Shown here: positions 1 through 64,000 of the stretch, in pieces
Position numbering within the stretch: position 1 is the stretch's first letter
Layout: each line of letters opens with the position of its first letter
Assembly: GCF_003385215.1 (NCBI RefSeq)
Contig: NZ_PQHW01000005.1
Location: 1-64,000, forward strand
Direction of reading: 5' to 3'
From: Amycolatopsis thermalba
GTDB taxonomy: Bacteria; Actinomycetota; Actinomycetes; Mycobacteriales; Pseudonocardiaceae
Length of the DNA stretch: 64,000 bases
Made by a program: the position numbers and the translations under genes
Notes under the pieces: generated by a model
The model's database searches: none
Told to the model about the DNA's origin: nothing
What the model saw: only the letters and a program-made list of their open reading frames with translations

Positions 1-17
1 GGGGGGTCGGCGCGTCT

Positions 18-186
18 GGTGGGCTCGGGCGGCGGTCGGGTGTGGGGGTCCACGGTGGCCGGTTCCGGGTCGGGCCCTGCGGCCGGGCTGGGCTGGGGCC
101 GGCTCGTCCGGTGGGCTCGGACGGTGGTCGGGTGTTCACCGTCTCCGGTACCCGGGTCGGGCCCTGGCGGCCGGGCTGGGCTGAGT
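18..186. repeat. Imperfect direct repeat, two copies, period about 90 bp
   Basis: Two GC-rich copies sharing GGTGGGCTCGG (from 18 and 110) and a longer block CGGGTCGGGCCCTG plus GGCCGGGCTGGGCTG (from about 66 and 153). The spacing differs by a few bases between the two blocks, so the copies have diverged by small indels. No convincing gene is seen between 1 and the regulator start at 379; besides this repeat the stretch holds only the palindrome at 271-292. Confidence 0.6.
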
Positions 187-270
187 CTGCGCCCCGGTGC
201 GGTGGGGTGGTCGGGGTGCGGCCAGCGGCGTCAGCCCCCGCCGGCCCGGGACATCCCTTGAACGCCGTGC

Positions 271-292
271 GCTACCCCCGGACGGGGGTAGC
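271..292. promoter_or_regulatory. Perfect palindrome upstream of the luxR-type gene, probable operator
   Basis: Two perfect 10-bp arms, GCTACCCCCG and CGGGGGTAGC, are separated by GA. The site lies 87 bp before the regulator start. A related 22-bp site (17 of 22 positions the same) sits in the divergent promoter region at 2614-2635, so it is probably the binding site of the GAF-LuxR regulator, autoregulated here. Confidence 0.6.
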
Positions 293-378
293 GGCCACGC
301 CGGGGAGTCGACTTGCCCTGGTCCCGCGGGTACCGTGGTGCGACCGACGATGGTGTGGTGCGAGGAGGACGGACGCCG

Positions 379-1188
379 ATGTCTGACGCCCGCTCGGTGC
401 TGCATGAGGAGTTGGCGGGAGCCGCCCGCGCGGCCGGGTTGCCCGTGGTGTTCGGCGGCGAGGTGATCGACGGGCGGCTGCGGTTGTCCGGCTTCGTCGG
501 GACCCGCACGACCGCGCTGCACAACCTGGACGTCCTGCCGGGCGCCGGACTGGGCGGCCGCGTGCTGATGCAGGGCCACCCGATCTCCGTGAGCGACTAC
601 GGCAGCGCCCGCACCATCACCCACGACTACGACCGCCCGGTGCTCGCCGAGGGGCTGGCGTCGATCATCGCCGTGCCCGTGCGCAGCGGTGGCCGCTGCC
701 GCGGCGTGCTGTACGGGGCGGTGCGGCGGCCGGTGACGTTCGGCGACCGCGTCCGGGACGCCCTCATGGAGTCCGGCAGGCGGCTGGCCCGCGAGCTGAG
801 CGAACGCGACGAGCTGACCGCCCGCCTGGACTCGCTGTCCCCGGGAGCCACCCGCGAGGAGCTGCGCTCGGTGCACTCCGAGCTGCGGGCCATCGCCGGG
901 GCCCTGCCCGACCCGGAAGCACGCCGCCGGATCTACGCGGCCGCGCAACGGCTCGTCGACCTCGGCGAGGGCAGGCCCGCCCCGGGACCGAAGGTGCGGC
1001 TGTCCACCCGGGAGACCGACGTGCTCGCCCAGGTCGCCCTGGGCTTCACCAACGGCGAGGTCGCCGAGCGGCTGTCGCTGTCGCGGGAGACGGTGAAGGC
1101 CTACCTGGGTTCGGTCATGCGCAAGCTGGACGCCCACACCCGGCACGAGGCCGTCGTCAAGGCGCGCCGGCTGATGCTGCTGCCGTGA
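379..1188 (+). CDS. GAF-domain LuxR-family transcriptional regulator
   Basis: A 269-residue DNA-binding regulator. The first two thirds resemble a GAF-type ligand-sensing domain of the kind found in regulators of aromatic and acyl-CoA catabolism. The C-terminal 60 residues are a LuxR/NarL helix-turn-helix (STRETDVLAQVALGFTNGEV, then a recognition helix containing SRETVKAYLGSVMRKL). No receiver domain is present, so control is probably by a small ligand. The ATG at 379 is chosen because GAGGAGGA lies 10 bases upstream. It is followed by the transporter/ligase divergent pair, which carries a related palindrome and is its likely target. The ligand is unknown. Confidence 0.85.
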   Translation: MSDARSVLHEELAGAARAAGLPVVFGGEVIDGRLRLSGFVGTRTTALHNLDVLPGAGLGGRVLMQGHPISVSDYGSARTITHDYDRPVLAEGLASIIAVPVRSGGRCRGVLYGAVRRPVTFGDRVRDALMESGRRLARELSERDELTARLDSLSPGATREELRSVHSELRAIAGALPDPEARRRIYAAAQRLVDLGEGRPAPGPKVRLSTRETDVLAQVALGFTNGEVAERLSLSRETVKAYLGSVMRKLDAHTRHEAVVKARRLMLLP

Positions 1189-1230
1189 GCGAGCCGGTGG
1201 CGCCACGCGGCGCCACCGGCTTCCTCAGGC

Positions 1231-2553
1231 CTAGACCGCGGTCGGTTCGCCGGCCTGCTCGGCGGTCATCACGGTGCCGCGGGTCTCCTTGAGCGCCAGC
1301 GTGGACACCAGCGAGATCAGCCCGGTCACCGCGAGCATCACGCCGACGGCGATGCTGCCGAAGCTCGCGGTCAGGTTGGGCGCCACCAGCGGCGGGATCG
1401 CGCCGCCCAGCACACCCGCCAGGTTGTAGCCCAGCCCGGCGCCGGTGTAGCGGAAGCGGGTCTGGAACAGCTCCGGCAGGAACGAGCCGGCCGGCCCGTA
1501 CGCCACCGCGAAGATCATCAACGTGCCCACCACGCCGATGCCGAACGCGACCGGGCTGCCGGTGTCCAGCAACGGGAACAGCACCAGCGACCACGCCACG
1601 CCCAGCGCCGAGGAGTACACGATGACCCGCCGCCTGCCGAGCCGGTCCGACAGCACCCCGGCCACCACGATGACGATCCCGAACACGACCGCCGCCGCGA
1701 TGCCGATGCCCAGCACCACCGGCCGCGTCAGCCCGGTCTTCGTGCCGTAACTGGTCAGGTACGTCGTGCCCATGTAGAAGAACGCGAACAGCATCGTCAG
1801 CGAACCGGCGGACAGCAGGATCTCCCGCGGCTGCTTGCGGATCGCCTCCAGGAACGGCAGCCGCTTCGGCCGGTCCAGGTCGGCGGTGCCACCGGCGGCG
1901 ACGAAGGCCGGCGTCTCGGCGATGCTCATCCGCACGTAGAAACCGACGGCCACCAGCAGGATGCTGACCAGGAACGGCACCCGCCACCCGTAGTCCAGGA
2001 ACGCGGCGTCCGCGTCGCCCATCACCAGGTTGGTCACCAGGAACGTGCCGCTGGACAGCGCGAACGCGATCGCCGGGCCGAGCTGCGGGAACACCGCGTA
2101 CAGGCCCCGTTTGGCCGGCGGCGCGTACTCCGCCGTCAGCAGGGTCGCCCCGGCCCATTCGCCGCCGACCGCGAGCCCCTGCGCGAACCGCAGCACGACC
2201 AGGATGATCGGCGCGGCCACCCCGATCGTCGCCGCGCCGGGCAGCAGTCCGATGAGGACCGTGGCGATGCCCATCAGCAGCAGCGTGGAGATCAGCGTGC
2301 GCTTGCGGCCGATCCGGTCGCCGTAGTGTCCGAAGAGGATCGCGCCGACCGGCCGGGCGATGAACGCGACGGCGAACGTGGCGAACGAGGCCACGGTCCC
2401 GGCCGTGGCGCCCAGCGCGGGGAAGAACACCTTCGGGAACACCAGCGCGGCGGCGGTGCCGTAGATGAAGAAGTCGTAGTACTCGATGGTCGTCCCGACG
2501 CAACTGGCCACGGCCACCTTGCGCATCGGGACCGCCGGGGTCTGGCTCGACAC
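1231..2553 (-). CDS. MFS transporter, metabolite:H+ symporter (MHS) type
   Basis: A 440-residue inner-membrane carrier with about 12 hydrophobic segments. The opening TTIEYYDFFIYGTAAALVFP and the loop GHYGDRIGRKRT are hallmarks of the MHS branch of the major facilitator family (shikimate, proline/betaine, dicarboxylate and aromatic-acid symporters). The GTG start at 2553 follows GAGGAG on the minus strand; upstream in-frame codons lack a binding site. It is divergent from the acyl-CoA ligase across a 140-bp region carrying the 22-bp palindrome, so import of an organic acid that the ligase activates is a reasonable inference. Substrate unknown. Confidence 0.85.
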   Translation of the reverse strand: MSSQTPAVPMRKVAVASCVGTTIEYYDFFIYGTAAALVFPKVFFPALGATAGTVASFATFAVAFIARPVGAILFGHYGDRIGRKRTLISTLLLMGIATVLIGLLPGAATIGVAAPIILVVLRFAQGLAVGGEWAGATLLTAEYAPPAKRGLYAVFPQLGPAIAFALSSGTFLVTNLVMGDADAAFLDYGWRVPFLVSILLVAVGFYVRMSIAETPAFVAAGGTADLDRPKRLPFLEAIRKQPREILLSAGSLTMLFAFFYMGTTYLTSYGTKTGLTRPVVLGIGIAAAVVFGIVIVVAGVLSDRLGRRRVIVYSSALGVAWSLVLFPLLDTGSPVAFGIGVVGTLMIFAVAYGPAGSFLPELFQTRFRYTGAGLGYNLAGVLGGAIPPLVAPNLTASFGSIAVGVMLAVTGLISLVSTLALKETRGTVMTAEQAGEPTAV

Positions 2554-2613
2554 GGGTTCTCCTCGTCGTTGAGGTCTGATGGGCAGGAATGGTCCGGTAT
2601 GGACAAACCGGGC

Positions 2614-2635
2614 GCTACCCCCATCCGTGGGTATC
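2614..2635. promoter_or_regulatory. Imperfect palindrome in the divergent transporter/ligase promoter
   Basis: GCTACCCCCA and CGTGGGTATC flank a 2-base centre, the same size and spacing as the perfect palindrome at 271-292. It lies 61 bp from the transporter start and 59 bp from the ligase start, a position that could control both. Inferred target of the GAF-LuxR regulator. Confidence 0.55.
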
Positions 2636-2693
2636 GCCCCGGCGGGGGCCGGCGGCATGATGTCGGGCAGCCCGAGCGAAAGGACACCAAGCG

Positions 2694-4388
2694 GTGAACG
2701 CGACCGATGCCTACCGTGCGAGCAGGGACCAGTTGGTGGCGCTGCGTACCGACCACGCCCGCGCCGTGGCCGAGTTCCGCTGGCCCGAGCTGGGGGAGCG
2801 GTTCAACTGGGCGGTGGACTGGTTCGACGCGATCGCCCGGGACAACGACCGCCCCGCGCTGGTGATCGCCGAGGAGGACGGGTCCACCACGGAACGGTCC
2901 TTCGCGGAGATGTCGCGGGCCTCCGACCGGCTGGCCGCCTGGCTGCGGGAGCGGGGCGTGCGCCGCGGCGATCCGGTGCTGCTGATGCTCGGCAACCAGG
3001 TCGAGCTGTGGGAGTCGATGCTGGCGATCATGAAGCTGGGCGCGGTGATCCTGCCGACCACCAGCGCCGTCGGCCCCGCCGACCTGACCGACCGGCTCGC
3101 CCGCAGCGGCGCGAAGTTCGTCATCGCCAACACCGCCGACACCGGCAAGTTCGCCGACGTGCCCGGCGACTACACCCGGATCAGCGTGGGCGAGGCGGAC
3201 GGCTGGGCCGATCTGCTCGCCGCCGCGGACCTGCCGCACACCCCGGCCGGGCACCCCGGGACCGCGCCGGCCGACCCGCTGCTGCTGTACTTCACCTCGG
3301 GCACCACGTCCCGGCCGAAGCTGGTGGAGCACACCCAGGTGTCCTACCCGGTCGGTCATCTGTCCACGATGTACTTCCTCGGGCTGCGGCCGGGCGACGT
3401 GCACCTCAACATCTCCTCGCCCGGCTGGGCCAAGCACGCGTGGTCGTGCTTCTTCGCGCCGTGGATCGCCGAGGCGACGATCTTCGTCTACAACTACCGC
3501 CGCTTCGACGCGGTCGCGTTGCTGGAGCAGCTGCGGACGCGGCGGGTCAGCTCGTTCTGCGCGCCGCCGACGGTGTGGCGGATGCTGATCAACGCCGACC
3601 TCGGCGAGCGCCCGGCCGCGCTGCGCGAGGTCATCGGGGCGGGTGAACCGCTCAACCCGGAGGTGATCGGGCAGGTCCAGCGCGCCTGGGGCCTGACGAT
3701 CCGGGACGGGTTCGGGCAGACCGAGACCACCGCGCAGGTCGGCAACACGCCGGGGTCGGCGGTCAAGGCCGGGTCGATGGGCCGCGCCCTGCCCGGCGTG
3801 CCGGTCGTGCTGGTCGACCCGGCGAGCGGGCGGCCGCTGGACGGTCCCGGCGAGGGCGAGATCTGCCTGGACCTGTCACGCAAGCCGGTGAACCTGATGA
3901 CCGGCTACCGGGGCGACCCCGAGCGCAACGCCGAGGCCATGGCCGGCGGCTTCTACCACACCGGTGACGTGGCCACGATCGACGACGAGGGCTACATCAC
4001 CTACATCGGGCGCACCGACGACGTGTTCAAGGCCAGCGACTACAAGATCAGCCCGTTCGAGCTGGAGTCGGTCCTGATCGAGCACCCGGCCGTGGCCGAG
4101 GCCGCGGTGGTGCCCGCGCCGGACCCGGTGCGGCTGGCCGTGCCGAAGGCCTACATCGCGCTCGCGCCCGGCCACGAGCCGACGAAGGAGACGGCGCTGT
4201 CGATCCTGCGGCACGCCCGGGAGAACCTGGCGCCCTGGCAGCGGGTGCGGCGGATCGAGTTCTTCGAGCTGCCGAAGACGATCTCGGGCAAGATCCGGCG
4301 CGTCGAGCTGCGGTCCCGTGAGGACGAGCTGGGCACCGGCAGCCCCGCCGAGTGGCGCGACGACCAGTTCCCGGACCTGCGGGCCTGA
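2694..4388 (+). CDS. AMP-binding acyl-CoA synthetase (MACS/benzoate-CoA ligase-like)
   Basis: A 564-residue adenylate-forming ligase expected to convert a carboxylic acid, ATP and CoA to acyl-CoA, AMP and PPi in the cytoplasm. Visible motifs: the phosphate-binding loop YFTSGTTSRPK near residue 199, the hinge motif YITYIGRTDDVFKASDYKIS, and the C-terminal catalytic lysine in PKTISGKIRR (about residue 533). The hinge and C-terminus resemble medium-chain acyl-CoA synthetases and benzoate-CoA ligases rather than luciferases. The GTG start at 2694 has GAAAGGA upstream. Substrate is probably the acid brought in by the divergent MHS transporter. Confidence 0.85.
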   Translation: MNATDAYRASRDQLVALRTDHARAVAEFRWPELGERFNWAVDWFDAIARDNDRPALVIAEEDGSTTERSFAEMSRASDRLAAWLRERGVRRGDPVLLMLGNQVELWESMLAIMKLGAVILPTTSAVGPADLTDRLARSGAKFVIANTADTGKFADVPGDYTRISVGEADGWADLLAAADLPHTPAGHPGTAPADPLLLYFTSGTTSRPKLVEHTQVSYPVGHLSTMYFLGLRPGDVHLNISSPGWAKHAWSCFFAPWIAEATIFVYNYRRFDAVALLEQLRTRRVSSFCAPPTVWRMLINADLGERPAALREVIGAGEPLNPEVIGQVQRAWGLTIRDGFGQTETTAQVGNTPGSAVKAGSMGRALPGVPVVLVDPASGRPLDGPGEGEICLDLSRKPVNLMTGYRGDPERNAEAMAGGFYHTGDVATIDDEGYITYIGRTDDVFKASDYKISPFELESVLIEHPAVAEAAVVPAPDPVRLAVPKAYIALAPGHEPTKETALSILRHARENLAPWQRVRRIEFFELPKTISGKIRRVELRSREDELGTGSPAEWRDDQFPDLRA

Positions 4389-4445
4389 GGCCCGCCTCCC
4401 TCGCGCAGTAGGTTGGAGGTGAGCAACCAGTGAGGGAGGACGAAC

Positions 4446-5450
4446 GTGGGTCTGAAAGTCGGCTACAAGGCCTCGGCGGAGCAGTTCGGTCCGCGGGATC
4501 TGGTCGAGTACGCCGTGCGGGCCGAGGAGCTGGGCCTGGACTCGGTGATGGTGTCCGACCACTTCCTGCCGTGGCGGCACGAGGGCGGGCACGCGCCGTT
4601 CGCGTTGTCGTGGATGTCGGCGGTGGCGGAGCGGACCAGCCGGGTGCAGATCGGGACGAGCGTGCTGACCCCGACGTTCCGGTACAACCCGGCGGTGATC
4701 GCGCAGGCGTTCGCGACGATGTCGTTGCTGTCCGGCGGCCGGGTCGTCCTCGGCGTGGGCACGGGCGAGGCGCTGAACGAGATCGCCGTGTCGGGCCGGG
4801 AGTGGCCGGAGTTCAAGGAGCGGTTCGCGCGGCTGCGTGAGGCGATCAAGCTGATGCGCGAGCTGTGGACGAGCGACAACGTGGCGTTCGAGGGTGAGTA
4901 CTACACGCTGGTCGACGCCAAGATCTACGACCGGCCGGAGCAGCCGGTGCCGGTGTACGTGGCCGCGGGTGGCCCGGTGGTGGCGAAGTACGCGGGCCGC
5001 GCCGGGGACGGGTTCATCTGCACGTCGGGCAAGGGCATGGAGCTCTACACCGACAAGCTGATGCCCGCGGTGGCCGAGGGCGCCGCGGCGGCGGAGCGGG
5101 ACGTCGCGGGCATCGACAAGATGATCGAGATCAAGATGTCCTACGACCGGGATCCGGAGAAGGCGCTGGAGAACACCCGGTTCTGGGCGCCGCTGTCGCT
5201 GACCCCGGAGCAGAAGCACTCGGTGTCCTCGGCGGAGGAGATGGAGCGGCTGGCCGACGAGCTGCCGATCGAGCAGGTCGCCAAGCGGTGGATCGTGGCG
5301 TCGGACCCGGACGAGGCGGTCGCGCAGATCAAGCCGTACCTGGACGCGGGCCTGAACCACCTCGTGTTCCACGGCCCGGGCCACGACCAGGAGCGGTTCC
5401 TGTCGCAGTTCGCGGAGGACGTGCTGCCGCGGCTGCGCGCCCTGGGCTGA
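4446..5450 (+). CDS. fgd: F420-dependent glucose-6-phosphate dehydrogenase
   Basis: A 334-residue TIM-barrel enzyme of the luciferase-like superfamily that oxidises glucose 6-phosphate to 6-phosphogluconolactone and reduces coenzyme F420. It follows mycobacterial FGD1 almost block for block: [14 protein letters not shown] at the N-terminus, [17 protein letters not shown] with the active-site His, [26 protein letters not shown] and [16 protein letters not shown] at 4446 is preceded by GAGGGAGGA. It supplies F420H2 for reductases, possibly including the luciferase-like proteins nearby. A TAGGTT -10-like box near 4409 may give it its own promoter, separate from the ligase. Confidence 0.95.
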
Positions 5451-5457
5451 GGCGTTC

Positions 5458-5691
5458 GCCGCTCACGGGCCACGTGTCCGTGAGCGGCGCCGCACTCGGG
5501 CGACCGGCCGGTCCTGCCGGGGCGGTTCTTGCCGCGGTTCGCCGCTGAGGCCGCGTGCTCTTGGGCTGGAGGCACCCGCCGCTCGCGGGCTGCCTGCTCG
5601 TGAGCGGCGCCGCGCACCCGGGACGCCCGCCTGGGCCATCCGCTGGTTGCCCGCCACCCCGTCGCCCGCGGGCCCCGTGTCCGTGAGCGGC
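5458..5691. repeat. Three copies of a 31-nt hairpin element
   Basis: Copies at 5458-5488, 5578-5608 and 5661-5691 each end in GTGAGCGGC. The first is a perfect inverted repeat (GCCGCTCACGG, 9-nt loop, CCGTGAGCGGC); the other two have lost part of the 5' arm complementarity. They occupy the 310-bp gap between fgd and the ArsR gene, which holds no convincing gene. They look like a REP-type interspersed element; one may also end fgd transcription. Confidence 0.7.
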
Positions 5692-5723
5692 GTCATGGTG
5701 CGGGCCCTCCTCCGGCGAGAGTA

Positions 5724-5743
5724 ATTTCGGGAATTAGCGAAAT
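5724..5743. promoter_or_regulatory. Imperfect palindrome upstream of arsR-type gene
   Basis: ATTTCG and CGAAAT arms flank an AT-rich 8-base centre in an otherwise very GC-rich region, 18 bp before the start of an ArsR-family gene. This is the expected place for an autoregulatory ArsR operator. No -10/-35 pair was clear. Confidence 0.5.
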
Positions 5744-5760
5744 GTCGAAGGACGGTGCGG

Positions 5761-6051
5761 GTGCTCCCTGAGTGCAAGGCCCTGGCGAACGAGACGCGGC
5801 TGCGCATCCTGGAGTGGCTCAAGGACCCGGCGGCGCACTTCCCGGCGGCCGGGGAACCGGCCGGGCCGGGGGTGTGCGTCGGGCTGATCCAGCAGAAGGC
5901 CGGGACCTCGGCGTCGACCGTCTCGGCGCACCTGGCCATCCTGCAGCGCGCCGGTTTCCTGCTGGCCACGCGGCAGGGCCAGTGGACGTACTACCGGCGC
6001 GACGAGGACCGCATCCGCGCCTTCACCGAGCGCCTGCACCGCGACCTGTGA
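5761..6051 (+). CDS. ArsR-family winged-helix repressor
   Basis: A 96-residue winged-helix DNA-binding protein. LANETRLRILEWLKDP is the typical first helix pair and TSASTVSAHLAILQRAGFL the recognition helix, followed by a wing (RQGQWTYYRRDE). No metal-binding ELCVCDL-type cysteine cluster is visible; a lone Cys (GVCVGL) precedes the recognition helix, so a metal sensor role is unsupported. GTG at 5761 is preferred because GAAGGA lies 8 bases upstream; an alternative in-frame GTG is at 5755. It is co-directional with the luciferase-like gene 21 bp downstream and probably represses both. Confidence 0.85.
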   Translation: MLPECKALANETRLRILEWLKDPAAHFPAAGEPAGPGVCVGLIQQKAGTSASTVSAHLAILQRAGFLLATRQGQWTYYRRDEDRIRAFTERLHRDL

Positions 6052-6072
6052 CCCGGAAAAGGTGAGCCCGTC

Positions 6073-7065
6073 ATGTCCCCAGTCCTGTCCGTCCTGGACC
6101 TCGCGCCGATCGCGCCCGGCCAGACCGCGCGCGAGAGCTTCGCGGCCAGCGTGGCGCTGGCCCAGGCGGCCGAGCGCAGCGGCTACCGGCGGGTCTGGTA
6201 CGCCGAGCACCACAACATGGCGTCCATCGCCTCCAGCGCGACCAGCGTGCTGATCGGGCACGTCGCCGAGCACACCTCGACGATCCGCCTCGGCGCGGGC
6301 GGCATCATGCTGCCCAACCACTCGCCGCTGGTGATCGCCGAGCAGTTCGGCACCCTGGGGACGCTGTTCCCCGACCGCATCGACCTCGGGCTCGGCCGCG
6401 CGCCGGGCAGCGACCAGCAGACGATGGTGGCGCTGCGGCGCGATCCGATGTCGGCCGATTCGTTCCCGCAGGACGTGCTGGAGCTGCAGGCCTACCTGAG
6501 CGGCAAGGCCGTGCAGGGCGTGCGGTCGGTGCCGCGGCCCGAGGGCGTCGTGCCGCTCTACATCCTGGGCTCGTCGCTGTTCGGGGCGCAGCTGGCCGCA
6601 CAACTCGGGTTGCCGTACGCGTTCGCGTCGCACTTCGCGCCGGACTCGCTGCACCAGGCCGTCGCGCTGTACCGCGAGCGGTTCCAGCCGTCGGAGCAGC
6701 TGGCCGAGCCGTACGTGATCGCCGGGGCGAACGTGTTCGCGGCGGAGGACCACGACGAGGCCGAGGCCCAGCGGACGGTGGCCTACCGGGCGCGCACCCG
6801 CGCGATGCTGTCGCAGGGCCGCGCGGGCGCCAACTTCACCGACGCCGAGATCGACGCGTTCCTGGCGTCGCCGCGCGGCCGCGGCCTGGCGGGGATGACG
6901 CGCTACACCGCGGTCGGCACCCCGGCCGAGGTGCGGGCCTACCTGGCGGACTTCGCGGCCGACGCCCAGGCCGACGAGCTGATCCTGGCGCACCACGCGC
7001 ACGACGTCGCGGACCGGGTCCGTTCGATCGAACTGACGGCGAACGCCATGACCGCGGTCGCCTAG
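6073..7065 (+). CDS. LLM-class flavin-dependent oxidoreductase (MsnO8/YhbW-like)
   Basis: A 330-residue TIM-barrel protein of the bacterial luciferase superfamily using FMNH2 or F420H2. The N-terminus ([12 protein letters not shown]), the [10 protein letters not shown] segment and [14 protein letters not shown] match the MsnO8 subgroup of uncharacterised monooxygenases. Start ATG at 6073 with a weak GGAAAAGGTGAG upstream. It is 21 bp after the ArsR gene and likely in the same transcript. Substrate unknown; a detoxifying monooxygenase induced through ArsR is an inference. Confidence 0.85.
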
Positions 7066-7090
7066 CGGTCCGCCCCTCCGGCCGCCGGGT

Positions 7091-7096
7091 AATATC
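7091..7096 (+). promoter_or_regulatory. Candidate -10 box for the GAF-ANTAR gene
   Basis: TAATAT preceded by GGG (GGGTAAT) about 100 bp upstream of the GAF-ANTAR start. The GGGTAAT form resembles the -10 element of actinobacterial stress (SigB/SigF-type) promoters, which would fit the STAS and ANTAR genes here, but no matching GTTT-type -35 is clear. Confidence 0.25.
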
Positions 7097-7197
7097 GGCC
7101 GGGTTGTTGAGCAGACAGCGACCGGGTGCGGGCCCGGTGCTGTCATCACTGGTCGCTCGCCCCGTATCCGCAGGTGGTAGGGAAGGACGCGACCAGG

Positions 7198-7953
7198 ATG
7201 AGCGACGGTGCGGCAGGCCAGCTCGAGCACCTCGACGAGGTGACCCGTGCTCTCGAGGAACTGGCCGGCACGGTCGGGAACACGGACGACTTCGACGCGC
7301 TGCTGCGTGTGGTCTGCGAGCAGGTCGTCCGGGTGGTGCCCGGGGCCGACATGGCTTCGATCACGGTGCTCGACGGGTCCGGCGCGCGGTCGGTCGCCGC
7401 GACCGACGACCGCGCCGCGCGGATCGACGAGGCCCAGTACGCCGAGGACGACGGCCCGTGCCTGCGCGCGGCGCGCACCGGCCAGGTGGTCCGGGTCGAG
7501 GTGAGCACGGCGCGTCAGTTGTGGCCGCGCTTCTCCGCGGTCGCCGCCGGGGACGGGGTGGCGAGCTACCTGGCTTCGCCGCTGCAGGTGCGCGACGAGG
7601 CGATGGGCGCGATCAACCTGTTCGGGTTCGGCGAGCACGGGTTCCGCGACGTCGACCAGAAGTACCTGGAGCTGTACGCGACGGTGGTCGACACGGTGCT
7701 GCGCCTGTCCCGGCGCGCGCTGCGCACCCAGGAGCAGGTGCGGCAGCTGCGCACGGCCATGCGCACGCGCGGGGTCATCGAGCAGGCCAAGGGCATCCTG
7801 ATGGCGGCCAGGCGGATCAGCGCCGACGACGCCTTCCAGCTCCTGGTGGGTCAGTCGCAGCGGGAGAACGTCAAGCTGCACACCATTTCGGCGCGGTTCG
7901 TCGCCGAGCACTCCGGCCACGAGGTGGACCCGGACGACAGCCTGCCGAACTGA
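7198..7953 (+). CDS. GAF-ANTAR domain RNA-binding antiterminator
   Basis: A 251-residue regulator. A GAF sensory domain spans about residues 25-170. The C-terminal 55 residues are an ANTAR domain (RTRGVIEQAKGILMAARR, then DDAFQLLVGQSQRENVKL), which binds paired hairpins in nascent mRNA and prevents termination. ATG at 7198 has GGAAGGA upstream. A stem with ACCGGG/CCCGGT arms lies in its own leader near 7125-7140. It is convergent with the STAS gene only 4 bp away and has a paralogue at 8486. Target transcripts cannot be named from the sequence. Confidence 0.9.
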   Translation: MSDGAAGQLEHLDEVTRALEELAGTVGNTDDFDALLRVVCEQVVRVVPGADMASITVLDGSGARSVAATDDRAARIDEAQYAEDDGPCLRAARTGQVVRVEVSTARQLWPRFSAVAAGDGVASYLASPLQVRDEAMGAINLFGFGEHGFRDVDQKYLELYATVVDTVLRLSRRALRTQEQVRQLRTAMRTRGVIEQAKGILMAARRISADDAFQLLVGQSQRENVKLHTISARFVAEHSGHEVDPDDSLPN

Positions 7954-7957
7954 GCGC

Positions 7958-8302
7958 TCAGGCCGTCGGGGGAACCGCGCCGGTGATGGTGAAGACCCGG
8001 TCCAGGCCGGTCAGTTCCAGCGGCCGCAGCACCCCGCGGTTCGTGGCGACCAGGGTCAGGTCCTGCCCGGCGGCCGCGCACTCGCGGGACACCTCGACCA
8101 GCAGCGCGAGCCCGCCCGAGTCGAGGAAGCCGACCTGCTGGAGGTCGAGCACCACGGCGCGCGGCGGGGGCACCGGCGCGCCCGCCCGGGCCGCGTCCAG
8201 ACCATCACGCAGATGGATGACGGTGCCGGCGTCGATTTCACCCGTCACGGTCACGACGAGGGCGTCCGGGCGGTAGGCCCACTCCACTTTCAGGTTCGTC
8301 AC
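7958..8302 (-). CDS. STAS-domain anti-sigma factor antagonist
   Basis: A 114-residue single-domain STAS protein of the SpoIIAA/RsbV type. FLDSGGLALLVEV carries the conserved DSxG motif whose serine is phosphorylated by a partner anti-sigma kinase. Such proteins release a stress sigma factor by binding the anti-sigma factor. The GTG start at 8302 is preceded by AGGAGGT. No RsbW-type kinase or sigma gene is adjacent, so the partner is elsewhere. It sits between two GAF-ANTAR genes, suggesting a shared signalling role. Confidence 0.88.
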   Translation of the reverse strand: MTNLKVEWAYRPDALVVTVTGEIDAGTVIHLRDGLDAARAGAPVPPPRAVVLDLQQVGFLDSGGLALLVEVSRECAAAGQDLTLVATNRGVLRPLELTGLDRVFTITGAVPPTA

Positions 8303-8485
8303 GGGACCTCCTGGCAAGCTCGTCGGCTCGCGAAGAACAGGGCGGGACGCGGACGACGCGCACCGCGGGCGGGACATGGCGAGCCACAGCTGCTTGTATA
8401 ACCGTGACCTGGCCGACCTTACCCCATCGCCCGGCTAGGCTTGCCCGGCGCGGGCGGTGGGCCGCGCGGAGGAGACGAGGTTGTC

Positions 8486-9226
8486 ATGAGCGAAACGGTC
8501 CTGTCCGCGCCCGAGGTGCTCTCGATCGCGCAGGAGCTGGCCGAGATCGGCAGGCTCGTCGATGACGACGACGTGAGCGCGACCCTGTCCCGCTACGTCG
8601 CCCGGGCCGTCGCGCTGCTGCCCGGCTGTGACCGCGCGACCATCACGGCGCGCACCGACGTGGGCACCGCCGAGGTGCTGGCGGCCGCCGGGAAGCCGTT
8701 GCCGGAGCCGCCGACCGACGGGTCCGGGCCGGACCCGGTCACCGAGGCGCTGACCTACCGCGAGCCCCGGCGCCTGGACGACACGGCGACCGACCGGCGC
8801 TGGCCCGCCTACGGCGGGCACCTGCGGCGGCACGGGTTCGGCAGCGCGCTGACGCTGCCGCTGCCCGGCACGGAGTCCGGGGCCGCGTTCAGCGTGCTGT
8901 CCACCGAGCCCGGCCGCTTCGGCGATGGCTCGCACGACCTCGCGCTGCTGTTCACCCTGCACGCGGGGGTGGCGTTCGACAACAGCGCGCTCTACCACGA
9001 CAACATCCGCCTGCTGGGGCACGTGCAGACCGCCCTGCGCACCCGGACGGTGATCGCGCAGGCCCAGGGCCTCCTGATGCGCCACGACGACCAGTCCGCG
9101 GACGAGGCGCTGGCCGCGTTGAAGCGGATGTCGCAGCAGCGGAACGTGAAGTTGCGCGACGTGGCGGCCGCCCTCGTGGCGGCTCACCACGCCGGCCGGC
9201 TGGCCGACGTGCTGCACGCGCGCTGA
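8486..9226 (+). CDS. GAF-ANTAR domain RNA-binding antiterminator (second copy)
   Basis: A 246-residue paralogue of the protein at 7198. A GAF-type sensor (about residues 25-170) is followed by a C-terminal ANTAR domain (RTRTVIAQAQGLLMRHDD, DEALAALKRMSQQRNVKL). The GAF parts have diverged much more than the ANTAR parts, so the two probably sense different inputs and act on similar RNA structures. ATG at 8486 is preceded by GGAGGAGA. A TAGGCT -10-like box near 8434 may drive it. Convergent with the phosphonate-type ABC operon. Confidence 0.88.
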   Translation: MSETVLSAPEVLSIAQELAEIGRLVDDDDVSATLSRYVARAVALLPGCDRATITARTDVGTAEVLAAAGKPLPEPPTDGSGPDPVTEALTYREPRRLDDTATDRRWPAYGGHLRRHGFGSALTLPLPGTESGAAFSVLSTEPGRFGDGSHDLALLFTLHAGVAFDNSALYHDNIRLLGHVQTALRTRTVIAQAQGLLMRHDDQSADEALAALKRMSQQRNVKLRDVAAALVAAHHAGRLADVLHAR

Positions 9227-9281
9227 CGGCCCGCCGGCCTCCCTCCTCGTCCCAACACCTTGCGGGAGCCGGCGCCGCGGA

Positions 9282-10079
9282 TCACCGCTCCGCGGCCCGC
9301 CCGCGGGCCAGGCCGGTCAGCAGAGCCCCGGCCAGCGTCGTGCCCAGCAGGACCACCGTGCCCGCCGCGGCCAGGAACACGTGCCCGCGGTCGGCGAGCG
9401 CGAAGATCCGCGTCGGCAGCGTCTGCCAGTCCGGTGGGTACAGCATCATCGTCGCGCCCAGCTCGCCCAGTGACATCGCCAGCGCCAGGCTCGCCGAGGC
9501 CGCCATCGACGGCAGCAGCAACGGCAGGCGCACCCGCAGCAGGACCCGGACCGGGCCGGCGCCGAGGCTCTCCGCCACCAGCGCGAGCTGCGGATCCGCC
9601 CGGCGGCACGCGGCCGACACCGTGCTGTAGGTGAACGGCAGCACGATCAGCAGGTGCCCGAGCAGCACGATCCACCGCGTCCCGTTGAGCAGCACCGGCG
9701 GCCGGCTGAACGCGACCAGCAGCGACAGCACGACCACCACCGACGGCACCGCGATCGGCAGGTGGAACAGCGTGTCGGCCAGCCGCCGCAGCCGGGGCGG
9801 TGCGGACGCGGCGGCCAGCGCGGCCCACGTGCCCAGCAGCACCGACCCGGCGGAGGCGATCAGCCCGGTCTGCACGCTCACCGACAGGCTCGCCAGGTTC
9901 TCCCCGGACAGCGCCTCGCCGAGGTGCGCCGCGGTGAACGCGCCCGGCAGTACCCCGGTCCACGAGCCCGCGACCGCCGCGAGCACGATCATCACCAGCG
10001 GCGCCGCCACCACGACGGTGAACAGCACCGCGAACACCACGCGCACGGCGATCCGGCTACCCCGCGTCCACAGCAGCAC
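9282..10079 (-). CDS. ABC transporter permease, AEP-type importer (second permease)
   Basis: A 265-residue inner-membrane protein with about six hydrophobic segments. The cytoplasmic loop AESLGAGPVRVLLRVRLPLL is the EAA-type motif that docks the ATPase. GTG at 10079 follows GGGAGA and overlaps the end of the preceding permease gene by 23 bp, showing translational coupling. It is the last gene of the minus-strand operon containing a phosphonatase-like enzyme, so an aminophosphonate is the inferred cargo. Confidence 0.85.
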   Translation of the reverse strand: MLLWTRGSRIAVRVVFAVLFTVVVAAPLVMIVLAAVAGSWTGVLPGAFTAAHLGEALSGENLASLSVSVQTGLIASAGSVLLGTWAALAAASAPPRLRRLADTLFHLPIAVPSVVVVLSLLVAFSRPPVLLNGTRWIVLLGHLLIVLPFTYSTVSAACRRADPQLALVAESLGAGPVRVLLRVRLPLLLPSMAASASLALAMSLGELGATMMLYPPDWQTLPTRIFALADRGHVFLAAAGTVVLLGTTLAGALLTGLARGRAAER

Positions 10080-10872
10080 GGCGGTCTCCCTTCGACAGCG
10101 CCCACCGGTGAGCGCGGTAGAGCAGCAGCGAGAACACCACGTTCACCACCGCCACGACGCACGCCGCCGGGTAGTCGAACGTCACGATTCCCTTGGTGTA
10201 GACGAGAACGGGCAGCGTGGTCACGTCCTTGGCGCCGATGAACAGCACGATGCCGAACTCGTTCATCGCCAGCAGCATCGTCAGGCACGCGCCGGACGCG
10301 AGCCCGGGCAGCGCCCCGGGCAGCACGACCTGCCGCAGCACCCGCCACGGGCCGGCGCCCAGGCTCGCCGCCACGTTCAGCTGCGCCGCCGGGATCTGCC
10401 CGAACGCCGCGAGCGCCGGCCGCAGCACGAACGGCGTGTAGAACGTGATCTCGGCCAGCAGCACGCCCCACGGCGAGTACAGGAACCCGGCGCCGGGGAA
10501 GATCCCCGCGCTGCCGTAGAGGAACGTCAGCGACAACGCGATGAGGAACGACGGGAACGCCAGCATGGTGTCGGCGAGCCGGGACAGCGCCCGGGCGCCC
10601 GGGAACGGCACGAACGCGATCACCAGCGCCAGGAACGTGCCCAGCAGCACGCAGCCTGCCGTGGTGCCCAGCGCGATCGCCACCGTCCGCCACGCGGCGC
10701 GGAGGAACTCGGCCGACCCGAGCACCTCCAGCCACACCGCGAACGCGGCACCGCCGTCCTCGGCGGTCAGCGATTGGCGGACCACCAGGGCCAGCGGATA
10801 GCCGAAGAACGCCACCACCACGAGCAGCGGCGGCACCAGCCAGGCCGCTACCCGAGCGGGACGACCGGGCAA
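10057..10872 (-). CDS. ABC transporter permease, AEP-type importer (first permease)
   Basis: About 271 residues with six hydrophobic segments, beginning with [20 protein letters not shown]. The EAA-type loop is NVAASLGAGPWRVLRQVVLP. The start is uncertain: the frame stays open far upstream inside the ATPase gene without a good start. TTG at 10872, giving a 25-bp overlap with the ATPase gene, is the best position; a GTG at 10827 is possible. Partner of the permease at 9282 and ATPase at 10848. Confidence 0.8.
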   Translation of the reverse strand: MPGRPARVAAWLVPPLLVVVAFFGYPLALVVRQSLTAEDGGAAFAVWLEVLGSAEFLRAAWRTVAIALGTTAGCVLLGTFLALVIAFVPFPGARALSRLADTMLAFPSFLIALSLTFLYGSAGIFPGAGFLYSPWGVLLAEITFYTPFVLRPALAAFGQIPAAQLNVAASLGAGPWRVLRQVVLPGALPGLASGACLTMLLAMNEFGIVLFIGAKDVTTLPVLVYTKGIVTFDYPAACVVAVVNVVFSLLLYRAHRWALSKGDRRAAVDAG

Positions 10873-11918
10873 CCGTCCGGAATGGACACCCCGACCCGCT
10901 GCCCGACGCCGGGCAGCCCGTCCACCGTCGCGACCTCCGCGCGGACCGGACAGGACCCCGACGTCAGCTCCAGGTCGAGATCGAGCCGGAAGCCACTGCC
11001 ACGCCATTGCACACCCTTCAAGGTCGCGGGGAACAGTTCGCGGCCCGGCGCGTGCACGCCGAGCCGGTGCGGCCGCACCCCGAGCGCGACCGCACCGCCG
11101 GGGACACCGGTGACCGGTCCGGCGGGCAGCTCGCGCCCGCCGAGCCGCACGGTGACCAGGTCGTCGCCGTCGTGGCGCACGAGTTCGACCGGGATCAGGT
11201 TGGCCGCGCCGAGGAAGCTCGCGGTGAACTCGCGCGACGGCCGGTGGTAGAGCCGGCCCGACGGCCCGGCCTCGACCAGCTTCGCGTCCCGCATCACGGC
11301 GATCCGGTCGGCCAGCGCGAGCGCCTCACCCTGGTCGTGCGTGACGCGGATCAACGTGGTGTCCGGCAGCTCCGCCCGCAGCCGCAGCAGCTCGGCGACC
11401 ATGTCCTCGCGCAGCGCCGCGTCGAGCGCGGACAGCGGCTCGTCCAGCAGCAGCACCGGCGGCCGGATCGCGAGCGCGCGGGCGATCGCCACCCGCTGCT
11501 GCTGGCCGCCGGACAGCTCCCGCGGGTAGCGCCGGGCGTAACCGGCCATGCCGACCAGCTCCAGCGTCTCCCGCACCCGCTCGCGGACCTCGGCGCGGGG
11601 CAGGCGCCGCGCCCGCAGTCCGAACGCGACGTTGTCGGCCACCCGCAGGTGCGGGAACAGGGCGTAGTTCTGCACCACGACACCGAGGCCGCGGCGCGAC
11701 GGGGGCAGATCGGTGATGTCCGCGCCGTCGAGCAGCACCCGGCCCGCGCTCGGCCGGACGAACCCGGCGATCGCTTTCAGCGCGGTGGACTTGCCCGAGC
11801 CGGACGGGCCCAGCAACGCCAGCGTCTCGCCCCGCCCGACCGTCAGGTCCACTTCGGACAACGCGCAGGTGCGTCCGTAGTGGACGGACATGCCACGCAG
11901 CTCGATCGCGGGTGTCAC
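10848..11918 (-). CDS. ABC transporter ATP-binding protein, AEP/Fe3+/spermidine-like class
   Basis: A 356-residue nucleotide-binding subunit. Walker [10 protein letters not shown], the signature LSGGQQQR and Walker [13 protein letters not shown] are intact, followed by a C-terminal TOBE-type regulatory domain of about 110 residues. This layout belongs to the PotA/FbpC/PhnT class of importers. The GTG start at 11918 overlaps the binding-protein stop as GTGA. It powers uptake through the two permeases downstream. Confidence 0.9.
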
Positions 11919-12883
11919 CGCCCGACGGCCTTCCGGTAGGCGTTCAGGTCGGCGTCCAGGCCGGCCAGCACCGCGTTCCAGTCCGGCTGCCAGATCTCCA
12001 CGCCCTGCAGCACCGCCTTGATCCGGTCGGCCTTGGGTCCGCTCACCGCGACGTCCGGCCGGCCGGGCAGCCCGTAGGCGTCCACGGCGGTCGCCTGCAC
12101 CTGGGGCGAGAACAGGAAGTCCACCAGCTTGCGCGCGTTGTCCGGGTGCGGCCCTCCCGCGACCTGGCCGGCGTAGTAGGGCAGCGCGAACGTGGACCGG
12201 GTGCCGGTCGCGTCGGCCGGGAAGAACACCTCGAACCCGCCGCTCGCCTCGATCTCGGCGAGGTTCATCTGCACGTCGCCGTTGGCCACCAGCAGCTCGC
12301 CCTTGGCGACCTTGGGCTGCAGCTTCCCGGTCGACGACGACGGGCCGACGTTGTTGGCCTGCAACCTCGCCAGGTAGTCCAGCGCGCCCTGCTTGCCGAA
12401 GACGTGCTGCAGCTGGAGCAGCACCGCGGTGCCGTCGCCCGCCTCGCCGGGGGTGGAGTACTGCAGCTTGCCCCGGTACTTCGGGTCGAGCAGGTCGTCC
12501 CAGGTCCGCGGCGCCGGCTGCCCCGCGGTGGCGATGAAGCACAGGTAGTTGTTGATCATCGGCGCGTAGCCGGAGCCGGTCAGCAGGTTCTGCGACGCGG
12601 CCCGCTGGATGAACGGCGGCAGCGTCACCAGGACGTCGGCCTGCGGGTTGGCCCGCTCCTTCTCCACGCGCGAGGTGACCTCGCCGGAGCCGGCGGTGAC
12701 GACCTGGACGGTGATGCCCGTCCGGGCCGTGAACTCGCCGAACCGCTGGGCGTACCAGTCCTCCAGGCCGTCGGCGGTGTAGAGGGTGACGACGTCGGTG
12801 CCGTTGCCGCCCGCCGTGCCGCCACAGGCGGACAGCACGGCCATCAGCACGGCGGCGAGCGCGACGCTCAGTTTCCTTCGCAC
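11915..12883 (-). CDS. ABC transporter substrate-binding lipoprotein (PhnS/Fe3+-type fold)
   Basis: A 322-residue extracellular solute-binding protein. The signal peptide ends in the lipobox LSAC (Cys20), so it is lipid-anchored outside the membrane. DVVTLYTADGLEDWY and the later DVLVTLPPF segment fit the group of binding proteins that includes Fe3+ and 2-aminoethylphosphonate binders. GTG at 12883 follows TAGGAG and overlaps the HAD gene by 16 bp. With a phosphonatase homologue directly upstream, 2-aminoethylphosphonate or a relative is the best ligand guess; an iron role is less likely in this context. Confidence 0.85.
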   Translation of the reverse strand: MRRKLSVALAAVLMAVLSACGGTAGGNGTDVVTLYTADGLEDWYAQRFGEFTARTGITVQVVTAGSGEVTSRVEKERANPQADVLVTLPPFIQRAASQNLLTGSGYAPMINNYLCFIATAGQPAPRTWDDLLDPKYRGKLQYSTPGEAGDGTAVLLQLQHVFGKQGALDYLARLQANNVGPSSSTGKLQPKVAKGELLVANGDVQMNLAEIEASGGFEVFFPADATGTRSTFALPYYAGQVAGGPHPDNARKLVDFLFSPQVQATAVDAYGLPGRPDVAVSGPKADRIKAVLQGVEIWQPDWNAVLAGLDADLNAYRKAVGR

Positions 12884-13551
12884 GGGAGCACTCCTAACGC
12901 GGTGGGGAGATCGGAGACGGAGTCCAGGACGTGGGTGGCGCCGGCCGCGCGCAGGTCGGCGGCGGTCCCGGCACCGGTCAGCACCCCGGCGGCCACCGGC
13001 GCGCCGGAGCGCAGCGCGGTGCGGATGTCGGACGGGGTGTCGCCCGCGACGGCCACCGCGCGCATGTCGGTGACCTCCAGGCGCAGTGCGGCGGTCAGCA
13101 CGAGATCGGGGAACGGGCGGCCACGCACGCCGGGGCCCGGGGCGAGCGCGAGGTCGGCGAGGTCCTGCCAGCCCAGCGCGTCCAGGATCGCGTGCTGGGT
13201 GCCGGCGGCGAACCCGGTGGTGAGCGCGACCTTGACCCCGGCCGCCCGCAGCACGCGGATCGTGTCCGCCGCGCCGGGCAGCGGCACGCAGTGTCCGGTG
13301 TGGACGAGTCCTTCGTAGACGCGGCGGAACTCGTCGTTCGCCCGCTGGGCGAGGGTTTCCTCCCCGAGCAGGGCGCGGAACACGGTGATCTTCGACTGGC
13401 CCATGGTGCGCCGGACGTGGTCCAGCATCGGCGGGTGCCGGTCCGCGGGCACGCCGACGGCGGTGATCGCCGCGGTGAACGCCCGCTCGACGAGCCCGTC
13501 GTCGGCGACCGTGGTGCCGGCCATGTCCAGCACGACCAGCTCGGGGGTCAC
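12868..13551 (-). CDS. Phosphonatase-like HAD hydrolase (phosphonoacetaldehyde hydrolase-related)
   Basis: A 227-residue haloacid dehalogenase-superfamily enzyme. The nucleophile motif LDMAGTT carries Asp9. MGQSKITVFRALL places Lys54 where phosphonoacetaldehyde hydrolase has its Schiff-base lysine (MGLLKIDHVRAL in PhnX). VAGDTPSDI is the late acidic motif. It is expected to break the C-P bond of phosphonoacetaldehyde or a related aldehyde. GTG at 13551 overlaps the FAD-enzyme stop as GTGA, so the product of that enzyme is the likely substrate. It belongs to the PhnX-like family rather than canonical PhnX. Confidence 0.85.
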   Translation of the reverse strand: MTPELVVLDMAGTTVADDGLVERAFTAAITAVGVPADRHPPMLDHVRRTMGQSKITVFRALLGEETLAQRANDEFRRVYEGLVHTGHCVPLPGAADTIRVLRAAGVKVALTTGFAAGTQHAILDALGWQDLADLALAPGPGVRGRPFPDLVLTAALRLEVTDMRAVAVAGDTPSDIRTALRSGAPVAAGVLTGAGTAADLRAAGATHVLDSVSDLPTALGVLPCEGN

Positions 13552-14651
13552 AGCCCGGCCTCCTTCGCGGTGTCCTCGGCGATCGCGGGCGCGCACGTCA
13601 TCCCGCGGCCGCCCGGCCCGGTGACCAGCCAGGCGTTGTCGGCGACGCGGGCGCGGTGGACGACCACCGACGGGTCGGCGGACTGCGCGTAGACACCTGC
13701 CCAGCGGCGCACGAGCCGGGGGAGCGGCCTGCCCAGCAACGCCCCGGCGACCGCGCTCAGGTGGTCGTAGGGCGCCTCCTCGACGTCGAACGGGAACGGC
13801 TCGTCGTAGCCGTGCGTGTCGCCGATGGTGAGCCCGCCGTCGCGGCGCTGCACCATGAGCAGCTGCATCGCGTGCGCCGCGGCGACCTCGTTCTGCGGCT
13901 GCTGGCGGTTGAGGGCGGTGAGCGCGTCGCCGCGGTAGGCCGGGTAGTAGCGGAAGCTGTCCCCGTCGGCGACCGACGTGGTGAGCGGCTCACCCAGCGG
14001 TTCGGTCTGCGCCATCTGCAACCGCACGCGGCGCACGGGCAGATCCGCGGCCAGCTCGCGGACCAGGCCACCGAGCCGGGCGCCGGTGCACAGCAGGACC
14101 AGGTCGCCCTCGTGCCGGTCGCCGTGGTCGTCGAGCACGCCGAGCCGGGTCAGCGCGCGGACCTCGCGGCCGGGCAGCCAGGTGTAGCGGCCGCTGGTCG
14201 CGAGCGCGGCGCGCAGCGCGGGCTGTGCCGTGCGCGGTTCGACCGCCGCGTCCTGCGGGCACCACAACGCGCCCAGGAAGTCGCCGCGCAGCGCGGGGTT
14301 GAGCGCTCGCGTCTCCGTCGCGTCGAGCAGTTTGAACTCGCGGTCGGCCGGCGCCGCGGCGGCGACGGCGTACTCGGCCTCGGTCCGCAGCACGGTGAGG
14401 GAGCCGTTCGCACGGAACCCGAGCCCGGGTGTCCGCGCGCCGACCTCCTCCCACAGCCGGCGCGCCCGCAGCGCCGTCTCCAGCTCCATCCCCGGGGCGC
14501 GGCCGCTGACCCACACCAGCCCGAAGTTGCGCACGGACGCGCCCCGCGCCTCGCGTTCCCGTTCGATCTGGACCACGTCGTGGCCGCGCCGGACGGCCTG
14601 CCAGGCGTGCAGGGTGCCGAGCACCCCGCCACCCACGATGAGAATTCGCAC
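13548..14651 (-). CDS. FAD-dependent oxidoreductase of phosphonate clusters (TIGR03364-like)
   Basis: A 367-residue DAO-family flavoprotein. The Rossmann motif VGGGVLGTLHAW lies at residues 6-17 and ALNRQQPQNEVAAAH and GPGGRGMT in the C-terminal half. Members found beside phosphonatase genes are thought to oxidise aminoethylphosphonate or its N-methyl derivatives to phosphonoacetaldehyde, replacing the usual PhnW transaminase, which is absent here. GTG at 14651 is preceded by GAAGG; a longer open frame upstream has no binding site. First structural gene of the operon after the GntR regulator. Confidence 0.8.
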   Translation of the reverse strand: MRILIVGGGVLGTLHAWQAVRRGHDVVQIEREREARGASVRNFGLVWVSGRAPGMELETALRARRLWEEVGARTPGLGFRANGSLTVLRTEAEYAVAAAAPADREFKLLDATETRALNPALRGDFLGALWCPQDAAVEPRTAQPALRAALATSGRYTWLPGREVRALTRLGVLDDHGDRHEGDLVLLCTGARLGGLVRELAADLPVRRVRLQMAQTEPLGEPLTTSVADGDSFRYYPAYRGDALTALNRQQPQNEVAAAHAMQLLMVQRRDGGLTIGDTHGYDEPFPFDVEEAPYDHLSAVAGALLGRPLPRLVRRWAGVYAQSADPSVVVHRARVADNAWLVTGPGGRGMTCAPAIAEDTAKEAGL

Positions 14652-14742
14652 GACGCAACCTTCGCCGCCGGTCGTGAACGGTCCGTGGCTTCGGAGCCAA
14701 CGCGCGATGAAGATTGGACTGGATGAGTTATCGTTTCGTGAT

Positions 14743-15507
14743 CTAGCTGTCCGGGCCCAGGCGGGTGACGAAGCTGAGCCGGTCACCGCGGAACAGCGAC
14801 CGCACCCGCTCGAACGGCGTCCCGTCCGGTTCCCAGGACACGCGGTGCAGCAACAGCATCGGCAGGCCGGGCGGGGTGCCGACCAGCAGCGCCTCCCGCG
14901 GGGTGGCGAGCACGGTCTCCACGCGTTCCTCCGCGCCGGCGAAGACGACGCCGAGTTCGTCCCGCAGGCACGCGTACAGCGAGCCGGCCGGCTCGAAGAC
15001 GTCCAGCAGGTCCGGGAAGCGGGCCGAGACCAGGAACGTGGACTCCAGGCCGACGCGTTCCCCGTCGGCGAGCAGCACCCGTTCCAGGTGGACGACCTCC
15101 GCGCCCGGCTCGATGTGCAGCTCGCGGGCCAGGTTCTCGTCCGCGGGCAGGTGTTCCAGCGTGATCAGCGCGCGGCCGGGGTCGACGCCCTGCTGTCGCA
15201 GGCCTTCGGTGTAGCTGACCAGGGCGAGGCGTTGCACCAGCTTGGGGCCCGCGACGAAGGTGCCGCTGCCCTGGCGGCGGCGCAACCTGCCGTCCAGCAC
15301 CAGATCGGCGACGGCCTGCCGCACGCTGGCGCGCGAGACGTCGTACCGTTCGGACAGTTCGCGCTCGGTGGGGAGCGCGGCGCCTTCGCCCAGCTCGGCG
15401 ATCAGCTCGAGCAGCCGGACCTTGAGCGCGTAGTACCGCGGGACGCGGCCGTGCTCCGGGATGCCCGCACGCACGGGCCGATCGGCGGACGCGGGCTCAC
15501 CTGACAC
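14743..15507 (-). CDS. GntR/HutC-family transcriptional regulator
   Basis: A 254-residue repressor. The N-terminal winged helix reads ALPTERELSERYDVSRASVR and QAVADLVLDGRLRRRQGSGT; the C-terminal part is a UTRA ligand-binding domain, as in PhnF and HutC. GTG at 15507 has no Shine-Dalgarno sequence, but a TATGCT box on the minus strand ends 8 bases before it, so a leaderless mRNA is likely. It lies 92 bp upstream of the FAD-enzyme gene on the same strand and probably controls the phosphonate-type operon in response to the imported compound. Confidence 0.87.
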   Translation of the reverse strand: MSGEPASADRPVRAGIPEHGRVPRYYALKVRLLELIAELGEGAALPTERELSERYDVSRASVRQAVADLVLDGRLRRRQGSGTFVAGPKLVQRLALVSYTEGLRQQGVDPGRALITLEHLPADENLARELHIEPGAEVVHLERVLLADGERVGLESTFLVSARFPDLLDVFEPAGSLYACLRDELGVVFAGAEERVETVLATPREALLVGTPPGLPMLLLHRVSWEPDGTPFERVRSLFRGDRLSFVTRLGPDS

Positions 15508-15515
15508 GGAACGCG

Positions 15516-15521
15516 AGCATA
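15516..15521 (-). promoter_or_regulatory. Candidate -10 box (TATGCT) for leaderless gntR-type transcript
   Basis: TATGCT on the minus strand ends 8 bases before the GTG start of the GntR-family gene, the spacing expected if transcription begins at the start codon. No clear -35 is visible. Confidence 0.4.
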
Positions 15522-15627
15522 CGGCAGCGTTGTGGCGGGCACCCGTGCCGCGTGCTGCGGCATACCGAGAGGTGCGGCCTGGCCACCCGCCACGACAAGC
15601 TTGCCTTCGACCGAGGCGCGCTGGTGA

Positions 15628-16443
15628 TCAGTGCCGCACCAGTAGCCGGCTCATCAGCGGCAGGTGGTCCGACGCCGCCGGGTTCCCGTCGAGCACCCGC
15701 GTCACCAGCGGCGACACCGAGCGCGACGCGTAGACGTAGTCGATCCGCCGGTCCGGCGCCTCCGCCGGGTAGGTCGCCCCGCCGCCCTTGCCGGACACCG
15801 GCCAGGCGTCGGTGAAAGCCGCGTTCAGCGTGGCGATCTCCGGGGCCTCCGGGAGCGCGTTCAGATCACCCACGAGCACTGCCGGGGCGGTGTCGCCGAT
15901 CAGCTCCGCGATCTGCCGCGTCTGCTCCAGGCGGTCGGTCTGCGCGCTGGCCGCCAGGTGCGTGTCGTACACGTGCACCGCCACCCCGCGCACGTCCACC
16001 ACCGCGTGCAGCAGCCCGCGCTGCTCCTGGCCCGGCGAACGGAACAGGTACGTGTTCTCCCACGCGGTGATCGGGTAGCGGGACAGGATCGCGGTGCCGT
16101 ACTGGATCCGCGGGCTGCCCGCGGCCGGCGGATCGCGGTCGATGTTCGCGCCGAAGACCACGTGGTAGCCGAGCATCCGGGCCAGCTCGCTCGCCTGGTC
16201 GGCCCAGTCGCTGCGCGCCGAGTAGTGCCGGTCCACCTCCTGCAGCCCGACCACGTCGGCGCCGCTGTCCCGGATCACCCCGGCCACGCGCGCGAGGTCG
16301 AGCACGTCGTCGGTGCCCTGCGCGTGGTGGATGTTGAAACTCAGCACGGACAGCACCCGCTGCCGCGGCTCGCTCGCGTTCGCGGGCAGCGCCGCCGCCA
16401 GGACTGCCGTCAGCATCAGCACGATCGTCACGATTCTGCGCAC
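15628..16443 (-). CDS. Secreted endonuclease/exonuclease/phosphatase-family protein
   Basis: A 271-residue exported metal-dependent phosphodiesterase fold. The GTG start at 16443 gives a clean signal peptide (RRIVTIVLMLTAVLAAALPANA) cleaved before SEPRQ. Family motifs: LSVLSFNIHHAQG, DVVGLQEVDRHY with the metal-binding Glu, YDTHLAAS, VGDLNALPEAPE and the final SDHLPL. The substrate may be a phosphodiester, phospholipid head group or nucleic acid. The frame is open upstream to about 17061, but that extension is a pseudogene plus a tandem repeat and is rejected as coding. Confidence 0.85.
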   Translation of the reverse strand: MRRIVTIVLMLTAVLAAALPANASEPRQRVLSVLSFNIHHAQGTDDVLDLARVAGVIRDSGADVVGLQEVDRHYSARSDWADQASELARMLGYHVVFGANIDRDPPAAGSPRIQYGTAILSRYPITAWENTYLFRSPGQEQRGLLHAVVDVRGVAVHVYDTHLAASAQTDRLEQTRQIAELIGDTAPAVLVGDLNALPEAPEIATLNAAFTDAWPVSGKGGGATYPAEAPDRRIDYVYASRSVSPLVTRVLDGNPAASDHLPLMSRLLVRH

Positions 16444-16521
16444 CCGGCGATCTTCGACCGGGCACATGAGGACGCGGTGAACGAGCGGCGAACGTTTCAA
16501 CGCCGTCCGGCGTCGGGTGCC

Positions 16522-16779
16522 GTAGGACTTCCCGAACCGAGCCACCCCGCCGTCCAGCCGGCCGACCTGGTCCTGGCTGTCGCGTTCCCGTCCGAAGTGG
16601 ACCCGGCCGGGGTCGGTGGTGATCGGGACGACGCTGCGGCTCACCGAAACCCGCGGCTCGCGGAGGTGGCCGTGCCGCGCCCACTCCGCGCGGAAGATCG
16701 CGGTCTGCTCGGCCTGCAGCTCGTCGAACGGCACCCCGGTGTCCTCGGTGAGCAGCGTCGAACTCATCAGGTTCAGTCC
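16522..16779 (-). pseudogene. Internal fragment of an LLM-class flavin oxidoreductase gene
   Basis: About 86 codons on the minus strand with typical luciferase-like family sequence: NLMSSTLLTEDTGVPFDELQ, then HLREPRVSVSRSVVPI, HFGRERDSQDQVG and ARFGKSY. In intact relatives this segment belongs to the last third of a 330-residue protein. Here the N-terminal two thirds and the final 40-50 residues are missing; after KSY the frame runs into unrelated sequence. It lies between the EEP gene and the 21-bp tandem repeat, so it is a relic of a deletion. Confidence 0.7.
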
Positions 16780-16841
16780 CTGCCCGGCGGCCAGTTCGCG
16801 GGAGGTTCCTGCCGCGGCACAGAACTCCCGCGGCTGACTAC

Positions 16842-17005
16842 GACTCGCGCGCGTGAACGTGGAACTCGCGCGCGTGAACGTGGAACTCGCGCCCGCGAGC
16901 GGGGGACTCGCGGCGCAGAGCGTGGGACTCGCGGCGCAGAGCGTGGGACTCGCGCCCCCCACCGTGGGACTCGCGCCACCGAGCGTGGGACTCGCGTCCC
17001 CACCC
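16842..17005. repeat. 21-bp tandem repeat, seven full copies and a partial eighth
   Basis: Units start at 16842, 16863, 16884, 16905, 16926, 16947, 16968 and 16989, each beginning GACTCGCG or AACTCGCG and ending near GTGG. Adjacent pairs are identical (units 4 and 5) or nearly so (1 and 2), showing recent slippage. The period is a multiple of three, so both strands stay open, but the encoded 7-residue repeats are low complexity and probably not translated. It occupies most of the gap before the lacI-type promoter. Confidence 0.9.
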
Positions 17006-17054
17006 ATCTCCGCCCGGTCCGGCCAGGGCTGATGCAGCCTCCGAAACCCCGGTG

Positions 17055-17083
17055 TTGACACCTCGCCAAGCGGGTGTCACTAT
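17055..17083 (+). promoter_or_regulatory. Candidate promoter of the lacI-headed operon
   Basis: TTGACA at 17055-17060 is a perfect -35. Seventeen bases further, CACTAT at 17078-17083 is a weak -10 candidate. The two LacI-type operators follow immediately downstream, as expected for a roadblock or initiation repressor. Confidence 0.5.
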
Positions 17084-17097
17084 TCCCCGCAGCCCCT

Positions 17098-17111
17098 TGG
17101 AATCGTTTCCA
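17098..17111. promoter_or_regulatory. LacI-family operator O1 (TGGAATCGTTTCCA)
   Basis: A 14-bp near-palindrome with a central CG, the hallmark of LacI/GalR-family operators. One mismatch separates it from the perfect copy 32 bp downstream. Between the promoter at 17055 and the lacI-type start. Confidence 0.8.
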
Positions 17112-17129
17112 CCACGGAGCGTAACGAAC

Positions 17130-17143
17130 TGGAAACGTTTCCA
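17130..17143. promoter_or_regulatory. LacI-family operator O2 (TGGAAACGTTTCCA)
   Basis: A perfect 14-bp palindrome with central CG, 27 bp before the lacI-type start. Centre-to-centre distance to O1 is 32 bp, about three helical turns, so two dimers could bind the same face of the DNA. Confidence 0.88.
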
Positions 17144-17169
17144 AGGCAACGGACGACGACGGAGCGACA

Positions 17170-18195
17170 ATGACGTCTACACGGGCCACGCTGCTGCAGG
17201 TGGCCGAACGAGCCGGGGTGTCCCTGGCCTCGACCTCCCGTGCCCTGCACGGCACCGGCGCGAGCCCGGCCATGATCGAGCGCGTCCGGGCCGCCGCGGA
17301 GGAGCTGGGCTACAGCCCGGACGCCATCGGCCGGTCGCTGCGGATGAAGAAGACCTTCCAGATCGCCTTCGCGGTCGCCGACATCGGCAACCCGGTCTAC
17401 GTCGAGATGATGCGCGCCATCCACGAGGTCCTCGCCCCGCACGGGTACCGCGTCGTGGTCATGACCACCGGCGACACCTCCACCTCGACCACCGACCTGG
17501 TCCGCAGCCTGAACAGCGGCTTCGTCGACGGCATGGTCATCAGCCCGCTGCGCACCGACGACCGCCTGATCGAGGCGATCCAGCAGGCCGCCGTCCCGGT
17601 CGTGGTCATCGGCCGCGCCCTGGACGCCCACGGCATCAGCTCGGTCTCCACCGACTCCGCGGGCGGCATCGGCCAGGCGGTCCGCCACCTGCAGGACCTG
17701 GGCCGCCGCCGGATCGGCTTCCTCAACGGCCCCCTCGACACCACCCCCGGCCAAGCCCGCCAGCGCGGCTTCCAGGAAGCCATCCGGGCCGACAGCCCCA
17801 CCGAGATCGCCGAGGACTTCACCGTCGCCGCCGGCCTCACCGCCGCGCGCCGCCTCCTCACGAACGCCCCGGAACGCCTCGACGCCATCGTCGCGGCCAA
17901 CGACCTGCTCGCCATCGGCGCCATCCACGCCATCCGCGAACTCGGGCTGTCCGTTCCCGGCGACATCGCGGTGACCGGCATGGACGACACCGAGATCGGC
18001 CGCGTCTTCCACCCGACCCTGACCAGCGTCTCGCTCGGCAGCACCGAGCGCGGCCGCGCCGCCGCGCAGCTCATGCTCCGCCTCGCCGACGACGACGGCC
18101 AGGACGCGCAGCAGGTCACGGTCGGCCCGGAGCTGATCGTGCGTGGTTCCACCGTTCCCGCCGCCGGCGGGCTCACCGAGGGAGGCCGGCGATGA
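17170..18195 (+). CDS. LacI-family transcriptional regulator of the riboside-type operon
   Basis: A 341-residue repressor. The N-terminal helix-turn-helix LLQVAERAGVSLASTSRALH and hinge helix are followed by a periplasmic-binding-like sugar domain (VADIGNPVYVEMMRAIHEVL, DAIVAANDLLAIGAIHAI, GDIAVTGMDDTEI). ATG at 17170 follows GGAGCG. Two operators lie upstream, so autorepression is expected. Its stop overlaps the first permease start as ATGA, so regulator and transporter are co-transcribed; the inducer is probably the imported glycoside or the sugar freed from it. Confidence 0.93.
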   Translation: MTSTRATLLQVAERAGVSLASTSRALHGTGASPAMIERVRAAAEELGYSPDAIGRSLRMKKTFQIAFAVADIGNPVYVEMMRAIHEVLAPHGYRVVVMTTGDTSTSTTDLVRSLNSGFVDGMVISPLRTDDRLIEAIQQAAVPVVVIGRALDAHGISSVSTDSAGGIGQAVRHLQDLGRRRIGFLNGPLDTTPGQARQRGFQEAIRADSPTEIAEDFTVAAGLTAARRLLTNAPERLDAIVAANDLLAIGAIHAIRELGLSVPGDIAVTGMDDTEIGRVFHPTLTSVSLGSTERGRAAAQLMLRLADDDGQDAQQVTVGPELIVRGSTVPAAGGLTEGGRR

Positions 18196-19148
18196 CCCTG
18201 GCCGCGGACACCCGCGCCCCCGCACCAGCCCCGGCGCCTCGCAAGCGCGGCAAGGGCACGATGGCCCGCTCCCGCCGCCGCGAGGCGATCGCGCTGGTGA
18301 TGCCGTCGCTGATCCCGATCCTCGTGCTCAGCGTCGCGCCCCTGGTGATGGGCCTGGCCCTGGCGTTCACCGACGCCCGCCTGGTGCGCGACCCGGACTA
18401 CGACTTCACCGGCATCGACAACTTCACCAAGCTCGCCGGCAACGCGTTCTTCTGGGACAGCCTGCGCATCGGTCTCATTTGGACCGTCGGCGTCACCCTG
18501 CTGCAGCTGGCCGCGTCGATGGGCCTGGCGCTGCTGCTCAACTCCGGACTGAAACTGCAGGGCCTGACCCGCGTCCTCGCGCTCATCCCGTGGGCCATGC
18601 CGCCGGTCGTCGTCGCGATCATGTGGCAGATGATCTACTCGGCCAACGGCGGCCCGCTCAACGCCTTCCTCGGCAGCGTCGGCCTGCCCGCCGACACCAA
18701 CTGGCTCGGCGACTTCTCCACCGCCCTGCCCGCGGTGATCGTCGTCGGCGTGTGGGTCGGCATGCCGCAGACCACCGTCACGCTGCTGGCCGGCCTGCAG
18801 CAGATCCCCCAGGACCTGCACGAGGCCGCGGCGGTGGACCGCGCCGGCGCGTGGCGGCGGTTCACCGCGGTCACCTGGCCCAGCCTGCGGCCGATCGTCA
18901 CCTCGATCACGTCGCTGAACTTCATCTGGAACTTCAACTCGTTCTCGCTGGTCTACGTCCTCACCGAGGGCGGGCCGGGCGGAAAGACGATGGTGCCGGT
19001 GCTCTTCATCTACCTCGAGGCGTTCAAGAACCGCAACATCGGCTACGCGGCGGCGATGGGCCTGGTGCTCGTGATCATCGTCGTGCTGCTGCTGGCGATC
19101 TACCTGCGGTCGCAGTTCCGCGACGACCGCGCCGAGCGGGGGCGGTGA
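18192..19148 (+). CDS. Sugar ABC transporter permease, MalF/UgpA type
   Basis: A 318-residue inner-membrane permease. After a basic, Pro/Ala-rich 30-residue N-terminus come six predicted membrane segments; HEAAAVDRAGAWRRFTAVTW is the EAA loop for the ATPase. The ATG at 18192 overlaps the lacI stop (ATGA). No ATPase gene occurs in this operon, so the importer probably uses a shared MsiK-type ATPase encoded elsewhere, as is common for CUT1 sugar importers in actinomycetes. Confidence 0.9.
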   Translation: MTLAADTRAPAPAPAPRKRGKGTMARSRRREAIALVMPSLIPILVLSVAPLVMGLALAFTDARLVRDPDYDFTGIDNFTKLAGNAFFWDSLRIGLIWTVGVTLLQLAASMGLALLLNSGLKLQGLTRVLALIPWAMPPVVVAIMWQMIYSANGGPLNAFLGSVGLPADTNWLGDFSTALPAVIVVGVWVGMPQTTVTLLAGLQQIPQDLHEAAAVDRAGAWRRFTAVTWPSLRPIVTSITSLNFIWNFNSFSLVYVLTEGGPGGKTMVPVLFIYLEAFKNRNIGYAAAMGLVLVIIVVLLLAIYLRSQFRDDRAERGR

Positions 19149-19152
19149 CGAG

Positions 19153-19980
19153 ATGCGCGTCCTGCTCCGTCCCGCCCAGTACCTGGCGCTGGCGGCCTAC
19201 ATCCTGTTCCTCGGCTTCCCGCTGCTGTGGCTGATCTCGGCGTCGGTGAAGTCCTCCGGCGAGCTCAACTCGCTCTCCGTGAGCCTGCTGCCGCAGCAGT
19301 GGCACTGGGACAACTACTCCGACGCCCTGGACCGCCAGGGCCTGGTGCACTCGGCGGGCAACAGCCTGGTCGTGGCGCTGGTGTCCACCGCGCTGGTGAT
19401 CCTCATCGCGCTGCCGGCGTCCTACGTGCTGGCCCGGCTCAAGGGCAAGATCCGCGCCGCCGGCGTCGGCTGGATCCTGGTGTCCCAGGTGTTCCCGGTG
19501 GTGCTGGTGATCCTGCCGCTGTTCCTGATCCTGCGCACCATCGGGCTGGCCGACAGCCTGGCCGGGCTGACGCTCGTGCACACCACCTACACGCTGCCGT
19601 TCGCGTTGTGGATGCTGCAGGGCTACGTCGCCGCCATCCCGGTCGACCTGGAGGAGGCCGGCGCGATGGACGGCGCCGGCCGGTGGACCGTGCTGCGCCG
19701 GATCGTCTTCCCGCTGCTGATGCCCGGCATCGTCGCCACGGCGATGTTCAGCTTCGTCTCCTCCTGGAACGAGTTCTTCTTCGCGCTGGTGCTGTTGCAG
19801 TCGCCGGAGAACTACACCCTGCCGATCACGCTGAACATGTTCATCGGCGGTGAGGGCAAGGTGTCCCTCGGACCGCTCGCCGCGGGCGCCGTGCTCGCCG
19901 CGATCCCCAGCATCGTCTTCTTCACCATCCTGCGCCGGAGGCTCACCAGCGGGCTGATGGCGGGGGCGGTGAAGGGATGA
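19153..19980 (+). CDS. Sugar ABC transporter permease, MalG/UgpE type
   Basis: A 275-residue inner-membrane permease, partner of the MalF-type subunit 4 bp upstream. The EAA loop is EEAGAMDGAGRWTVLRRIVF, followed by VSSWNEFFFALVLLQSPENY, a typical MalG C-terminal segment. ATG at 19153. Its stop overlaps an ATG at 19977, but the real start of the next gene is slightly further on. Confidence 0.9.
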   Translation: MRVLLRPAQYLALAAYILFLGFPLLWLISASVKSSGELNSLSVSLLPQQWHWDNYSDALDRQGLVHSAGNSLVVALVSTALVILIALPASYVLARLKGKIRAAGVGWILVSQVFPVVLVILPLFLILRTIGLADSLAGLTLVHTTYTLPFALWMLQGYVAAIPVDLEEAGAMDGAGRWTVLRRIVFPLLMPGIVATAMFSFVSSWNEFFFALVLLQSPENYTLPITLNMFIGGEGKVSLGPLAAGAVLAAIPSIVFFTILRRRLTSGLMAGAVKG

Positions 19981-20006
19981 ACCCTGAGAAAACGAAAGGT
20001 CGGTCA

Positions 20007-21281
20007 ATGAAGTCTCGACGTGTGGTGGTGGCCGCGCTCGCGGCAGCCGCGAGCCTGCTGTTCACCGCGTGCTCCAGTGGCGGTGACAGCGCCGGCGGCC
20101 CGGTGACGCTGAAGTTCCAGTCCCTGTCCGACCAGCCCGCGGCCATCGCGGCGACGAACAAGATCGTCGACGACTGGAACAAGGCGCACCCCGACGTCAA
20201 GGTCGAGGTCGTGCAGGCCGGCTGGGACGGGGTCTACGACAAGCTGATCACCCAGTTCAACGCGGGCAGCGCGCCGGACGTCATCCACTACGAGGCGGCC
20301 GGGGTCGTCCCGTTCGCCAGGGACGGCTACCTCGCCGACCTCACGCCCTACCTGTCGGAGCAGAAGAAGACCGACATCCCCAAGGGCGTGCTGGACTCGG
20401 TGACCGTGGACAACCAGGTGATCGCCTACCCGACCGAGCTGCAGTCCTACGTGGTCTTCGCCAACCGCGCCCTGCTGCAGAAGGCCGGGGTCACCATCCC
20501 CACCGGCGACACGATGACCTGGGACCAGTTGCGCGAAATCGCCAGGGCGACCACCCGCGACGGCGCCTTCGGTCTCGGCTGGGGCCTGTCCAGCCCGACC
20601 GCCGCGATGGTCGCGCTCGCGCCCGGGTTCGGCGGCAAGTACTTCGACGGCACCGGCACCGACGCGAAGATCAGCGTCGGCCAGGGTGAGATGGCGCTGC
20701 CGCAGCTGGTGGACGCCATGGCCCACCAGGACAACTCGATCCTGCCGGTCACGCTGACCCAGTCCGGTTCCAAGGCGCTGGCGCCGTTCTACGCCGGGCA
20801 GACCGCGATGACGATCCAGGGTTCGTTCCAGGCCGCCAACATCGCCAAGGACGCGCCCGCCGGGTTCGACTGGATCGTGCTGCCGCCGCTGGCCGGCCCC
20901 GCCGGTCCCGCGCAGGCCGCCAACCCGCAGACGCTGTCGGTGAACAAGGACTCCGCGCACGTCAAGGAGGCCGCCGAGTTCATCGAGTTCTTCACCAGCA
21001 CCGAGAACCTGGCCGCGCTCAACGAGGCCGACGCGCTGATCCCGGCGACCACCTCGGCCCGCGAGGCGCTGACCACCAAGCTCGGCGCGCAGAACGGCTG
21101 GAAGGAGATCCTGTCCTCGGGCCAGTACCTCACCTCCGCGCCGTACCTGTTCGTCGACAAGTACGCGCAGTGGAAGGACACCGTCGCGACCCCGGCCTAC
21201 CAGAAGTTCCTGGCCAAGCAGATCGACGCGGCCGGCCTGTCGAAGGAACTCACCGACGGCTGGAACAGCATCAACCGGTGA
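20007..21281 (+). CDS. Sugar ABC transporter substrate-binding lipoprotein
   Basis: A 424-residue extracellular solute-binding protein, family 1. The signal peptide KSRRVVVAALAAAASLLFTAC ends in a lipobox, anchoring the protein outside the membrane. The mature part begins CSSGGDSAGGPVTLKFQSL and has the usual QFNAGSAPDVIHYEAAG motif of carbohydrate binders. ATG at 20007 is chosen over 19977 because GAAAGGT precedes it and it starts directly with the signal peptide. The ligand is unknown; the enzymes downstream suggest a ribosylated compound. Confidence 0.9.
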   Translation: MKSRRVVVAALAAAASLLFTACSSGGDSAGGPVTLKFQSLSDQPAAIAATNKIVDDWNKAHPDVKVEVVQAGWDGVYDKLITQFNAGSAPDVIHYEAAGVVPFARDGYLADLTPYLSEQKKTDIPKGVLDSVTVDNQVIAYPTELQSYVVFANRALLQKAGVTIPTGDTMTWDQLREIARATTRDGAFGLGWGLSSPTAAMVALAPGFGGKYFDGTGTDAKISVGQGEMALPQLVDAMAHQDNSILPVTLTQSGSKALAPFYAGQTAMTIQGSFQAANIAKDAPAGFDWIVLPPLAGPAGPAQAANPQTLSVNKDSAHVKEAAEFIEFFTSTENLAALNEADALIPATTSAREALTTKLGAQNGWKEILSSGQYLTSAPYLFVDKYAQWKDTVATPAYQKFLAKQIDAAGLSKELTDGWNSINR

Positions 21282-21313
21282 CCGACCGGTCCTCGACCAT
21301 CGAGAAGGGAAAC

Positions 21314-22495
21314 GTGAAGCCGGTGACCTGGCTGGAAGACCGAGCGGTGGCGGTGCTCACCGGCGCGGCCGTGGGGGACGCGCTGGGTGGCGCCACCGAG
21401 GGGTGGACCCCGGAACAGATCGAGGAACGCCACGGCGGCCGGGTGACCGGCATCGTCGGTCCGTGGTTCCCGAACTGGCGGGACGCGCGCCCGATCGCGC
21501 CGTACCACAAGGGGGACGGGCACGTCACCGACGACACCCTGATGACCCGCGCGCTCGTCGAGGTGTACGCGAAGCGCCGCGCGCACCTCGACGCGTACGC
21601 GATGGCCGAGGACCTGGTGCCGCTGATGATCGGCGAGCCGCGGTGGGTTCCCGAGCTGGAGTCCACCGCGCTGCTGCTGCAGCGGGTGTTCCTGGCGGAG
21701 AAGTGGATCGTCGCCCGGCTCCACTACGGGCACGTCGACCCGCGGGAGGCCGGGGTCGGCAACGTGGTCAACTGCGGCGCGGCGATGTACGTGGCGCCGG
21801 TCGGGCTCGCCAACGCCGGGGACCCGCGCGGTGCCTACGCGGAGGCGATCGACCTGACCGGCGCCCACCAGTCCAGCTACGGCCGGGAGGCGGCGGGCGT
21901 GTTCGCGGCGATGGTCGCGGCGTCGGTCGCCCCCGGCGCCACGCTGGACGACGTCGTCGCGGCCGCGCTCGACGTGGCGCACGACGGCACCGCCGCCGCG
22001 CTGCGGGCGGTGGTGGACGCCTTCGACGGCTGGACTTCCGCGCCGTCGGACGACGAGGAGGAGCGGGAGCTGGCCCGGCTGATCCGGGACACGGTCGCGC
22101 CGTACGACTCGGTGGGGCCGGAGTACCGGCAGATGTCGATGGACGCGCGGCGCCCGTCGCGCACCAAGTCGATCGAAGAGCTGCCGGCCGCGCTCGGGTT
22201 CGTGCTCGGCCACCGCGGCGACTACCGCGGCGCGGTGCTGGGCGCGGTGAACTACGGCCGGGACGCCGACTCGATCGCCGTGATGGCCGGCGCGGTGTGC
22301 GCCGGTCTCGGCGGCACCACGGCGGTGCCGGCGGAGTGGATCGACGCGATCGGCGAGGCGAGCCGCATGGACCTGCGGGAGACCGGCCGGCTGATGGCCT
22401 CGGCCGCGGCGGACATCCTGAAGGCCGACCGGGAACGCGCCCTGGCCCGGTTGCGGGCCCTGGACGAGCTCGACCAGGCGGGAGCCGGGTCGTGA
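21314..22495 (+). CDS. ADP-ribosylglycohydrolase-family protein 1
   Basis: A 393-residue member of the DraG/ARH fold. Metal-binding motifs are visible: GAAVGDALGGATEG near the start, HVTDDTLMT in the middle and GRDADSIAVMAGAVCAGLGG near the C-terminus. The family hydrolyses N- or O-linked ribosyl bonds with Mg2+. In an operon with a sugar importer and a ribokinase-like kinase the substrate is more likely a small riboside than an ADP-ribosylated protein; this is an inference. GTG at 21314 has GAGAAGGGA upstream. It shares only the fold with the second copy. Confidence 0.9.
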   Translation: MKPVTWLEDRAVAVLTGAAVGDALGGATEGWTPEQIEERHGGRVTGIVGPWFPNWRDARPIAPYHKGDGHVTDDTLMTRALVEVYAKRRAHLDAYAMAEDLVPLMIGEPRWVPELESTALLLQRVFLAEKWIVARLHYGHVDPREAGVGNVVNCGAAMYVAPVGLANAGDPRGAYAEAIDLTGAHQSSYGREAAGVFAAMVAASVAPGATLDDVVAAALDVAHDGTAAALRAVVDAFDGWTSAPSDDEEERELARLIRDTVAPYDSVGPEYRQMSMDARRPSRTKSIEELPAALGFVLGHRGDYRGAVLGAVNYGRDADSIAVMAGAVCAGLGGTTAVPAEWIDAIGEASRMDLRETGRLMASAAADILKADRERALARLRALDELDQAGAGS

Positions 22496-23820
22496 GGCTG
22501 ACCTGGGCCCAGCCCGAGGACCTGCTCGCGCACGAGCTGGTGCAGTCCGCTGTGGAGGGACGCGACGTCACCGCGATCCGCGACCGCTGGGTCGCGGCCG
22601 GTGGCGACCCGGTGCCCGCCGCCAGCGGAGCGGGTCCGAACCCGGCGCCGCCGGAACTGCGGGCCCTGGCGCGGAACCTGCTCGACGAGCTGGCCGCGCT
22701 GCCCACGCCACCGGCGCCGCACGAACCGGACGAGTGGGACGCGATCGTCGCGGTGCTGCCGCCCGCGCCGGAGCTGCCCGGCGGCAGCGGGCGCGTGCTG
22801 GACGCGTGGACCGGCCGCGCCGCTGGCTGCCTGCTCGGCAAGCCGGTCGAGAAGATCCCCCGCGAGGGCATCGAGGAGATCCTGCGCGCCACCGGCCGCT
22901 GGCCGCTCGACCGGTGGTTCACCGCGGTGGGCCTGCCGGACGAGGTCGCGCGGCGGTGGCCGTGGAACCGCCGCTCCGCCCCGACCTCGCTGGAGGAGAA
23001 CATCGACGGGATGCCGGAGGACGACGACCTCAACTACCCGATGCTCGCGCTCACGCTCCTGGAGCAGCGCGGCCGCGGGTTCACCACCGACGACGTCGCC
23101 CAGCTGTGGCTGGACAACCTGCCCGCCGGGCGGGTGTTCACGGCCGAGCGGGCCGCCTACCGCAACATCCTCGACGCCCGCCCGGTGCCCGAGACCGCCA
23201 CGCACCACAACCCGTTCCGCGAGTGGATCGGCGCGCTCATCCGGACCGACGTGTTCGGCTGGGTCTCGCCCGGCGACGTGCGGGCCGCGGCCCGGCTGGC
23301 CTGGACCGACGCGCGCCTGAGCCACACCCGCAACGGCGTCTACGGCGCGATGTGGGCCGCCGCGCTCGCGTCGGCGTCGATGGTGTGCGGCACCGTCGAC
23401 GAGGTCCTCGACGCCGCGGAAACCGTGGTTCCGCCGGACAGCCGGCTGGCGCGGGCCGTCCGGTTCGGACGGTCGCTGGCCGGTCTGGGCACCAGCGCGG
23501 GACTGGACCGCCTGCACGCCGAATACGGTCACCTGCACTGGGTCCACGTCCTCAACAACGCCGCCGTGATCGCCTTCGCCCTCGCCGGGGGTGGCGGCGA
23601 GTTCGGGCCGAGCGTGTCCATCGCCGTCACCGCGGGCTGGGACACCGACTCCGCGGCCGCCACCGTCGGCGGGGTCGTCGGCGCCCTGCACGGCGTGCCC
23701 GAGCAGTGGGCGAAACCGCTGGACAACCGCATCGCGACGTCCCTGCCCGGCGGGGAGCGGCGCATCACCGACCTGGCGGCCCGCACGGCCGCCCTGACCG
23801 TGGAACGAGGTGCCGCATGA
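22492..23820 (+). CDS. ADP-ribosylglycohydrolase-family protein 2
   Basis: A 442-residue protein with an extra 100-residue N-terminal region (RLTWAQPEDLLAHELVQSAV) ahead of the DraG-like domain (GRAAGCLLGKPVEKIPREGI). Acidic motifs EDDDLNYPML, and GWDTDSAAATVGGVVGAL near the C-terminus, are the expected metal ligands. GTG at 22492 overlaps the previous stop as GTGA. The first motif lacks the usual GDALG spelling, so specificity differs from copy 1; the two may act on different substrates or successive bonds. A cytoplasmic location is expected, since no signal peptide is seen. Confidence 0.88.
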   Translation: MRLTWAQPEDLLAHELVQSAVEGRDVTAIRDRWVAAGGDPVPAASGAGPNPAPPELRALARNLLDELAALPTPPAPHEPDEWDAIVAVLPPAPELPGGSGRVLDAWTGRAAGCLLGKPVEKIPREGIEEILRATGRWPLDRWFTAVGLPDEVARRWPWNRRSAPTSLEENIDGMPEDDDLNYPMLALTLLEQRGRGFTTDDVAQLWLDNLPAGRVFTAERAAYRNILDARPVPETATHHNPFREWIGALIRTDVFGWVSPGDVRAAARLAWTDARLSHTRNGVYGAMWAAALASASMVCGTVDEVLDAAETVVPPDSRLARAVRFGRSLAGLGTSAGLDRLHAEYGHLHWVHVLNNAAVIAFALAGGGGEFGPSVSIAVTAGWDTDSAAATVGGVVGALHGVPEQWAKPLDNRIATSLPGGERRITDLAARTAALTVERGAA

Positions 23821-24710
23821 CCGGGCAGGTCGTGGTCGTCGGCTCGGCCAACGTCGACCTCGTCGTCGACGTGCCGCGCCATCCCGGCGGCGGGGAGACC
23901 ATCCTCGGCGGCGACCTGCGCCGCACTCCCGGCGGCAAGGGCGCCAACCAGGCCGTCGCCGCCGCGCGCGCCGGGGGAGCGGAGACCACGTTCGCCGGCG
24001 CGCTGGGCACCGACGAGTCCGCGGAGCTGCTGCTGACCTCGCTGGAGCGGGCCGGGGTCCGGACCGATCTGGTGTCGCGTGTGGACGCTCCCACCGGCAC
24101 CGCGCTGATCACCGTTTCGCCTGATGGCGAGAACGCGATCGTCGTCGCGCCGGGTGCCAACGCGCGCCTGGAGCTGACCGCCGCCCAGGTCGAGCGGATC
24201 GCGCACGCCGACGTCGTGCTGGCCCAGCTGGAGATCCCGCTCGGCACCGTCCGCGCGGCCGCCGCCGCGCGACGCCCCGGCGCCGTGATGGCCCTCAACG
24301 CCGCGCCGTCCCGGGACCTGCCCGCGGACCTCTGGGACGCGCTGGACCTGCTCGTCGTCAACGAGCACGAGGCCGCCGACCTCGCGCACACCGACGGCAC
24401 CCCGGAGGACCTCGCCAAGGTGCTCCTGGAGCGCGTGCCCGCCGTCGTCATCACCCTCGGCGCCGACGGTTCCCTGGTCGCCGAACGCGACCGGCCCACC
24501 GTGCGGGTGCCGGGGATTCGCGTGGAGGCCGTCGACACGACCGGCGCCGGGGACACCTTCTGCGGTGTGCTCGCCGCCGGGCTGGCCCGCGGCCTGGCCC
24601 TGCCCGAGGCGGCCCGGCTCGCCGGTGTCGCGGCCGCGCTCGCGGTCACCCGGCCCGGCGCGCAGGACGCCGTCCCCACCGCCGCGGAGGTCGAGGAGAG
24701 CTCGCGATGA
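23817..24710 (+). CDS. rbsK: Ribokinase-like PfkB sugar kinase
   Basis: A 297-residue PfkB-family kinase. VVGSANVDLVVDVPRHPGGG and TPGGKGANQAVAAARAGG are the N-terminal ribokinase signatures and VDTTGAGDTFCGVLAAGLA carries the catalytic Asp and anion hole. It should phosphorylate D-ribose or a close sugar at the 5-position using ATP. ATG at 23817 overlaps the previous stop (ATGA). Capture of sugar released by the two glycohydrolases is the likely role. The symbol reflects family resemblance; the sugar is not proven. Confidence 0.85.
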   Translation: MTGQVVVVGSANVDLVVDVPRHPGGGETILGGDLRRTPGGKGANQAVAAARAGGAETTFAGALGTDESAELLLTSLERAGVRTDLVSRVDAPTGTALITVSPDGENAIVVAPGANARLELTAAQVERIAHADVVLAQLEIPLGTVRAAAAARRPGAVMALNAAPSRDLPADLWDALDLLVVNEHEAADLAHTDGTPEDLAKVLLERVPAVVITLGADGSLVAERDRPTVRVPGIRVEAVDTTGAGDTFCGVLAAGLARGLALPEAARLAGVAAALAVTRPGAQDAVPTAAEVEESSR

Positions 24711-26629
24711 CCTACACCTTCGACCCGCTCGTGCCGCGCCCGATCGACCGGCCCACCGACGTCCCGCTCGGCCCGCTCACCGAGGAGCAGCTGATCGCGC
24801 TGGACGAGGCGAAGATCTTCGCCGGCCCGCCGGACCCGGCCGACCGCCCAGCGTGGCGGGAACGGCTGCGCGAGTGGCGCGAGGACGCCCGCCGCCGACA
24901 CGGCTACACCGGCGCCGCCTACGAGCGGCCGGGCGCGGCGTGGGCGGCGCGGTGCCGCACCGTCGCGCAGGTGTGGCTGTGGGACGAGCTGCTGTACGAC
25001 TTCGAGCAGGGCCGGTTCACGCCCGAGCGGTTCCTCGCCGACGCGCGGGAGCGGTTGGCCGGGCTGGACGCGGTCGTGCTGTGGCACGCCTACCCGGTGA
25101 TCGGCCTGGACGACCGCAACCAGTGGGACTTCTACCGCGACGTGCCCGGGCTGACCGATCTCGTGCGGCAGTTCCACGACGCCGGCCTGCACGTGTTCGT
25201 CGACTACAACCCGTGGGACGTCGGCACCCGCCGCGGCGGCGACGACCTCACCGAGCTGGCCTCTCTGGTCGCCGACCTCGGCGCGGACGGTGTCTTCCTG
25301 GACACCCTGAAGAAGGCCGAACCGGAGTTCGTCGAGGCCCTGGAGCGGGCCAGGCCGGGGATCGTGCTGGAGGGCGAGTCGAAGCTGCCGGTCGAGCGCA
25401 TCGAGGACCACGCGTCGTCGTGGGCGCAGTTCTTCGCCGACTCGCCGGTGCCCGGTGTGCTGCGCGCGCACTGGTACGAGCGGCGGCACATGCAGCACCA
25501 CGTCCGCCGCTGGCACCGCGACCACACCGAGGAGCTGCAGTCGGCGTGGCTCAACGGCGTCGGCGTGATGGTGTGGGAGGTCGTCTTCGGCGTGTGGGTC
25601 GGCTGGTCGCGCCGGGACGCGGCGACCGTGCGGCGCATGGTCACCGTCCAGCGCGCGGCCGAGGAGCTGCTGCTGCACGGGGAGTGGACGCCGCTGGCGG
25701 AACTGGCGCCCGGCGCCGAGGAAGCCGGGGTGTACGGCTCCCGCTGGGACCTCGGTGACCAGACACTGTGGACGGTCGTCAACCGGAGCGACCAGGACTA
25801 CACCGGACCGGTCGCTCCCGGAATTCCGTTGCTGGGTCCGGGTGTGCCGGCGCGGGGGATCGCGGCGTTCCTGCGTTCGGGGACGGAACCGGCGTGGGTG
25901 AAGGACCTGCCGGACGTGCCGCACGACCCCGACGCCCGGTTCCCGCACCGCCTCGCCGTGCGCAAACAGCCGGCTCGCAGCAGCGGCACGCCCGCCCCGG
26001 ACGCGGTGGTCGTGCCGGCCGGGCCGTACGTGCTGACCGTCCGCTACCGCGCTCGCGAAACCGGGATGTATCAGGGCGCGCCGTACGTCGGCGAGTGGAA
26101 GCCGCTGCCGCCCCGGCTGCACGACGCGCGGACCCTGCAACGGGACGGCGTGCTCGCCAACCCGGTGGCCGTCGCCGCGACCGAGGTGACCAACGCCGAG
26201 TTCACCGAGTTCCTGGAGCGGACCGGCTACCGGCCCGCGCAGCCGCACCGGTTCCTGGCCTGGAACACCGACCCGGACGCGCCGGTGACCCATGTGGATC
26301 TCGACGACGCCCGCGCGTACTGCGCGTGGCGCGGCGGGCGGCTGCCCACCGAGGACGAATGGCAGCTCGCGGGCGAGACCGGCCGGCTGCGCCGCGGCGA
26401 ACCGGCCGTGTGGAACTGGACCGAGAGCGAGCACTCCGACGGCCGCACCCGGTTCGTGATGCTCAAGGGCGGCTGCGACTACCACGCGGAAGGCTCCGAC
26501 TGGTACGTCGAAGGCGGCCGCCGCGACCCGGACTACAGCGTGAAGCTGCTCCTGCCCGGGCTCGGCCTGGCGCGCAGCGCGTCGGTCGGGTTCCGGTGCG
26601 CGTGGGACCTGCCGGAGGTGACCGCGTGA
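24707..26629 (+). CDS. TIM-barrel glycosidase-like / SUMF1-domain fusion protein
   Basis: A 640-residue cytoplasmic protein with two parts. Residues about 60-330 look like a glycoside-hydrolase TIM barrel: HVFVDYNPWDVGTRR, LGADGVFLDTLKKAEPEF with a candidate catalytic Asp, and IVLEGESKLPVE with an acidic residue. Residues about 440-640 are a formylglycine-generating-enzyme/SUMF1 fold: VTNAEFTEFLERTGY, YCAWRGGRLPTEDEWQLAGE, NWTESEHSDG, MLKGGCDYHAEGSDWY and SVGFRCAW. The paired active-site cysteines of true FGE are absent, so it should not make formylglycine. Start ATG at 24707 overlaps rbsK (ATGA). I do not recognise a characterised homologue; a role in the glycoside pathway is inferred from position. 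Confidence 0.8.
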   Translation: MTYTFDPLVPRPIDRPTDVPLGPLTEEQLIALDEAKIFAGPPDPADRPAWRERLREWREDARRRHGYTGAAYERPGAAWAARCRTVAQVWLWDELLYDFEQGRFTPERFLADARERLAGLDAVVLWHAYPVIGLDDRNQWDFYRDVPGLTDLVRQFHDAGLHVFVDYNPWDVGTRRGGDDLTELASLVADLGADGVFLDTLKKAEPEFVEALERARPGIVLEGESKLPVERIEDHASSWAQFFADSPVPGVLRAHWYERRHMQHHVRRWHRDHTEELQSAWLNGVGVMVWEVVFGVWVGWSRRDAATVRRMVTVQRAAEELLLHGEWTPLAELAPGAEEAGVYGSRWDLGDQTLWTVVNRSDQDYTGPVAPGIPLLGPGVPARGIAAFLRSGTEPAWVKDLPDVPHDPDARFPHRLAVRKQPARSSGTPAPDAVVVPAGPYVLTVRYRARETGMYQGAPYVGEWKPLPPRLHDARTLQRDGVLANPVAVAATEVTNAEFTEFLERTGYRPAQPHRFLAWNTDPDAPVTHVDLDDARAYCAWRGGRLPTEDEWQLAGETGRLRRGEPAVWNWTESEHSDGRTRFVMLKGGCDYHAEGSDWYVEGGRRDPDYSVKLLLPGLGLARSASVGFRCAWDLPEVTA

Positions 26630-27834
26630 CCGTTTCCCGCGACCCCGCCGCCGGGGCACTCGCCGGGTTGCGCGTCGTCGACGCCGCCACCCTCTTCGCC
26701 GGGCCGATGGCCGCCATGCACCTGGGCGACATGGGCGCCGAGGTGATCAAGGTCGAGCACCCGCGGCGGCCGGATCCGGCACGCAACCACGGCGTCGCCA
26801 AGGACGGCGTCAACCTGTGGTGGAAGACGCTCGGCCGCAACAAGCGCACGATCACCGCCGACCTCGGCAAACCCGGCGGCCGCGAGGTGTTCCTGAAGCT
26901 GGCCGAGCGGTCGGACGTGATCATCGAGAACTTCCGGCCCGGCACGCTGGAGCGCTGGGACCTGGGCTACGACGAGCTGTCGGCGCGCAACCCGCGGCTG
27001 GTGCTCGCCCGCGTCACCGGGTTCGGGCAGATCGGGCCGTACCGGCGGCGGCCCGGGTTCGGCACGCTCGCCGAGGCGATGAGCGGGTTCGCGGCCGCCA
27101 CCGGGGAACCGGACGGGCCGCCGACGCTGCCGCCGTTCGGGCTCGCCGACGGCATCGCCTCGCTCGCCACCGCCTACGCGATCATGGTGGCGCTCTCGGC
27201 GCGGGAACGGACCGGGCGCGGGCAGGTGGTCGACACCGCGATCGTCGAGCCGATCCTGGCGATGCTCGGGCCGCAGATCACGCGGTGGGACCAGCTGCGT
27301 TCGGTGCAGCCGCGCACCGGCAACCGGTCGGTGAACAACGCGCCGCGCAACACCTACCGCACCGGCGACGGGCAGTGGGTCGCGGTGTCCACGTCGGCGC
27401 AGTCGATCGCCGAGCGCGTGATGCGGCTGGTGGGACGGCCCGACCTGATCGACGAGCCGTGGTTCGCCAGCGGCGCCGAGCGCGCGAAGCACGCCGACGA
27501 GCTGGACGAGGCGGTGGGCGCGTGGATCGGGCGGCACACGCGCGACGAGGTGGTCGCCGAGTTCGAGGCGGCGCAGGCCGCGGTGGCGCCGATCTACGAC
27601 GCCGCGGACATCGTCGAGGACCCGCAGTTCCGCGCGCTGGGCACCATCCACGAGATCGAGGATCCGGAGCTGGGGCCGACGCTCATGCAGGGGCCGATCT
27701 TCCGGCTGTCCGGCCACGACGGGGTCGTCGCGCACACCGGGCGGGCGCACGGCGCCGACACCGACGAGGTGCTGGGGGAGCTGGGTTTCCCGGCGGACGA
27801 GGTGGCGCGGATGCGTGCGGAGGGGGCGGTATGA
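26626..27834 (+). CDS. Class III CoA-transferase (CaiB/BaiF family)
   Basis: A 402-residue enzyme that moves CoA between an acyl-CoA donor and a carboxylic acid. The N-terminal LRVVDAATLFAGPMAAMHLG and DMGAEVIKVEHP, and the central FGLADGIASLATAYA segment with the expected catalytic Asp, are typical. GTG at 26626 overlaps the fusion-protein stop as GTGA. Directly followed by a CitE-like lyase; together they resemble citramalate/malate-type routes in which an acid is activated to its CoA ester and then split. The acid here is unknown. Confidence 0.9.
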   Translation: MTVSRDPAAGALAGLRVVDAATLFAGPMAAMHLGDMGAEVIKVEHPRRPDPARNHGVAKDGVNLWWKTLGRNKRTITADLGKPGGREVFLKLAERSDVIIENFRPGTLERWDLGYDELSARNPRLVLARVTGFGQIGPYRRRPGFGTLAEAMSGFAAATGEPDGPPTLPPFGLADGIASLATAYAIMVALSARERTGRGQVVDTAIVEPILAMLGPQITRWDQLRSVQPRTGNRSVNNAPRNTYRTGDGQWVAVSTSAQSIAERVMRLVGRPDLIDEPWFASGAERAKHADELDEAVGAWIGRHTRDEVVAEFEAAQAAVAPIYDAADIVEDPQFRALGTIHEIEDPELGPTLMQGPIFRLSGHDGVVAHTGRAHGADTDEVLGELGFPADEVARMRAEGAV

Positions 27835-28673
27835 GCGCGCCGGCGTTGACCCTGCTGTACGTGCCCGCCGACCGGCCGGACCGGGTGGCGAAGGCGCTGG
27901 ATTCGGCGGCGGACGTCGTGCTCGTCGACCTGGAGGACGCCGTCGCGCCGTCGCGCAAGGACGAGGCGCGGGCCCACGCCGTGCGGTTGCTGTCGGAGCC
28001 GCTCGGGCGGCGGGTGCAGGTGCGGATCAACCACGCGAGCACCCCCTGGCACACGGCGGACCTGGCGGCACTGGCGGGCCTGCCGGCCGCGGTGGGCGCG
28101 CGGATCCCGAAGGTCGAGTCACCGGAGGAGATCCGCGCGCTGGCCGGCGCGTTGCCCGGTCGCGAGCTGCACCCGCTCATCGAATCCGCGCTCGGCGTCG
28201 AGCGGGCGCTGGAGATCGCGACGGCGTCGCCGCAGGTCGCCTCGATCGGCCTCGGCGAGGCTGATCTGCGGTCCGACCTGGGCGTGACCGACGAGGCGGG
28301 GCTGGCCTGGGCGCGCAGCCGGGTCGTGGTCGCCGCACGGGCGGCGCGCCTGGTCCCACCGGTCATGTCGGCGTACACCAACGTGCGCGACCTCGACGGG
28401 CTGGCGGCGTCCTGCCGGGCCGGGCGGGCGCTGGGATTCCGCGGCCGGACGGCCATCCACCCGGCCCAGCTGGACACGATCCGGGCCGCGTTCCTGCCCA
28501 GCGCCCAGGAAGTCTCCCGGGCCCGCGAGGTGCTGTCCCGTTTGGACGACGCCACCGCGGCCGGCGTGGGAGCGATCGCCCTGACCGACGGCACGTTCCT
28601 GGACGTCGCGATGCTGGAACAGGCCCGCACTGTGCTCGCGCTGGCGGGGGAACGGCCGGACGTCACGGCCTGA
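27831..28673 (+). CDS. HpcH/HpaI aldolase/citrate lyase (CitE)-family CoA-ester lyase
   Basis: A 280-residue TIM-barrel lyase. LLYVPADRPDRVAKAL and DVVLVDLEDAVAPSRKDEAR with the Mg-binding acidic residues, LHPLIESALGVERALEIA, IGLGEADLRSDLG and GFRGRTAIHPAQ match the malyl-/citramalyl-CoA lyase group. It should cleave a 3-hydroxyacyl-CoA to acetyl-CoA plus a 2-oxo acid such as pyruvate or glyoxylate. ATG at 27831 overlaps the CoA-transferase stop (ATGA). It is the last gene of the operon. Confidence 0.88.
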   Translation: MSAPALTLLYVPADRPDRVAKALDSAADVVLVDLEDAVAPSRKDEARAHAVRLLSEPLGRRVQVRINHASTPWHTADLAALAGLPAAVGARIPKVESPEEIRALAGALPGRELHPLIESALGVERALEIATASPQVASIGLGEADLRSDLGVTDEAGLAWARSRVVVAARAARLVPPVMSAYTNVRDLDGLAASCRAGRALGFRGRTAIHPAQLDTIRAAFLPSAQEVSRAREVLSRLDDATAAGVGAIALTDGTFLDVAMLEQARTVLALAGERPDVTA

Positions 28674-28675
28674 TC

Positions 28676-28690
28676 CCCGGGTTTTCCGGG
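28676..28690 (+). terminator. Short hairpin after the CitE-like gene
   Basis: CCCGG-GTTTT-CCGGG begins 2 bases after the stop codon. The stem is only 5 bp and no U-tract follows, so it would be a weak terminator or an RNA 3'-end stabiliser. Confidence 0.35.
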
Positions 28691-28939
28691 CACGGAGGAG
28701 CATCGAGGTCACCTCGACCGGGGCGTATCAGCAACGCATCCAGACGCACCTCCGTGCCTGACGCCATCGGCTCGAGCAGCTGGGACGGCTGTGACCGACC
28801 CGGCCACGGCTGCGCTGCCCGGCTGGGCACTGGGGCCGTGGCTGGGGGTGGTCTGCGTGCGCGGCGGTGGCCGCTGGGCTGTTCGCGCCGCGGCCGGGCG
28901 GCTGGGCTGGACGCTGGGGCTGGGCCGTCCGCGCGGATG

Positions 28940-28967
28940 AGCCCGCCCGGCCGTGGCCGGGCGGGCT
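28940..28967. terminator. Strong hairpin, probable bidirectional terminator
   Basis: A perfect 12-bp GC-rich stem (AGCCCGCCCGGC with GCCGGGCGGGCT) closes a CGTG loop. No U-tract is present, as is usual in high-GC actinomycetes. It lies between the plus-strand operon and the minus-strand DinB-type gene and could end transcription from either side. Confidence 0.65.
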
Positions 28968-29130
28968 GAGAAGCCTGCCGCCGAAACCGGCAGCGGCGTC
29001 TCGATCGCACCTGCTTCAACGGCCGATCACCTCCGCTCAGCTCTGCCCGGCCCCGCCGCCTTGCGTCGCCGCTTCACGACGGCGCAGGGCGGTTTTCGTG
29101 GCATGGCCGTGCCGTCCGCGGCGGACCCAG

Positions 29131-29362
29131 GCCGCTTCGCGGCGCGGTCGTGCCCTCCCGCGGCGGTGCTGCGCCGCCCGACGGTGGTGCCGGGCCGCTT
29201 GGCTGGGCGGTGGTGGCGTGCCGCGGTGGCGCCGGGCCGCTTCGTGGCGCGGTCGTGCTCTCCCGCGGCGGTGCTGCGCCGCCCGACGGTGGTGCCGGGC
29301 CGCTTGGCTGGGCGGTGGTGGCGTGCCGCGGTGGCGCCGGGCCGCTTCGTGGCGCGGTCGTG
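29131..29362. repeat. 105-bp tandem repeat, two full copies and a partial third
   Basis: Copies start at 29131, 29236 and 29341, each with GCCGCTTCG followed by TGGCGCGGTCGTG or CGGCGCGGTCGTG. The two full copies differ at only a few positions, indicating a recent duplication. The period is a multiple of three, so reading frames stay open on both strands, but the predicted peptides are low complexity; I do not call a gene. Confidence 0.85.
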
Positions 29363-29512
29363 CCGCCCCGCTGGTGCGGCTCCGCCGGCCAGCCACCGGC
29401 GGCGGAGGCAGTCGCCCTGCGCCCGCTCGGACCCGGTGGTGGCTTCTCGCTCATACCCGGCCAGCCACCCGCCGCCGGGACACTCGCCGCCAGCAGTCCT
29501 GCCGGACTCCCC

Positions 29513-30082
29513 TCAGGCGCGGCGGCCCAGGAATGCCAGCATCCGCGTCTGCTCGTCCGCGTCCGGCGGTGCCGTCACCTCCGGGCCGAAGAACCCCGGC
29601 CGCCGCACCACGTGCTGCCGCGCCCAGTCCGCCGCCAGCGCCACCAGGTCCGCGTCGAGCCGGACGTCCAGCTTCAGCGCGTGCCCGATGTCCCACGTGT
29701 GCACCACCGTGTCGGTGATCATCAACGGCACCACCGCGGCCAGCGGCACCTCGCCGATCCCGGTGATCCGCGTGGTCCGCGCCAGCGCCTCCCCGGTCAG
29801 CGCGGGCACCGACGCCGCCCGCGCCTCGCGCCACCTCGCCACCGGGTCGTCGCCGGCCAGCGTGCCCGGCGCCGGCGCGCCCGGCGCGCCCGTCCGCTCC
29901 GGGTCCGGCTCGCCGGTCGCCCACGCCCGCATCTGCCGCTGACCCCAGATCACGTGCCCGGCGACGTCCCGCACCGTCCACTCCGCACACATCGACGGCG
30001 CGTCCCACCGCTCGTCCGGCACCGCCGCCAGCACCGCGTCCAGCCCGTCCTGCGCCCGCCGGTACCGTTCCATCAGCTCCAT
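29513..30082 (-). CDS. DinB-superfamily protein, TIGR03086-like (maleylpyruvate isomerase-type N-domain)
   Basis: A 189-residue four-helix-bundle protein. MCAEWTVRDVAGHVIWGQRQM and DTVVHTWDIGHAL carry the His residues that form the metal site of DinB and mycothiol-dependent enzymes, and the length fits TIGR03086. Many relatives are thiol-dependent transferases or isomerases; the specific reaction is unknown. ATG at 30082 follows AAAGGAG. Divergent from the small gene at 30194. Confidence 0.8.
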   Translation of the reverse strand: MELMERYRRAQDGLDAVLAAVPDERWDAPSMCAEWTVRDVAGHVIWGQRQMRAWATGEPDPERTGAPGAPAPGTLAGDDPVARWREARAASVPALTGEALARTTRITGIGEVPLAAVVPLMITDTVVHTWDIGHALKLDVRLDADLVALAADWARQHVVRRPGFFGPEVTAPPDADEQTRMLAFLGRRA

Positions 30083-30155
30083 CGCCGACTCCTTTCCTCG
30101 ATACCCCGAGGACGAACGGCGGCGGCCGGACTCGACACCCCACGGGCGCGAATTC

Positions 30156-30186
30156 TGGACCCTCCCGTCGCTGGAGGCCTTAGGTT
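30156..30186 (+). promoter_or_regulatory. Candidate leaderless promoter of the DUF5946-like gene
   Basis: TAGGTT at 30181-30186 ends 7 bases before the ATG at 30194, so transcription would begin at or next to the start codon. TGGACC at 30156-30161 is a possible -35 with a 19-bp spacer. The gene has no Shine-Dalgarno sequence, consistent with a leaderless mRNA. Confidence 0.45.
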
Positions 30187-30193
30187 GGCGGTC

Positions 30194-30631
30194 ATGACGC
30201 CCTGCGCCGAGTGCGGAGCACCCGGGAAACCGTGTGCGGAGCTGTTCCACACCGTGCTGGCACTGGACCACTCCCGGCGCCCACCGTGGGGACCGCTGCA
30301 CGGCGTCACCGTCGCCTGCTTCCTGCTCCAGCACCCCAGCCGGCTGCCGGAGCGGGACCGGGCCCGCGTCTGGCAGGTCCTGCGCACCTACCTCGACGAA
30401 GGCGCCACCGGCCTCGCGACGCTCACCGCCCGGGCGCGCCGCGCCAACTCGCACCGGAACCGGCGCGCCGCAGCTCCCGGTGCGCCGCCTCCGCCGCCCG
30501 GACCGGCGCCCACGTCGTTCAGCGTCACCATCGCCGATGTCGCCCAGGACGGCACGTTCCCCGCCGCCGGCTTCCCGGAACGCGTCCGCGCCTGGGCGCT
30601 GGTCACCGTCACCGCCTGGGGCAACGGCTGA
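30194..30631 (+). CDS. DUF5946-like cysteine-rich protein
   Basis: A 145-residue small protein of unknown function. The N-terminus has a CxxC-x-C pattern (CAECGAPGKPCAELF), then LALDHSRRPPWGPLHGVTVA and CFLLQHPSRLPERDRARVW, which resemble the DUF5946 family. The last 60 residues follow a Pro/Ala-rich linker. The cysteines could bind a metal. ATG at 30194 has no ribosome-binding site but a TAGGTT box 7 bases upstream. It ends 8 bp from the convergent beta-lactamase gene. Confidence 0.7.
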   Translation: MTPCAECGAPGKPCAELFHTVLALDHSRRPPWGPLHGVTVACFLLQHPSRLPERDRARVWQVLRTYLDEGATGLATLTARARRANSHRNRRAAAPGAPPPPPGPAPTSFSVTIADVAQDGTFPAAGFPERVRAWALVTVTAWGNG

Positions 30632-30638
30632 CACGCGA

Positions 30639-31514
30639 CTACCGCAGCGCGTCCACCACCCGGGAAGCCGCCTCGGCGAGCAGCTTGTTGTCGTGCTCGG
30701 CATCCGGGGTGCCGCGGCTCGACATCAGCGCCAGCACGATCGGCGCGCCCGTCGGCGGCCAGATCACCCCGATGTCGTTGCGCGTGCCGTAGTCACCGGT
30801 GCCCGTCTTGTCCGCCACCGGCCACTCCGACGGCACCCCGGCGCGGATCAGCTCCGCCCCGGTCCGGTTCCGGCGCATGATCCCCACCAGCAGGTCGCGC
30901 TTGTCGGCGGGCAACGCGTCTCCCAGGAGGAACGCCCGCAGGCTGCCGGCCATCGCGCGCGGGGTGCTCGTGTCCCGGATGTCGCCGGGGATGGCCGAGT
31001 TCAGCTCGACCTCGAGCCGGTCCGGATGGGTCGTCGTGTCGCCGATCTCGCGCAGCACCGCCGCCAGGCCCGCCGGGCCGCCGACCTCGGCGAACAGCAG
31101 GTTCGCCGCCGTGTTGTCGCTCTGCAGCAGCGCCGCCTCGGCGGCCTCGCACACCGTCACGCTCCGCCGGTCCTTCGTGATCGGCGAGTTCGGCTGGATG
31201 TCCGCATCGGTGTAGGTCACCACCTTGTCCAGATCGACGTTGCGCCGCAGCACCGCGCCCGCCAGCAGCGACTTGATCGCCGACGCGTAGTTGAACCGCT
31301 CGTCGGCCCGGTGCGCGATCTCCCGCCCGGTCCCGGTGTCGATCGCGTACACCCCGAGGCGCGAGTCGAACCGCGACTCCAGATCGGCGAAGGACACCTG
31401 CGGCACCTGCGCCGCGGGCGAAGCGGGGGGTGGCGGCGGTGGCGCGGCAGCACACGCACCCACCAGGCCGAACACGAGCAGAACCACCACGGCACGAAGA
31501 GTTCGAACAACCAT
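30639..31514 (-). CDS. Class A beta-lactamase, lipoprotein
   Basis: A 291-residue serine beta-lactamase. The signal peptide ends in the lipobox VGAC, followed by a Pro-rich linker, so the enzyme is membrane-anchored on the outside. All active-site motifs are present: SAIK (Ser70 box), SDN (Ser130 box), EVELN containing the Glu166 equivalent, and KTG. ATG at 31514. It is divergent from a LysR regulator across 55 bp holding a dyad, the classic arrangement of inducible beta-lactamases in actinomycetes. Confidence 0.93.
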   Translation of the reverse strand: MVVRTLRAVVVLLVFGLVGACAAAPPPPPPASPAAQVPQVSFADLESRFDSRLGVYAIDTGTGREIAHRADERFNYASAIKSLLAGAVLRRNVDLDKVVTYTDADIQPNSPITKDRRSVTVCEAAEAALLQSDNTAANLLFAEVGGPAGLAAVLREIGDTTTHPDRLEVELNSAIPGDIRDTSTPRAMAGSLRAFLLGDALPADKRDLLVGIMRRNRTGAELIRAGVPSEWPVADKTGTGDYGTRNDIGVIWPPTGAPIVLALMSSRGTPDAEHDNKLLAEAASRVVDALR

Positions 31515-31541
31515 GGCCCCAGCCTTCCGCGTCCACTCGAT

Positions 31542-31565
31542 ACCGTCGAAGACCAAAACGAAGGT
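31542..31565. promoter_or_regulatory. Dyad between bla and lysR, probable LysR operator
   Basis: ACCGTCG and CGAAGGT arms flank 10 bases; each arm differs from the other's complement at one position. It lies in the 55-bp divergent gap and ends 4 bp before the LysR start. Size and position fit a LysR activator/repressor site serving both genes. Confidence 0.5.
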
Positions 31566-31569
31566 TTCC

Positions 31570-32463
31570 ATGCGGATCCGGCATAAGATGCCCGGTGTGG
31601 ATCTCGTCGGTGCCTGCCGGGCGTTCGTCAGCGTCAGCGAGCGGGGCAGCTTCACCCTCGGCGCGGCCGCCGCCGGCATCCCCCAGCCGGTCGCCAGCCG
31701 GCGCATCGCCGCGCTCGAACAGCACCTCGGCGACCGCCTCTTCGACCGCTCCACCCGGCGTGCCGTGCTGACCCCGTTCGGCCGCGACGTGCTCCCCGCC
31801 GCCGCGCGGCTGGTCCGCCTCGCCGACGCCTTCGAACACGACGCCCGCCGCGCACGCCGCCGCCCGTTGCGGCTCGCCGTCCCGGACTGGTGCTCCGCCC
31901 GCGACCTCGCGCACCTGGACGCCGAGGCCCGTGACCACGACCTCGTCCTCGACTTCCGTCCCGCCCCGCCCGCCGAACGCGTCGGTCTCGTCCGCACCCA
32001 GCAGGTCCGCGCCGCCCTCACCGCGGTCCCGGCCGACGAGGCCTGCTGGCAGGTGCCCCTCGGCGTGGCCGCCGCCGTGCCACCCGCCGCGCACACCGTC
32101 TACCTGGAAACGCTGCGCGTCGGCCGCGGCGAGGACGGCCCGGCGCGGCGCGTGTGGCTGCAGCCCGAGGACGACGTGCCGCACATCCGGGACCGGCTGC
32201 TCCACCTGCGCGACGCGCTCGGCCTGCGGCCCTCGCAGGTCGTCACCGCGGAGTCCCTGGTCACCGCGGTCGCCGACGTCCTCGGTTCCGCCGACCTGCT
32301 GCTCTGCTCGGCCGCGCAGGCCGCGGACCTGGACTTGCACTGGCGGCCGCTCGGCGAGCTGCGGCTGGTCCGCGGCTACGCCCTGGCCGTGACGTACAGT
32401 GACGACACCGAGCGCCTGCGGCCGCTGTCGCGGTCGATCGGCCGATGCCTGGGGGAGACGTGA
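31570..32463 (+). CDS. LysR-family regulator of the beta-lactamase module
   Basis: A 297-residue LysR-type regulator with an N-terminal winged helix (SERGSFTLGAAAAGIPQPVA, SRRIAALEQHLGDRLFDRST) and a divergent effector domain. The start is either ATG 31570, used here (GAAGG upstream), or ATG 31588. It is divergent from the class A beta-lactamase and its stop overlaps the start of a second beta-lactamase-fold gene (GTGA). By analogy with AmpR/BlaA-type regulators it probably senses cell-wall fragments or beta-lactams; the ligand is not shown by sequence. Confidence 0.87.
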   Translation: MRIRHKMPGVDLVGACRAFVSVSERGSFTLGAAAAGIPQPVASRRIAALEQHLGDRLFDRSTRRAVLTPFGRDVLPAAARLVRLADAFEHDARRARRRPLRLAVPDWCSARDLAHLDAEARDHDLVLDFRPAPPAERVGLVRTQQVRAALTAVPADEACWQVPLGVAAAVPPAAHTVYLETLRVGRGEDGPARRVWLQPEDDVPHIRDRLLHLRDALGLRPSQVVTAESLVTAVADVLGSADLLLCSAAQAADLDLHWRPLGELRLVRGYALAVTYSDDTERLRPLSRSIGRCLGET

Positions 32464-33365
32464 GCACCGAAGCGCTGCTGCGCGAGCTGCGGGACCTGCT
32501 CGACGACGCGGGGCTGCGCGGCTCGTTCCTGGTGCGGGACCTGCGCGGCGGCGAGGAGATCGCGATCGAGCCGGACGCGCAGTGGCCGTCCGCGTCGCTG
32601 GTCAAGATCCCGCTCGCGGTCGCCACGCTGGAACGGATCCGGCTCGGCGAACTCGACGGCGCCGCCACGCTGGACATCGAGCCCGGCCGCATCACCACGC
32701 CCGGGCCGACCGGGCTGAGCCGGTTCCGCCACCCGGCGCGCGTCGCGGTCGACGACCTCCTCTACCTCAGCACGGCGATCAGCGACGGTGTCGCGGCCGA
32801 CGCCCTGTTCGGTCTCACCCCGCCGCCGGAGGTGGCGCGGATCCTCAAGGGGTTCGGCGTCGAGGGCATCACCGTCCGGCATCCGATGCAGGAGCTGGCC
32901 GACACGCCCGCGGAGCGCTTCGACCGCGGCGAGGTGCACCTGGCCTACGCGCTGGCCGTCGACGCGGGCACCGCCGGGCGCGGGCACCGCATCCCGCAGC
33001 TGGACGTGACGCGGGCGAGTTCCGGTTCGGCCCGGGCGTTCGCGGACCTGCTGCAGGCGCTGTGGACGCCGTCGGCGATTCCGGCCGGAGTCGCCGCGCG
33101 GGTGCGGGAACTGATGCGGCACAACGTGGTCCGGCACCGGCTGGCGCCGGACTTCGTCTCCGACGCGACGGTCTGGTCGTCCAAGACCGGCACGCTGCTG
33201 ACGCTGCGGCACGAGATCGGGGTGGTCGAACACGCCGACGGGCAGGCGTTCGCGGTGGTGGCACTGACCGAATCCCGCGTGGCGGCCGCGCAGCAGCCCG
33301 GCGCGGAGGCGGTGATGGCGCGGGTGGCGCGCCGGCTGCGGGACCAGCTGCGCCTCGGCCACTGA
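32460..33365 (+). CDS. Serine beta-lactamase-fold hydrolase without signal peptide
   Basis: A 301-residue protein with class A-like motifs: SLVK (Ser/Lys box), YLSTAISDGVAADAL where SDN has become SDG, and SSKTGTL (KTG box). No signal peptide or lipobox is present with GTG at 32460, which overlaps the LysR stop as GTGA and has GGGGGAGA upstream. It may be a cytoplasmic hydrolase or accessory protein rather than a secreted lactamase. The Glu166 box of true class A enzymes is not clear. Co-transcribed with the LysR gene. Confidence 0.82.
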   Translation: MSTEALLRELRDLLDDAGLRGSFLVRDLRGGEEIAIEPDAQWPSASLVKIPLAVATLERIRLGELDGAATLDIEPGRITTPGPTGLSRFRHPARVAVDDLLYLSTAISDGVAADALFGLTPPPEVARILKGFGVEGITVRHPMQELADTPAERFDRGEVHLAYALAVDAGTAGRGHRIPQLDVTRASSGSARAFADLLQALWTPSAIPAGVAARVRELMRHNVVRHRLAPDFVSDATVWSSKTGTLLTLRHEIGVVEHADGQAFAVVALTESRVAAAQQPGAEAVMARVARRLRDQLRLGH

Positions 33366-33403
33366 CCAGCCACTACGCCAGGTGGATGCGACACGAGTGG
33401 CTG

Positions 33404-33592
33404 AGTGGCTCAGCCACTTGGCCAGTGGTGCCCGAGGTGGCACTGGTCGAGTGGCTTGACCACTGGGCCTGTCGAGTGAAGGAGGAATGGTCCAGTGGTT
33501 CAGCCACTTAGCCACTCGGCCACGCATCCAGTCGGCCCTCGGCTTCTGCGAAAGTGGCTGGGTGGTCCAGTGGCTCAGCCACTGGACCACCC
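33404..33592. repeat. Cluster of AGTGGCT-AGCCACT palindromes
   Basis: The 281-bp gap after the hydrolase gene holds at least four related inverted repeats: 33404-33418 (AGTGGCT C AGCCACT), a degenerate copy around 33441-33466 (TGGTC/GACCA), 33494-33508, and the longest at 33560-33592 with perfect 16-bp arms around a single C. The copies face both ways and share GGTCCAGTGG. Because they are palindromes, both strands read similar QWLSHW-like peptides, so the open frames here are by-products. Confidence 0.8.
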
Positions 33593-33646
33593 GGGTAGCT
33601 GGACAGGCGCCCGGTTGCCCCGTCGGGCGGCGAGGCCGGGCGGGCG

Positions 33647-33988
33647 CTAGCCCAACGCCACGCGTAGCGCCCGTCCCATCGCGGAGGAGTCGTGGTTGGG
33701 CTCCACGCCGTCGACGATCAGTACCGTGCCCGGGAGGTGGTCGGCGCGCAACGGCACGATCTCCTGGTACGCGGGCGAGTCGTACCAGGCTCGGGCGTCC
33801 TCGACGGTCGGGAAGCCGAGCATCACCAGGTGGCCCGGCCACTCACCCTCGCGGACCTCGACCGGCGCGCCGTGCACCAGGAACCGCCCGCCGAACGGGT
33901 CCAGCGTCGCCTGGATGCGCTCCAGGTACTCGGCCACGTCGGGGTGCGGCTCGGCGGGCAGCAGGTGGGCCAGTGCGTAGGCGGTCAT
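33647..33988 (-). CDS. DUF1330 family protein
   Basis: A 113-residue ferredoxin-like dimeric alpha/beta-barrel protein. The segments YLERIQATLDPFGGRFLVHG, LVMLGFPTVEDARAWYDSPA and YQEIVPLRADHLPG are the family signature. Biochemical function is unknown for the family. ATG at 33988 is preceded by GGAAAGGAC. A TTACCT/AGGTAA palindrome 60 bp upstream suggests control by an HxlR-type repressor, which is not encoded in this window. Confidence 0.9.
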   Translation of the reverse strand: MTAYALAHLLPAEPHPDVAEYLERIQATLDPFGGRFLVHGAPVEVREGEWPGHLVMLGFPTVEDARAWYDSPAYQEIVPLRADHLPGTVLIVDGVEPNHDSSAMGRALRVALG

Positions 33989-34048
33989 CGGATCCGTCCT
34001 TTCCGGAAGTGATGACCCCATCCTGCGGCGGCCCGCGCCGGGCGTCGA

Positions 34049-34063
34049 TTACCTCGCAGGTAA
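34049..34063. promoter_or_regulatory. TTACCT-CGC-AGGTAA palindrome, HxlR-type operator candidate
   Basis: Perfect 6-bp arms around CGC, 60 bp upstream of the DUF1330 start on the minus strand. Operators with TTACCT/AGGTAA-like half-sites are typical of HxlR-family repressors in actinomycetes. It directly abuts the first unit of the 35-bp array. Confidence 0.5.
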
Positions 34064-34336
34064 CGTCAGGACGTCGCCGGCGCCTGCTGCGAGCCGCACG
34101 TCACGACGTGGCCCGCGCCTGCTGCGGGCGGACGCCACAACCTCGCCAGTGCCTGCTGTGCGCCGAACGTCACGATGCCGCCAGCGCCTCCGCGCCGGAC
34201 GTCAGGACGTCGCCAGCGCTGCTGGGGAGCCGGACGTCACGACGTGGCCCGCGCCTGCTGCGGGCCGGACGTCGGGACGTCGCCGGCGCCTGCTGGGAGC
34301 CGCACGTCAGGACGTCGCCAGTGCTTGCTGCGCGCC
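34064..34336. repeat. 35-bp tandem array, eight units, merging with a gene 3' end
   Basis: Units start at 34064, 34099, 34133, 34168, 34200, 34235, 34270 and 34305 (lengths 32-35), each starting CGTCANGACG or a close variant and containing GCCTGCTG. The eighth unit is the 3' end of the TAXI binding-protein gene: its stop and the codons for its last residues GAQQALATS lie in the repeat. The 318-bp gap between that gene and the DUF1330 gene is therefore almost wholly repeat. Confidence 0.88.
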
Positions 34337-35284
34337 CGGGTGCAGCGGCACCGGCTCGGTGCGCGTGGCGTTCTCCCGCGTGATCTCCTTCGCCGACGGG
34401 TGCACGCTCTCCAGGTCCGCCCGCTTGTCGAACATCAGCTTCGTGATCGCGCACGCGTCGCTCGCCGGGAAGTCCTCCCGCACCAGCAGCAGGTTCGGCA
34501 CCACGATCGTCGGGACGTCCGCGGGCTGCCCGTACGTCGCCGCGGGGATCGTGCCCGTGTCGTACACCGTGTTGATCTGCTTGAGCGCCGCCAGCTGCGG
34601 GGTGATGTCGATGAACTTCACCTGCCCCTTCATCGTCGTGGTGATGTCGGTGATCTGCGCCGTCGGCAGCCCGCCGGACCACACCAGCCCGTCGATCGTG
34701 CCGGACTTGATCCCGTCCGCGGTCTTGGCCAGGTCCAGCCGCTGCGCCTGCACGTCGGTGTCCGGGTTCAGCCCGGCCGACTGCAGCAGCCGGTTCGCGA
34801 TCACCTCGGTGCCCGACTTCGGCGAACCCGTCGAGATCCGCTTGCCGCGCATGTCGGCGATGCTGTTGATGCCCGAGTCGGTGCGCACCAGCACCTGCGT
34901 CGAGTTCGGGTAGAGCCGCGTCAGCGCCTGCACCTTCTGCGGCTTGCCCTCGAAGCTGCCCTTGCCCTGCACCGCGTCGGCCGCGGTGTCGGCCAGCGAG
35001 AACGCGATGTCGTAGGTGCCGTCGACCAGCTGCTGGATGTTCTGCACCGACGCGCCGGTCTCCGCCGCGGTCGCCTTCAGCCCGGTGTTGTTGCTGATCA
35101 GCTGCGCCAGCCCGCCGCCGAGCACGTAGTACACGCCGCCGCTGTTGCCGGTGGCGATGGTGAGCCTGCCGCTGCCGGCCTCACACGCCTGGCTCCCGCC
35201 CGCCGCCGGCTGGTTCGGTTGCTTCCCGCCGCAGCCCGTCGCGACCAGGGCCATCGCCACCAGCGCCGTCAGCAGTCGTTTCAT
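34307..35284 (-). CDS. TAXI-family TRAP transporter solute-binding lipoprotein
   Basis: A 325-residue extracellular binding protein. The signal peptide ends in ATGC, a lipobox. ATGNSGGVYYVLGGGLAQLI and TGASVQNIQQLVDGTYDIAF are hallmarks of the TAXI group, which delivers organic acids such as 2-oxoglutarate or glutamate to fused TRAP permeases. ATG at 35284 follows AAGGAGG, a strong binding site, although the start lies 104 bp inside the permease gene. The C-terminus lies within the 35-bp array. Confidence 0.92.
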   Translation of the reverse strand: MKRLLTALVAMALVATGCGGKQPNQPAAGGSQACEAGSGRLTIATGNSGGVYYVLGGGLAQLISNNTGLKATAAETGASVQNIQQLVDGTYDIAFSLADTAADAVQGKGSFEGKPQKVQALTRLYPNSTQVLVRTDSGINSIADMRGKRISTGSPKSGTEVIANRLLQSAGLNPDTDVQAQRLDLAKTADGIKSGTIDGLVWSGGLPTAQITDITTTMKGQVKFIDITPQLAALKQINTVYDTGTIPAATYGQPADVPTIVVPNLLLVREDFPASDACAITKLMFDKRADLESVHPSAKEITRENATRTEPVPLHPGAQQALATS

Positions 35285-37250
35285 GCCGCCTCCTTCGGAT
35301 CACGAGATGCGCGGCCGTCGCGGCCACGCCGAAGGCCAGGCCCGCCACGATCGGCCCCGGCTCCAGGTAGAGCAGGCACACCGCGGCGGGCACGAAGAGC
35401 GCGCGCACCGCCGGGTGGACCGGGCCGAACAGCCACCCGCCGGTCACCACCCCCAGCGCGGCGACGGCGAGCGCGGACACCGCCAGCACCCACACCACCG
35501 TCACGCCATCCGACTGGAGCAGCAGCGCCGCCCCGTTGTCGGTGAGCACGAACGCGATCGGCACCAGGAACGCCGGCAGCGTGTACTTCCAGCACTGCCA
35601 CATGGTCGCCATGACCCGGCCGCCGGTGATCGCCGCCGCCGCGACCGCCGCCAGCGCCGTCGGCGGGGTGACCTCCGACAGCACCGCGTAGTAGAAGATG
35701 AACATCGCGCGCTCGGCCGGGGCCACGCCCAGCGTCTCCAGCGCGGGCGCGATCACCACCCACGCGATGATGAACGACGCCGTCACCGGAACCGCCAGCC
35801 CGAGCACGCCGACCGCGACCGCGGACAGCAGCACCGTCAGCGCCAGCACGACCGTGGCGTTGTCGGTGACCGCCCACGCCACGTCGACCAGCGCGTCGGC
35901 GAGTTCCAGGCCCAGCCCCGTCTTGGTGATCGTCGACGTGATCACCCCGGCCGCCGCGCACACCGCGATGACCGGCAGCGCGCCCCGCACACCGCGGGAC
36001 AGCGCGCCCACCATGTCCACCGCCCAGCCGCGCAGGTCCCGCCGCCGCGCGATCAGGGCGAACAGCGCCGCCACCCCGGTCGCGTACACCACGGCCGCGA
36101 ACGGCGGGATGTCCAGCGCCAGGAACACCACGATGATCGCCAGCGACAGGAAGTGGTAGCCGCCGCGCAGCAGCAGCCGCCACGGGTCGCCGCGCTCGAC
36201 GTCCACCGGCTTGGCGTGGAAGCGGCGGGCGTCGGCCTCCATCGCGAACACGATGCCCAGGTAGTACAGCAGCGTCGGCACCGCCGCCCAGATCAGCACC
36301 GTCAGGTAGGAGGTCTGCAGGTACTCGGCGATGATGAACGCCGCGGCGCCCAGCGTCGGCGGCGACAGGATCGCCCCGATGCCGGACGCGGCGAGCAGGC
36401 CGCCGGCGTTCTCGCGCGGGTAGCCGGCGCGCTGGAGGATCGGCCAGGTGATCGAGCCCAGGCTGACCGCGGTCGCGGTGCCCGAGCCGGACACCGTGCC
36501 CAGCAGGAACCCGGACAGCACCGTCGTCCGGCCCGGCGCCGTGCGGGAGCGGCGGAACGCGGCGAAGGAGATGTCGACGAAGAACCGCCCCGCGCCGGAG
36601 GCCTCCAGCACCGCGCCGTAGATGGTGAACAGCACGATGTAGCTGGCGGCCACGTCCAGCGGGGTGCCGAAGAAACCGCTCGCGTCGTTGTAGAGGGCGT
36701 TGATGATCTGGCTGAAGTCCACGCCGGCGTGCGCGATGCCCCAGTTCGGCGGCAGGTAGCCGCCGTAGTAGGCGTAGGCGAGGAAGAGCAGGCAGACCAG
36801 CGGCAGCACCCAGCCGGTGGTGCGGCGGGTCGCCTCGAGGACGAGCAGGAGCAGCAGCGCGCCCGCCACGATGTCGAGCGTGGACAGCTGCCCCTGGCGG
36901 TCGAGGAAGTCGTCGTAGCCGATCAGCACCGGGTACAGGCCCACGAGCAGCGCCACCACGGCCAGCGCCCAGTCCAGCAGCCACGGGTTGTCCGGGGTGC
37001 GCCGCGACCGGGCCAGCGGCCGGTAGCACAGGAACACCAGCGGCAGGGTGCAGCCGAGGAAGATCACCAGGTAGAACTGGTTGCCCTTGCTGTAGGGGAA
37101 GAAGACCTGTTTCAGCACGAGCAGGGCCACGCCGAGCGCGGCCAGGTACACCAGCAGGTCGGGCCCCCGCGACAAGCGCCGCGCGGGCCGCTCTTCGTCG
37201 TGCTCGGCGACGATGTCGCCGATCTCGTCGCCCTTGACGGCCTTGGTCAT
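35181..37250 (-). CDS. TRAP transporter fused permease (4TM/12TM)
   Basis: A 689-residue inner-membrane protein in which the small and large TRAP permease subunits are joined. FLLGTVSGSGTATAVSLGSI, GYPRENAGGLLAASGIGAIL and YAVLSEVTPPTALAAVAAAA are the conserved DctM-type motifs. It uses an ion gradient, not ATP. ATG at 37250 follows AAAGGAGC. The last 35 or so residues are hydrophilic and overlap the binding-protein signal sequence in another frame; a natural stop near 35285 may have been lost. Co-transcribed with the TAXI gene. Confidence 0.92.
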   Translation of the reverse strand: MTKAVKGDEIGDIVAEHDEERPARRLSRGPDLLVYLAALGVALLVLKQVFFPYSKGNQFYLVIFLGCTLPLVFLCYRPLARSRRTPDNPWLLDWALAVVALLVGLYPVLIGYDDFLDRQGQLSTLDIVAGALLLLLVLEATRRTTGWVLPLVCLLFLAYAYYGGYLPPNWGIAHAGVDFSQIINALYNDASGFFGTPLDVAASYIVLFTIYGAVLEASGAGRFFVDISFAAFRRSRTAPGRTTVLSGFLLGTVSGSGTATAVSLGSITWPILQRAGYPRENAGGLLAASGIGAILSPPTLGAAAFIIAEYLQTSYLTVLIWAAVPTLLYYLGIVFAMEADARRFHAKPVDVERGDPWRLLLRGGYHFLSLAIIVVFLALDIPPFAAVVYATGVAALFALIARRRDLRGWAVDMVGALSRGVRGALPVIAVCAAAGVITSTITKTGLGLELADALVDVAWAVTDNATVVLALTVLLSAVAVGVLGLAVPVTASFIIAWVVIAPALETLGVAPAERAMFIFYYAVLSEVTPPTALAAVAAAAITGGRVMATMWQCWKYTLPAFLVPIAFVLTDNGAALLLQSDGVTVVWVLAVSALAVAALGVVTGGWLFGPVHPAVRALFVPAAVCLLYLEPGPIVAGLAFGVAATAAHLVIRRRRHETTADGAGGDGPGRDGLRREATEPAGGGREPGV

Positions 37251-37408
37251 CACCGCTCCTTTGCGATGATCACACCTTAGGTCGCGCACCGGTCATACGG
37301 AAGGTTTCGCCGGTGCCCGGCCGCCTGCTACGGGACGTGCTCGCCGGTGACGTACCGCTACCGGCGCGCTCGCCGGGCCGGAGTGCTCCAGTGTGGACGG
37401 TCGTGGCG

Positions 37409-38119
37409 TCAGGCGTGGTCGCCGAGGTTCCACTCCCAGCCGTTGAACCCGCCGAGCCCGTACGGGGCCAGCACCAGGCGCCCGGTGGTGTTGCGGGAGT
37501 CCAGGACGACGGTGCCGTGGTAGTTCTGGCCCGGCGACAGGGCGAGGGGGAACAGCTTGCCCCGCGACAGGCAGCCGATCGCCGGTGCGCTGCTGAGGCT
37601 GCCGCCGGTCTCGGTGACGCCGTCGGGGCCGATGATGGCGAAGTTGTTCGGGTTGAGCACGCTGCCCGCGAAGTCCCCGCCCATGGACGGGGACGTGGTC
37701 ACCGTCAGGTCGAGGAAGATGAAGCGCCCGTTCTCCGGTTTCTGCGCGTACGGCTCGGTGTAGCGGCCGCCGACGGTGACCTTCGTGAGGGTGAAGACGA
37801 CCTCCGGCTGACCGGCGCGGCTGCCGTACCCGACGGCCTCGCCGATCTCGACCTCCACGTTCTGCCGCGGGTTGACCGGGACCGTCGGCGTCGGCGACGT
37901 CGAGGTCGACGGGCGCGGCCGGGAGGTGCCGGCGGGCGCGGCCTTCGTGGTGCCGCCGTCGCGCGTGACGGCGAGCGTGACCCCGACCGACACCCCGGCG
38001 ACGACGAGCGCCCCGGCGATCGCGAGCGCCACGATGGCGCCGATGTTGCGCCGCGGCGCGGGCGGCTGCGGCCACTGCGGGTACTGGTAGGGGTCGAAGC
38101 CGGGGGGCTGACTGGTCAC
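37409..38119 (-). CDS. Membrane-anchored DUF4352-like protein
   Basis: A 236-residue protein: a Pro/Gln-rich cytoplasmic start (PYQYPQWPQPPAPRR), one membrane segment (IGAIVALAIAGALVVAGVSV), a Thr/Ser/Pro linker and an extracellular immunoglobulin-like domain of the DUF4352 type (FIFLDLTVTTSPSMGGDFAG, SPGQNYHGTVVLD). Relatives are surface proteins of unknown function in actinomycetes. GTG at 38119 follows AGGAGGA. No functional link to neighbours is visible. Confidence 0.82.
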   Translation of the reverse strand: MTSQPPGFDPYQYPQWPQPPAPRRNIGAIVALAIAGALVVAGVSVGVTLAVTRDGGTTKAAPAGTSRPRPSTSTSPTPTVPVNPRQNVEVEIGEAVGYGSRAGQPEVVFTLTKVTVGGRYTEPYAQKPENGRFIFLDLTVTTSPSMGGDFAGSVLNPNNFAIIGPDGVTETGGSLSSAPAIGCLSRGKLFPLALSPGQNYHGTVVLDSRNTTGRLVLAPYGLGGFNGWEWNLGDHA

Positions 38120-38225
38120 GAAGATCCTCCTGATCGCTGCCCGGCTTGTCGCGGCGTGGCGGATCTTCGTTACCAGTTCCCGGAATACCGGGTGGTTCGT
38201 CCGTTTCGGACGGCCTCGGCGCCGG

Positions 38226-38945
38226 CTACCGGTCGTCCGGCAGGTGCCGCCAGTGCTCGGCCGCCTGCGTCATGTCGCGGCGCAGGTGCTCGAAGAACCG
38301 TCCGGTGTCGCGCAGCCGGTCGCCCGCGGGCGAGGCGCCGAAAACCTCGGCACCGCGCCACGCGTAGTCCGCCCACAGCGTCATCGACCGGACGCTGGCC
38401 AGCCACGCCTGGTACCAGACGTGCTCGTCGATGACGTACCGCTCGCGGCGGCCGTCGCGTTCGCGCCGGGCCAGTCCCCGCTCCGCGAGCCAGCGCACGG
38501 CCGTGGAGACCGACGCGGGGCTGACCCGCAGCCCGGCGACGAGTTCGGCGGCGGTGAGGCTGCCGGTGTCGCTGGTGAACAGGCGGACGAGGACCTTCGC
38601 CGCCATCGGCGGCACACCGGTCTGGACCATCATCGCGGCGAAGTCCTGCTCGAACCGCCGCGGCGCGCCGCCGCCCCGGGCCGCGGGCGGCTCCGGCAGC
38701 GGGGCCGGGCGGCGGCGGTGGGCACGCCAGGCGGTGGCCTGCTGGGCGCGGTCGGCGCGGTAGCCGTGGGCGCCGCCGTTGCGCGCGACCTCGCGGACGA
38801 TCGTCGATCCGGGCCGCCCGAGCCTGCGGCCGATCTCGGCGTAGCTCAGCCCCATCGCCAGCCCGGCGGCGATGCGGCGGCGTTCGCCGAACGTCAGCCG
38901 GGCGCGGATCGGTGCATTCAGCTCCAAGCTCATTGCATCGATCAT
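38226..38945 (-). CDS. GbsR/MarR-like transcriptional regulator with N-terminal HTH
   Basis: A 239-residue regulator with two possible DNA-binding parts. Residues about 18-55 (LTFGERRRIAAGLAMGLSYA, EIGRRLGRPGSTIVREVARN) resemble the HTH of IS30-type transposases and related regulators. The second half is a MarR/GbsR winged helix (GSLTAAELVAGLRVSPASVS, TAVRWLAERGLARRERDGRR). ATG at 38945; ATG 38933 is an alternative. It is divergent from the P450 gene by 70 bp and is its likely regulator. The double-HTH design is unusual but seen in some actinomycete regulators. Confidence 0.78.
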   Translation of the reverse strand: MIDAMSLELNAPIRARLTFGERRRIAAGLAMGLSYAEIGRRLGRPGSTIVREVARNGGAHGYRADRAQQATAWRAHRRRPAPLPEPPAARGGGAPRRFEQDFAAMMVQTGVPPMAAKVLVRLFTSDTGSLTAAELVAGLRVSPASVSTAVRWLAERGLARRERDGRRERYVIDEHVWYQAWLASVRSMTLWADYAWRGAEVFGASPAGDRLRDTGRFFEHLRRDMTQAAEHWRHLPDDR

Positions 38946-38978
38946 AGTCGGCCTACCTGGAAAATCCTTGCCGCCCGG

Positions 38979-39008
38979 TTGCTTCAGGTGCGAATCCGCT
39001 CCTAGCGT
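38979..39008 (+). promoter_or_regulatory. Candidate leaderless promoter of the P450 gene
   Basis: TTGCTT at 38979-38984 and TAGCGT at 39003-39008 have an 18-bp spacer. The -10 box ends 7 bases before the GTG at 39016, so translation would start at the mRNA 5' end; no ribosome-binding site is present. This supports the short form of the P450. Confidence 0.5.
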
Positions 39009-39015
39009 TCGCGAC

Positions 39016-40104
39016 GTGCTGAAGCGACTGACGTACCCCGACGGACACCGCGGGTGGCTCGCGACGAGCCACGAGCTCGTCCGGCAGGTGCTGGCCGATC
39101 CCCGGTTCAGCGCCCGCTCCGACCTGCGGCACATGCCGGTGCCCGGCGCGCCCGGCAACCAGGCGCCCGCGCCACCCGGGATGTTCAACTCGATGGACCC
39201 GCCGGAGCACACGCGCTACCGCCGGCTGCTCGCCGGCCAGTTCACCGTCCGCCGCATGCGGCAGCTCGAACAGCGGGTGCGGGAGATCAGCGACGAGCAC
39301 CTCGACGCGGTGGCGCGGCAGAGCGGCCCGGTGGACCTGGTGCGCACGTGGGCGCAGCCGATCCCCGCCCAGGTCATCTGCGAACTGCTCGGCGTGCCCT
39401 ACGCCGACCGCGCCCGGTTCCACGGGCACGCGCTGGACCTGTTCCGCCTGGACCGGACGCCGGAGCAGACCGCGGCGGCGTACTCGGCGGTGCACGAGTT
39501 CGTGCGCGACCTGGTGGCGGCCAAGCGCGCCGCGCCTGCCGACGACCTGCTCAGCGGGCTCACCGCCAGCGACCTCACCGACGAGGAGCTGGTCAACATC
39601 GGTTTCGCGCTGCTGGGCGCCGGCCTGGACACCACGGCCAACATGCTCGCGCTCGGCGCGTTCACCGCGCTCACCCACCCCGGCGCGTCCGAGGTGCTGC
39701 GTGCCGAGCCGGACCGCGCGATCGAGGAGCTGCTGCGCTACCACAGCGTGATCCCGTTCACCGTGCGCGCCGCGCTGGAGGACGTCGAGCTGCACGGTGA
39801 GCGGATCACGGCCGGCGAGTGCGTCACCCTGTCGCTGCCCGAGGCCAACCGCGACCCCGCGCACTTCGCCGACCCCGACGTGCTCGACCTGCTCCGCCAC
39901 GCCGCCGGGCACGTCGCGTTCGGACACGGCGTGCACCAGTGCCTCGGCCAGCAGCTCGCGCGGGTGGAGTTGCGGGTCGCGCTGCCCGCGCTGCTCACCC
40001 GGTTCCCGGCGCTGCGGCTCGCGATCCCCGCCGCCGACGTGGTGATGCGCGCGGACAACCTGGTGCGCGGGGTGGTCGAACTACCCGTGGTCTGCGAGGA
40101 CTGA
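39016..40104 (+). CDS. Cytochrome P450, short N-terminus
   Basis: A 362-residue soluble haem monooxygenase. The I-helix oxygen site LLGAGLDTTAN, the ExxR motif EELLRYH and the haem loop FGHGVHQCLGQ with ligand Cys309 are intact. It begins directly at the strand LKRLTYPDGHRGWLATSHEL, so the first 30-40 residues usual for actinomycete P450s are absent. A longer in-frame extension runs antisense to the regulator gene and does not look like P450 sequence. It could be functional or slightly truncated. Substrate unknown; no ferredoxin gene is adjacent. Confidence 0.85.
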   Translation: MLKRLTYPDGHRGWLATSHELVRQVLADPRFSARSDLRHMPVPGAPGNQAPAPPGMFNSMDPPEHTRYRRLLAGQFTVRRMRQLEQRVREISDEHLDAVARQSGPVDLVRTWAQPIPAQVICELLGVPYADRARFHGHALDLFRLDRTPEQTAAAYSAVHEFVRDLVAAKRAAPADDLLSGLTASDLTDEELVNIGFALLGAGLDTTANMLALGAFTALTHPGASEVLRAEPDRAIEELLRYHSVIPFTVRAALEDVELHGERITAGECVTLSLPEANRDPAHFADPDVLDLLRHAAGHVAFGHGVHQCLGQQLARVELRVALPALLTRFPALRLAIPAADVVMRADNLVRGVVELPVVCED

Positions 40105-40115
40105 GCGGTGACGGC

Positions 40116-41027
40116 TCACCGCGACGGGGGCGCCCCACCCGGCCCGCCACCGGCGGACGGCGTGGTCCGCGTGTCCACGCGCACCGCGAGGCTCACGGTG
40201 TAGCCGCTGCCGACGTCACCGGTCACCGTCGCCAGCTGGGACGCGCCGCCGTCGTCGCCGAAGACGTTGTCGCTGGACAGGCTCACTTTCTGCAGGTTGG
40301 CGACGGAATCCTCGTACCCGGGCTGCTGGTAGACGGCCTCGCACGCGTCCTGCGGCAGCGCGACCTGCGAGGTGGCGATCGCGTTCGAGGAGTCGGTGAT
40401 GCTCGCCTGATCCGGGTAGACCTCGAAGTGGATGTGCGGCCACCGGCCGTCGTAGCAGGCCGGGAAGATGCTGGTGAACGTCACGCGCCCGGCGCCGTCG
40501 GCGATCTGCACGCCGCGCAGGAAGTTCTCGTTCTCGATGCCGTCGGAGTACATCGAGTACCCGCCTTCCCGGGTGCAGTGCCACACGTACACCGCCACCC
40601 CGGTGAACGCGGCGCCGCCGTTGGCCAGATCGGCGATCGTCAGCTCCAGGGTCATCGGCACGCCCTCGGCCGTGCCGCTGGACTCGCCGAAACTGGTACG
40701 GATGTCGCTGCGCACGATACCGCTCTGCGTCAGCACGTCCGGGCCGTTGGAGCCGTCGCCGGGGTAGGGGCCGGCGGTCTCGTCCGGGATCTCCCCGGCT
40801 GCCGACGCCGGGGATGACGCCGCGGACGACGTCGTGGTCGGCGAGGAGCCGGTGGACCCGGCGCCGCACGCCGTCAGCGCGACGCCGGCCGCGCCGATGC
40901 CGAGGAAGCGCAGCGCCCGGCGGCGGTCGAACAGGGTGCCGAGGTCGAAGCCCAGCCCCTGGTCCACGACCTCTTCGTGCGGACGGGGGAGCGGGCGGCC
41001 CTGGTAGGCGGGTTCGTCGTGTCGCAT
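40116..41027 (-). CDS. Exported intradiol ring-cleavage dioxygenase-like lipoprotein
   Basis: A 303-residue protein related to catechol/protocatechuate intradiol dioxygenases. A twin-arginine segment (DRRRALRFLGIGAAGVALTA) ends in a lipobox Cys, then a Ser/Thr linker, so it is exported folded and anchored outside. The catalytic domain starts at IPDETAGPYPGDGSNG. Tyr in GGYSMYSDG and the two His of GRWPHIHFEVY are likely iron ligands. Extracellular members from Streptomyces cleave lignin-derived catechols. ATG at 41027, with a second ATG 9 bases upstream; neither has a strong binding site. Confidence 0.85.
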   Translation of the reverse strand: MRHDEPAYQGRPLPRPHEEVVDQGLGFDLGTLFDRRRALRFLGIGAAGVALTACGAGSTGSSPTTTSSAASSPASAAGEIPDETAGPYPGDGSNGPDVLTQSGIVRSDIRTSFGESSGTAEGVPMTLELTIADLANGGAAFTGVAVYVWHCTREGGYSMYSDGIENENFLRGVQIADGAGRVTFTSIFPACYDGRWPHIHFEVYPDQASITDSSNAIATSQVALPQDACEAVYQQPGYEDSVANLQKVSLSSDNVFGDDGGASQLATVTGDVGSGYTVSLAVRVDTRTTPSAGGGPGGAPPSR

Positions 41028-41248
41028 GGGCACCATCGTCGGGTCTCGTGCTGTGCGCCGGGTTTGCCTAGTCTGTGAGCCCGCCGTGCGTCGTGGGAAC
41101 ACCGGCGCTCAGATGAGCGGCCGCCAGTGCCCGCGTGCCCTCGATCGCCGGGCCGTTCGGGCAGCGCCACGGGAAAACCCCTGGGACTGATCACCGCACG
41201 GCCAGACTGGCCGGGCACGCCGCACGTCCCGGGGCCGGAACCCGAAAG

Positions 41249-41730
41249 GTGACACAAGCGTCGATGGTGTTTCGGTTCGGCTTCACGCTCGGCAGCGTGG
41301 AGGCCGTCGTCGCCGGGCGGGCGCTGGGCGTGGACGTCCGCGTGTTCCCGCTGCGGATCAGCCACACCACCGTGGACCCGCTGCGCTTCGCCCGGCTCGC
41401 GATCCGGGTGCACGACGACCTCGAGGGCCGCGGCCTGTCCACTCGCGGCGAACCATCCGCCGGGCGCCGGGCCAGGACCGGCTGGGGTTCTCCCTCTTCC
41501 CGGACGAGGACCTGGTGCCCCGCCGGGCCGGCGCGCTGCCCCCGGCCGGCCCCGCGCCCGGCGGCCCGCTGACGGTGTCCCGCCACGAGGACCGCCCGGA
41601 CACCGAGGCCGGCCGGTACCTGGTCCAGACCACCACGGACGCGGCGGGCACCGCCACCGCGCGGTACGTGCCGGCCACGTTCGCCGGGGTGGCCGACGCC
41701 GTCCGGGACGTGATCGCGACCGTCTACTGA
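41249..41730 (+). pseudogene. Decayed EspG-like ESX secretion-associated gene
   Basis: The start VTQASMVFRFGFTLGSVEA and RFARLAIRVHDDLEGRGL resembles the N-terminus of actinomycete EspG-family chaperones of type VII secretion. After about codon 60 the reading shifts by one base: QDRLGFSLFPDEDLVP and later TEAGRYLVQTTTDAAG, RYVPATFAGVADAVRDVI continue in another frame as the family's C-terminal half. The total is about 160 codons against roughly 250 in intact relatives, so internal segments are also missing. Called a pseudogene. Confidence 0.65.
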
Positions 41731-41742
41731 GGAGGGCACGGG

Positions 41743-42117
41743 ATGACCGAGGACGCGCGCGAGGCCGACCAGGTGGTCGCGCTGAAGCGGCTCGCGTCGA
41801 ACGGCGGGTTCGCCGTGGACGAGCGGACCGGCGAGAAGATGATCCGGGCGCTGCAGGGCATCGTCGACGCGCTGGAGGCCCGCTGGCCGGCGCTGCAACG
41901 GTTCGCCGGGTCGCCGCGGCTGAGCAGCACCGCCACCGCCCGGTGGGTGTCGGACGTGATGGTGCGGACCGCCGGCGACGACCGCGGCCTGCTCACCCGG
42001 CTCCAGCAGGCCAGGGCCGAGCTGCCCACCTACATCGAGGCGATCCGGCTCGCCCAGGAGAACTACCGGCCCGCCGACGGCGACACCGCGGCCACGCTGC
42101 ACCGCTACCGCGCCTGA
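41743..42117 (+). CDS. Small helical protein in ESX-type context
   Basis: A 124-residue, probably all-helical protein (VALKRLASNGGFAVDERTGE, LQGIVDALEARWPALQRF). It has no recognisable domain, signal or membrane segment. Position between the EspG-like and PPE-like remnants, 12 bp after the former with GAGGAGGGCAC upstream of ATG 41743, suggests a role with type VII secretion substrates. Unlike its neighbours its frame is intact. Confidence 0.65.
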   Translation: MTEDAREADQVVALKRLASNGGFAVDERTGEKMIRALQGIVDALEARWPALQRFAGSPRLSSTATARWVSDVMVRTAGDDRGLLTRLQQARAELPTYIEAIRLAQENYRPADGDTAATLHRYRA

Positions 42118-42133
42118 CCAGGAAAGGGAAACC

Positions 42134-43334
42134 ATGGCGGAGCTGTCCGGCGCCGGAGCCGGCATCCAGGACGTCACCGCGGACCCGGGCTCGCCCTGCT
42201 ACATCGGCCCCATCGGCCACGACCACACCTCGGGCGACGAGATCCGCGCGCAGGTCACCCGCGAGGTCGACGACGAGGGCGTGGAGATCCGCGACCACGG
42301 CGGCGCGCCCAGCTCGGTGTGGGACAACGCCTCGCACGAGGACATGCTGCGCGTCATCAACGACAACGCCGACTCCGCCGCGGTCGCCGTCACCTCGCCG
42401 AAGTCGGCAAGTGGCTCGGCGCCACGGCCAAGGGTGCCACGCTCACCGGCCGCCAGCAGGAGATCCACTCCCAGGCGCTCAACGAGACCCAGATCACCGA
42501 CCCGGTCGTCTACGCGCGGCAGGCGCAGCTCGACGAGCAGGCGCTGCGGCAGCAGGCCGCGCGGATCATGACCCAGTACGACGAGACTGTCGGCGCGGCC
42601 ACCCTCACCCCGGCCTTCCCGGCGCCGCCCTCGCTCACCGGGCTCACCGCGCTGCAGTCAATGTTGCGGCCGGCCGCGGCGATCCCGGACACCGCGGTCG
42701 GTACGGCGAGCCTGCGGTCGGCCACCGATGCGGCGGGGGCGGGTGCCACCGCGGACCTCGGCGGGACTGGCGCTGTCCCGCCTGCCCGCGGTGCCGGAGC
42801 GGTCGACATGCCGGCGGTGTCCGATGTGGACTTTCCCGCGGGCGCCGCCGAGTACCGGGCGAGCGTGCCGGACCTGCCGGACACCACGGTCGCGTCCTCG
42901 GCGGTGGATCCGGCCGCCCGGGTGTCGGCCATCGGGTACTCGGGCGGGGTCAACGGTGACAGCATCGCCAGCCGTCTCGGTGGTGTCCCACCGGCCGGGA
43001 ACCCGTTGCGCGGGCTGGATTCCCTCGGTGGCACCCCTCCCGGTGGCACCGGCGCCAAGGGCAGTGGCGGTGCGGCCGCGCTCAAGGGGCTCGGTGGCGG
43101 CGCAGGTGCTGGGGGGTCGGCGGAGCGGGCACGAGCGCCGGCCGTCTCGGCGCGGGGCGCGGGTCCGGCGCAGTGGCGATGGCCGGTGAGGAAGCCGCGG
43201 CGGCCCGCGGCACGGTGGGCGCCGCGGGCGCGGCCGGCCGCCCGGGCACTCCGGCCGCGGGCGGCATGGCCCCGCACGGCGCGAAGGGCAACGGCGACGA
43301 CTGGACGAAGAACAAGGACGAGCAGGAGGAGCGG
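42134..43334 (+). pseudogene. PPE-like ESX substrate gene with two single-base frameshifts
   Basis: The first 87 codons (AELSGAGAGIQDVTADPG, SHEDMLRVINDNADSAAVAV) run in one frame. Near 42391 the coherent reading shifts by one base into EVGKWLGATAKGATLTGRQQ, EIHSQALNETQITDP and a long Gly/Ala/Pro-rich tail. At a run of six G (43111-43116) it shifts again into GTSAGRLGAGRGSGAVAMAG and HGAKGNGDDWTKNKDEQEER. One added base at each point restores a single protein with the WLG core and Gly-rich C-terminus of actinomycete PPE-like proteins. It ends against the convergent MFS gene. True decay or sequencing error cannot be told apart here. Confidence 0.65.
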
Positions 43335-44672
43335 TCACCGGCCGCGCTCGGCCACCGCGGGCGCGGCCGTGGCCGGGCGCAGCCGCACCGCGCGCACGGC
43401 GGCGCCGCCGAGCAGCAGGAACACCGCGACCAGCAGGTACACCGCCCCGGGCGTCCAGGACGCGTCGAGCAGCCACCCCGCGACGACCGGCGACAGGATC
43501 GCGCCCATCCGGCCGATCCCGATGCCCCAGCCCACCCCGGTGGCGCGCACCGGCGCCGGGTAGATCGACGGGGTCAGCGCGTACAGCCCGGCCATGCACC
43601 CGTTGACGAACAGCCCGATCAGCAGGCCCACCCCGAACGCGAGCGCGAGGGTGCCGGTAGCCGGGACGAAGACGCTGAGCAGGACCGCGGTGACCACCGC
43701 GTAGCCGGTGAGGACGTGCTTGAGCGGGAACCGGGACGCCAGCAGCCCGAGCAGTGCGGTGCCGAAGATGCCGCCGAGGTTGAGCAGCACCCCGCCGGTG
43801 ATGCCCTGCGTCGCGGACAGGCCCGCGTCGACCAGCAGTTTCGGTGTCCAGCTCGTCACGAAGTAGAACCCGAACATCACCAGGAAGAAGCTGAGCCAGC
43901 TGAGCAGCGTGTTGCGGCGCAGGGCCGGCGACAGCAGCTGCGCCACGCCCGCCGACGGGCGGACCGGCGCGGGCGCGTCGGGCAGGGTGTCCAGCGGCGG
44001 CTGCTTCATCGACGCCAGCAGCTTGTTCAGCCGCGCCAGCGCGCCGGGGGAGCGGCGGACGAGCAGGAAGTCCAGCGACTCCGGCAACCGCCACAGCACC
44101 GCCCCGATCAGCAGCGCGGTCGCGACCGCGCCGAACAGGAACACCGCCCGCCAGCCCGCCGTGCCCTGCAGGACGGCCGCGACGATCCCGCCCAGCGTGG
44201 CGCCCACCGCGTACCCGGTCGAGTTCAGGCTCACCGCCAGCCCGCGCCAGCGCGCGTTGGCGTACTCGGCGGCGATCACGTTGCTGGCGGCGAGGATGCC
44301 GCCGATGCCGATGCCGGTCAGCACCCGGGTCAGGCCGAGCTGCACCGCGCTCTGGCTCGCCGCGGACAGGAACATCCCGCCCGAGGACAGGGCGAGGCAG
44401 CCGAGGATCAGCGCGCGGCGGCCGAACCGGTCGGCGAGCTGGGCGGTGAACAGCGAGCCCGCCGCCATCCCGGCCAGCCCGGCGGACAGCAGCAGCCCGA
44501 GCGCGGCCGAGGACAGCTGCCACTCCCGGGACACGCCGCTCGCGGTGAACGACATGACGAGCACGTCGAAACCGTCGAGAACGTTGAGGAGAACGCAGAT
44601 TCCGATGGCGGACCACTGGAACGACGACATGGGGCTCGCGTCGAGACGAGCCCGGATCATCTGATCACTCAT
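43335..44672 (-). CDS. MFS transporter, aromatic acid:H+ symporter (AAHS) type
   Basis: A 445-residue inner-membrane carrier with about 12 segments. LLNVLDGFDVLVMSFTASGV contains the LDGFD motif typical of AAHS carriers (PcaK, BenK), followed by AQLADRFGRRALILG and LPESLDFLL. It probably imports benzoate-like acids. ATG at 44672 follows GAGGCCC. No ring-cleavage gene is adjacent on this strand, although an exported intradiol dioxygenase lies 2.3 kb away. Its 3' end abuts the PPE-like remnant. Confidence 0.87.
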   Translation of the reverse strand: MSDQMIRARLDASPMSSFQWSAIGICVLLNVLDGFDVLVMSFTASGVSREWQLSSAALGLLLSAGLAGMAAGSLFTAQLADRFGRRALILGCLALSSGGMFLSAASQSAVQLGLTRVLTGIGIGGILAASNVIAAEYANARWRGLAVSLNSTGYAVGATLGGIVAAVLQGTAGWRAVFLFGAVATALLIGAVLWRLPESLDFLLVRRSPGALARLNKLLASMKQPPLDTLPDAPAPVRPSAGVAQLLSPALRRNTLLSWLSFFLVMFGFYFVTSWTPKLLVDAGLSATQGITGGVLLNLGGIFGTALLGLLASRFPLKHVLTGYAVVTAVLLSVFVPATGTLALAFGVGLLIGLFVNGCMAGLYALTPSIYPAPVRATGVGWGIGIGRMGAILSPVVAGWLLDASWTPGAVYLLVAVFLLLGGAAVRAVRLRPATAAPAVAERGR

Positions 44673-44888
44673 GCTGGGCCTCACTGCCGGTCGAGTGCGG
44701 ATTGTCAGCGTGGAGCTTGCGAATCCGGGCACTACGGGCACAACGGCGATCTCATTGAATGAGAACCCGCTGGACCGGCGGAGGCCGTGGTGGATCTCGA
44801 ACCGGACGCCCCGGCGCCGGCCGTCACCGGGATCAGCAGGCACGGAGCTCACGCAGCGCGCGTCGCCCACGCTGGGGCCGTGGGAGCC

Positions 44889-44962
44889 GGCGCGACGGCA
44901 GGCTGATGCACAACTGGTTCGAGCGGGCGTCCGGGGGCCTGCACCAGCGGCTGACGGCCTGA
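44889..44962 (+). pseudogene. 3'-end remnant of an unidentified plus-strand gene
   Basis: The codons for MHNWFERASGGLHQRLTA and a stop at 44960-44962 look like the tail of a real protein. A related tail, AHNWVERASGELHQRLTA, ending at 45149, is present in the second copy of the 187-bp duplication. The body of the gene is missing in both; I do not recognise the family. Confidence 0.45.
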
Positions 44963-44967
44963 CGCAC

Positions 44968-44997
44968 GCGGGTGCCCCGGAGCCCCGGGGCACCCGC
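44968..44997. terminator. Terminator hairpin, copy 1
   Basis: A perfect 13-bp stem (GCGGGTGCCCCGG with CCGGGGCACCCGC) with an AGCC loop, directly after the plus-strand tail stop at 44962. No U-tract. Bidirectional in form. Confidence 0.7.
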
Positions 44998-45154
44998 CGC
45001 GGTGGTCAGCCCGGGAGCAGCTCGCTCAGCTCCTCGGCCGGGTGGTGCGGCGTGGCCGCCGCGTCCGCGGGCGCCGGCGCGACGGCAGGCTGGCCCACAA
45101 CTGGGTCGAGCGGGCGTCCGGGGAGCTGCACCAGCGGCTGACGGCCTGACGAAC

Positions 45155-45184
45155 GCGGGTGCCCCGAGCCCCGGGGGCACCCGC
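45155..45184. terminator. Terminator hairpin, copy 2, after the nitrilase gene
   Basis: The stem GCGGGTGCCCC/GGGGCACCCGC lies 8 bases beyond the nitrilase stop on the minus strand and 5 bases after the plus-strand tail stop at 45149, so it served two convergent genes before rearrangement. Confidence 0.7.
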
Positions 45185-45192
45185 CGCGGCGG

Positions 45193-46206
45193 TCAGCCCG
45201 GGAGCAGCTCGCTCAGCTCTTCGGCCGGGTGGTTCGGCGTGGCGGCCGCCGGGTCCGCGGGCGCCTCGACGGTGCGCGGCGCGGGGTTGCGGTTGATCAG
45301 CAGGCGGAACACGTCGGGCCGGGAGTAGTGGCCCACCGGGTCCGCGGCGGACTTCGCGATCGCGATCAGCGCGGGGTCGAGATCGGCGTACAGGATGCCC
45401 TCCTCGGTCTCCGCGAGCGGCTCGGCCAGCGGCGTGCCCTCGGGGCCGAAGATCCGCGCGAAACCGCCGCCGCGCCGCAGTAGTTGCCGCTTGGCTTCGG
45501 TGTCGCAGAAGACTTCGTGCGCGGCCTCGCCGATCACCGAACACGCGGCGAGCACGAACGCCTGGCCCTCGACCGCGTACACCAGGCTGGCGGCGGTGTT
45601 GACCTCCGGGCCGAGGGCGGTCGCGGCGCCGCGGTAGACCGAAAAGCTCGGCCACGACGCGACGTGGATCTCCTCGCCCAGGCTGTACATCGTGTACTTG
45701 GTGAGCGGCTGGAAGTGCTCCCAGCAGTTCAGCCCGCCGAGCCGGCCCAGCGGGGTGTCGTGCACCTGCAGGTCGCTGCCGTCGCCCTCGCCGTACACCG
45801 AGCGCTCCACGTGCGTCGGCTTGAGCTTGCGGCGCACCGAGATCAGCTCCCCGGTGCCGGAGATGAAGGCCTGCGCCATGTAGAGGCTGCCACCGTCGCG
45901 TTCGCTGAAGCCGAGCACCACGTGCACGCCGTTGTCGGCGGCGGCCCGGCGGATCCGGCGCATCTCGTCGCCGTCGCGGGTCATCGAGCCGGCGGCGTAA
46001 CGGGGCACGAACGCCATGCCCGCGGCGGGGGAGTCGAGCCAGATCCACCACGGGTAGCCGGGCACGAACGTCTCGCCGAACGCCACCAGCTTCGCCCCGC
46101 CGCGCGCGGCCTCGCCGATCAACGCGATCGTCTTCTCGACGCTGCCGGCCAGGTCCAGCCACACCGGCTCCGCCTGCACCGCCGCGACCCGCACCGTGCT
46201 CTCCAT
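45193..46206 (-). CDS. Nitrilase (carbon-nitrogen hydrolase)
   Basis: A 337-residue cytoplasmic enzyme expected to convert a nitrile to a carboxylic acid and ammonia. The catalytic triad is visible: Glu45 in AFGETFVPGYPWW, Lys127 in RRKLKPTHVER and Cys161 in GGLNCWEHFQ, matching the spacing of Rhodococcus-type nitrilases. ATG at 46206 follows GAGGAGCG. An AraC regulator begins upstream in the same direction and an alcohol dehydrogenase diverges from it, suggesting one locus for nitrile or aldoxime-derived compounds. Confidence 0.93.
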   Translation of the reverse strand: MESTVRVAAVQAEPVWLDLAGSVEKTIALIGEAARGGAKLVAFGETFVPGYPWWIWLDSPAAGMAFVPRYAAGSMTRDGDEMRRIRRAAADNGVHVVLGFSERDGGSLYMAQAFISGTGELISVRRKLKPTHVERSVYGEGDGSDLQVHDTPLGRLGGLNCWEHFQPLTKYTMYSLGEEIHVASWPSFSVYRGAATALGPEVNTAASLVYAVEGQAFVLAACSVIGEAAHEVFCDTEAKRQLLRRGGGFARIFGPEGTPLAEPLAETEEGILYADLDPALIAIAKSAADPVGHYSRPDVFRLLINRNPAPRTVEAPADPAAATPNHPAEELSELLPG

Positions 46207-46284
46207 GACGCTCCTCCGCTCCGGGTTGGTGGAGGGCATTCTGCGGCGGCCGGGCGCCGGGGGAACCGACCGCGTGTGCCGGGG

Positions 46285-47211
46285 TCACTGACCGCGTGTG
46301 CCACCCGGGGTCGTGCCGAACTCGGCGCGGAAGGCGCGGTGGAACCCGGACTCGCTGTCGAAGCCGCAGCGCGCGGCGACGGTGGCGACCGGCCGGTCCG
46401 GGTGTTCGAGCAGCAGCGCGCGGGCGTGATCGAGCCGGATCCGGCGAATCTCGGCGGCCACGCTGTCCGGCGCGAAGACCCGGTACAGGGTGCGGCGGGA
46501 GACGCGGCAGGCCCGCGCGACCCGGTCCACGTCCAGGCGGGGGTCGGCCAGGTTGCGGCGGATGAACGCGACGGCCCGTTCCCGGACGAGGGCGCGCGCC
46601 GGATCGGGCCCGGGCTCGGTGCGGGCCGCGAACGAGGCCGCCGCGGACAGCAGGCCGAGGGCGTGCGGCAGGAGCGGGGCGGAGGTGTGCGGGCTGTCCT
46701 TGGCGGCGCCGGCCAGTGAGGTGAAGAAGGCGGGAACCACCTGGCCCGGCCCGGGGCCGAGCGCGCGGGCGGTGAGCGCGCGGGTGTCGCGCAGGGCCAG
46801 TTCGTGTTTGGGCACCTGGACGACCAGCTGCCGGAAGTCGTCGTCGAAGCGCAGGGTGTAGGGGCGGGTGCTGTCGTAGAAGGCCATGTCGCCGCTGGTC
46901 AGTTCCGCGACGCGGCCGTCCTGCTCGACGCGCCCGCGGCCGCGGAGCTGGATGCTGGCGAGCAGGTACTCGTCGGCGCCGCGGGCGATCAGGCTGCGGG
47001 TGCGGCGGACCACCTGCCCGCGGGCGACCACAGTGGACAGTTCGAGCGTGCCGACGGGCACGTGCTCGATCCGCCCGGCGAACGCGCCACCGGCCACCGG
47101 AGCGGCGCTCAGCTGGACGAACGTCTCGCAGATCATCTCCCGCCAGTAGGCGAACGCCTCCGCCGCGGGCACCTGCGCGGTGCTCAGCTCCACCCGGGAC
47201 TGCCGGTCCAT
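46285..47211 (-). CDS. AraC-family transcriptional regulator
   Basis: A 308-residue activator. The N-terminal half is an AraC-binding-like domain (VELSTAQVPAAEAFAYWREM, VPVGTLELSTVVARGQVVRR); the C-terminal 100 residues carry two helix-turn-helix motifs (DRVARACRVSRRTLYRVFAP and ATVAARCGFDSESGFHRAFR). Related regulators such as NitR activate nitrilase genes. ATG at 47211 has only a weak upstream site. It lies 79 bp upstream of the nitrilase gene on the same strand, so a role as the nitrilase activator is likely. Confidence 0.88.
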   Translation of the reverse strand: MDRQSRVELSTAQVPAAEAFAYWREMICETFVQLSAAPVAGGAFAGRIEHVPVGTLELSTVVARGQVVRRTRSLIARGADEYLLASIQLRGRGRVEQDGRVAELTSGDMAFYDSTRPYTLRFDDDFRQLVVQVPKHELALRDTRALTARALGPGPGQVVPAFFTSLAGAAKDSPHTSAPLLPHALGLLSAAASFAARTEPGPDPARALVRERAVAFIRRNLADPRLDVDRVARACRVSRRTLYRVFAPDSVAAEIRRIRLDHARALLLEHPDRPVATVAARCGFDSESGFHRAFRAEFGTTPGGTRGQ

Positions 47212-47257
47212 CCCGGGATTGTCGCCCCGCGCGGGCCGTCTGTCGAGCCCGGCGCGC

Positions 47258-47286
47258 TTGACGCGAATTAGAACCTGTTCTACCTT
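47258..47286 (+). promoter_or_regulatory. Promoter of the NDMA-dependent alcohol dehydrogenase
   Basis: TTGACG (47258-47263) and TACCTT (47281-47286) with a 17-bp spacer form a good housekeeping-type promoter. The operator at 47269-47282 fills the spacer and touches the -10, so its repressor would block polymerase directly. Confidence 0.6.
47269..47282. promoter_or_regulatory. TAGAAC-CT-GTTCTA, KstR-like operator
   Basis: Perfect 6-bp arms with a 2-base centre, matching the TNNAACNNGTTNTA consensus of KstR, the TetR-family repressor of steroid catabolism in actinomycetes. It lies inside the promoter of the alcohol dehydrogenase. No kstR gene is in this window, so the binding protein is inferred. 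Confidence 0.6.
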
Positions 47287-47321
47287 CGCCAGGTCGGCGT
47301 CTGTAGAGGTGAAGGTGGGCA

Positions 47322-48440
47322 ATGATGCGAACCCGTGCGGCCGCGCTGCTCGAACAGCCGGGCAAGTGGCAGATCGTGGACATCGACCTGGACGAGCCGA
47401 AGGAGCACGAGGTCCGGGTCCGTTTCGTGGCGGCCGGGCTGTGCCACTCCGACGACCACGCGACCACCGGCGACATGCCGACCCCGCATCTGCCCCTGAT
47501 CGGCGGGCACGAGGGCGCGGGTGTGGTCGAGGCGGTCGGCCCCGGGGTGCGCAACCTCGCCGTCGGCGACCACGTCGTCGCGCAGTTCGTGCCCTCCTGC
47601 GGGCGCTGCGAGGCCTGCTCGTCCGGCCGCGGCAACCTCTGCGACCTCGGCATGTACGCGCTGAGCGGCTGCATGGCCGACGGCACCTACCGGGCGCACC
47701 TGGACGGCGCGGACGTCGCCCAGATGACCATGGTCGGCACGTTCGCCCAGCACGCGATCGTCCCGGAGTTCTCCCTGACGAAGATCGACCCGGAGATCCC
47801 GTTCCACGTCGCCGCCCTGCTGTCCTGCGGCGTGCCCACCGGCTGGGGCTCCGCCGAGTACGGCGCGGAGGTCTCCGCCGGTGACACCGTGATCGTGATG
47901 GGGGTCGGCGGTGTCGGCATGAACGCGGTGCAGGGTGCCCGCGCCCGGGGAGCCGCGCACGTGCTCGCGGTCGATCCGGTCGCGTTCAAACGCGACAAGG
48001 CGCTGGAGTTCGGTGCGACGAAGGCGTTCGCCGGCATCGACGAGGCCGCCGACTTCGCGCGGTCGGTCACCAACGGGCAGGGCGCGCACTCGGCCATCGT
48101 CACCGTCGGCGTCACCACCGGCGACCACGTGGCCCAGGCGGTCAACGCGATCGGCAAGTTCGGCACCGTCGTGGTCACCGGCATCGGCGACGTCAAGGAC
48201 GAGGGCCTGCCGATCAACCTGTGGGCGCTGTCGATGATGCAGAAGCGCATCCAGGGCGTCATCTTCGGCATGGGCACGCCGGCCTTCGAGATCACCCGGC
48301 TGGCCCGGATGTACCAGGCGGGCACGCTCAAGCTCGACGAGCTGATCACCACCACGTACCGCCTGGACGAGGTGAACCAGGCCTACGCCGACATGCACGC
48401 CGGGCGCAACATCCGCGGCGTCATCCTGCACGAGAGCTGA
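47322..48440 (+). CDS. NDMA-dependent zinc alcohol dehydrogenase
   Basis: A 372-residue medium-chain dehydrogenase. The catalytic-zinc segment GLCHSDDHATTGDMP and GGHEGAGVVEAVGPGV, four structural-zinc cysteines in CGRCEACSSGRGNLC, and the Rossmann loop GVGGVGMNAVQGA are present. The sequence fits the actinomycete group with tightly bound NADH, assayed with N,N-dimethyl-4-nitrosoaniline, that oxidises alcohols or disproportionates aldehydes. ATG 47322 or the next codon, ATG 47325, follows GAGGTGAAGG. A KstR-like operator upstream links it to steroid or related lipid catabolism. Confidence 0.9.
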   Translation: MMRTRAAALLEQPGKWQIVDIDLDEPKEHEVRVRFVAAGLCHSDDHATTGDMPTPHLPLIGGHEGAGVVEAVGPGVRNLAVGDHVVAQFVPSCGRCEACSSGRGNLCDLGMYALSGCMADGTYRAHLDGADVAQMTMVGTFAQHAIVPEFSLTKIDPEIPFHVAALLSCGVPTGWGSAEYGAEVSAGDTVIVMGVGGVGMNAVQGARARGAAHVLAVDPVAFKRDKALEFGATKAFAGIDEAADFARSVTNGQGAHSAIVTVGVTTGDHVAQAVNAIGKFGTVVVTGIGDVKDEGLPINLWALSMMQKRIQGVIFGMGTPAFEITRLARMYQAGTLKLDELITTTYRLDEVNQAYADMHAGRNIRGVILHES

Positions 48441-49955
48441 TCAGCCCTTCGGCGGGCGCAGGCACGCGGCGGCCGCGACGCCGGCGGTGACGATGCCCGC
48501 CAGGGCCAGCAGGCTGAACCACATCCCGTCGGCGAACGCGGCCCGGGCGGCGTCGGCGATCGGCCGGCCCGCCGGGCCGGACTGTCCGGCCACCGCCAGC
48601 GCCCCGGCGAGCGAACCGTCCGCGGCCTCCCGCGCCGCCGCGGGCAGGGCCTCGGTCGCCGGGCGCACCGCCGGGGTGTAGGTCGCCGACAGCACGCTCC
48701 CGGCGAGCGCGATCCCCAGCGCCGCCCCGATTTCCCGCGTCGCGTCGTTGACCGCCGAGGCCACGCCGTACTTGTCCGGCGGGACGTTGTCCAGGATCGC
48801 GCTGGTGGCCGCGGGCGCGGTCAGCCCGAGCCCGCCGCCCAGCACGCACACCGCGACCGCCAGTTCCGGGTAGGAGCTGTCCGGCCCGAGCCGTCCCAGC
48901 AGCAGCACGCCGGCGACCACGACGAGCAGCCCGAGGCACGTCAGCGGGCCGAGCCCGAGCCGCCGCGCGATGGCGGCCGAGGCCATCGACAGCGGCAGCA
49001 GCGACACCGCGATCGGCCACAGCACCAGGCCCGACTCCAGCGGCCCGTACCCCTGCACCAGCTGCAGGTACTGCGCCAGCACGTACAGCGCGCCGAACGC
49101 GGCGGTGAACTGCACGGTCACCGACACCGACCCGGTCGCGAAGGCCCGGTTGCCGAACAACCGCACGTCCAGCAGCGGAGCCGCGTGCCGCGCCTCGACC
49201 CACGCGAAGACGCCGGTGAGCACCACCCCGGCGGCCAGCGCCACGATGACCTCGGCGTCGGCCCAGCCCACCTCCGCCGCCCGCAGGATGCCGAACACCA
49301 GCGCCCCGATGGACACCGCGCCGAGCACCGCGCCGGCCGTGTCGAACCGGTGGGGCACCCGCTCGCGCGAGGTCGGCACCGTGACGCAGGCCAGCGCCAG
49401 CAGCAGGGACAGCGCGGCCGGGCCGAGGAACACCGAATGCCACGAGAAGTGCTCCAGCAGCAGCCCGGCGACGATCAGCCCGCCGAGACCGCCCAGCCCC
49501 GCCACGGCCGCCCAGATGCCGATCGCGTGGCCGCGCCGCTCCGGCGGGAAGCTCGCGTTGATGATCGACAGCGTGGCCGGCATGATCATCGCCGCGCCCA
49601 GCCCGGTCAGCGCCCGCGCGGTGATCAGCCAGGCCGGCGATTCGGCGAGCAGGGGAGCGGCACAACTGAGTGCGAACACCACCAGCCCGATGACCAGCAC
49701 GCCCCGGCGGCCGTGGCGGTCGCCCAGCGCGCCCATCGGCAGCACCAGCGCGGCCAGCACCAGCGTGTAGACGTCCACGATCCAGGTCTGCTGCGCCTGC
49801 GTGACCCCGGTGTCGGCGGCCAGCGCGGGCAGGGCGGTGTTGACGATCGTGACCATGGCGATCACCAGGCCGACCGCCGAGCACATCACGGCCACGGTCC
49901 AGGCCCGGCGCGCGGCGGACGACGACGAGACCTCGGACCGTGCGACGACGCGCAT
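48441..49955 (-). CDS. DHA2-family (EmrB/QacA type) multidrug MFS exporter
   Basis: A 504-residue exporter with about 14 membrane segments. MVTIVNTALPALAADTG, WIVDVYTLVLAALVLPMGAL and GDRHGRRGVL are the family start, and FFxERR-like SFPPERRGHAIGIW follows. ATG at 49955. It begins 84 bp from a divergent TetR gene, with a 29-bp dyad between, the standard layout for a drug-induced efflux pump. Its stop is immediately next to the end of the alcohol dehydrogenase gene. Confidence 0.9.
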   Translation of the reverse strand: MRVVARSEVSSSSAARRAWTVAVMCSAVGLVIAMVTIVNTALPALAADTGVTQAQQTWIVDVYTLVLAALVLPMGALGDRHGRRGVLVIGLVVFALSCAAPLLAESPAWLITARALTGLGAAMIMPATLSIINASFPPERRGHAIGIWAAVAGLGGLGGLIVAGLLLEHFSWHSVFLGPAALSLLLALACVTVPTSRERVPHRFDTAGAVLGAVSIGALVFGILRAAEVGWADAEVIVALAAGVVLTGVFAWVEARHAAPLLDVRLFGNRAFATGSVSVTVQFTAAFGALYVLAQYLQLVQGYGPLESGLVLWPIAVSLLPLSMASAAIARRLGLGPLTCLGLLVVVAGVLLLGRLGPDSSYPELAVAVCVLGGGLGLTAPAATSAILDNVPPDKYGVASAVNDATREIGAALGIALAGSVLSATYTPAVRPATEALPAAAREAADGSLAGALAVAGQSGPAGRPIADAARAAFADGMWFSLLALAGIVTAGVAAAACLRPPKG

Positions 49956-49980
49956 GCCACCTCGCTCGGCAGGAAACGAA

Positions 49981-50009
49981 ACTGTCGGTATCGTAGCAGT
50001 ACTGGCAGT
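49981..50009. promoter_or_regulatory. TetR-type dyad between exporter and repressor genes
   Basis: ACTGTCGGTAT and GTACTGGCAGT are inverted arms (8 of 11 positions pair) around 7 bases. It lies 26 bp from the exporter start and 30 bp from the repressor start. Inferred operator of the TetR protein. Confidence 0.6.
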
Positions 50010-50038
50010 TCTGAAACCAGGTCTGGGAGGATCCGGGC

Positions 50039-50623
50039 GTGACGACGCAGCAGGTGCCGGGCCGGCGTGATCCGCGGCTGGACCGGTCGCGGTCGGCGAT
50101 CCTGTCCGCGGCCGTCGCCCTGCTGGCCGAGGGCGGCGTCCGCGCGGTGACGATCGAGGCGGTCACCTCGCGCAGCGGCGTCGCGCGATCCACGCTGTAC
50201 CGGCACTTCCCGAACAACACCGAACTCCTGGCGGCGGCCTTCCAGGAGCTGCTGCCGCCGCTGGACGCGCCCGCCGAGGGCACTCCGCGCGACCGGTTGC
50301 TCCGATTGGTGCTGGCTCAGGCCGCGCAGATCGAAGGGGCGCCGGCGATGGCGGCACTGGTCTGGATGGCGGCGATCGGCCTCGGTGGCCCGCCCGACGA
50401 GGGGGAACGCGGCCGGCTCGCCGCGCTGCGCGACCACGTCGTGGACACCTACCGCCGCCCGTTCGACGTCGTCCTCGCCGACTGCCTGCCCGGTGACCCC
50501 GACGTCGACTTCGCGGCCGCCCGGCTCGTCGGCCCGCTGCTGTTCAACGCCCTGATCCTCCGGCGGCCCAGCGACGAAGCCTTCTGCGCGCGCCTGGTGG
50601 ACGACTTCCTCGCTCGTCCGTGA
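50039..50623 (+). CDS. TetR-family repressor of the multidrug exporter
   Basis: A 194-residue repressor. The N-terminal helix-turn-helix is AILSAAVALLAEGGVRAVTI, VTSRSGVARSTLYRHFPNNT; the C-terminal helical ligand domain is poorly conserved, as usual. GTG at 50039 follows GGGAGGA. Divergent from the DHA2 exporter with a dyad between. It may also act on the palindrome 16 bp after its own stop, upstream of the monooxygenase gene. Confidence 0.9.
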   Translation: MTTQQVPGRRDPRLDRSRSAILSAAVALLAEGGVRAVTIEAVTSRSGVARSTLYRHFPNNTELLAAAFQELLPPLDAPAEGTPRDRLLRLVLAQAAQIEGAPAMAALVWMAAIGLGGPPDEGERGRLAALRDHVVDTYRRPFDVVLADCLPGDPDVDFAAARLVGPLLFNALILRRPSDEAFCARLVDDFLARP

Positions 50624-50638
50624 TCAGCGGAGCTGCTA

Positions 50639-50666
50639 CTCTTAAATCACTCAGTTGATTTAAGAG
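50639..50666. promoter_or_regulatory. AT-rich perfect palindrome upstream of the BVMO gene
   Basis: Perfect 11-bp arms CTCTTAAATCA and TGATTTAAGAG flank CTCAGT. The low GC stands out from the surroundings. It ends 10 bp before the monooxygenase start and includes its ribosome-binding region, so a bound regulator would block expression. The binding protein is unknown; its sequence is unlike the exporter dyad at 49981. Confidence 0.75.
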
Positions 50667-50676
50667 GGGGCTCCGC

Positions 50677-52422
50677 ATGGATTTCGACCCGGCCGCGCTG
50701 CGCGCCAAGTACCGCGCCGAACGCGACCGCCGCATCCGGCCCGACGGCGCCGCCCAGTACCGCAGCACCGAGGGCGCCTTCGGGTACTACGCCGACGATC
50801 CCTACGCCGACCCCGGATTCACCCGCGAGCCGCTGCACGACACGGTCGAGGCGGTGGTGATCGGCGGCGGCTTCGGCGGCCTGCTCGCCGGTGCCCGGCT
50901 GCGCGAGGCCGGGGTGGAGAGCATCCGGGTCGTCGAGAAGGCCGGCGACTTCGGCGGCACGTGGTACTGGAACCGCTATCCGGGCATCCACTGCGACATC
51001 GAGTCCTACGTCTACCTCCCGCTGCTGGACGAGCTGGGGTACGTGCCGGAATGGCGGTACGCCCCGGGCGCGGAGATCCTCCGGCACGCGCAGGCGATCG
51101 GACGGCACTACGACCTCTACCGCGACGCGTGCTTCCAGACCGGCGTCACGGAGCTGCGGTGGGACGATCCGGAGTGGATCGTGGCCACCGACCGCGGCGA
51201 CCGGATCCGCGCCCGCTACGTGGTGGTGTCGGGCGGCACCCTGGACCGGCCGAAGCTGCCCGGCATCCCCGGGATCGAGACGTTCACCGGCCACACCTTC
51301 CACACCAGCCGGTGGGACTACGGCTACACCGGCGGCGACGCGGACGGCGGCCTGACCGGGCTGGCGGCCAAGCGGGTCGCGCTGATCGGCACGGGCGCGA
51401 CCGCTCTGCAGGTCGTGCCGCACCTCGGCCGCGACGCCGCACACCTCTACGTCTTCCAGCGCACGCCGTCCTCAGTGGACGTCCGCGCCAACCGGCGGAC
51501 CGACCCGGAGTGGGCCGCGTCCCTGGAGCCGGGCTGGGCGGCACGCCGCCGGGAGAACTTCCTCCGCGTGATCACCGGATATCCGGTGGCGGAGGACCTG
51601 GTGGCCGACTCGTGGACCAGCAGCGCCGGGCTGCTGGGCAACCTCACCCCCACCGCGATGCGCGCGATGACCCCCGAGGAAGAGGAGCTCGCCGACTTCC
51701 GCAAGATGACCGAGCTGCGCGCCCGTGTGGACGCGATCGTCGAGGACCCGGCCACGGCCGAAAAGCTCAAGCCCTGGTACCGCTACGCGTGCAAGCGGCC
51801 CGGGTTCAGCGACGAGTACCTGCAGACCTTCAACCGTCCCAACGTGACCCTCGTGGACACCGCCGACTTCGGCGGAGTGGAGCGGATCACCGGCAGCGCG
51901 CTGGTCGTCGGCGGCGAAGAGTACGAAGTGGACTGCATCATCTTCGCCACCGGGTTCGAGGTCGGCAAATCCGACGTCCTGACCGGGCGGCTGCCGGTCT
52001 TCGGCCGGGACGGCCGGTCGCTGCTGGGCAGCTGGCGCACCGGGCCGCGCACGCTGCACGGCTTCTACAGCCACGGGTTTCCGAACCTGTTCCACCTCGG
52101 CCCGCTGCACAACGCCAGCTCGGTCAACTTCGTGCACGTCCTCGACGAGCAGGCCACGCACGTCGGCGCGGTGGTCGCCGAGGCCCGCAAGCGCGGCGTG
52201 CCGGTCGAACCCACCGCGGCGGCCGAGGAGGCGTGGCTGCGCACGATCGAGCGGACCGCGCCGGACCTGGAGCGGTTCCTCGCCGACTGCACACCCGGTT
52301 ACTACAACAACGAGGGCAAGCCGCGGAAACGGCAGTCCTTCGGTGAGGGGCCGGTCGCGTTCCACGAGCTGCTGCGCGCGTGGCGCCAGGGGCCGGGCAT
52401 CGAAGAGGTCCTCGGTGGGTAG
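50677..52422 (+). CDS. Type I Baeyer-Villiger monooxygenase
   Basis: A 581-residue FAD- and NADPH-dependent enzyme that inserts oxygen next to a ketone to form an ester or lactone. The FAD motif VVIGGGFGGLLAGARL, the fingerprint FTGHTFHTSRWD (FxGxxxHxxxW[PD]), the NADPH motif IGTGATALQVVPHLG and the ATGFEVG segment are present. ATG at 50677 follows GAGGGGGCTCC within or just after the palindrome arm. The overlapping downstream gene encodes a beta-propeller hydrolase candidate that could open the lactone formed. Substrate unknown. Confidence 0.92.
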   Translation: MDFDPAALRAKYRAERDRRIRPDGAAQYRSTEGAFGYYADDPYADPGFTREPLHDTVEAVVIGGGFGGLLAGARLREAGVESIRVVEKAGDFGGTWYWNRYPGIHCDIESYVYLPLLDELGYVPEWRYAPGAEILRHAQAIGRHYDLYRDACFQTGVTELRWDDPEWIVATDRGDRIRARYVVVSGGTLDRPKLPGIPGIETFTGHTFHTSRWDYGYTGGDADGGLTGLAAKRVALIGTGATALQVVPHLGRDAAHLYVFQRTPSSVDVRANRRTDPEWAASLEPGWAARRRENFLRVITGYPVAEDLVADSWTSSAGLLGNLTPTAMRAMTPEEEELADFRKMTELRARVDAIVEDPATAEKLKPWYRYACKRPGFSDEYLQTFNRPNVTLVDTADFGGVERITGSALVVGGEEYEVDCIIFATGFEVGKSDVLTGRLPVFGRDGRSLLGSWRTGPRTLHGFYSHGFPNLFHLGPLHNASSVNFVHVLDEQATHVGAVVAEARKRGVPVEPTAAAEEAWLRTIERTAPDLERFLADCTPGYYNNEGKPRKRQSFGEGPVAFHELLRAWRQGPGIEEVLGG

Positions 52423-53911
52423 CCGGATCGTCCCGCCCGCCCCGATGCGCGGCTCGAACGGGGTCGCGTTCGGGCCGGACGGCCGGCTGTACGTCGCGCA
52501 GTTCCTCGGTGGACTGATCAGCGCGGTGGACCTCGCCTCGGGGGAGACCGAGGTGGTGGTGGGCCCCGGCAGCCCGGTGCGCTCGCCGGACGACCTCGCG
52601 TTCGGCGCCGACGGGTCGATGTACGTCACCGACCTGGTGCCGGGCCGGGTGTGGCGGCGCGCGCCGGACGGGCGGTACACGCTCGTGTCGGACGACGTGG
52701 CGCTGCCCAACGGCATCGCGTGCGCCGGGAACCGGTTGTTCGTCAACGAGATGCGGATGGGCGGCCGGGTGCTGGAGCTGTTCCCCGGCGGCGGGGAGCC
52801 GGTGGTGCTCGCGGACGGCCTGGCGATGGGCAACGCGATGCAGCTCGGACCGGACGGGTTCCTGTACTACCCGCACATGGCCACCGGCGAGGTGTTCCGC
52901 GTCTCGCCGGACGGCGGGCCGCCGGAGCTGGTGGACTCCGGCGTGCACGAGCCGGTCGCGGTGCGGTTCGACCGGGGCGGGACCCTGCTGGTGCTGTCGC
53001 GGGGCGCGGCCGGGATCGTGACGCGCATCCGCGAGGACGGGCGGTCCATTGTGGAAACGGGGATCGCGGGGCTGGACAACGCCGCGTTCGACGACGAGAA
53101 CCGGATGTTCGTGTCCAGCTTCGCCGGCGGCGGAATCGCCGAGGTGCACCCGGACGGCCGCACCCGCCAGATCGTGCCGCCCGGGCTGGCCGGCCCGTTC
53201 GGGGTGGCCGTGGATTCGGGCGGCACGGTGTTCACGGGCGACCACTACCGCGTCACGAGCGTGGCCGCGACCGGCGTGACGATGCGGGAGCTGCTGGTGT
53301 TCAGCCACGGCATCGTCGCGGACGGGTCACTGCTGCACGTGACGTCGCAGTACGGCGACGTGCGCACCTACGACCCGGCGCTGCGCACGGCGCGGACGCG
53401 GGCGGCGGGGCTCGCGCAGCCGATGGGCCTCGCGGTGGCGGACGGAATGCTCGTGGTGGCCGAATCCGCGGCGGGCCGCGTGGTGGCGATCGACGCGGAC
53501 GACGAGCTGAGCGTGCTCGCCGAGGGCCTGGCACGCCCGGTGGACGTCGCGACGGCCGGCGGCGTGTGGTACGCCAGCGACGAGACGCGGGGCACGGTGG
53601 TGCGGCTGCCGGACGCGGTGCCGGTGGCGGAGGGACTCGACGCGCCCCAGGGGATCGCGGTGCGGGATCAGGAGCTGTTCGTGGTCGAGGCCGGCGCGCG
53701 ACGGCTGACGGCCGTCGGTCTGGGCACGGGGGAGACCCGGGTGGCGGTGGCGGACCTGGCGGTCCTGCCTCCGGCGGGGGAGCCGTTGTTCGCGCACGGG
53801 ATGCCGGGACTGCCGGGGCGCTTCGCGGGCGTCGCGGTCGCTCCCGATGGCGCGTTGTACGTGGCGGCCAACGGTGAGGGCACCGTCGTGCGGGTGCCGC
53901 CCGGTGGGTAG
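52415..53911 (+). CDS. Beta-propeller protein, SMP-30/gluconolactonase/NHL-like
   Basis: A 498-residue cytoplasmic protein built of repeated propeller blades: NGVAFGPDGRLYVAQFLGG, DDLAFGADGSMYVTDLVPG, NAMQLGPDGFLYYPHMATGE, FGVAVDSGGTVFTGDHYRV, and two or more later blades. It is about 1.5 times the usual SMP-30 length, suggesting two fused propellers or a long one. GTG at 52415 overlaps the BVMO stop by 8 bp with GAAGAGG upstream. Coupling to the BVMO makes lactone or ester hydrolysis the best guess, but catalytic residues were not assigned. Confidence 0.78.
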   Translation: MGSRIVPPAPMRGSNGVAFGPDGRLYVAQFLGGLISAVDLASGETEVVVGPGSPVRSPDDLAFGADGSMYVTDLVPGRVWRRAPDGRYTLVSDDVALPNGIACAGNRLFVNEMRMGGRVLELFPGGGEPVVLADGLAMGNAMQLGPDGFLYYPHMATGEVFRVSPDGGPPELVDSGVHEPVAVRFDRGGTLLVLSRGAAGIVTRIREDGRSIVETGIAGLDNAAFDDENRMFVSSFAGGGIAEVHPDGRTRQIVPPGLAGPFGVAVDSGGTVFTGDHYRVTSVAATGVTMRELLVFSHGIVADGSLLHVTSQYGDVRTYDPALRTARTRAAGLAQPMGLAVADGMLVVAESAAGRVVAIDADDELSVLAEGLARPVDVATAGGVWYASDETRGTVVRLPDAVPVAEGLDAPQGIAVRDQELFVVEAGARRLTAVGLGTGETRVAVADLAVLPPAGEPLFAHGMPGLPGRFAGVAVAPDGALYVAANGEGTVVRVPPGG

Positions 53912-53914
53912 GTT
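53909..53914 (+). promoter_or_regulatory. Candidate -10 box (TAGGTT) of the histidine kinase gene
   Basis: TAGGTT ends 6 bases before the GTG at 53921, fitting a leaderless transcript like those proposed at 30181, 39003 and 55960. It overlaps the stop codon region of the previous gene; no clear -35. Confidence 0.4.
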
Positions 53915-53920
53915 GGGCCC

Positions 53921-55221
53921 GTGGGGACAGCGGAGGACGAGCCGGACTGGAGCAGGTGGCAGCGGCCCGGGCCGACCGCCCGCCAGCGGCGCCACGACGT
54001 CCTGCTGGCCCTGCTGGTCCTGCTGACCTCGGCGGGCATGCTCGTGCTGGTCAACAGCATGGGCGCCTACGTGTTCGAGTCCGCGCCCGCCCTGACCGAA
54101 CAGCTGCTGTGGACCACGGCGCTCACCCTGCCCCTGGCGCTGCGCCGCCGGTTCCCGCTGGTCGTCCTCGCCGTGGTGGGTGTGGTGTTCATCGCCGCGC
54201 AGGTGCGCCGGATCGGCGACGGGTTCATGCCCTCGGTCGCGTTGTTCCTGGCGATCTACAGCGCGGGCGCGTGGTCGCGCAACCGCCGGTGGGCCCGATG
54301 GACGCGCATCGGCGTGATCGTCGCGATGTTCACCTGGCTCGCCGTGGGGCTGATCTGGTTCCTCGTCGAGCCCGCGCCGTTCCCCGACGCGCGCGGGCCG
54401 CTGGACCCGGTGCTGGCGACCGTGCTCTACCAGGTCGTGTTCAACCTGATGTTCTTCCTGGCGGCCTACTTCTTCGGCGACCTGGCGTGGCGGTCGGCGC
54501 GCGGCCGGGCCGAGCTGACCCGCCGCGCGGACCAGCTGCGGGCCTCCCAGGAGGAGAACGCCCGCGGCGCCATCGTCGCCGAACGCATCCGCATCGCCCG
54601 CGACCTGCACGACGTCGTGGCCCACCACGTGTCCGTCATGGGCATCCAGGCCTCCGCCGCCCGCCGGGTCCTCGGCACCGACCGGGAGCTGGCCGCCTCG
54701 GCCCTGCACACCGTCGAGGAGACCGCGCGCACCGCGATCAGCGAGCTGCGCGGGCTGCTCGGCGTGCTGCGCGCCGATCCCCAGGGCGAACCGGACCCCG
54801 CCGCGGACCACGAGGCCTCGCCGGGGCTGGCGGAGCTGCCGCGGCTGGCTGCCGCCACCAGGGCGGCCGGGATCGAGGTGCGCTACGGCGAATACGGGCA
54901 GCCGCGCCCGGTCCCGGAGAGCGTCGCGCTCACGGCGTACCGGGTCGTGCAGGAGGCACTGACCAATGTGGTCAAACACGCCCGCGCCCGCAGCGCCGAG
55001 GTGCGGGTGCGGTTCCTCGACGCCAGCCTGGAGATCGAGGTCACCGACGACGGGCGGGGCCGCGATGTCACGTCCGAAGGCGGGTTCGGCCTGCTCGGCA
55101 TGCGGGAGCGGACCGCCGTGCACGGCGGCGAGTTCGAGGCCGGCCCGCGCCGCGACGGCGGGTTCCTGGTCCGCGCGAGCCTGCCCATCCCGGCCGCCGA
55201 CCGTGAGGAGCTGACGCGACC

Positions 55222-55225
<4 letters not shown>
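53921..55225 (+). CDS. Sensor histidine kinase, NarL/DesK-type (HisKA_3)
   Basis: A 434-residue membrane kinase. About five membrane segments (residues 25-190) form the sensor. The dimerisation box ERIRIARDLHDVVAHHVSVM carries the phosphorylated His230, and the HATPase domain has the N box QEALTNVVKHARAR and G box EGGFGLLGMRERT. GTG at 53921 lacks a ribosome-binding site and follows a TAGGTT box. It overlaps the response regulator start (GTGA) and is followed by an ABC exporter, its likely target. Confidence 0.92.
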
Positions 55226-55890
<665 letters not shown>

Positions 55891-55959
55891 GCCGGGTCCT
55901 CCGCCAGGAGGACCCGCGAATTCGGCCGCCGGCCGGACGACCGGGACGCCGCGCTCGCC

Positions 55960-55965
55960 TAGCGT
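55960..55965 (+). promoter_or_regulatory. Candidate -10 box (TAGCGT) of the ABC exporter genes
   Basis: TAGCGT ends 8 bases before the ATG at 55974; the same hexamer precedes the P450 gene at a similar distance. A leaderless transcript starting at the ABC gene is likely. No -35 consensus, as expected if the response regulator activates it. Confidence 0.4.
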
Positions 55966-55973
55966 TTCCGGAC

Positions 55974-56858
55974 ATGTTGACCGTGACGTCCCTATCCCGG
56001 AGCTTCGGCGGGCACCGCGTCCTCGACGACGTGTCCTTCGAGGTCCGCCCCGGGCGCATGACCGGCTTCCTCGGCGCGAACGGCTCGGGCAAGACCACGA
56101 CCATGCGCATCGTGCTGGGGGTGCTGGCCGCGCACGGCGGCACCGTCACCTGGTGCGGCAGCCCGATGACCGCCGCGCAGCGCCGGCGGTTCGGGTACAT
56201 GCCCGAGGAACGCGGGCTCTACCCGAAGATGAAGGTCGCCGAGCAGATCGCCTGGCTCGGCCGCATGCACGGGCTCGGCGACACCGCGGCCCGCAACGCC
56301 ACCGCCAAGCTGCTGGAGCAGCTGGAACTGGCCGACCGGGCCGGCGACCGGCTCGAGGAGCTGTCGCTGGGCAACCAGCAGCGGGCCCAGGTCGCGGCCG
56401 CCCTCGTGCACGAGCCGGACATGCTGATCCTGGACGAGCCGTTCTCCGGGCTGGACCCGCTCGCCGTCGACATCGTGCTGGGCGTGCTGCGGGAGCGGGC
56501 CGCCGCCGGGGTGCCGGTGTTGTTCTCCAGCCACCAGCTCGCGCTCGTCGAGCGCCTGTGCGACGACGTGGTGATCATCTCCGGCGGGGCGATCAAGGCG
56601 AGCGGAACCCGCGACGAGCTGTACGCCCGGTACGGGACGGCGCGGTTCGAACTCGTCGTCGCCGGGGACGCCGGATGGGTGCGCGACGAGCCGGGCATCG
56701 ACGTCGTCGAGGTCGACGGCCCGCGGGCGGTGTTCGACCTGACCGACGACGCCGGTGGGGAGCAGCGGGTGCTCGCCTCGGCGTTGCGGCGCGGGGAAGT
56801 GCGCGGTTTCGTGCCGGTCGTGCCCTCGCTCGAGGAGATCTTCAAGGAGGCCGTGTGA
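55974..56858 (+). CDS. ABC exporter ATP-binding protein, NatA/CcmA-like
   Basis: A 294-residue ATPase. Walker A LGANGSGKTTT, signature LSLGNQQRAQVAAALVHEPD and Walker B MLILDEPFSGLDPLAVDIVL are intact, followed by a C-terminal DUF4162-like part of about 80 residues, as in sodium or antibiotic exporters. ATG at 55974 has no ribosome-binding site. One base of its stop is shared with the permease start (TGATG). Confidence 0.92.
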   Translation: MLTVTSLSRSFGGHRVLDDVSFEVRPGRMTGFLGANGSGKTTTMRIVLGVLAAHGGTVTWCGSPMTAAQRRRFGYMPEERGLYPKMKVAEQIAWLGRMHGLGDTAARNATAKLLEQLELADRAGDRLEELSLGNQQRAQVAAALVHEPDMLILDEPFSGLDPLAVDIVLGVLRERAAAGVPVLFSSHQLALVERLCDDVVIISGGAIKASGTRDELYARYGTARFELVVAGDAGWVRDEPGIDVVEVDGPRAVFDLTDDAGGEQRVLASALRRGEVRGFVPVVPSLEEIFKEAV

Positions 56859-57940
56859 TGACGTCCGTGACCGACCGCGCCTCGTTCTGGGTGCAGACCC
56901 GGCTGGTTGCCGAGCGCGAGATCGCCACCTTCCTGCGGTCCAAGGGGTTCTGGATCGGGCTCGTCGTGACCGTGGCCGGGCTGTTCGCGGCGGCCGTGCT
57001 GCCGTCGGTGTTCGCGGGCGGCCCGCCGTCCGTGGCGGCCGTGGGACCGGCCGCGGTGCAGTCGGCGTCCGGTGCCGGCCTGGACGTCCGCGAGGTCGCC
57101 GACGTCGCCGCCGCCCGCGACCTGGTGCGCACCGGGGACGTCGATGCCGCGATCCTGACCGACGCCGGCGGGATTCGCGTGCTCGGGCTGTCCAGTCCGC
57201 CGAACGACGTGGTGCAGGCGCTGAGCGCCGCGCCACCGGTGGAGCTGCTCGAACCCGGTGCCGTGGGGCAGGGCGCGCAGCAGCTCGTGATCCTGGTGTT
57301 CGCGCTGGTGTTCCTCATGATCGGCCTGGGCGGCATGGCGATCGCGCAGAGCACGGTCACCGAGAAGCAGACGCGGATCGTGGAGATCCTCGTGGTGACC
57401 GCGCCGGTGCGGGCGCTGCTGGCCGGGAAGGTCCTGGGGCACACCGCGCTCGCGGTGGGACAGCTCGTGGTGCTCGCCGTCGCCGCGCCGGCCGCGATGT
57501 CGCTGGGCGGTCAGACGGCGCTGCTCGGGGTCGTCGCGCCCGCGCTGGGCTGGTTCGTGCCGTTCGTGTGCGTGGGTTTCGTGTTGCTGGCGGGGATGTG
57601 GGCGGTCGCCGGGGCGGTGGTGAGCAGGCAGGAGGACCTCGGATCCAGCATCGGCCTGGTCATGCTGCTGGTCATGGGGCCCTACTTCATGGTGATGGTG
57701 TTCTCGGACAACGCCGCGGTGATGGCGGTCCTGTCCTACGTGCCGTTCTCGGCCGCCGTCGCGATGCCGGTCCGCATGTTCACCGGCGACGCGCACACCT
57801 GGCAGGCGCTGCTCTCCCTGGGGGTGCTGTGCGCGTCGGTGGTGCTGGTGGTGCTGCTGGCCGCCCGCCTGTACTCGGGCGCGCTGCTGCAGATGGGCGG
57901 CAAGGTGGCGCTGCGCCGGGCGTGGCGCAGCGCCACCTGA
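56858..57940 (+). CDS. ABC exporter permease, NatB-like
   Basis: A 360-residue membrane protein. One membrane segment near the start (GLVVTVAGLFAAAVLPSVFA), a large extracytoplasmic loop (VAAVGPAAVQSASGAGLDV to SAAPPVELLEPG) and five or six C-terminal segments match the NatB/ABC-2 layout; STVTEKQTRIVEILVVTAPV is the conserved cytoplasmic loop. ATG at 56858 follows AAGGAGG and overlaps the ATPase stop by one base. Substrate could be Na+, a peptide or a drug; control by the upstream two-component system is inferred. Confidence 0.88.
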   Translation: MTSVTDRASFWVQTRLVAEREIATFLRSKGFWIGLVVTVAGLFAAAVLPSVFAGGPPSVAAVGPAAVQSASGAGLDVREVADVAAARDLVRTGDVDAAILTDAGGIRVLGLSSPPNDVVQALSAAPPVELLEPGAVGQGAQQLVILVFALVFLMIGLGGMAIAQSTVTEKQTRIVEILVVTAPVRALLAGKVLGHTALAVGQLVVLAVAAPAAMSLGGQTALLGVVAPALGWFVPFVCVGFVLLAGMWAVAGAVVSRQEDLGSSIGLVMLLVMGPYFMVMVFSDNAAVMAVLSYVPFSAAVAMPVRMFTGDAHTWQALLSLGVLCASVVLVVLLAARLYSGALLQMGGKVALRRAWRSAT

Positions 57941-57941
57941 C

Positions 57942-58805
57942 TCACTTCGACTGCGGCAGCGTGACCCTGCCCCGGCGGGCGCGGGGCGCCGACGGCGGCG
58001 GCACGACCGGGCCGATGTCGCCGTCGGGCGCCTCGTCCAGGTCGACGATCACCGGGGCGTGGTCGCTGGGACCGGTGCCCTTGCGCGCGTGGCGGTCCAC
58101 CCACGCCGCCGCGACGCGCCCGGCGACCGGGGCCGAGGCCAGCACCAGGTCGATGCGCATGCCGAGGTCCTGGTGGAACATCCCGGCGCGGTAGTCCCAG
58201 TAGGTGAAGACCCGCTCGGAGGGCCAGCGGTCGCGGACGACGTCCCGCAGGCCGAGATCGGTCAGCGCGGCCAGCGCGGCGCGCTCGGGCTGCGTGACGT
58301 GCGTGTGGCCCTCGTAGGCGGCGGGGTCGAACACGTCGGCGTCGGTGGGGGCGATGTTCATGTCGCCGCAGAGCATGGTGGCGTCCGGGCCGCCCGCGGC
58401 GACGTCGCGCAGCGCGGCGAGCCAGGCCAGCTTGTACCGGTAGTGGTCGGAGCCCGGGGTGCGGCCGTTGGGCACGTACAGCGAGTGGATCCGCACGCCG
58501 CCGCAGGTCGCGGCCACCGCGCGGGCCTCCGGGTGCGGGAAGCCCGGCGCGCCCGCCACGCCGGTGACGACGTCCGCCAGACCGACCTTGGACAGGATCG
58601 CCACACCGTTCCAGCGCGGTTCACCGGCCAGGGCGGTCTCGTAGCCGCGGGCGGCGAGCTCATCGCCGAGCAGGTCGCGGAAGGCGTCGTCGGACAGCTT
58701 CGTCTCCTGCAGGCACACCACGTCCGGCTGCCGCTGGTCCAGCCACGGCAGCAGCCTCGGCACCCGCTGCTTCACGGAGTTCACGTTCCAGGTCGCCACA
58801 CGCAC
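57942..58805 (-). CDS. xth: Exodeoxyribonuclease III
   Basis: A 287-residue AP endonuclease/3'-5' exonuclease of base excision repair. VRVATWNVNSVKQRVPRLL, DVVCLQETKL with the metal-binding Glu, HSLYVPNGRTPGSDHYRYKL, GDMNIAPTDADV, MRIDLVLAS and the final SDHAPV are the family motifs. GTG at 58805 starts exactly at the conserved VRVATWNVN and lies 9 bases after a TAGCGT -10-like box; GTG at 58814 would add three residues. Convergent with the ABC permease, 1 bp apart. Confidence 0.92.
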   Translation of the reverse strand: MRVATWNVNSVKQRVPRLLPWLDQRQPDVVCLQETKLSDDAFRDLLGDELAARGYETALAGEPRWNGVAILSKVGLADVVTGVAGAPGFPHPEARAVAATCGGVRIHSLYVPNGRTPGSDHYRYKLAWLAALRDVAAGGPDATMLCGDMNIAPTDADVFDPAAYEGHTHVTQPERAALAALTDLGLRDVVRDRWPSERVFTYWDYRAGMFHQDLGMRIDLVLASAPVAGRVAAAWVDRHARKGTGPSDHAPVIVDLDEAPDGDIGPVVPPPSAPRARRGRVTLPQSK

Positions 58806-58903
58806 GGTGTCCACGCTAGTGCGGATCGGCCCGCGCCGCGTCCCGCAAGAGAGGAGGCGTCAGACGATTCCCGGCCGGGGCGGCCCGAGGCGGCCGCCCC
58901 GGT

Positions 58904-61794
<2,891 letters not shown>

Positions 61795-61796
61795 CT

Positions 61797-62612
61797 GTCG
61801 CCACCGGGCGACTGGTCGCGCCGCCGATCATGCCCGGGTGGGACGGGTTCAGCGTCCGGTCCTGGTTGCGCGACCACTACGACGCCCCGGTCTGGGTCGA
61901 CAACGACGCGAACCTGATGGCGTTCGGCGAGTGGACCAAGGGCGAGCCGCGGGACGGCCGGGACCTGCTGTTCCTCAAGGTGGGCACGGGGGTCGGCGCC
62001 GGGCTGATCGTGCGCGGCCGGGTGCTGCGCGGCCAGCAGGGCGCGGCCGGCGACATCGGGCACATCCACGTGACCGACGACCCCGCCGCCGGGTGCCGGT
62101 GCGGCCGCACCGGGTGCCTGGAAGCCGTCGCCAGCGGGTGGGCCATCCTCCGCCGGGCCACGGAGCGCGCGGCGGACAGCCCGGTGTTGTCGGCGGTGCT
62201 GCGGGAACGCGGCGAGATCAAGGGCGGCGACCTCGGCGAGGCGGTGCGGGCGGGAGATCCGCTGGCGGTCCGGCTGGTCGACGAGGCGTCCGAGGTGATC
62301 GCCGGGGTGACCGCGAACCTGCTGAACTTCTGCAACCCCGGCGTGCTCGTGGTGGGCGGCGGCGTGCTGCGCACCGGGACGCGGTTCCTGGACCAGTTGT
62401 CGCGCACGGTGCTCCAGCGGTGCACCGACCTGGTGCGGCGTGACCTGACCATCCGGGCCGCGTCACCGGACCACCTCGAAGGCGTCACCGGCGCCGGTCT
62501 GCTGGCCGCGGAGAACCTGCTCGCCCCGCCCGCGCTCAGCCGGTGGATCGACCGGGGCACCCCGCTCGGGCAGGCCGCTCTGCTCCAGCGGTTCTCGGCC
62601 GACCTGGCCTGA
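61797..62612 (+). pseudogene. 5'-truncated ROK-family regulator/sugar kinase gene
   Basis: About 270 codons of ROK-family sequence: TGRLVAPPIMPGWDG, VWVDNDANLMAFGEWTKGE, LKVGTGVGAGLIVRGRVLRG, GAAGDIGHIHV, the zinc motif GCRCGRTGCLE and GVLVVGGGVLRTG. Intact ROK repressors have about 380-400 residues; the winged helix and the first ATP-binding half are missing, and no start codon with a ribosome-binding site is present before ATG 61830. The remaining part begins right after the nitronate monooxygenase stop. Its 3' end overlaps the convergent LysR gene by 150 bp. Confidence 0.75.
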
Positions 62613-63539
62613 CCGCCCGTCCCGGCCCGGCGGCACGAGCGCGCGCCCGGCCTCGCCGAACACCTCGCGCATCCAGCGGTGCTCCGGGTCGTCCTCGTGC
62701 ATCGGGTGCCACCACAGCGCCTCCACCAGCGGAACCGGTTCGAACGGGCACGGCAGCACCCGCACCCCGTCCACACCGGACAGCCGCGCGGCGAGGTGCC
62801 CCTGGATCAGGCCGATCCGCTCCGTGCCGGCGACCAGGTGGGGCAGCGCGAGGAAGCTCTCCACCACGGCGGTCACCCGCGGCTCGACCCCGAGCGCCTG
62901 CAGCTGCCGCGCGACCGTGGTGAACGCCGTCGCCGACAGGTAGGTGAACACCCACGGCAGCTTCCGCAGGTCGTCCATCGTCAGGACGTCGCCGACCCGC
63001 TCGTTGCCCGTCGCGACGACGCAGCACCACGTGTCGGAGAACAGGTCGGCGTGCGGGGTGCCGTGCAGGAACCCGTGCGGCAACAGCACCGCGTCGGCCC
63101 CGCGCAGGCTCTCCGGCGCCTGGTCCACAACGGACGGTGTGGTGGGCTCGAACCGCAACCGCATCCCCGGCGCGCGCTCGTCCAGGATCGCGCCGACCGC
63201 GCCGCCCAGGACGGCCATCACGTAGTCCGACGCCAGGATCCGGAACTCCCGTCCGGAGGTGGCCGGGTCGAAGCCCGGGTGACGGCTGAACGCCTGCCGG
63301 ACCCCGGTCAGCGCGGCCTCGGCGCGCGGGCGCAGCTGCGCGGCCAGCGGAGTCAGCTCGTAGGCGTTGCCGTTGCGGACCAGCAGCTGGTCGCCGAAGT
63401 GCCGGCGCAGCCGGGCGAGCGAGGAGCTGAGCGCGGGCTGGCTGAGCTCCAGCCGCCCGGCGGCGCGCGTGACGCTCTTCTCGCGCAGCAGCGCGTCGAG
63501 CGGGACGAGGAGGTTCAGGTCCAGGTTCGTGAGGTTCAC
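62463..63539 (-). CDS. LysR-family regulator (NodD-like) with extended C-terminus
   Basis: A 358-residue LysR protein. The helix-turn-helix is DALLREKSVTRAAGRLELSQ, PALSSSLARLRRHFGDQLLV; the effector domain continues to HRWMREVFGEAGRAL. LysR proteins of this group have about 300-310 residues; the last 50 (after PPGRDGRSGQ) are read antisense through the ROK remnant and look spurious, so the native stop seems lost. GTG at 63539 follows GAGAGGGAGA. Divergent from the luciferase-like gene at 63644 across an AT-rich dyad, its likely target. Confidence 0.85.
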   Translation of the reverse strand: MNLTNLDLNLLVPLDALLREKSVTRAAGRLELSQPALSSSLARLRRHFGDQLLVRNGNAYELTPLAAQLRPRAEAALTGVRQAFSRHPGFDPATSGREFRILASDYVMAVLGGAVGAILDERAPGMRLRFEPTTPSVVDQAPESLRGADAVLLPHGFLHGTPHADLFSDTWCCVVATGNERVGDVLTMDDLRKLPWVFTYLSATAFTTVARQLQALGVEPRVTAVVESFLALPHLVAGTERIGLIQGHLAARLSGVDGVRVLPCPFEPVPLVEALWWHPMHEDDPEHRWMREVFGEAGRALVPPGRDGRSGQVGREPLEQSGLPERGAPVDPPAERGRGEQVLRGQQTGAGDAFEVVR

Positions 63540-63593
63540 GGTCTCCCTCTCCGTTCGCCGTTGACTCGGGGACGCGGAGCAGTCTAACCTCAA

Positions 63594-63625
63594 ATCAGAA
63601 TCATCATGTTAAATTTATTTCTGAT
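63594..63625. promoter_or_regulatory. AT-rich dyad in the LysR/LLM divergent region
   Basis: ATCAGAA (63594-63600) and TTCTGAT (63619-63625) are perfect inverted arms around 18 bases that include AAATTTATTT, an AT-rich island unusual here. It lies 55 bp from the LysR start and 18 bp from the oxidoreductase start; a LysR-type binding site serving both is likely. Confidence 0.6.
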
Positions 63626-63643
63626 CGACCACTGGAGGTCGCC

Positions 63644-64000
63644 GTGCACTTCTCCGCGTTCCTGACCACCCGGTCCTCCGGTCCCGCCGACGACCGGCCC
63701 GTCATCAGGGCGATGGTCGACCACGCGGTGGAGGCCGAGCGGCTCGGTTTCGACGCCGTCTTCCTGCCCGACCACCACTTCACCGGCTACGCGCCGCCGG
63801 CCAGCGACCCGATGATGTTCGCGGCCTACCTCGCCGCGAAGCTGCCCCGGTTGCACTTCGGGTTCTCCGTGCAGACCATCCCGCTGCACCACCCGGTGCG
63901 CTTCGCCGAACGGCTCAACCTCATCGACCAGCTCACCGACGGCAAGGTCCTCGTCGGCACCGGCAGCGGGACCACGCCCGAGGAGATGATCGGCCTGGGG
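63644..64000 (+). CDS. LLM-class flavin-dependent oxidoreductase, partial at window end
   Basis: The first 119 codons of a luciferase-superfamily enzyme: AEAERLGF-type VEAERLGFDAVFLPDHHFTG, QTIPLHHPVRFAERLNLIDQ and KVLVGTGSGTTPEEM. GTG at 63644 follows GGAGGTC. The reading frame is open to the last base of the window; about 200 residues more are expected. It diverges from the LysR gene, which probably regulates it. Substrate and cofactor (FMNH2 or F420H2) cannot be told from this part. Confidence 0.85.
   Translation, partial: MHFSAFLTTRSSGPADDRPVIRAMVDHAVEAERLGFDAVFLPDHHFTGYAPPASDPMMFAAYLAAKLPRLHFGFSVQTIPLHHPVRFAERLNLIDQLTDGKVLVGTGSGTTPEEMIGLG

Follow-up and report, generated by a model that had tools for sequence, protein, structure and literature searches.

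Proteins with the ADP-ribosylglycohydrolase (ARH) fold have mostly been described as enzymes that reverse ADP-ribosylation. The E. coli yegTUV genes encode an ARH-fold protein, a sugar kinase and a transporter side by side, whose functions are called unknown in that report (PMC10819704), and a staphylococcal trio is described with an ARH gene, a permease gene and a ribokinase gene side by side, the passages on it giving no substrate (PMC3637587). In bacterial itaconate degradation a CoA-transferase, a hydratase and a citramalyl-CoA lyase take part, and Rv2498c is an (S)-citramalyl-CoA and (R)-HMG-CoA lyase (PMC6689899).

The operon described here consists of ten same-strand genes (17170-28673, + strand) of an Amycolatopsis-type genome and lies in a window, the whole stretch of DNA that was analysed, of 64 kb. 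It has the same grouping of ARH, kinase or ribokinase and transporter genes as yegTUV and the staphylococcal trio, but the permeases of those two systems are of the MFS nucleoside-symporter type or the cytosine/purine type whereas the importer of the operon is of the CUT1 type. Both have a single ARH gene, and a glycoside hydrolase (GH)-like protein, a CoA-transferase and a lyase are not reported in the passages on those two systems. Like itaconate degradation and Rv2498c, the operon combines a CoA-transferase with a CitE-like lyase that would yield acetyl-CoA and a keto acid, but it has no hydratase gene, its lyase scores below the RipC_Ccl cut-off and the pair is embedded among sugar genes. 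No description of the ten-gene combination was found in the literature searched, which left most subscription papers and all preprints outside. The enzyme families are known and, on this weak evidence, the combination is apparently undescribed in that literature.

Gene content and probable regulation of the operon

The genes and the two sites upstream of them are as follows.

17098-17111, +, second, imperfect operator-like palindrome TGGAATCGTTTCCA, one mismatch to TGGAAACGTTTCCA
17130-17143, +, probable LacI operator, palindrome TGGAAACGTTTCCA, with 26 nt between its end and the lacI ATG
17170-18195, +, LacI-family repressor (lacI), PF00356 and PF13377
18192-19148, +, CUT1-type permease 1 (UgpA/MalF-like), PF00528, NCBIfam matches below cut-off
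19153-19980, +, CUT1-type permease 2 (GlcU/MalG-like), PF00528
20007-21281, +, solute-binding protein (SBP), lipoprotein by its N terminus as judged by eye, SBP_bac_1, E 1.1e-43
21278-22495, +, ARH1, ARH-fold enzyme, GTG start, PF03747, 161.4 bits
22492-23820, +, ARH2, ARH-fold enzyme, GTG start, PF03747, 150.9 bits
23817-24710, +, ribokinase-like PfkB kinase, TIGR02152, 275.9 bits
24707-26629, +, TIM-SUMF1, glycoside-hydrolase-like TIM barrel with C-terminal SUMF1 domain, PF03781 and AF2 model
26626-27834, +, CaiB-type (family III) CoA-transferase, GTG start, PF02515 (CoA_transf_3), E 9.4e-118
27831-28673, +, CitE-like beta-hydroxyacyl-CoA lyase, PF03328 (HpcH/HpaI)

The preliminary description had placed ten genes here, nearly all overlapping, and this was borne out: seven of the nine junctions are 4-nt overlaps, and the other two are gaps of 4 nt (permease 1/permease 2) and 26 nt (permease 2/SBP). 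The ARH1/ARH2 junction is not an overlap but a gap of 150-320 nt in seven of the eight other complete loci of the same genus. With NCBIfam models every match to the ten proteins fell below its curated cut-off, including those of several LacI-type models to the lacI product, and ARH2 had zero matches. None of the ten genes codes for the ATPase of the CUT1 importer; a gene elsewhere in the genome has a product that shares 64% identity with UgpC from the Mycolicibacterium ARH cluster.

The exact sequence TGGAAACGTTTCCA has no second copy in the 7.24-Mb assembly, and it is found upstream of lacI in 26 of the 68 loci with enough upstream sequence, with near variants in others. The second site, TGGAATCGTTTCCA, starts 32 nt upstream of the main one, and these two are the only matches in the window at up to two mismatches, where 0.06 would be expected. 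A LacI site ahead of the CaiB and CitE genes was not found when the window was searched with up to two mismatches, and both genes overlap their upstream neighbours. The overlaps and the operator ahead of lacI make the single LacI-controlled unit proposed earlier probable, and this probable regulated unit would comprise an importer, glycosidase-type enzymes, a kinase-type enzyme and two CoA-dependent acid enzymes.

Conservation of the operon

The locus was compared with 80 others, all actinobacterial by title, which are the best 80 of 507 confirmed TIM-SUMF1 relatives, and because only these were kept the set leans to close relatives. The ten genes are collinear in 60 of these best 80 loci; among the remaining 20, 13 are without the kinase gene and seven are interrupted by contig ends. 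In a sample of the same genus, ARH2 was present in 10 of 19 genomes and the ten-gene order was kept in nine of those ten. Genes were called in the relatives by a simple codon-score script, and single gene starts may therefore be off; with this caller the TIM/CaiB gap is within 20 nt in 63 of 71 called neighbours and the CaiB/CitE gap in 67 of 76.

Among 296 genomes of the class, 47 have a close ARH1 and all 47 also have a close CaiB, which lies downstream of ARH1 on the same strand within 10 kb in 44 of them. In the same sample CaiB is not downstream of ARH1 in 24 of the 68 genomes that have it. A search of 296 genomes from the phylum, in which no more than four candidates per genome were scored, found TIM-SUMF1 at E 1e-30 in only one. 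The expectations that gene order is conserved in relatives and that ARH and CaiB co-occur across genomes were both supported. That the ten genes form one complete set holds in part: the order is mostly kept, but the kinase is missing from the 13 loci mentioned above and CaiB and CitE are both missing in L079 and L025.

The ARH proteins and the kinase

Both ARH proteins exceed the PF03747 gathering score of 26.2. For these and the following alignments the window was combined with loci chosen from the 80, excluding gene calls that were truncated or in doubt. E41, T84-D85-D86 and D329/D331/S332 are invariant in ARH1 (45 aligned sequences), as are E120, D177-D179 and D384/D386/S387 in ARH2 (44 aligned sequences). 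The C-terminal acidic motif, one of the metal-binding motifs of the fold, aligns with solved relatives, and we take the N-terminal one to be the other. In ARH2 about 100 residues precede the matched domain, and its AF2 model (pLDDT 93.6) has Foldseek matches to MJ1187, ARH3 and DraG.

Since the two proteins resemble DraG and ARH3 in both sequence and fold, they could act on an ADP-ribosylated protein or nucleotide, and the operon would then serve ADP-ribose signalling and not nutrition. We consider this highly improbable. ARH1 scores far below the cut-offs of the DraG equivalog TIGR02662 (51.2 against 337.05 bits) and of Tri1 (47.5 against 490), and ARH2 matches neither model; no ADP-ribosyltransferase family was found among the ten proteins with Pfam and NCBIfam; and ARH genes are repeatedly in the company of a sugar importer, a kinase and acid enzymes. 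Signalling was rejected for the lack of a transferase family and the sugar-operon context.

The best NCBIfam model for the kinase is ribokinase TIGR02152, whose cut-off of 299.65 lies close above its score, and its closest solved relatives are ribokinases. When aligned to these it has the signatures GS-N-D, GGKGANQ, QLE and GAGDTF, which are presumably those of the sugar and ATP sites of ribokinase. The gene is also missing from three of nine Streptomyces-like loci. Fourteen kinase-less genomes, namely those of these three and of 11 of the 13 kinase-less loci (L054 and L101 were left out), were searched for another ribokinase, and a family match elsewhere in the genome was found in 14 of 14. 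The best match covers most of the model in 13 of them, with three above the cut-off and one of the 13 carrying an internal stop; in G458 the match is only in pieces. This search says little on the loss of the kinase because 14 of 14 control genomes matched likewise.

The furanose need not be ribose: ARH could cleave another furanoside, such as a beta-L-arabinofuranoside or one of an apiose-like sugar, and the kinase would then take that sugar. A Sphingopyxis plasmid carries a ribokinase, TIM-SUMF1 and a CoA-transferase together with a GH127-family (beta-L-arabinofuranosidase domain) protein at the expected place of ARH, and the bonds of ARH and GH127 substrates are both 1,2-cis furanosides. 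The same plasmid also speaks for the pathway proposed below. Against this, the kinase scores best as a ribokinase and is nearest to solved ribokinases, and a sugar other than ribose appears to us unlikely.

The TIM-SUMF1 protein and the esterase

The TIM barrel with its beta domain spans about residues 41-395, ahead of the SUMF1 domain (PF03781), and no Pfam match was found for the barrel part. The AF2 model (pLDDT 86.7) superposes on GH129 (8rzk) and on a GH13-type amylase (1g1y), with Z 18.2 for each. Among the 50 matches listed, VIA gave Z 15.5-18.2 and a (beta/alpha)8 barrel with a beta C-terminal domain as in clan GH-H; only Foldseek's top chains were aligned, and the rows reflect the barrel. 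D199 after barrel strand 4 and E224 after strand 5 are invariant in 47 aligned sequences, from which L107 was left out as a fusion. The GH13/GH129-type enzymes share this Asp and Glu, and we take their roles from those enzymes; the TIM protein differs from them in its identity of 9-15%, its extra C-terminal SUMF1 domain and its barrel without a Pfam match. The TIM domain models as a glycoside-hydrolase barrel of GH13/GH129-like type. Both domains of the TIM-barrel/SUMF1 fusion seen earlier are there, but the glycosidase-like nature of the first had been missed.

No conserved Cys pair was seen in the GGS-D region of the SUMF1 domain in the consensus of the 47 sequences. This is presumably where the catalytic residues of an FGE- or EgtB-type SUMF1 would be, and such catalysis is disfavoured, though only that, by the missing pair.

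An esterase gene adjoins the operon or lies inside it in 22 of the best 80 loci, and in L107 the esterase is fused to TIM-SUMF1; in the other 58, where some stretches were short, such an esterase was not found. Because the esterase recurs at the operon, the acid may be ester-linked and not the aglycone of a ribosyl group, and we regard this as at least as likely as an aglycone acid.

The CoA-transferase and the lyase

CaiB matches PF02515 over residues 12-378 with 393.9 bits, and all named subfamilies fall below their NCBIfam cut-offs. Its nearest solved relative is a benzylsuccinate CoA-transferase subunit, and HMG CoA-transferase is among the next. The best NCBIfam model for the lyase is RipC_Ccl (168.9 bits against a cut-off of 375, so that the equivalog is not assigned). 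R65, E118 and D145 are invariant in 42 aligned lyases and common to five solved relatives, and by analogy we infer that E118 and D145 would be the Mg ligands and R65 the catalytic Arg. In Rv2498c, a more distant solved relative, the Mg ligands are given as Glu112 and Asp138 (PMC6689899).

The family assignments of the preliminary description are supported by sequence: a DraG-fold ARH pair, with its acidic motifs kept and invariant in the aligned sets; a ribokinase-like kinase, with ribokinases nearest by NCBIfam and among solved relatives; and CaiB with a citramalyl-CoA-lyase-like partner, for which RipC_Ccl is the best model.

Proposed pathway

The most likely function of the operon, to which we would give about an even chance, is the LacI-controlled degradation of an acylated furanoside to pentose phosphate, acetyl-CoA and an oxo acid. 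The CUT1 importer would take up a small glycoside with a ribose-type furanosyl residue and an attached acid, a branched 3-hydroxy dicarboxylic one of the citramalate, HMG or malate class. This acid would be bound as an ester in some species and be removed there by the esterase of the same cluster. Cleavage of the glycosidic bonds would fall to the TIM protein, with its glycosidase-like barrel, and to both ARH-fold enzymes. The released pentose would be phosphorylated by the ribokinase-like enzyme or, where this is missing, by another cellular kinase. CaiB would convert the acid to its CoA thioester, using succinyl-CoA or a comparable donor. A retro-Claisen cleavage of this thioester by the CitE-like lyase would yield acetyl-CoA together with a 2-oxo acid or acetoacetate. 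As guesses at the substrate we name HMG-acylated plant glycosides, apiosides and methanopterin fragments, none of which is favoured over another.

ARH-fold proteins are found repeatedly next to sugar importers and kinases, here with an acid-cleaving pair attached, as would be expected of catabolic enzymes. Many genera keep the operon in well-conserved form, which makes a common natural compound its probable substrate. We tentatively suggest, as a possibility that is itself doubtful, that furanosides with a branched 3-hydroxy dicarboxylic acid are an undescribed nutrient class common enough for a dedicated operon in many actinobacterial genera, that the ARH fold includes new nutritional furanosidases and that TIM-SUMF1(-esterase) is the founder of a new glycoside hydrolase family. 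The identity of the substrate would give functions to many proteins annotated as ADP-ribosylglycohydrolase and SUMF1, and with a single operator and a self-contained gene set the question is directly testable in laboratory actinomycetes.

Variant clusters

In the nine Streptomyces-like loci CaiB-CitE is paired with four ARH genes, and searches there for relatives of TIM-SUMF1, the importer and the esterase gave no match. In L139, L140 and L143 the remaining unnamed upstream genes proved to be ARH relatives, and so did the two extra genes of L112. The set ARH1-ARH2-(kinase)-CaiB-CitE common to these nine loci, and the linkage of ARH1 and CaiB in 44 of 47 genomes, would suit a riboside whose own aglycone is the acid, with ARH hydrolysis directly freeing the hydroxy acid for CaiB and CitE. 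This was demoted because of the esterase, and ARH clusters without CaiB-CitE also argue against it; moreover, we know of no natural riboside with such an aglycone. We judge an aglycone acid to be rather improbable.

Importer and ARH genes without CaiB-CitE were found in Nonomuraea (L032), on four rhizobial plasmids and in Mycolicibacterium (L033); ARH1 relatives were on 21 plasmid records, of which the contexts of the four rhizobial ones were examined, and Nonomuraea came in through another match. The rhizobial clusters and that of the Mycolicibacterium plasmid read lacI-permeases-SBP-ARH(-ARH)-ugpC(-ribokinase), and they share the importer type and ARH with the operon, with ribokinase in two of five examined, but TIM-SUMF1, CaiB and CitE are not annotated in the stretches examined, where annotation is at the family level only. 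On a Spirosoma plasmid TIM-SUMF1 stands without any annotated ARH, kinase or CoA-transferase in its vicinity. Like the missing TIM-SUMF1, importer and esterase of the Streptomyces-like loci and the single TIM-SUMF1 match in the phylum sample, this speaks against the proposed pathway.

Conversely, contexts of CaiB unlinked to ARH1 were covered in 15 of the 24 genomes, with family searches of chosen neighbours in L152, L153, L154, L160 and L166. CaiB-CitE adjoins a PF04199 cyclase in L152, L153 and L154, with MmgE/PrpD beside it in the first two, and in L166 an allantoinase/dihydroorotase-like neighbour of CaiB takes the place of the cyclase. The cyclase and MmgE/PrpD neighbours suit a free-standing acid module. 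ARH and CaiB-CitE are, as judged from gene context, separable modules, and from the ARH clusters without CaiB-CitE and the 24 of 68 CaiB genomes without this link it follows that the sugar and acid steps need not serve one molecule. CaiB and CitE might then be metabolic passengers in a sugar operon, serving another substrate, and their occurrence without ARH and their absence from some ARH operons agree with this. However, CaiB is present in all 47 ARH1 genomes of the sample and linked in 44, and ARH and CaiB come together in two different gene arrangements with close spacing in most loci, and we think it quite unlikely that they are passengers; degradation of an acylated furanoside remains our preferred reading.

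In one genome (L027) the neighbours of ARH1 and ARH2 are a LarA-like racemase, two Gfo/Idh/MocA oxidoreductases and a UPF0261/PEP-hydrolase-like pair, an arrangement that is a single case and carries no weight in the readings above.

Organization and conservation of the operon

The ten genes listed in the preliminary description, namely, those for LacI, two CUT1 permeases, a solute-binding lipoprotein (SBP), the ADP-ribosylglycohydrolase-fold proteins ARH1 and ARH2, a PfkB kinase, TIM-SUMF1 (a glycosidase-like barrel with a SUMF1 domain), the CoA-transferase CaiB, and the CitE-like lyase, were matched by gene calls and profile searches at 17170-28673 on the + strand of contig C168 of the 7.24-Mb assembly. 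Seven of the nine junctions are 4-nt overlaps and the other two are +4 and +26 nt. The operon is a bounded unit because the adjacent called genes sit on the opposite strand:

15628-16767, opposite strand, called gene before the operon
29513-30082, opposite strand, called gene after the operon

Both flanks carry a GC-rich tandem repeat, of a 21-nt unit in 7.4 copies upstream (16842-16996) and a 105-nt unit in 2.5 copies downstream (29109-29371).

The same operon is on a contig of Amycolatopsis deserti, with 95-100% protein identity to the window. Strong ARH2 matches were found in 10 of 19 same-genus genomes, counting that of the window, and the ten-gene order is intact in nine of these ten. The most diverged same-genus locus (L025, genome G011) is 74-86% identical, and neither CaiB nor CitE was found within its 19.9-kb stretch. 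A scan of named genomes with a TIM-SUMF1 alignment gave at least 507 confirmed relatives, and of the best 80 of these, 60 carry the complete ten-gene set in collinear, same-strand order; 7 of the remaining 20 are merely cut by contig ends and 13 are without PfkB. In those 13, ARH2 directly adjoins TIM-SUMF1 (L054 is also cut by a contig end and L079 is also without CaiB and CitE). Among called neighbours in the same best 80, the spacing is at most 20 nt for TIM-SUMF1/CaiB in 63 of 71 and for CaiB/CitE in 67 of 76. Tandem duplications have enlarged the CaiB/CitE junction, with loss of the 4-nt overlap, in L019 (4790-5252, 149 nt x 3.1) and L018 (4957-5396, 113 nt x 4.0); a further duplication, of 155 nt x 2.0, lies at the ARH1/ARH2 junction of L018 (10684-10991). 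When up to four candidates were scored in each of 296 phylum-drawn genomes, the genome of the window was the only one with TIM-SUMF1 at E 1e-30, and ARH2 was found at E 1e-40 in 15 of 396 genomes. Thus, the operon is conserved where it is present and is not universal.

Linkage of ARH1 and CaiB

Linkage was examined in 296 class-drawn genomes that were selected independently of the operon, with cut-offs of E ≤1e-90 for ARH1 and E ≤1e-130 for CaiB. ARH1 was present in 47 and CaiB in 68 genomes, and all 47 with ARH1 had CaiB (the hypergeometric figure, 1.6e-38, takes no account of relatedness and should not be read as a probability). The co-occurrence of ARH and CaiB genes was thus borne out. In 44 of the 47, CaiB is encoded downstream of ARH1 in the same orientation and no more than 10 kb away; in the other three it is upstream (G597) or on a separate contig (G561 and G568). 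The downstream link is missing in 24 of the 68 CaiB genomes. Among these 24, CaiB-CitE lies immediately upstream of lacI-permease-permease-SBP-ARH1-ARH2 in L162, and ARH2-like pieces adjoin CaiB in L155.

Predicted operator

A perfect 14-bp palindrome, TGGAAACGTTTCCA, lies upstream of lacI with its end 26 nt from the gene start, and a second copy with one mismatch begins 32 nt further upstream. These two are the only matches in the window at up to two mismatches, against 0.06 expected, and exact TGGAAACGTTTCCA occurs once in the entire assembly. No operator palindrome was found upstream of CaiB in the window. The palindromes before lacI and their absence before CaiB support, at the level of a predicted operator, the ten genes being a single LacI-controlled unit. 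Where 250 nt or more of sequence precedes lacI, as it does in 68 loci, exact TGGAAACGTTTCCA was the best palindrome in 26 and near variants were found in many others; four had no palindrome above threshold upstream of lacI, and several of the best palindromes resemble chance matches. Exact TGGAAACGTTTCCA was present in 32 of 148 loci, a set that includes many short or unrelated loci. Just past CitE in L019 (3810-4113) there is a tandem array whose consensus unit includes an operator-like palindrome, TGGAATCGATTCCA.

Protein families and the proposed pathway

The acidic motifs of ARH1 and ARH2 are preserved in every aligned sequence, and the predicted ARH2 model matches MJ1187, ARH3, and DraG. 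Neither protein scored anywhere near the DraG or Tri1 equivalogs. Alignment of the PfkB kinase to solved ribokinases spans nearly its full length. The barrel of TIM-SUMF1 had no Pfam match. Superposition of its predicted model (pLDDT 86.7) on GH129 and GH13 enzymes, mostly over residues 41-395, gave Z values as high as 18.2, with sequence identities of 9-15%. Invariant in TIM-SUMF1 are Asp199, which follows strand 4, and Glu224, which follows strand 5, the positions that the nucleophile and the acid/base occupy in clan GH-H. Among solved proteins, CaiB is closest to a benzylsuccinate CoA-transferase subunit, and HMG CoA-transferase is one of the next closest; the best model for CitE is RipC/Ccl, with a score under its cut-off. 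A relative of this CitE, Rv2498c, is described in PMC6689899 as a lyase that cleaves (S)-citramalyl-CoA as well as (R)-HMG-CoA; the authors of that paper regard functional assignment by bioinformatics only as unreliable in this lyase family.

Relatives of a PF00756 esterase (about 295-830 residues, eight confirmed by Pfam) are in 22 of the best 80 of at least 507 loci, either between TIM-SUMF1 and CaiB or directly after CitE. In L079 the esterase follows TIM-SUMF1, where CaiB and CitE are missing, and in L107 (Nocardioides terrae) a single protein of 925 residues has the esterase fused C-terminally to the SUMF1 domain. By eye, at least two of five esterase N termini resemble signal peptides. 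Because of this recurrence in or near the operon, the substrate is probably an ester, at least in one of its common forms, and an ester bond may be what holds the acid.

The account that we prefer is that the importer would take up an acylated furanoside, the TIM protein and the ARHs would cleave its glycosidic bonds, the released pentose would be phosphorylated, and the acid, presumably from the same molecule, would undergo CoA-dependent cleavage. The analysis establishes gene order and content, linkage, the sequence of the operator, conserved residues, and fold classes, from which the catalytic steps and the joint origin of sugar and acid are proposed. The operon had been read as a route for a ribosylated hydroxy acid, an outline that is supported in part: a conserved catabolic operon of these families is real, and ribose and a hydroxy acid are putative identities of the sugar and the acid. 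The families are known and their combination is new, and our literature search found no published description of this operon. The function of the related yegTUV operon is given as not established in the available text of PMC10819704, and a staphylococcal ARH trio is given by family names only in that of PMC3637587.

Separate occurrence of the modules

Nine Streptomyces-like loci have four ARH genes-(PfkB)-CaiB-CitE, with CaiB 69-72% and CitE 51-56% identical to those of the window; PfkB is absent from three, and no TIM-SUMF1, permease, SBP, or esterase match was found alongside in any of the nine. In Nonomuraea (L032), lacI, permeases, SBP, four ARH genes, and PfkB occur in 21 kb in which no TIM, CaiB, or CitE was found. 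The four rhizobial plasmid clusters examined all contain lacI-permeases-SBP-ARH1 and ugpC; three add a second, roughly 700-residue ARH and one adds a ribokinase. Mycolicibacterium arabiense has a single ARH with an importer, a ribokinase, and ugpC. TIM-SUMF1 is found in a TonB receptor-ribokinase-TIM-SUMF1-GH127-CoA-transferase cluster on a Sphingopyxis plasmid and, with no partner gene in the nearby annotation, on a Spirosoma plasmid. CaiB-CitE without ARH1 adjoins a PF04199 cyclase in all three loci searched (L152, L153, and L154), together with MmgE/PrpD in both loci where that gene was searched (L152 and L153) and, for L153 and L154, an IclR regulator. In L160 and L166, CaiB has no recognised CitE; its neighbour is a cyclase in the former and an allantoinase/dihydroorotase-like gene in the latter. 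Judged from gene content, the CaiB(-CitE)-cyclase set of L152, L153, L154, and L160 is a recurrent putative acid-degradation cluster. From these separate occurrences, the operon appears to be an ARH/importer/kinase module joined to a CaiB-CitE acid module, with the TIM protein as a third part.

Two extra ARH paralogues precede ARH1 in L110 (4275-6271), L112 (4541-6561), and the Streptomyces-like L137-L145; the presence of four ARH genes per operon suggests that the substrate contains several linkages. A further uncharacterised ARH cluster, in one genome, is L027 (4754-13415), where ARH1 and ARH2 adjoin a CUT1-like importer, two Gfo/Idh/MocA oxidoreductases, a UPF0261 and PEP-hydrolase-like pair, and a LarA-type lactate racemase.
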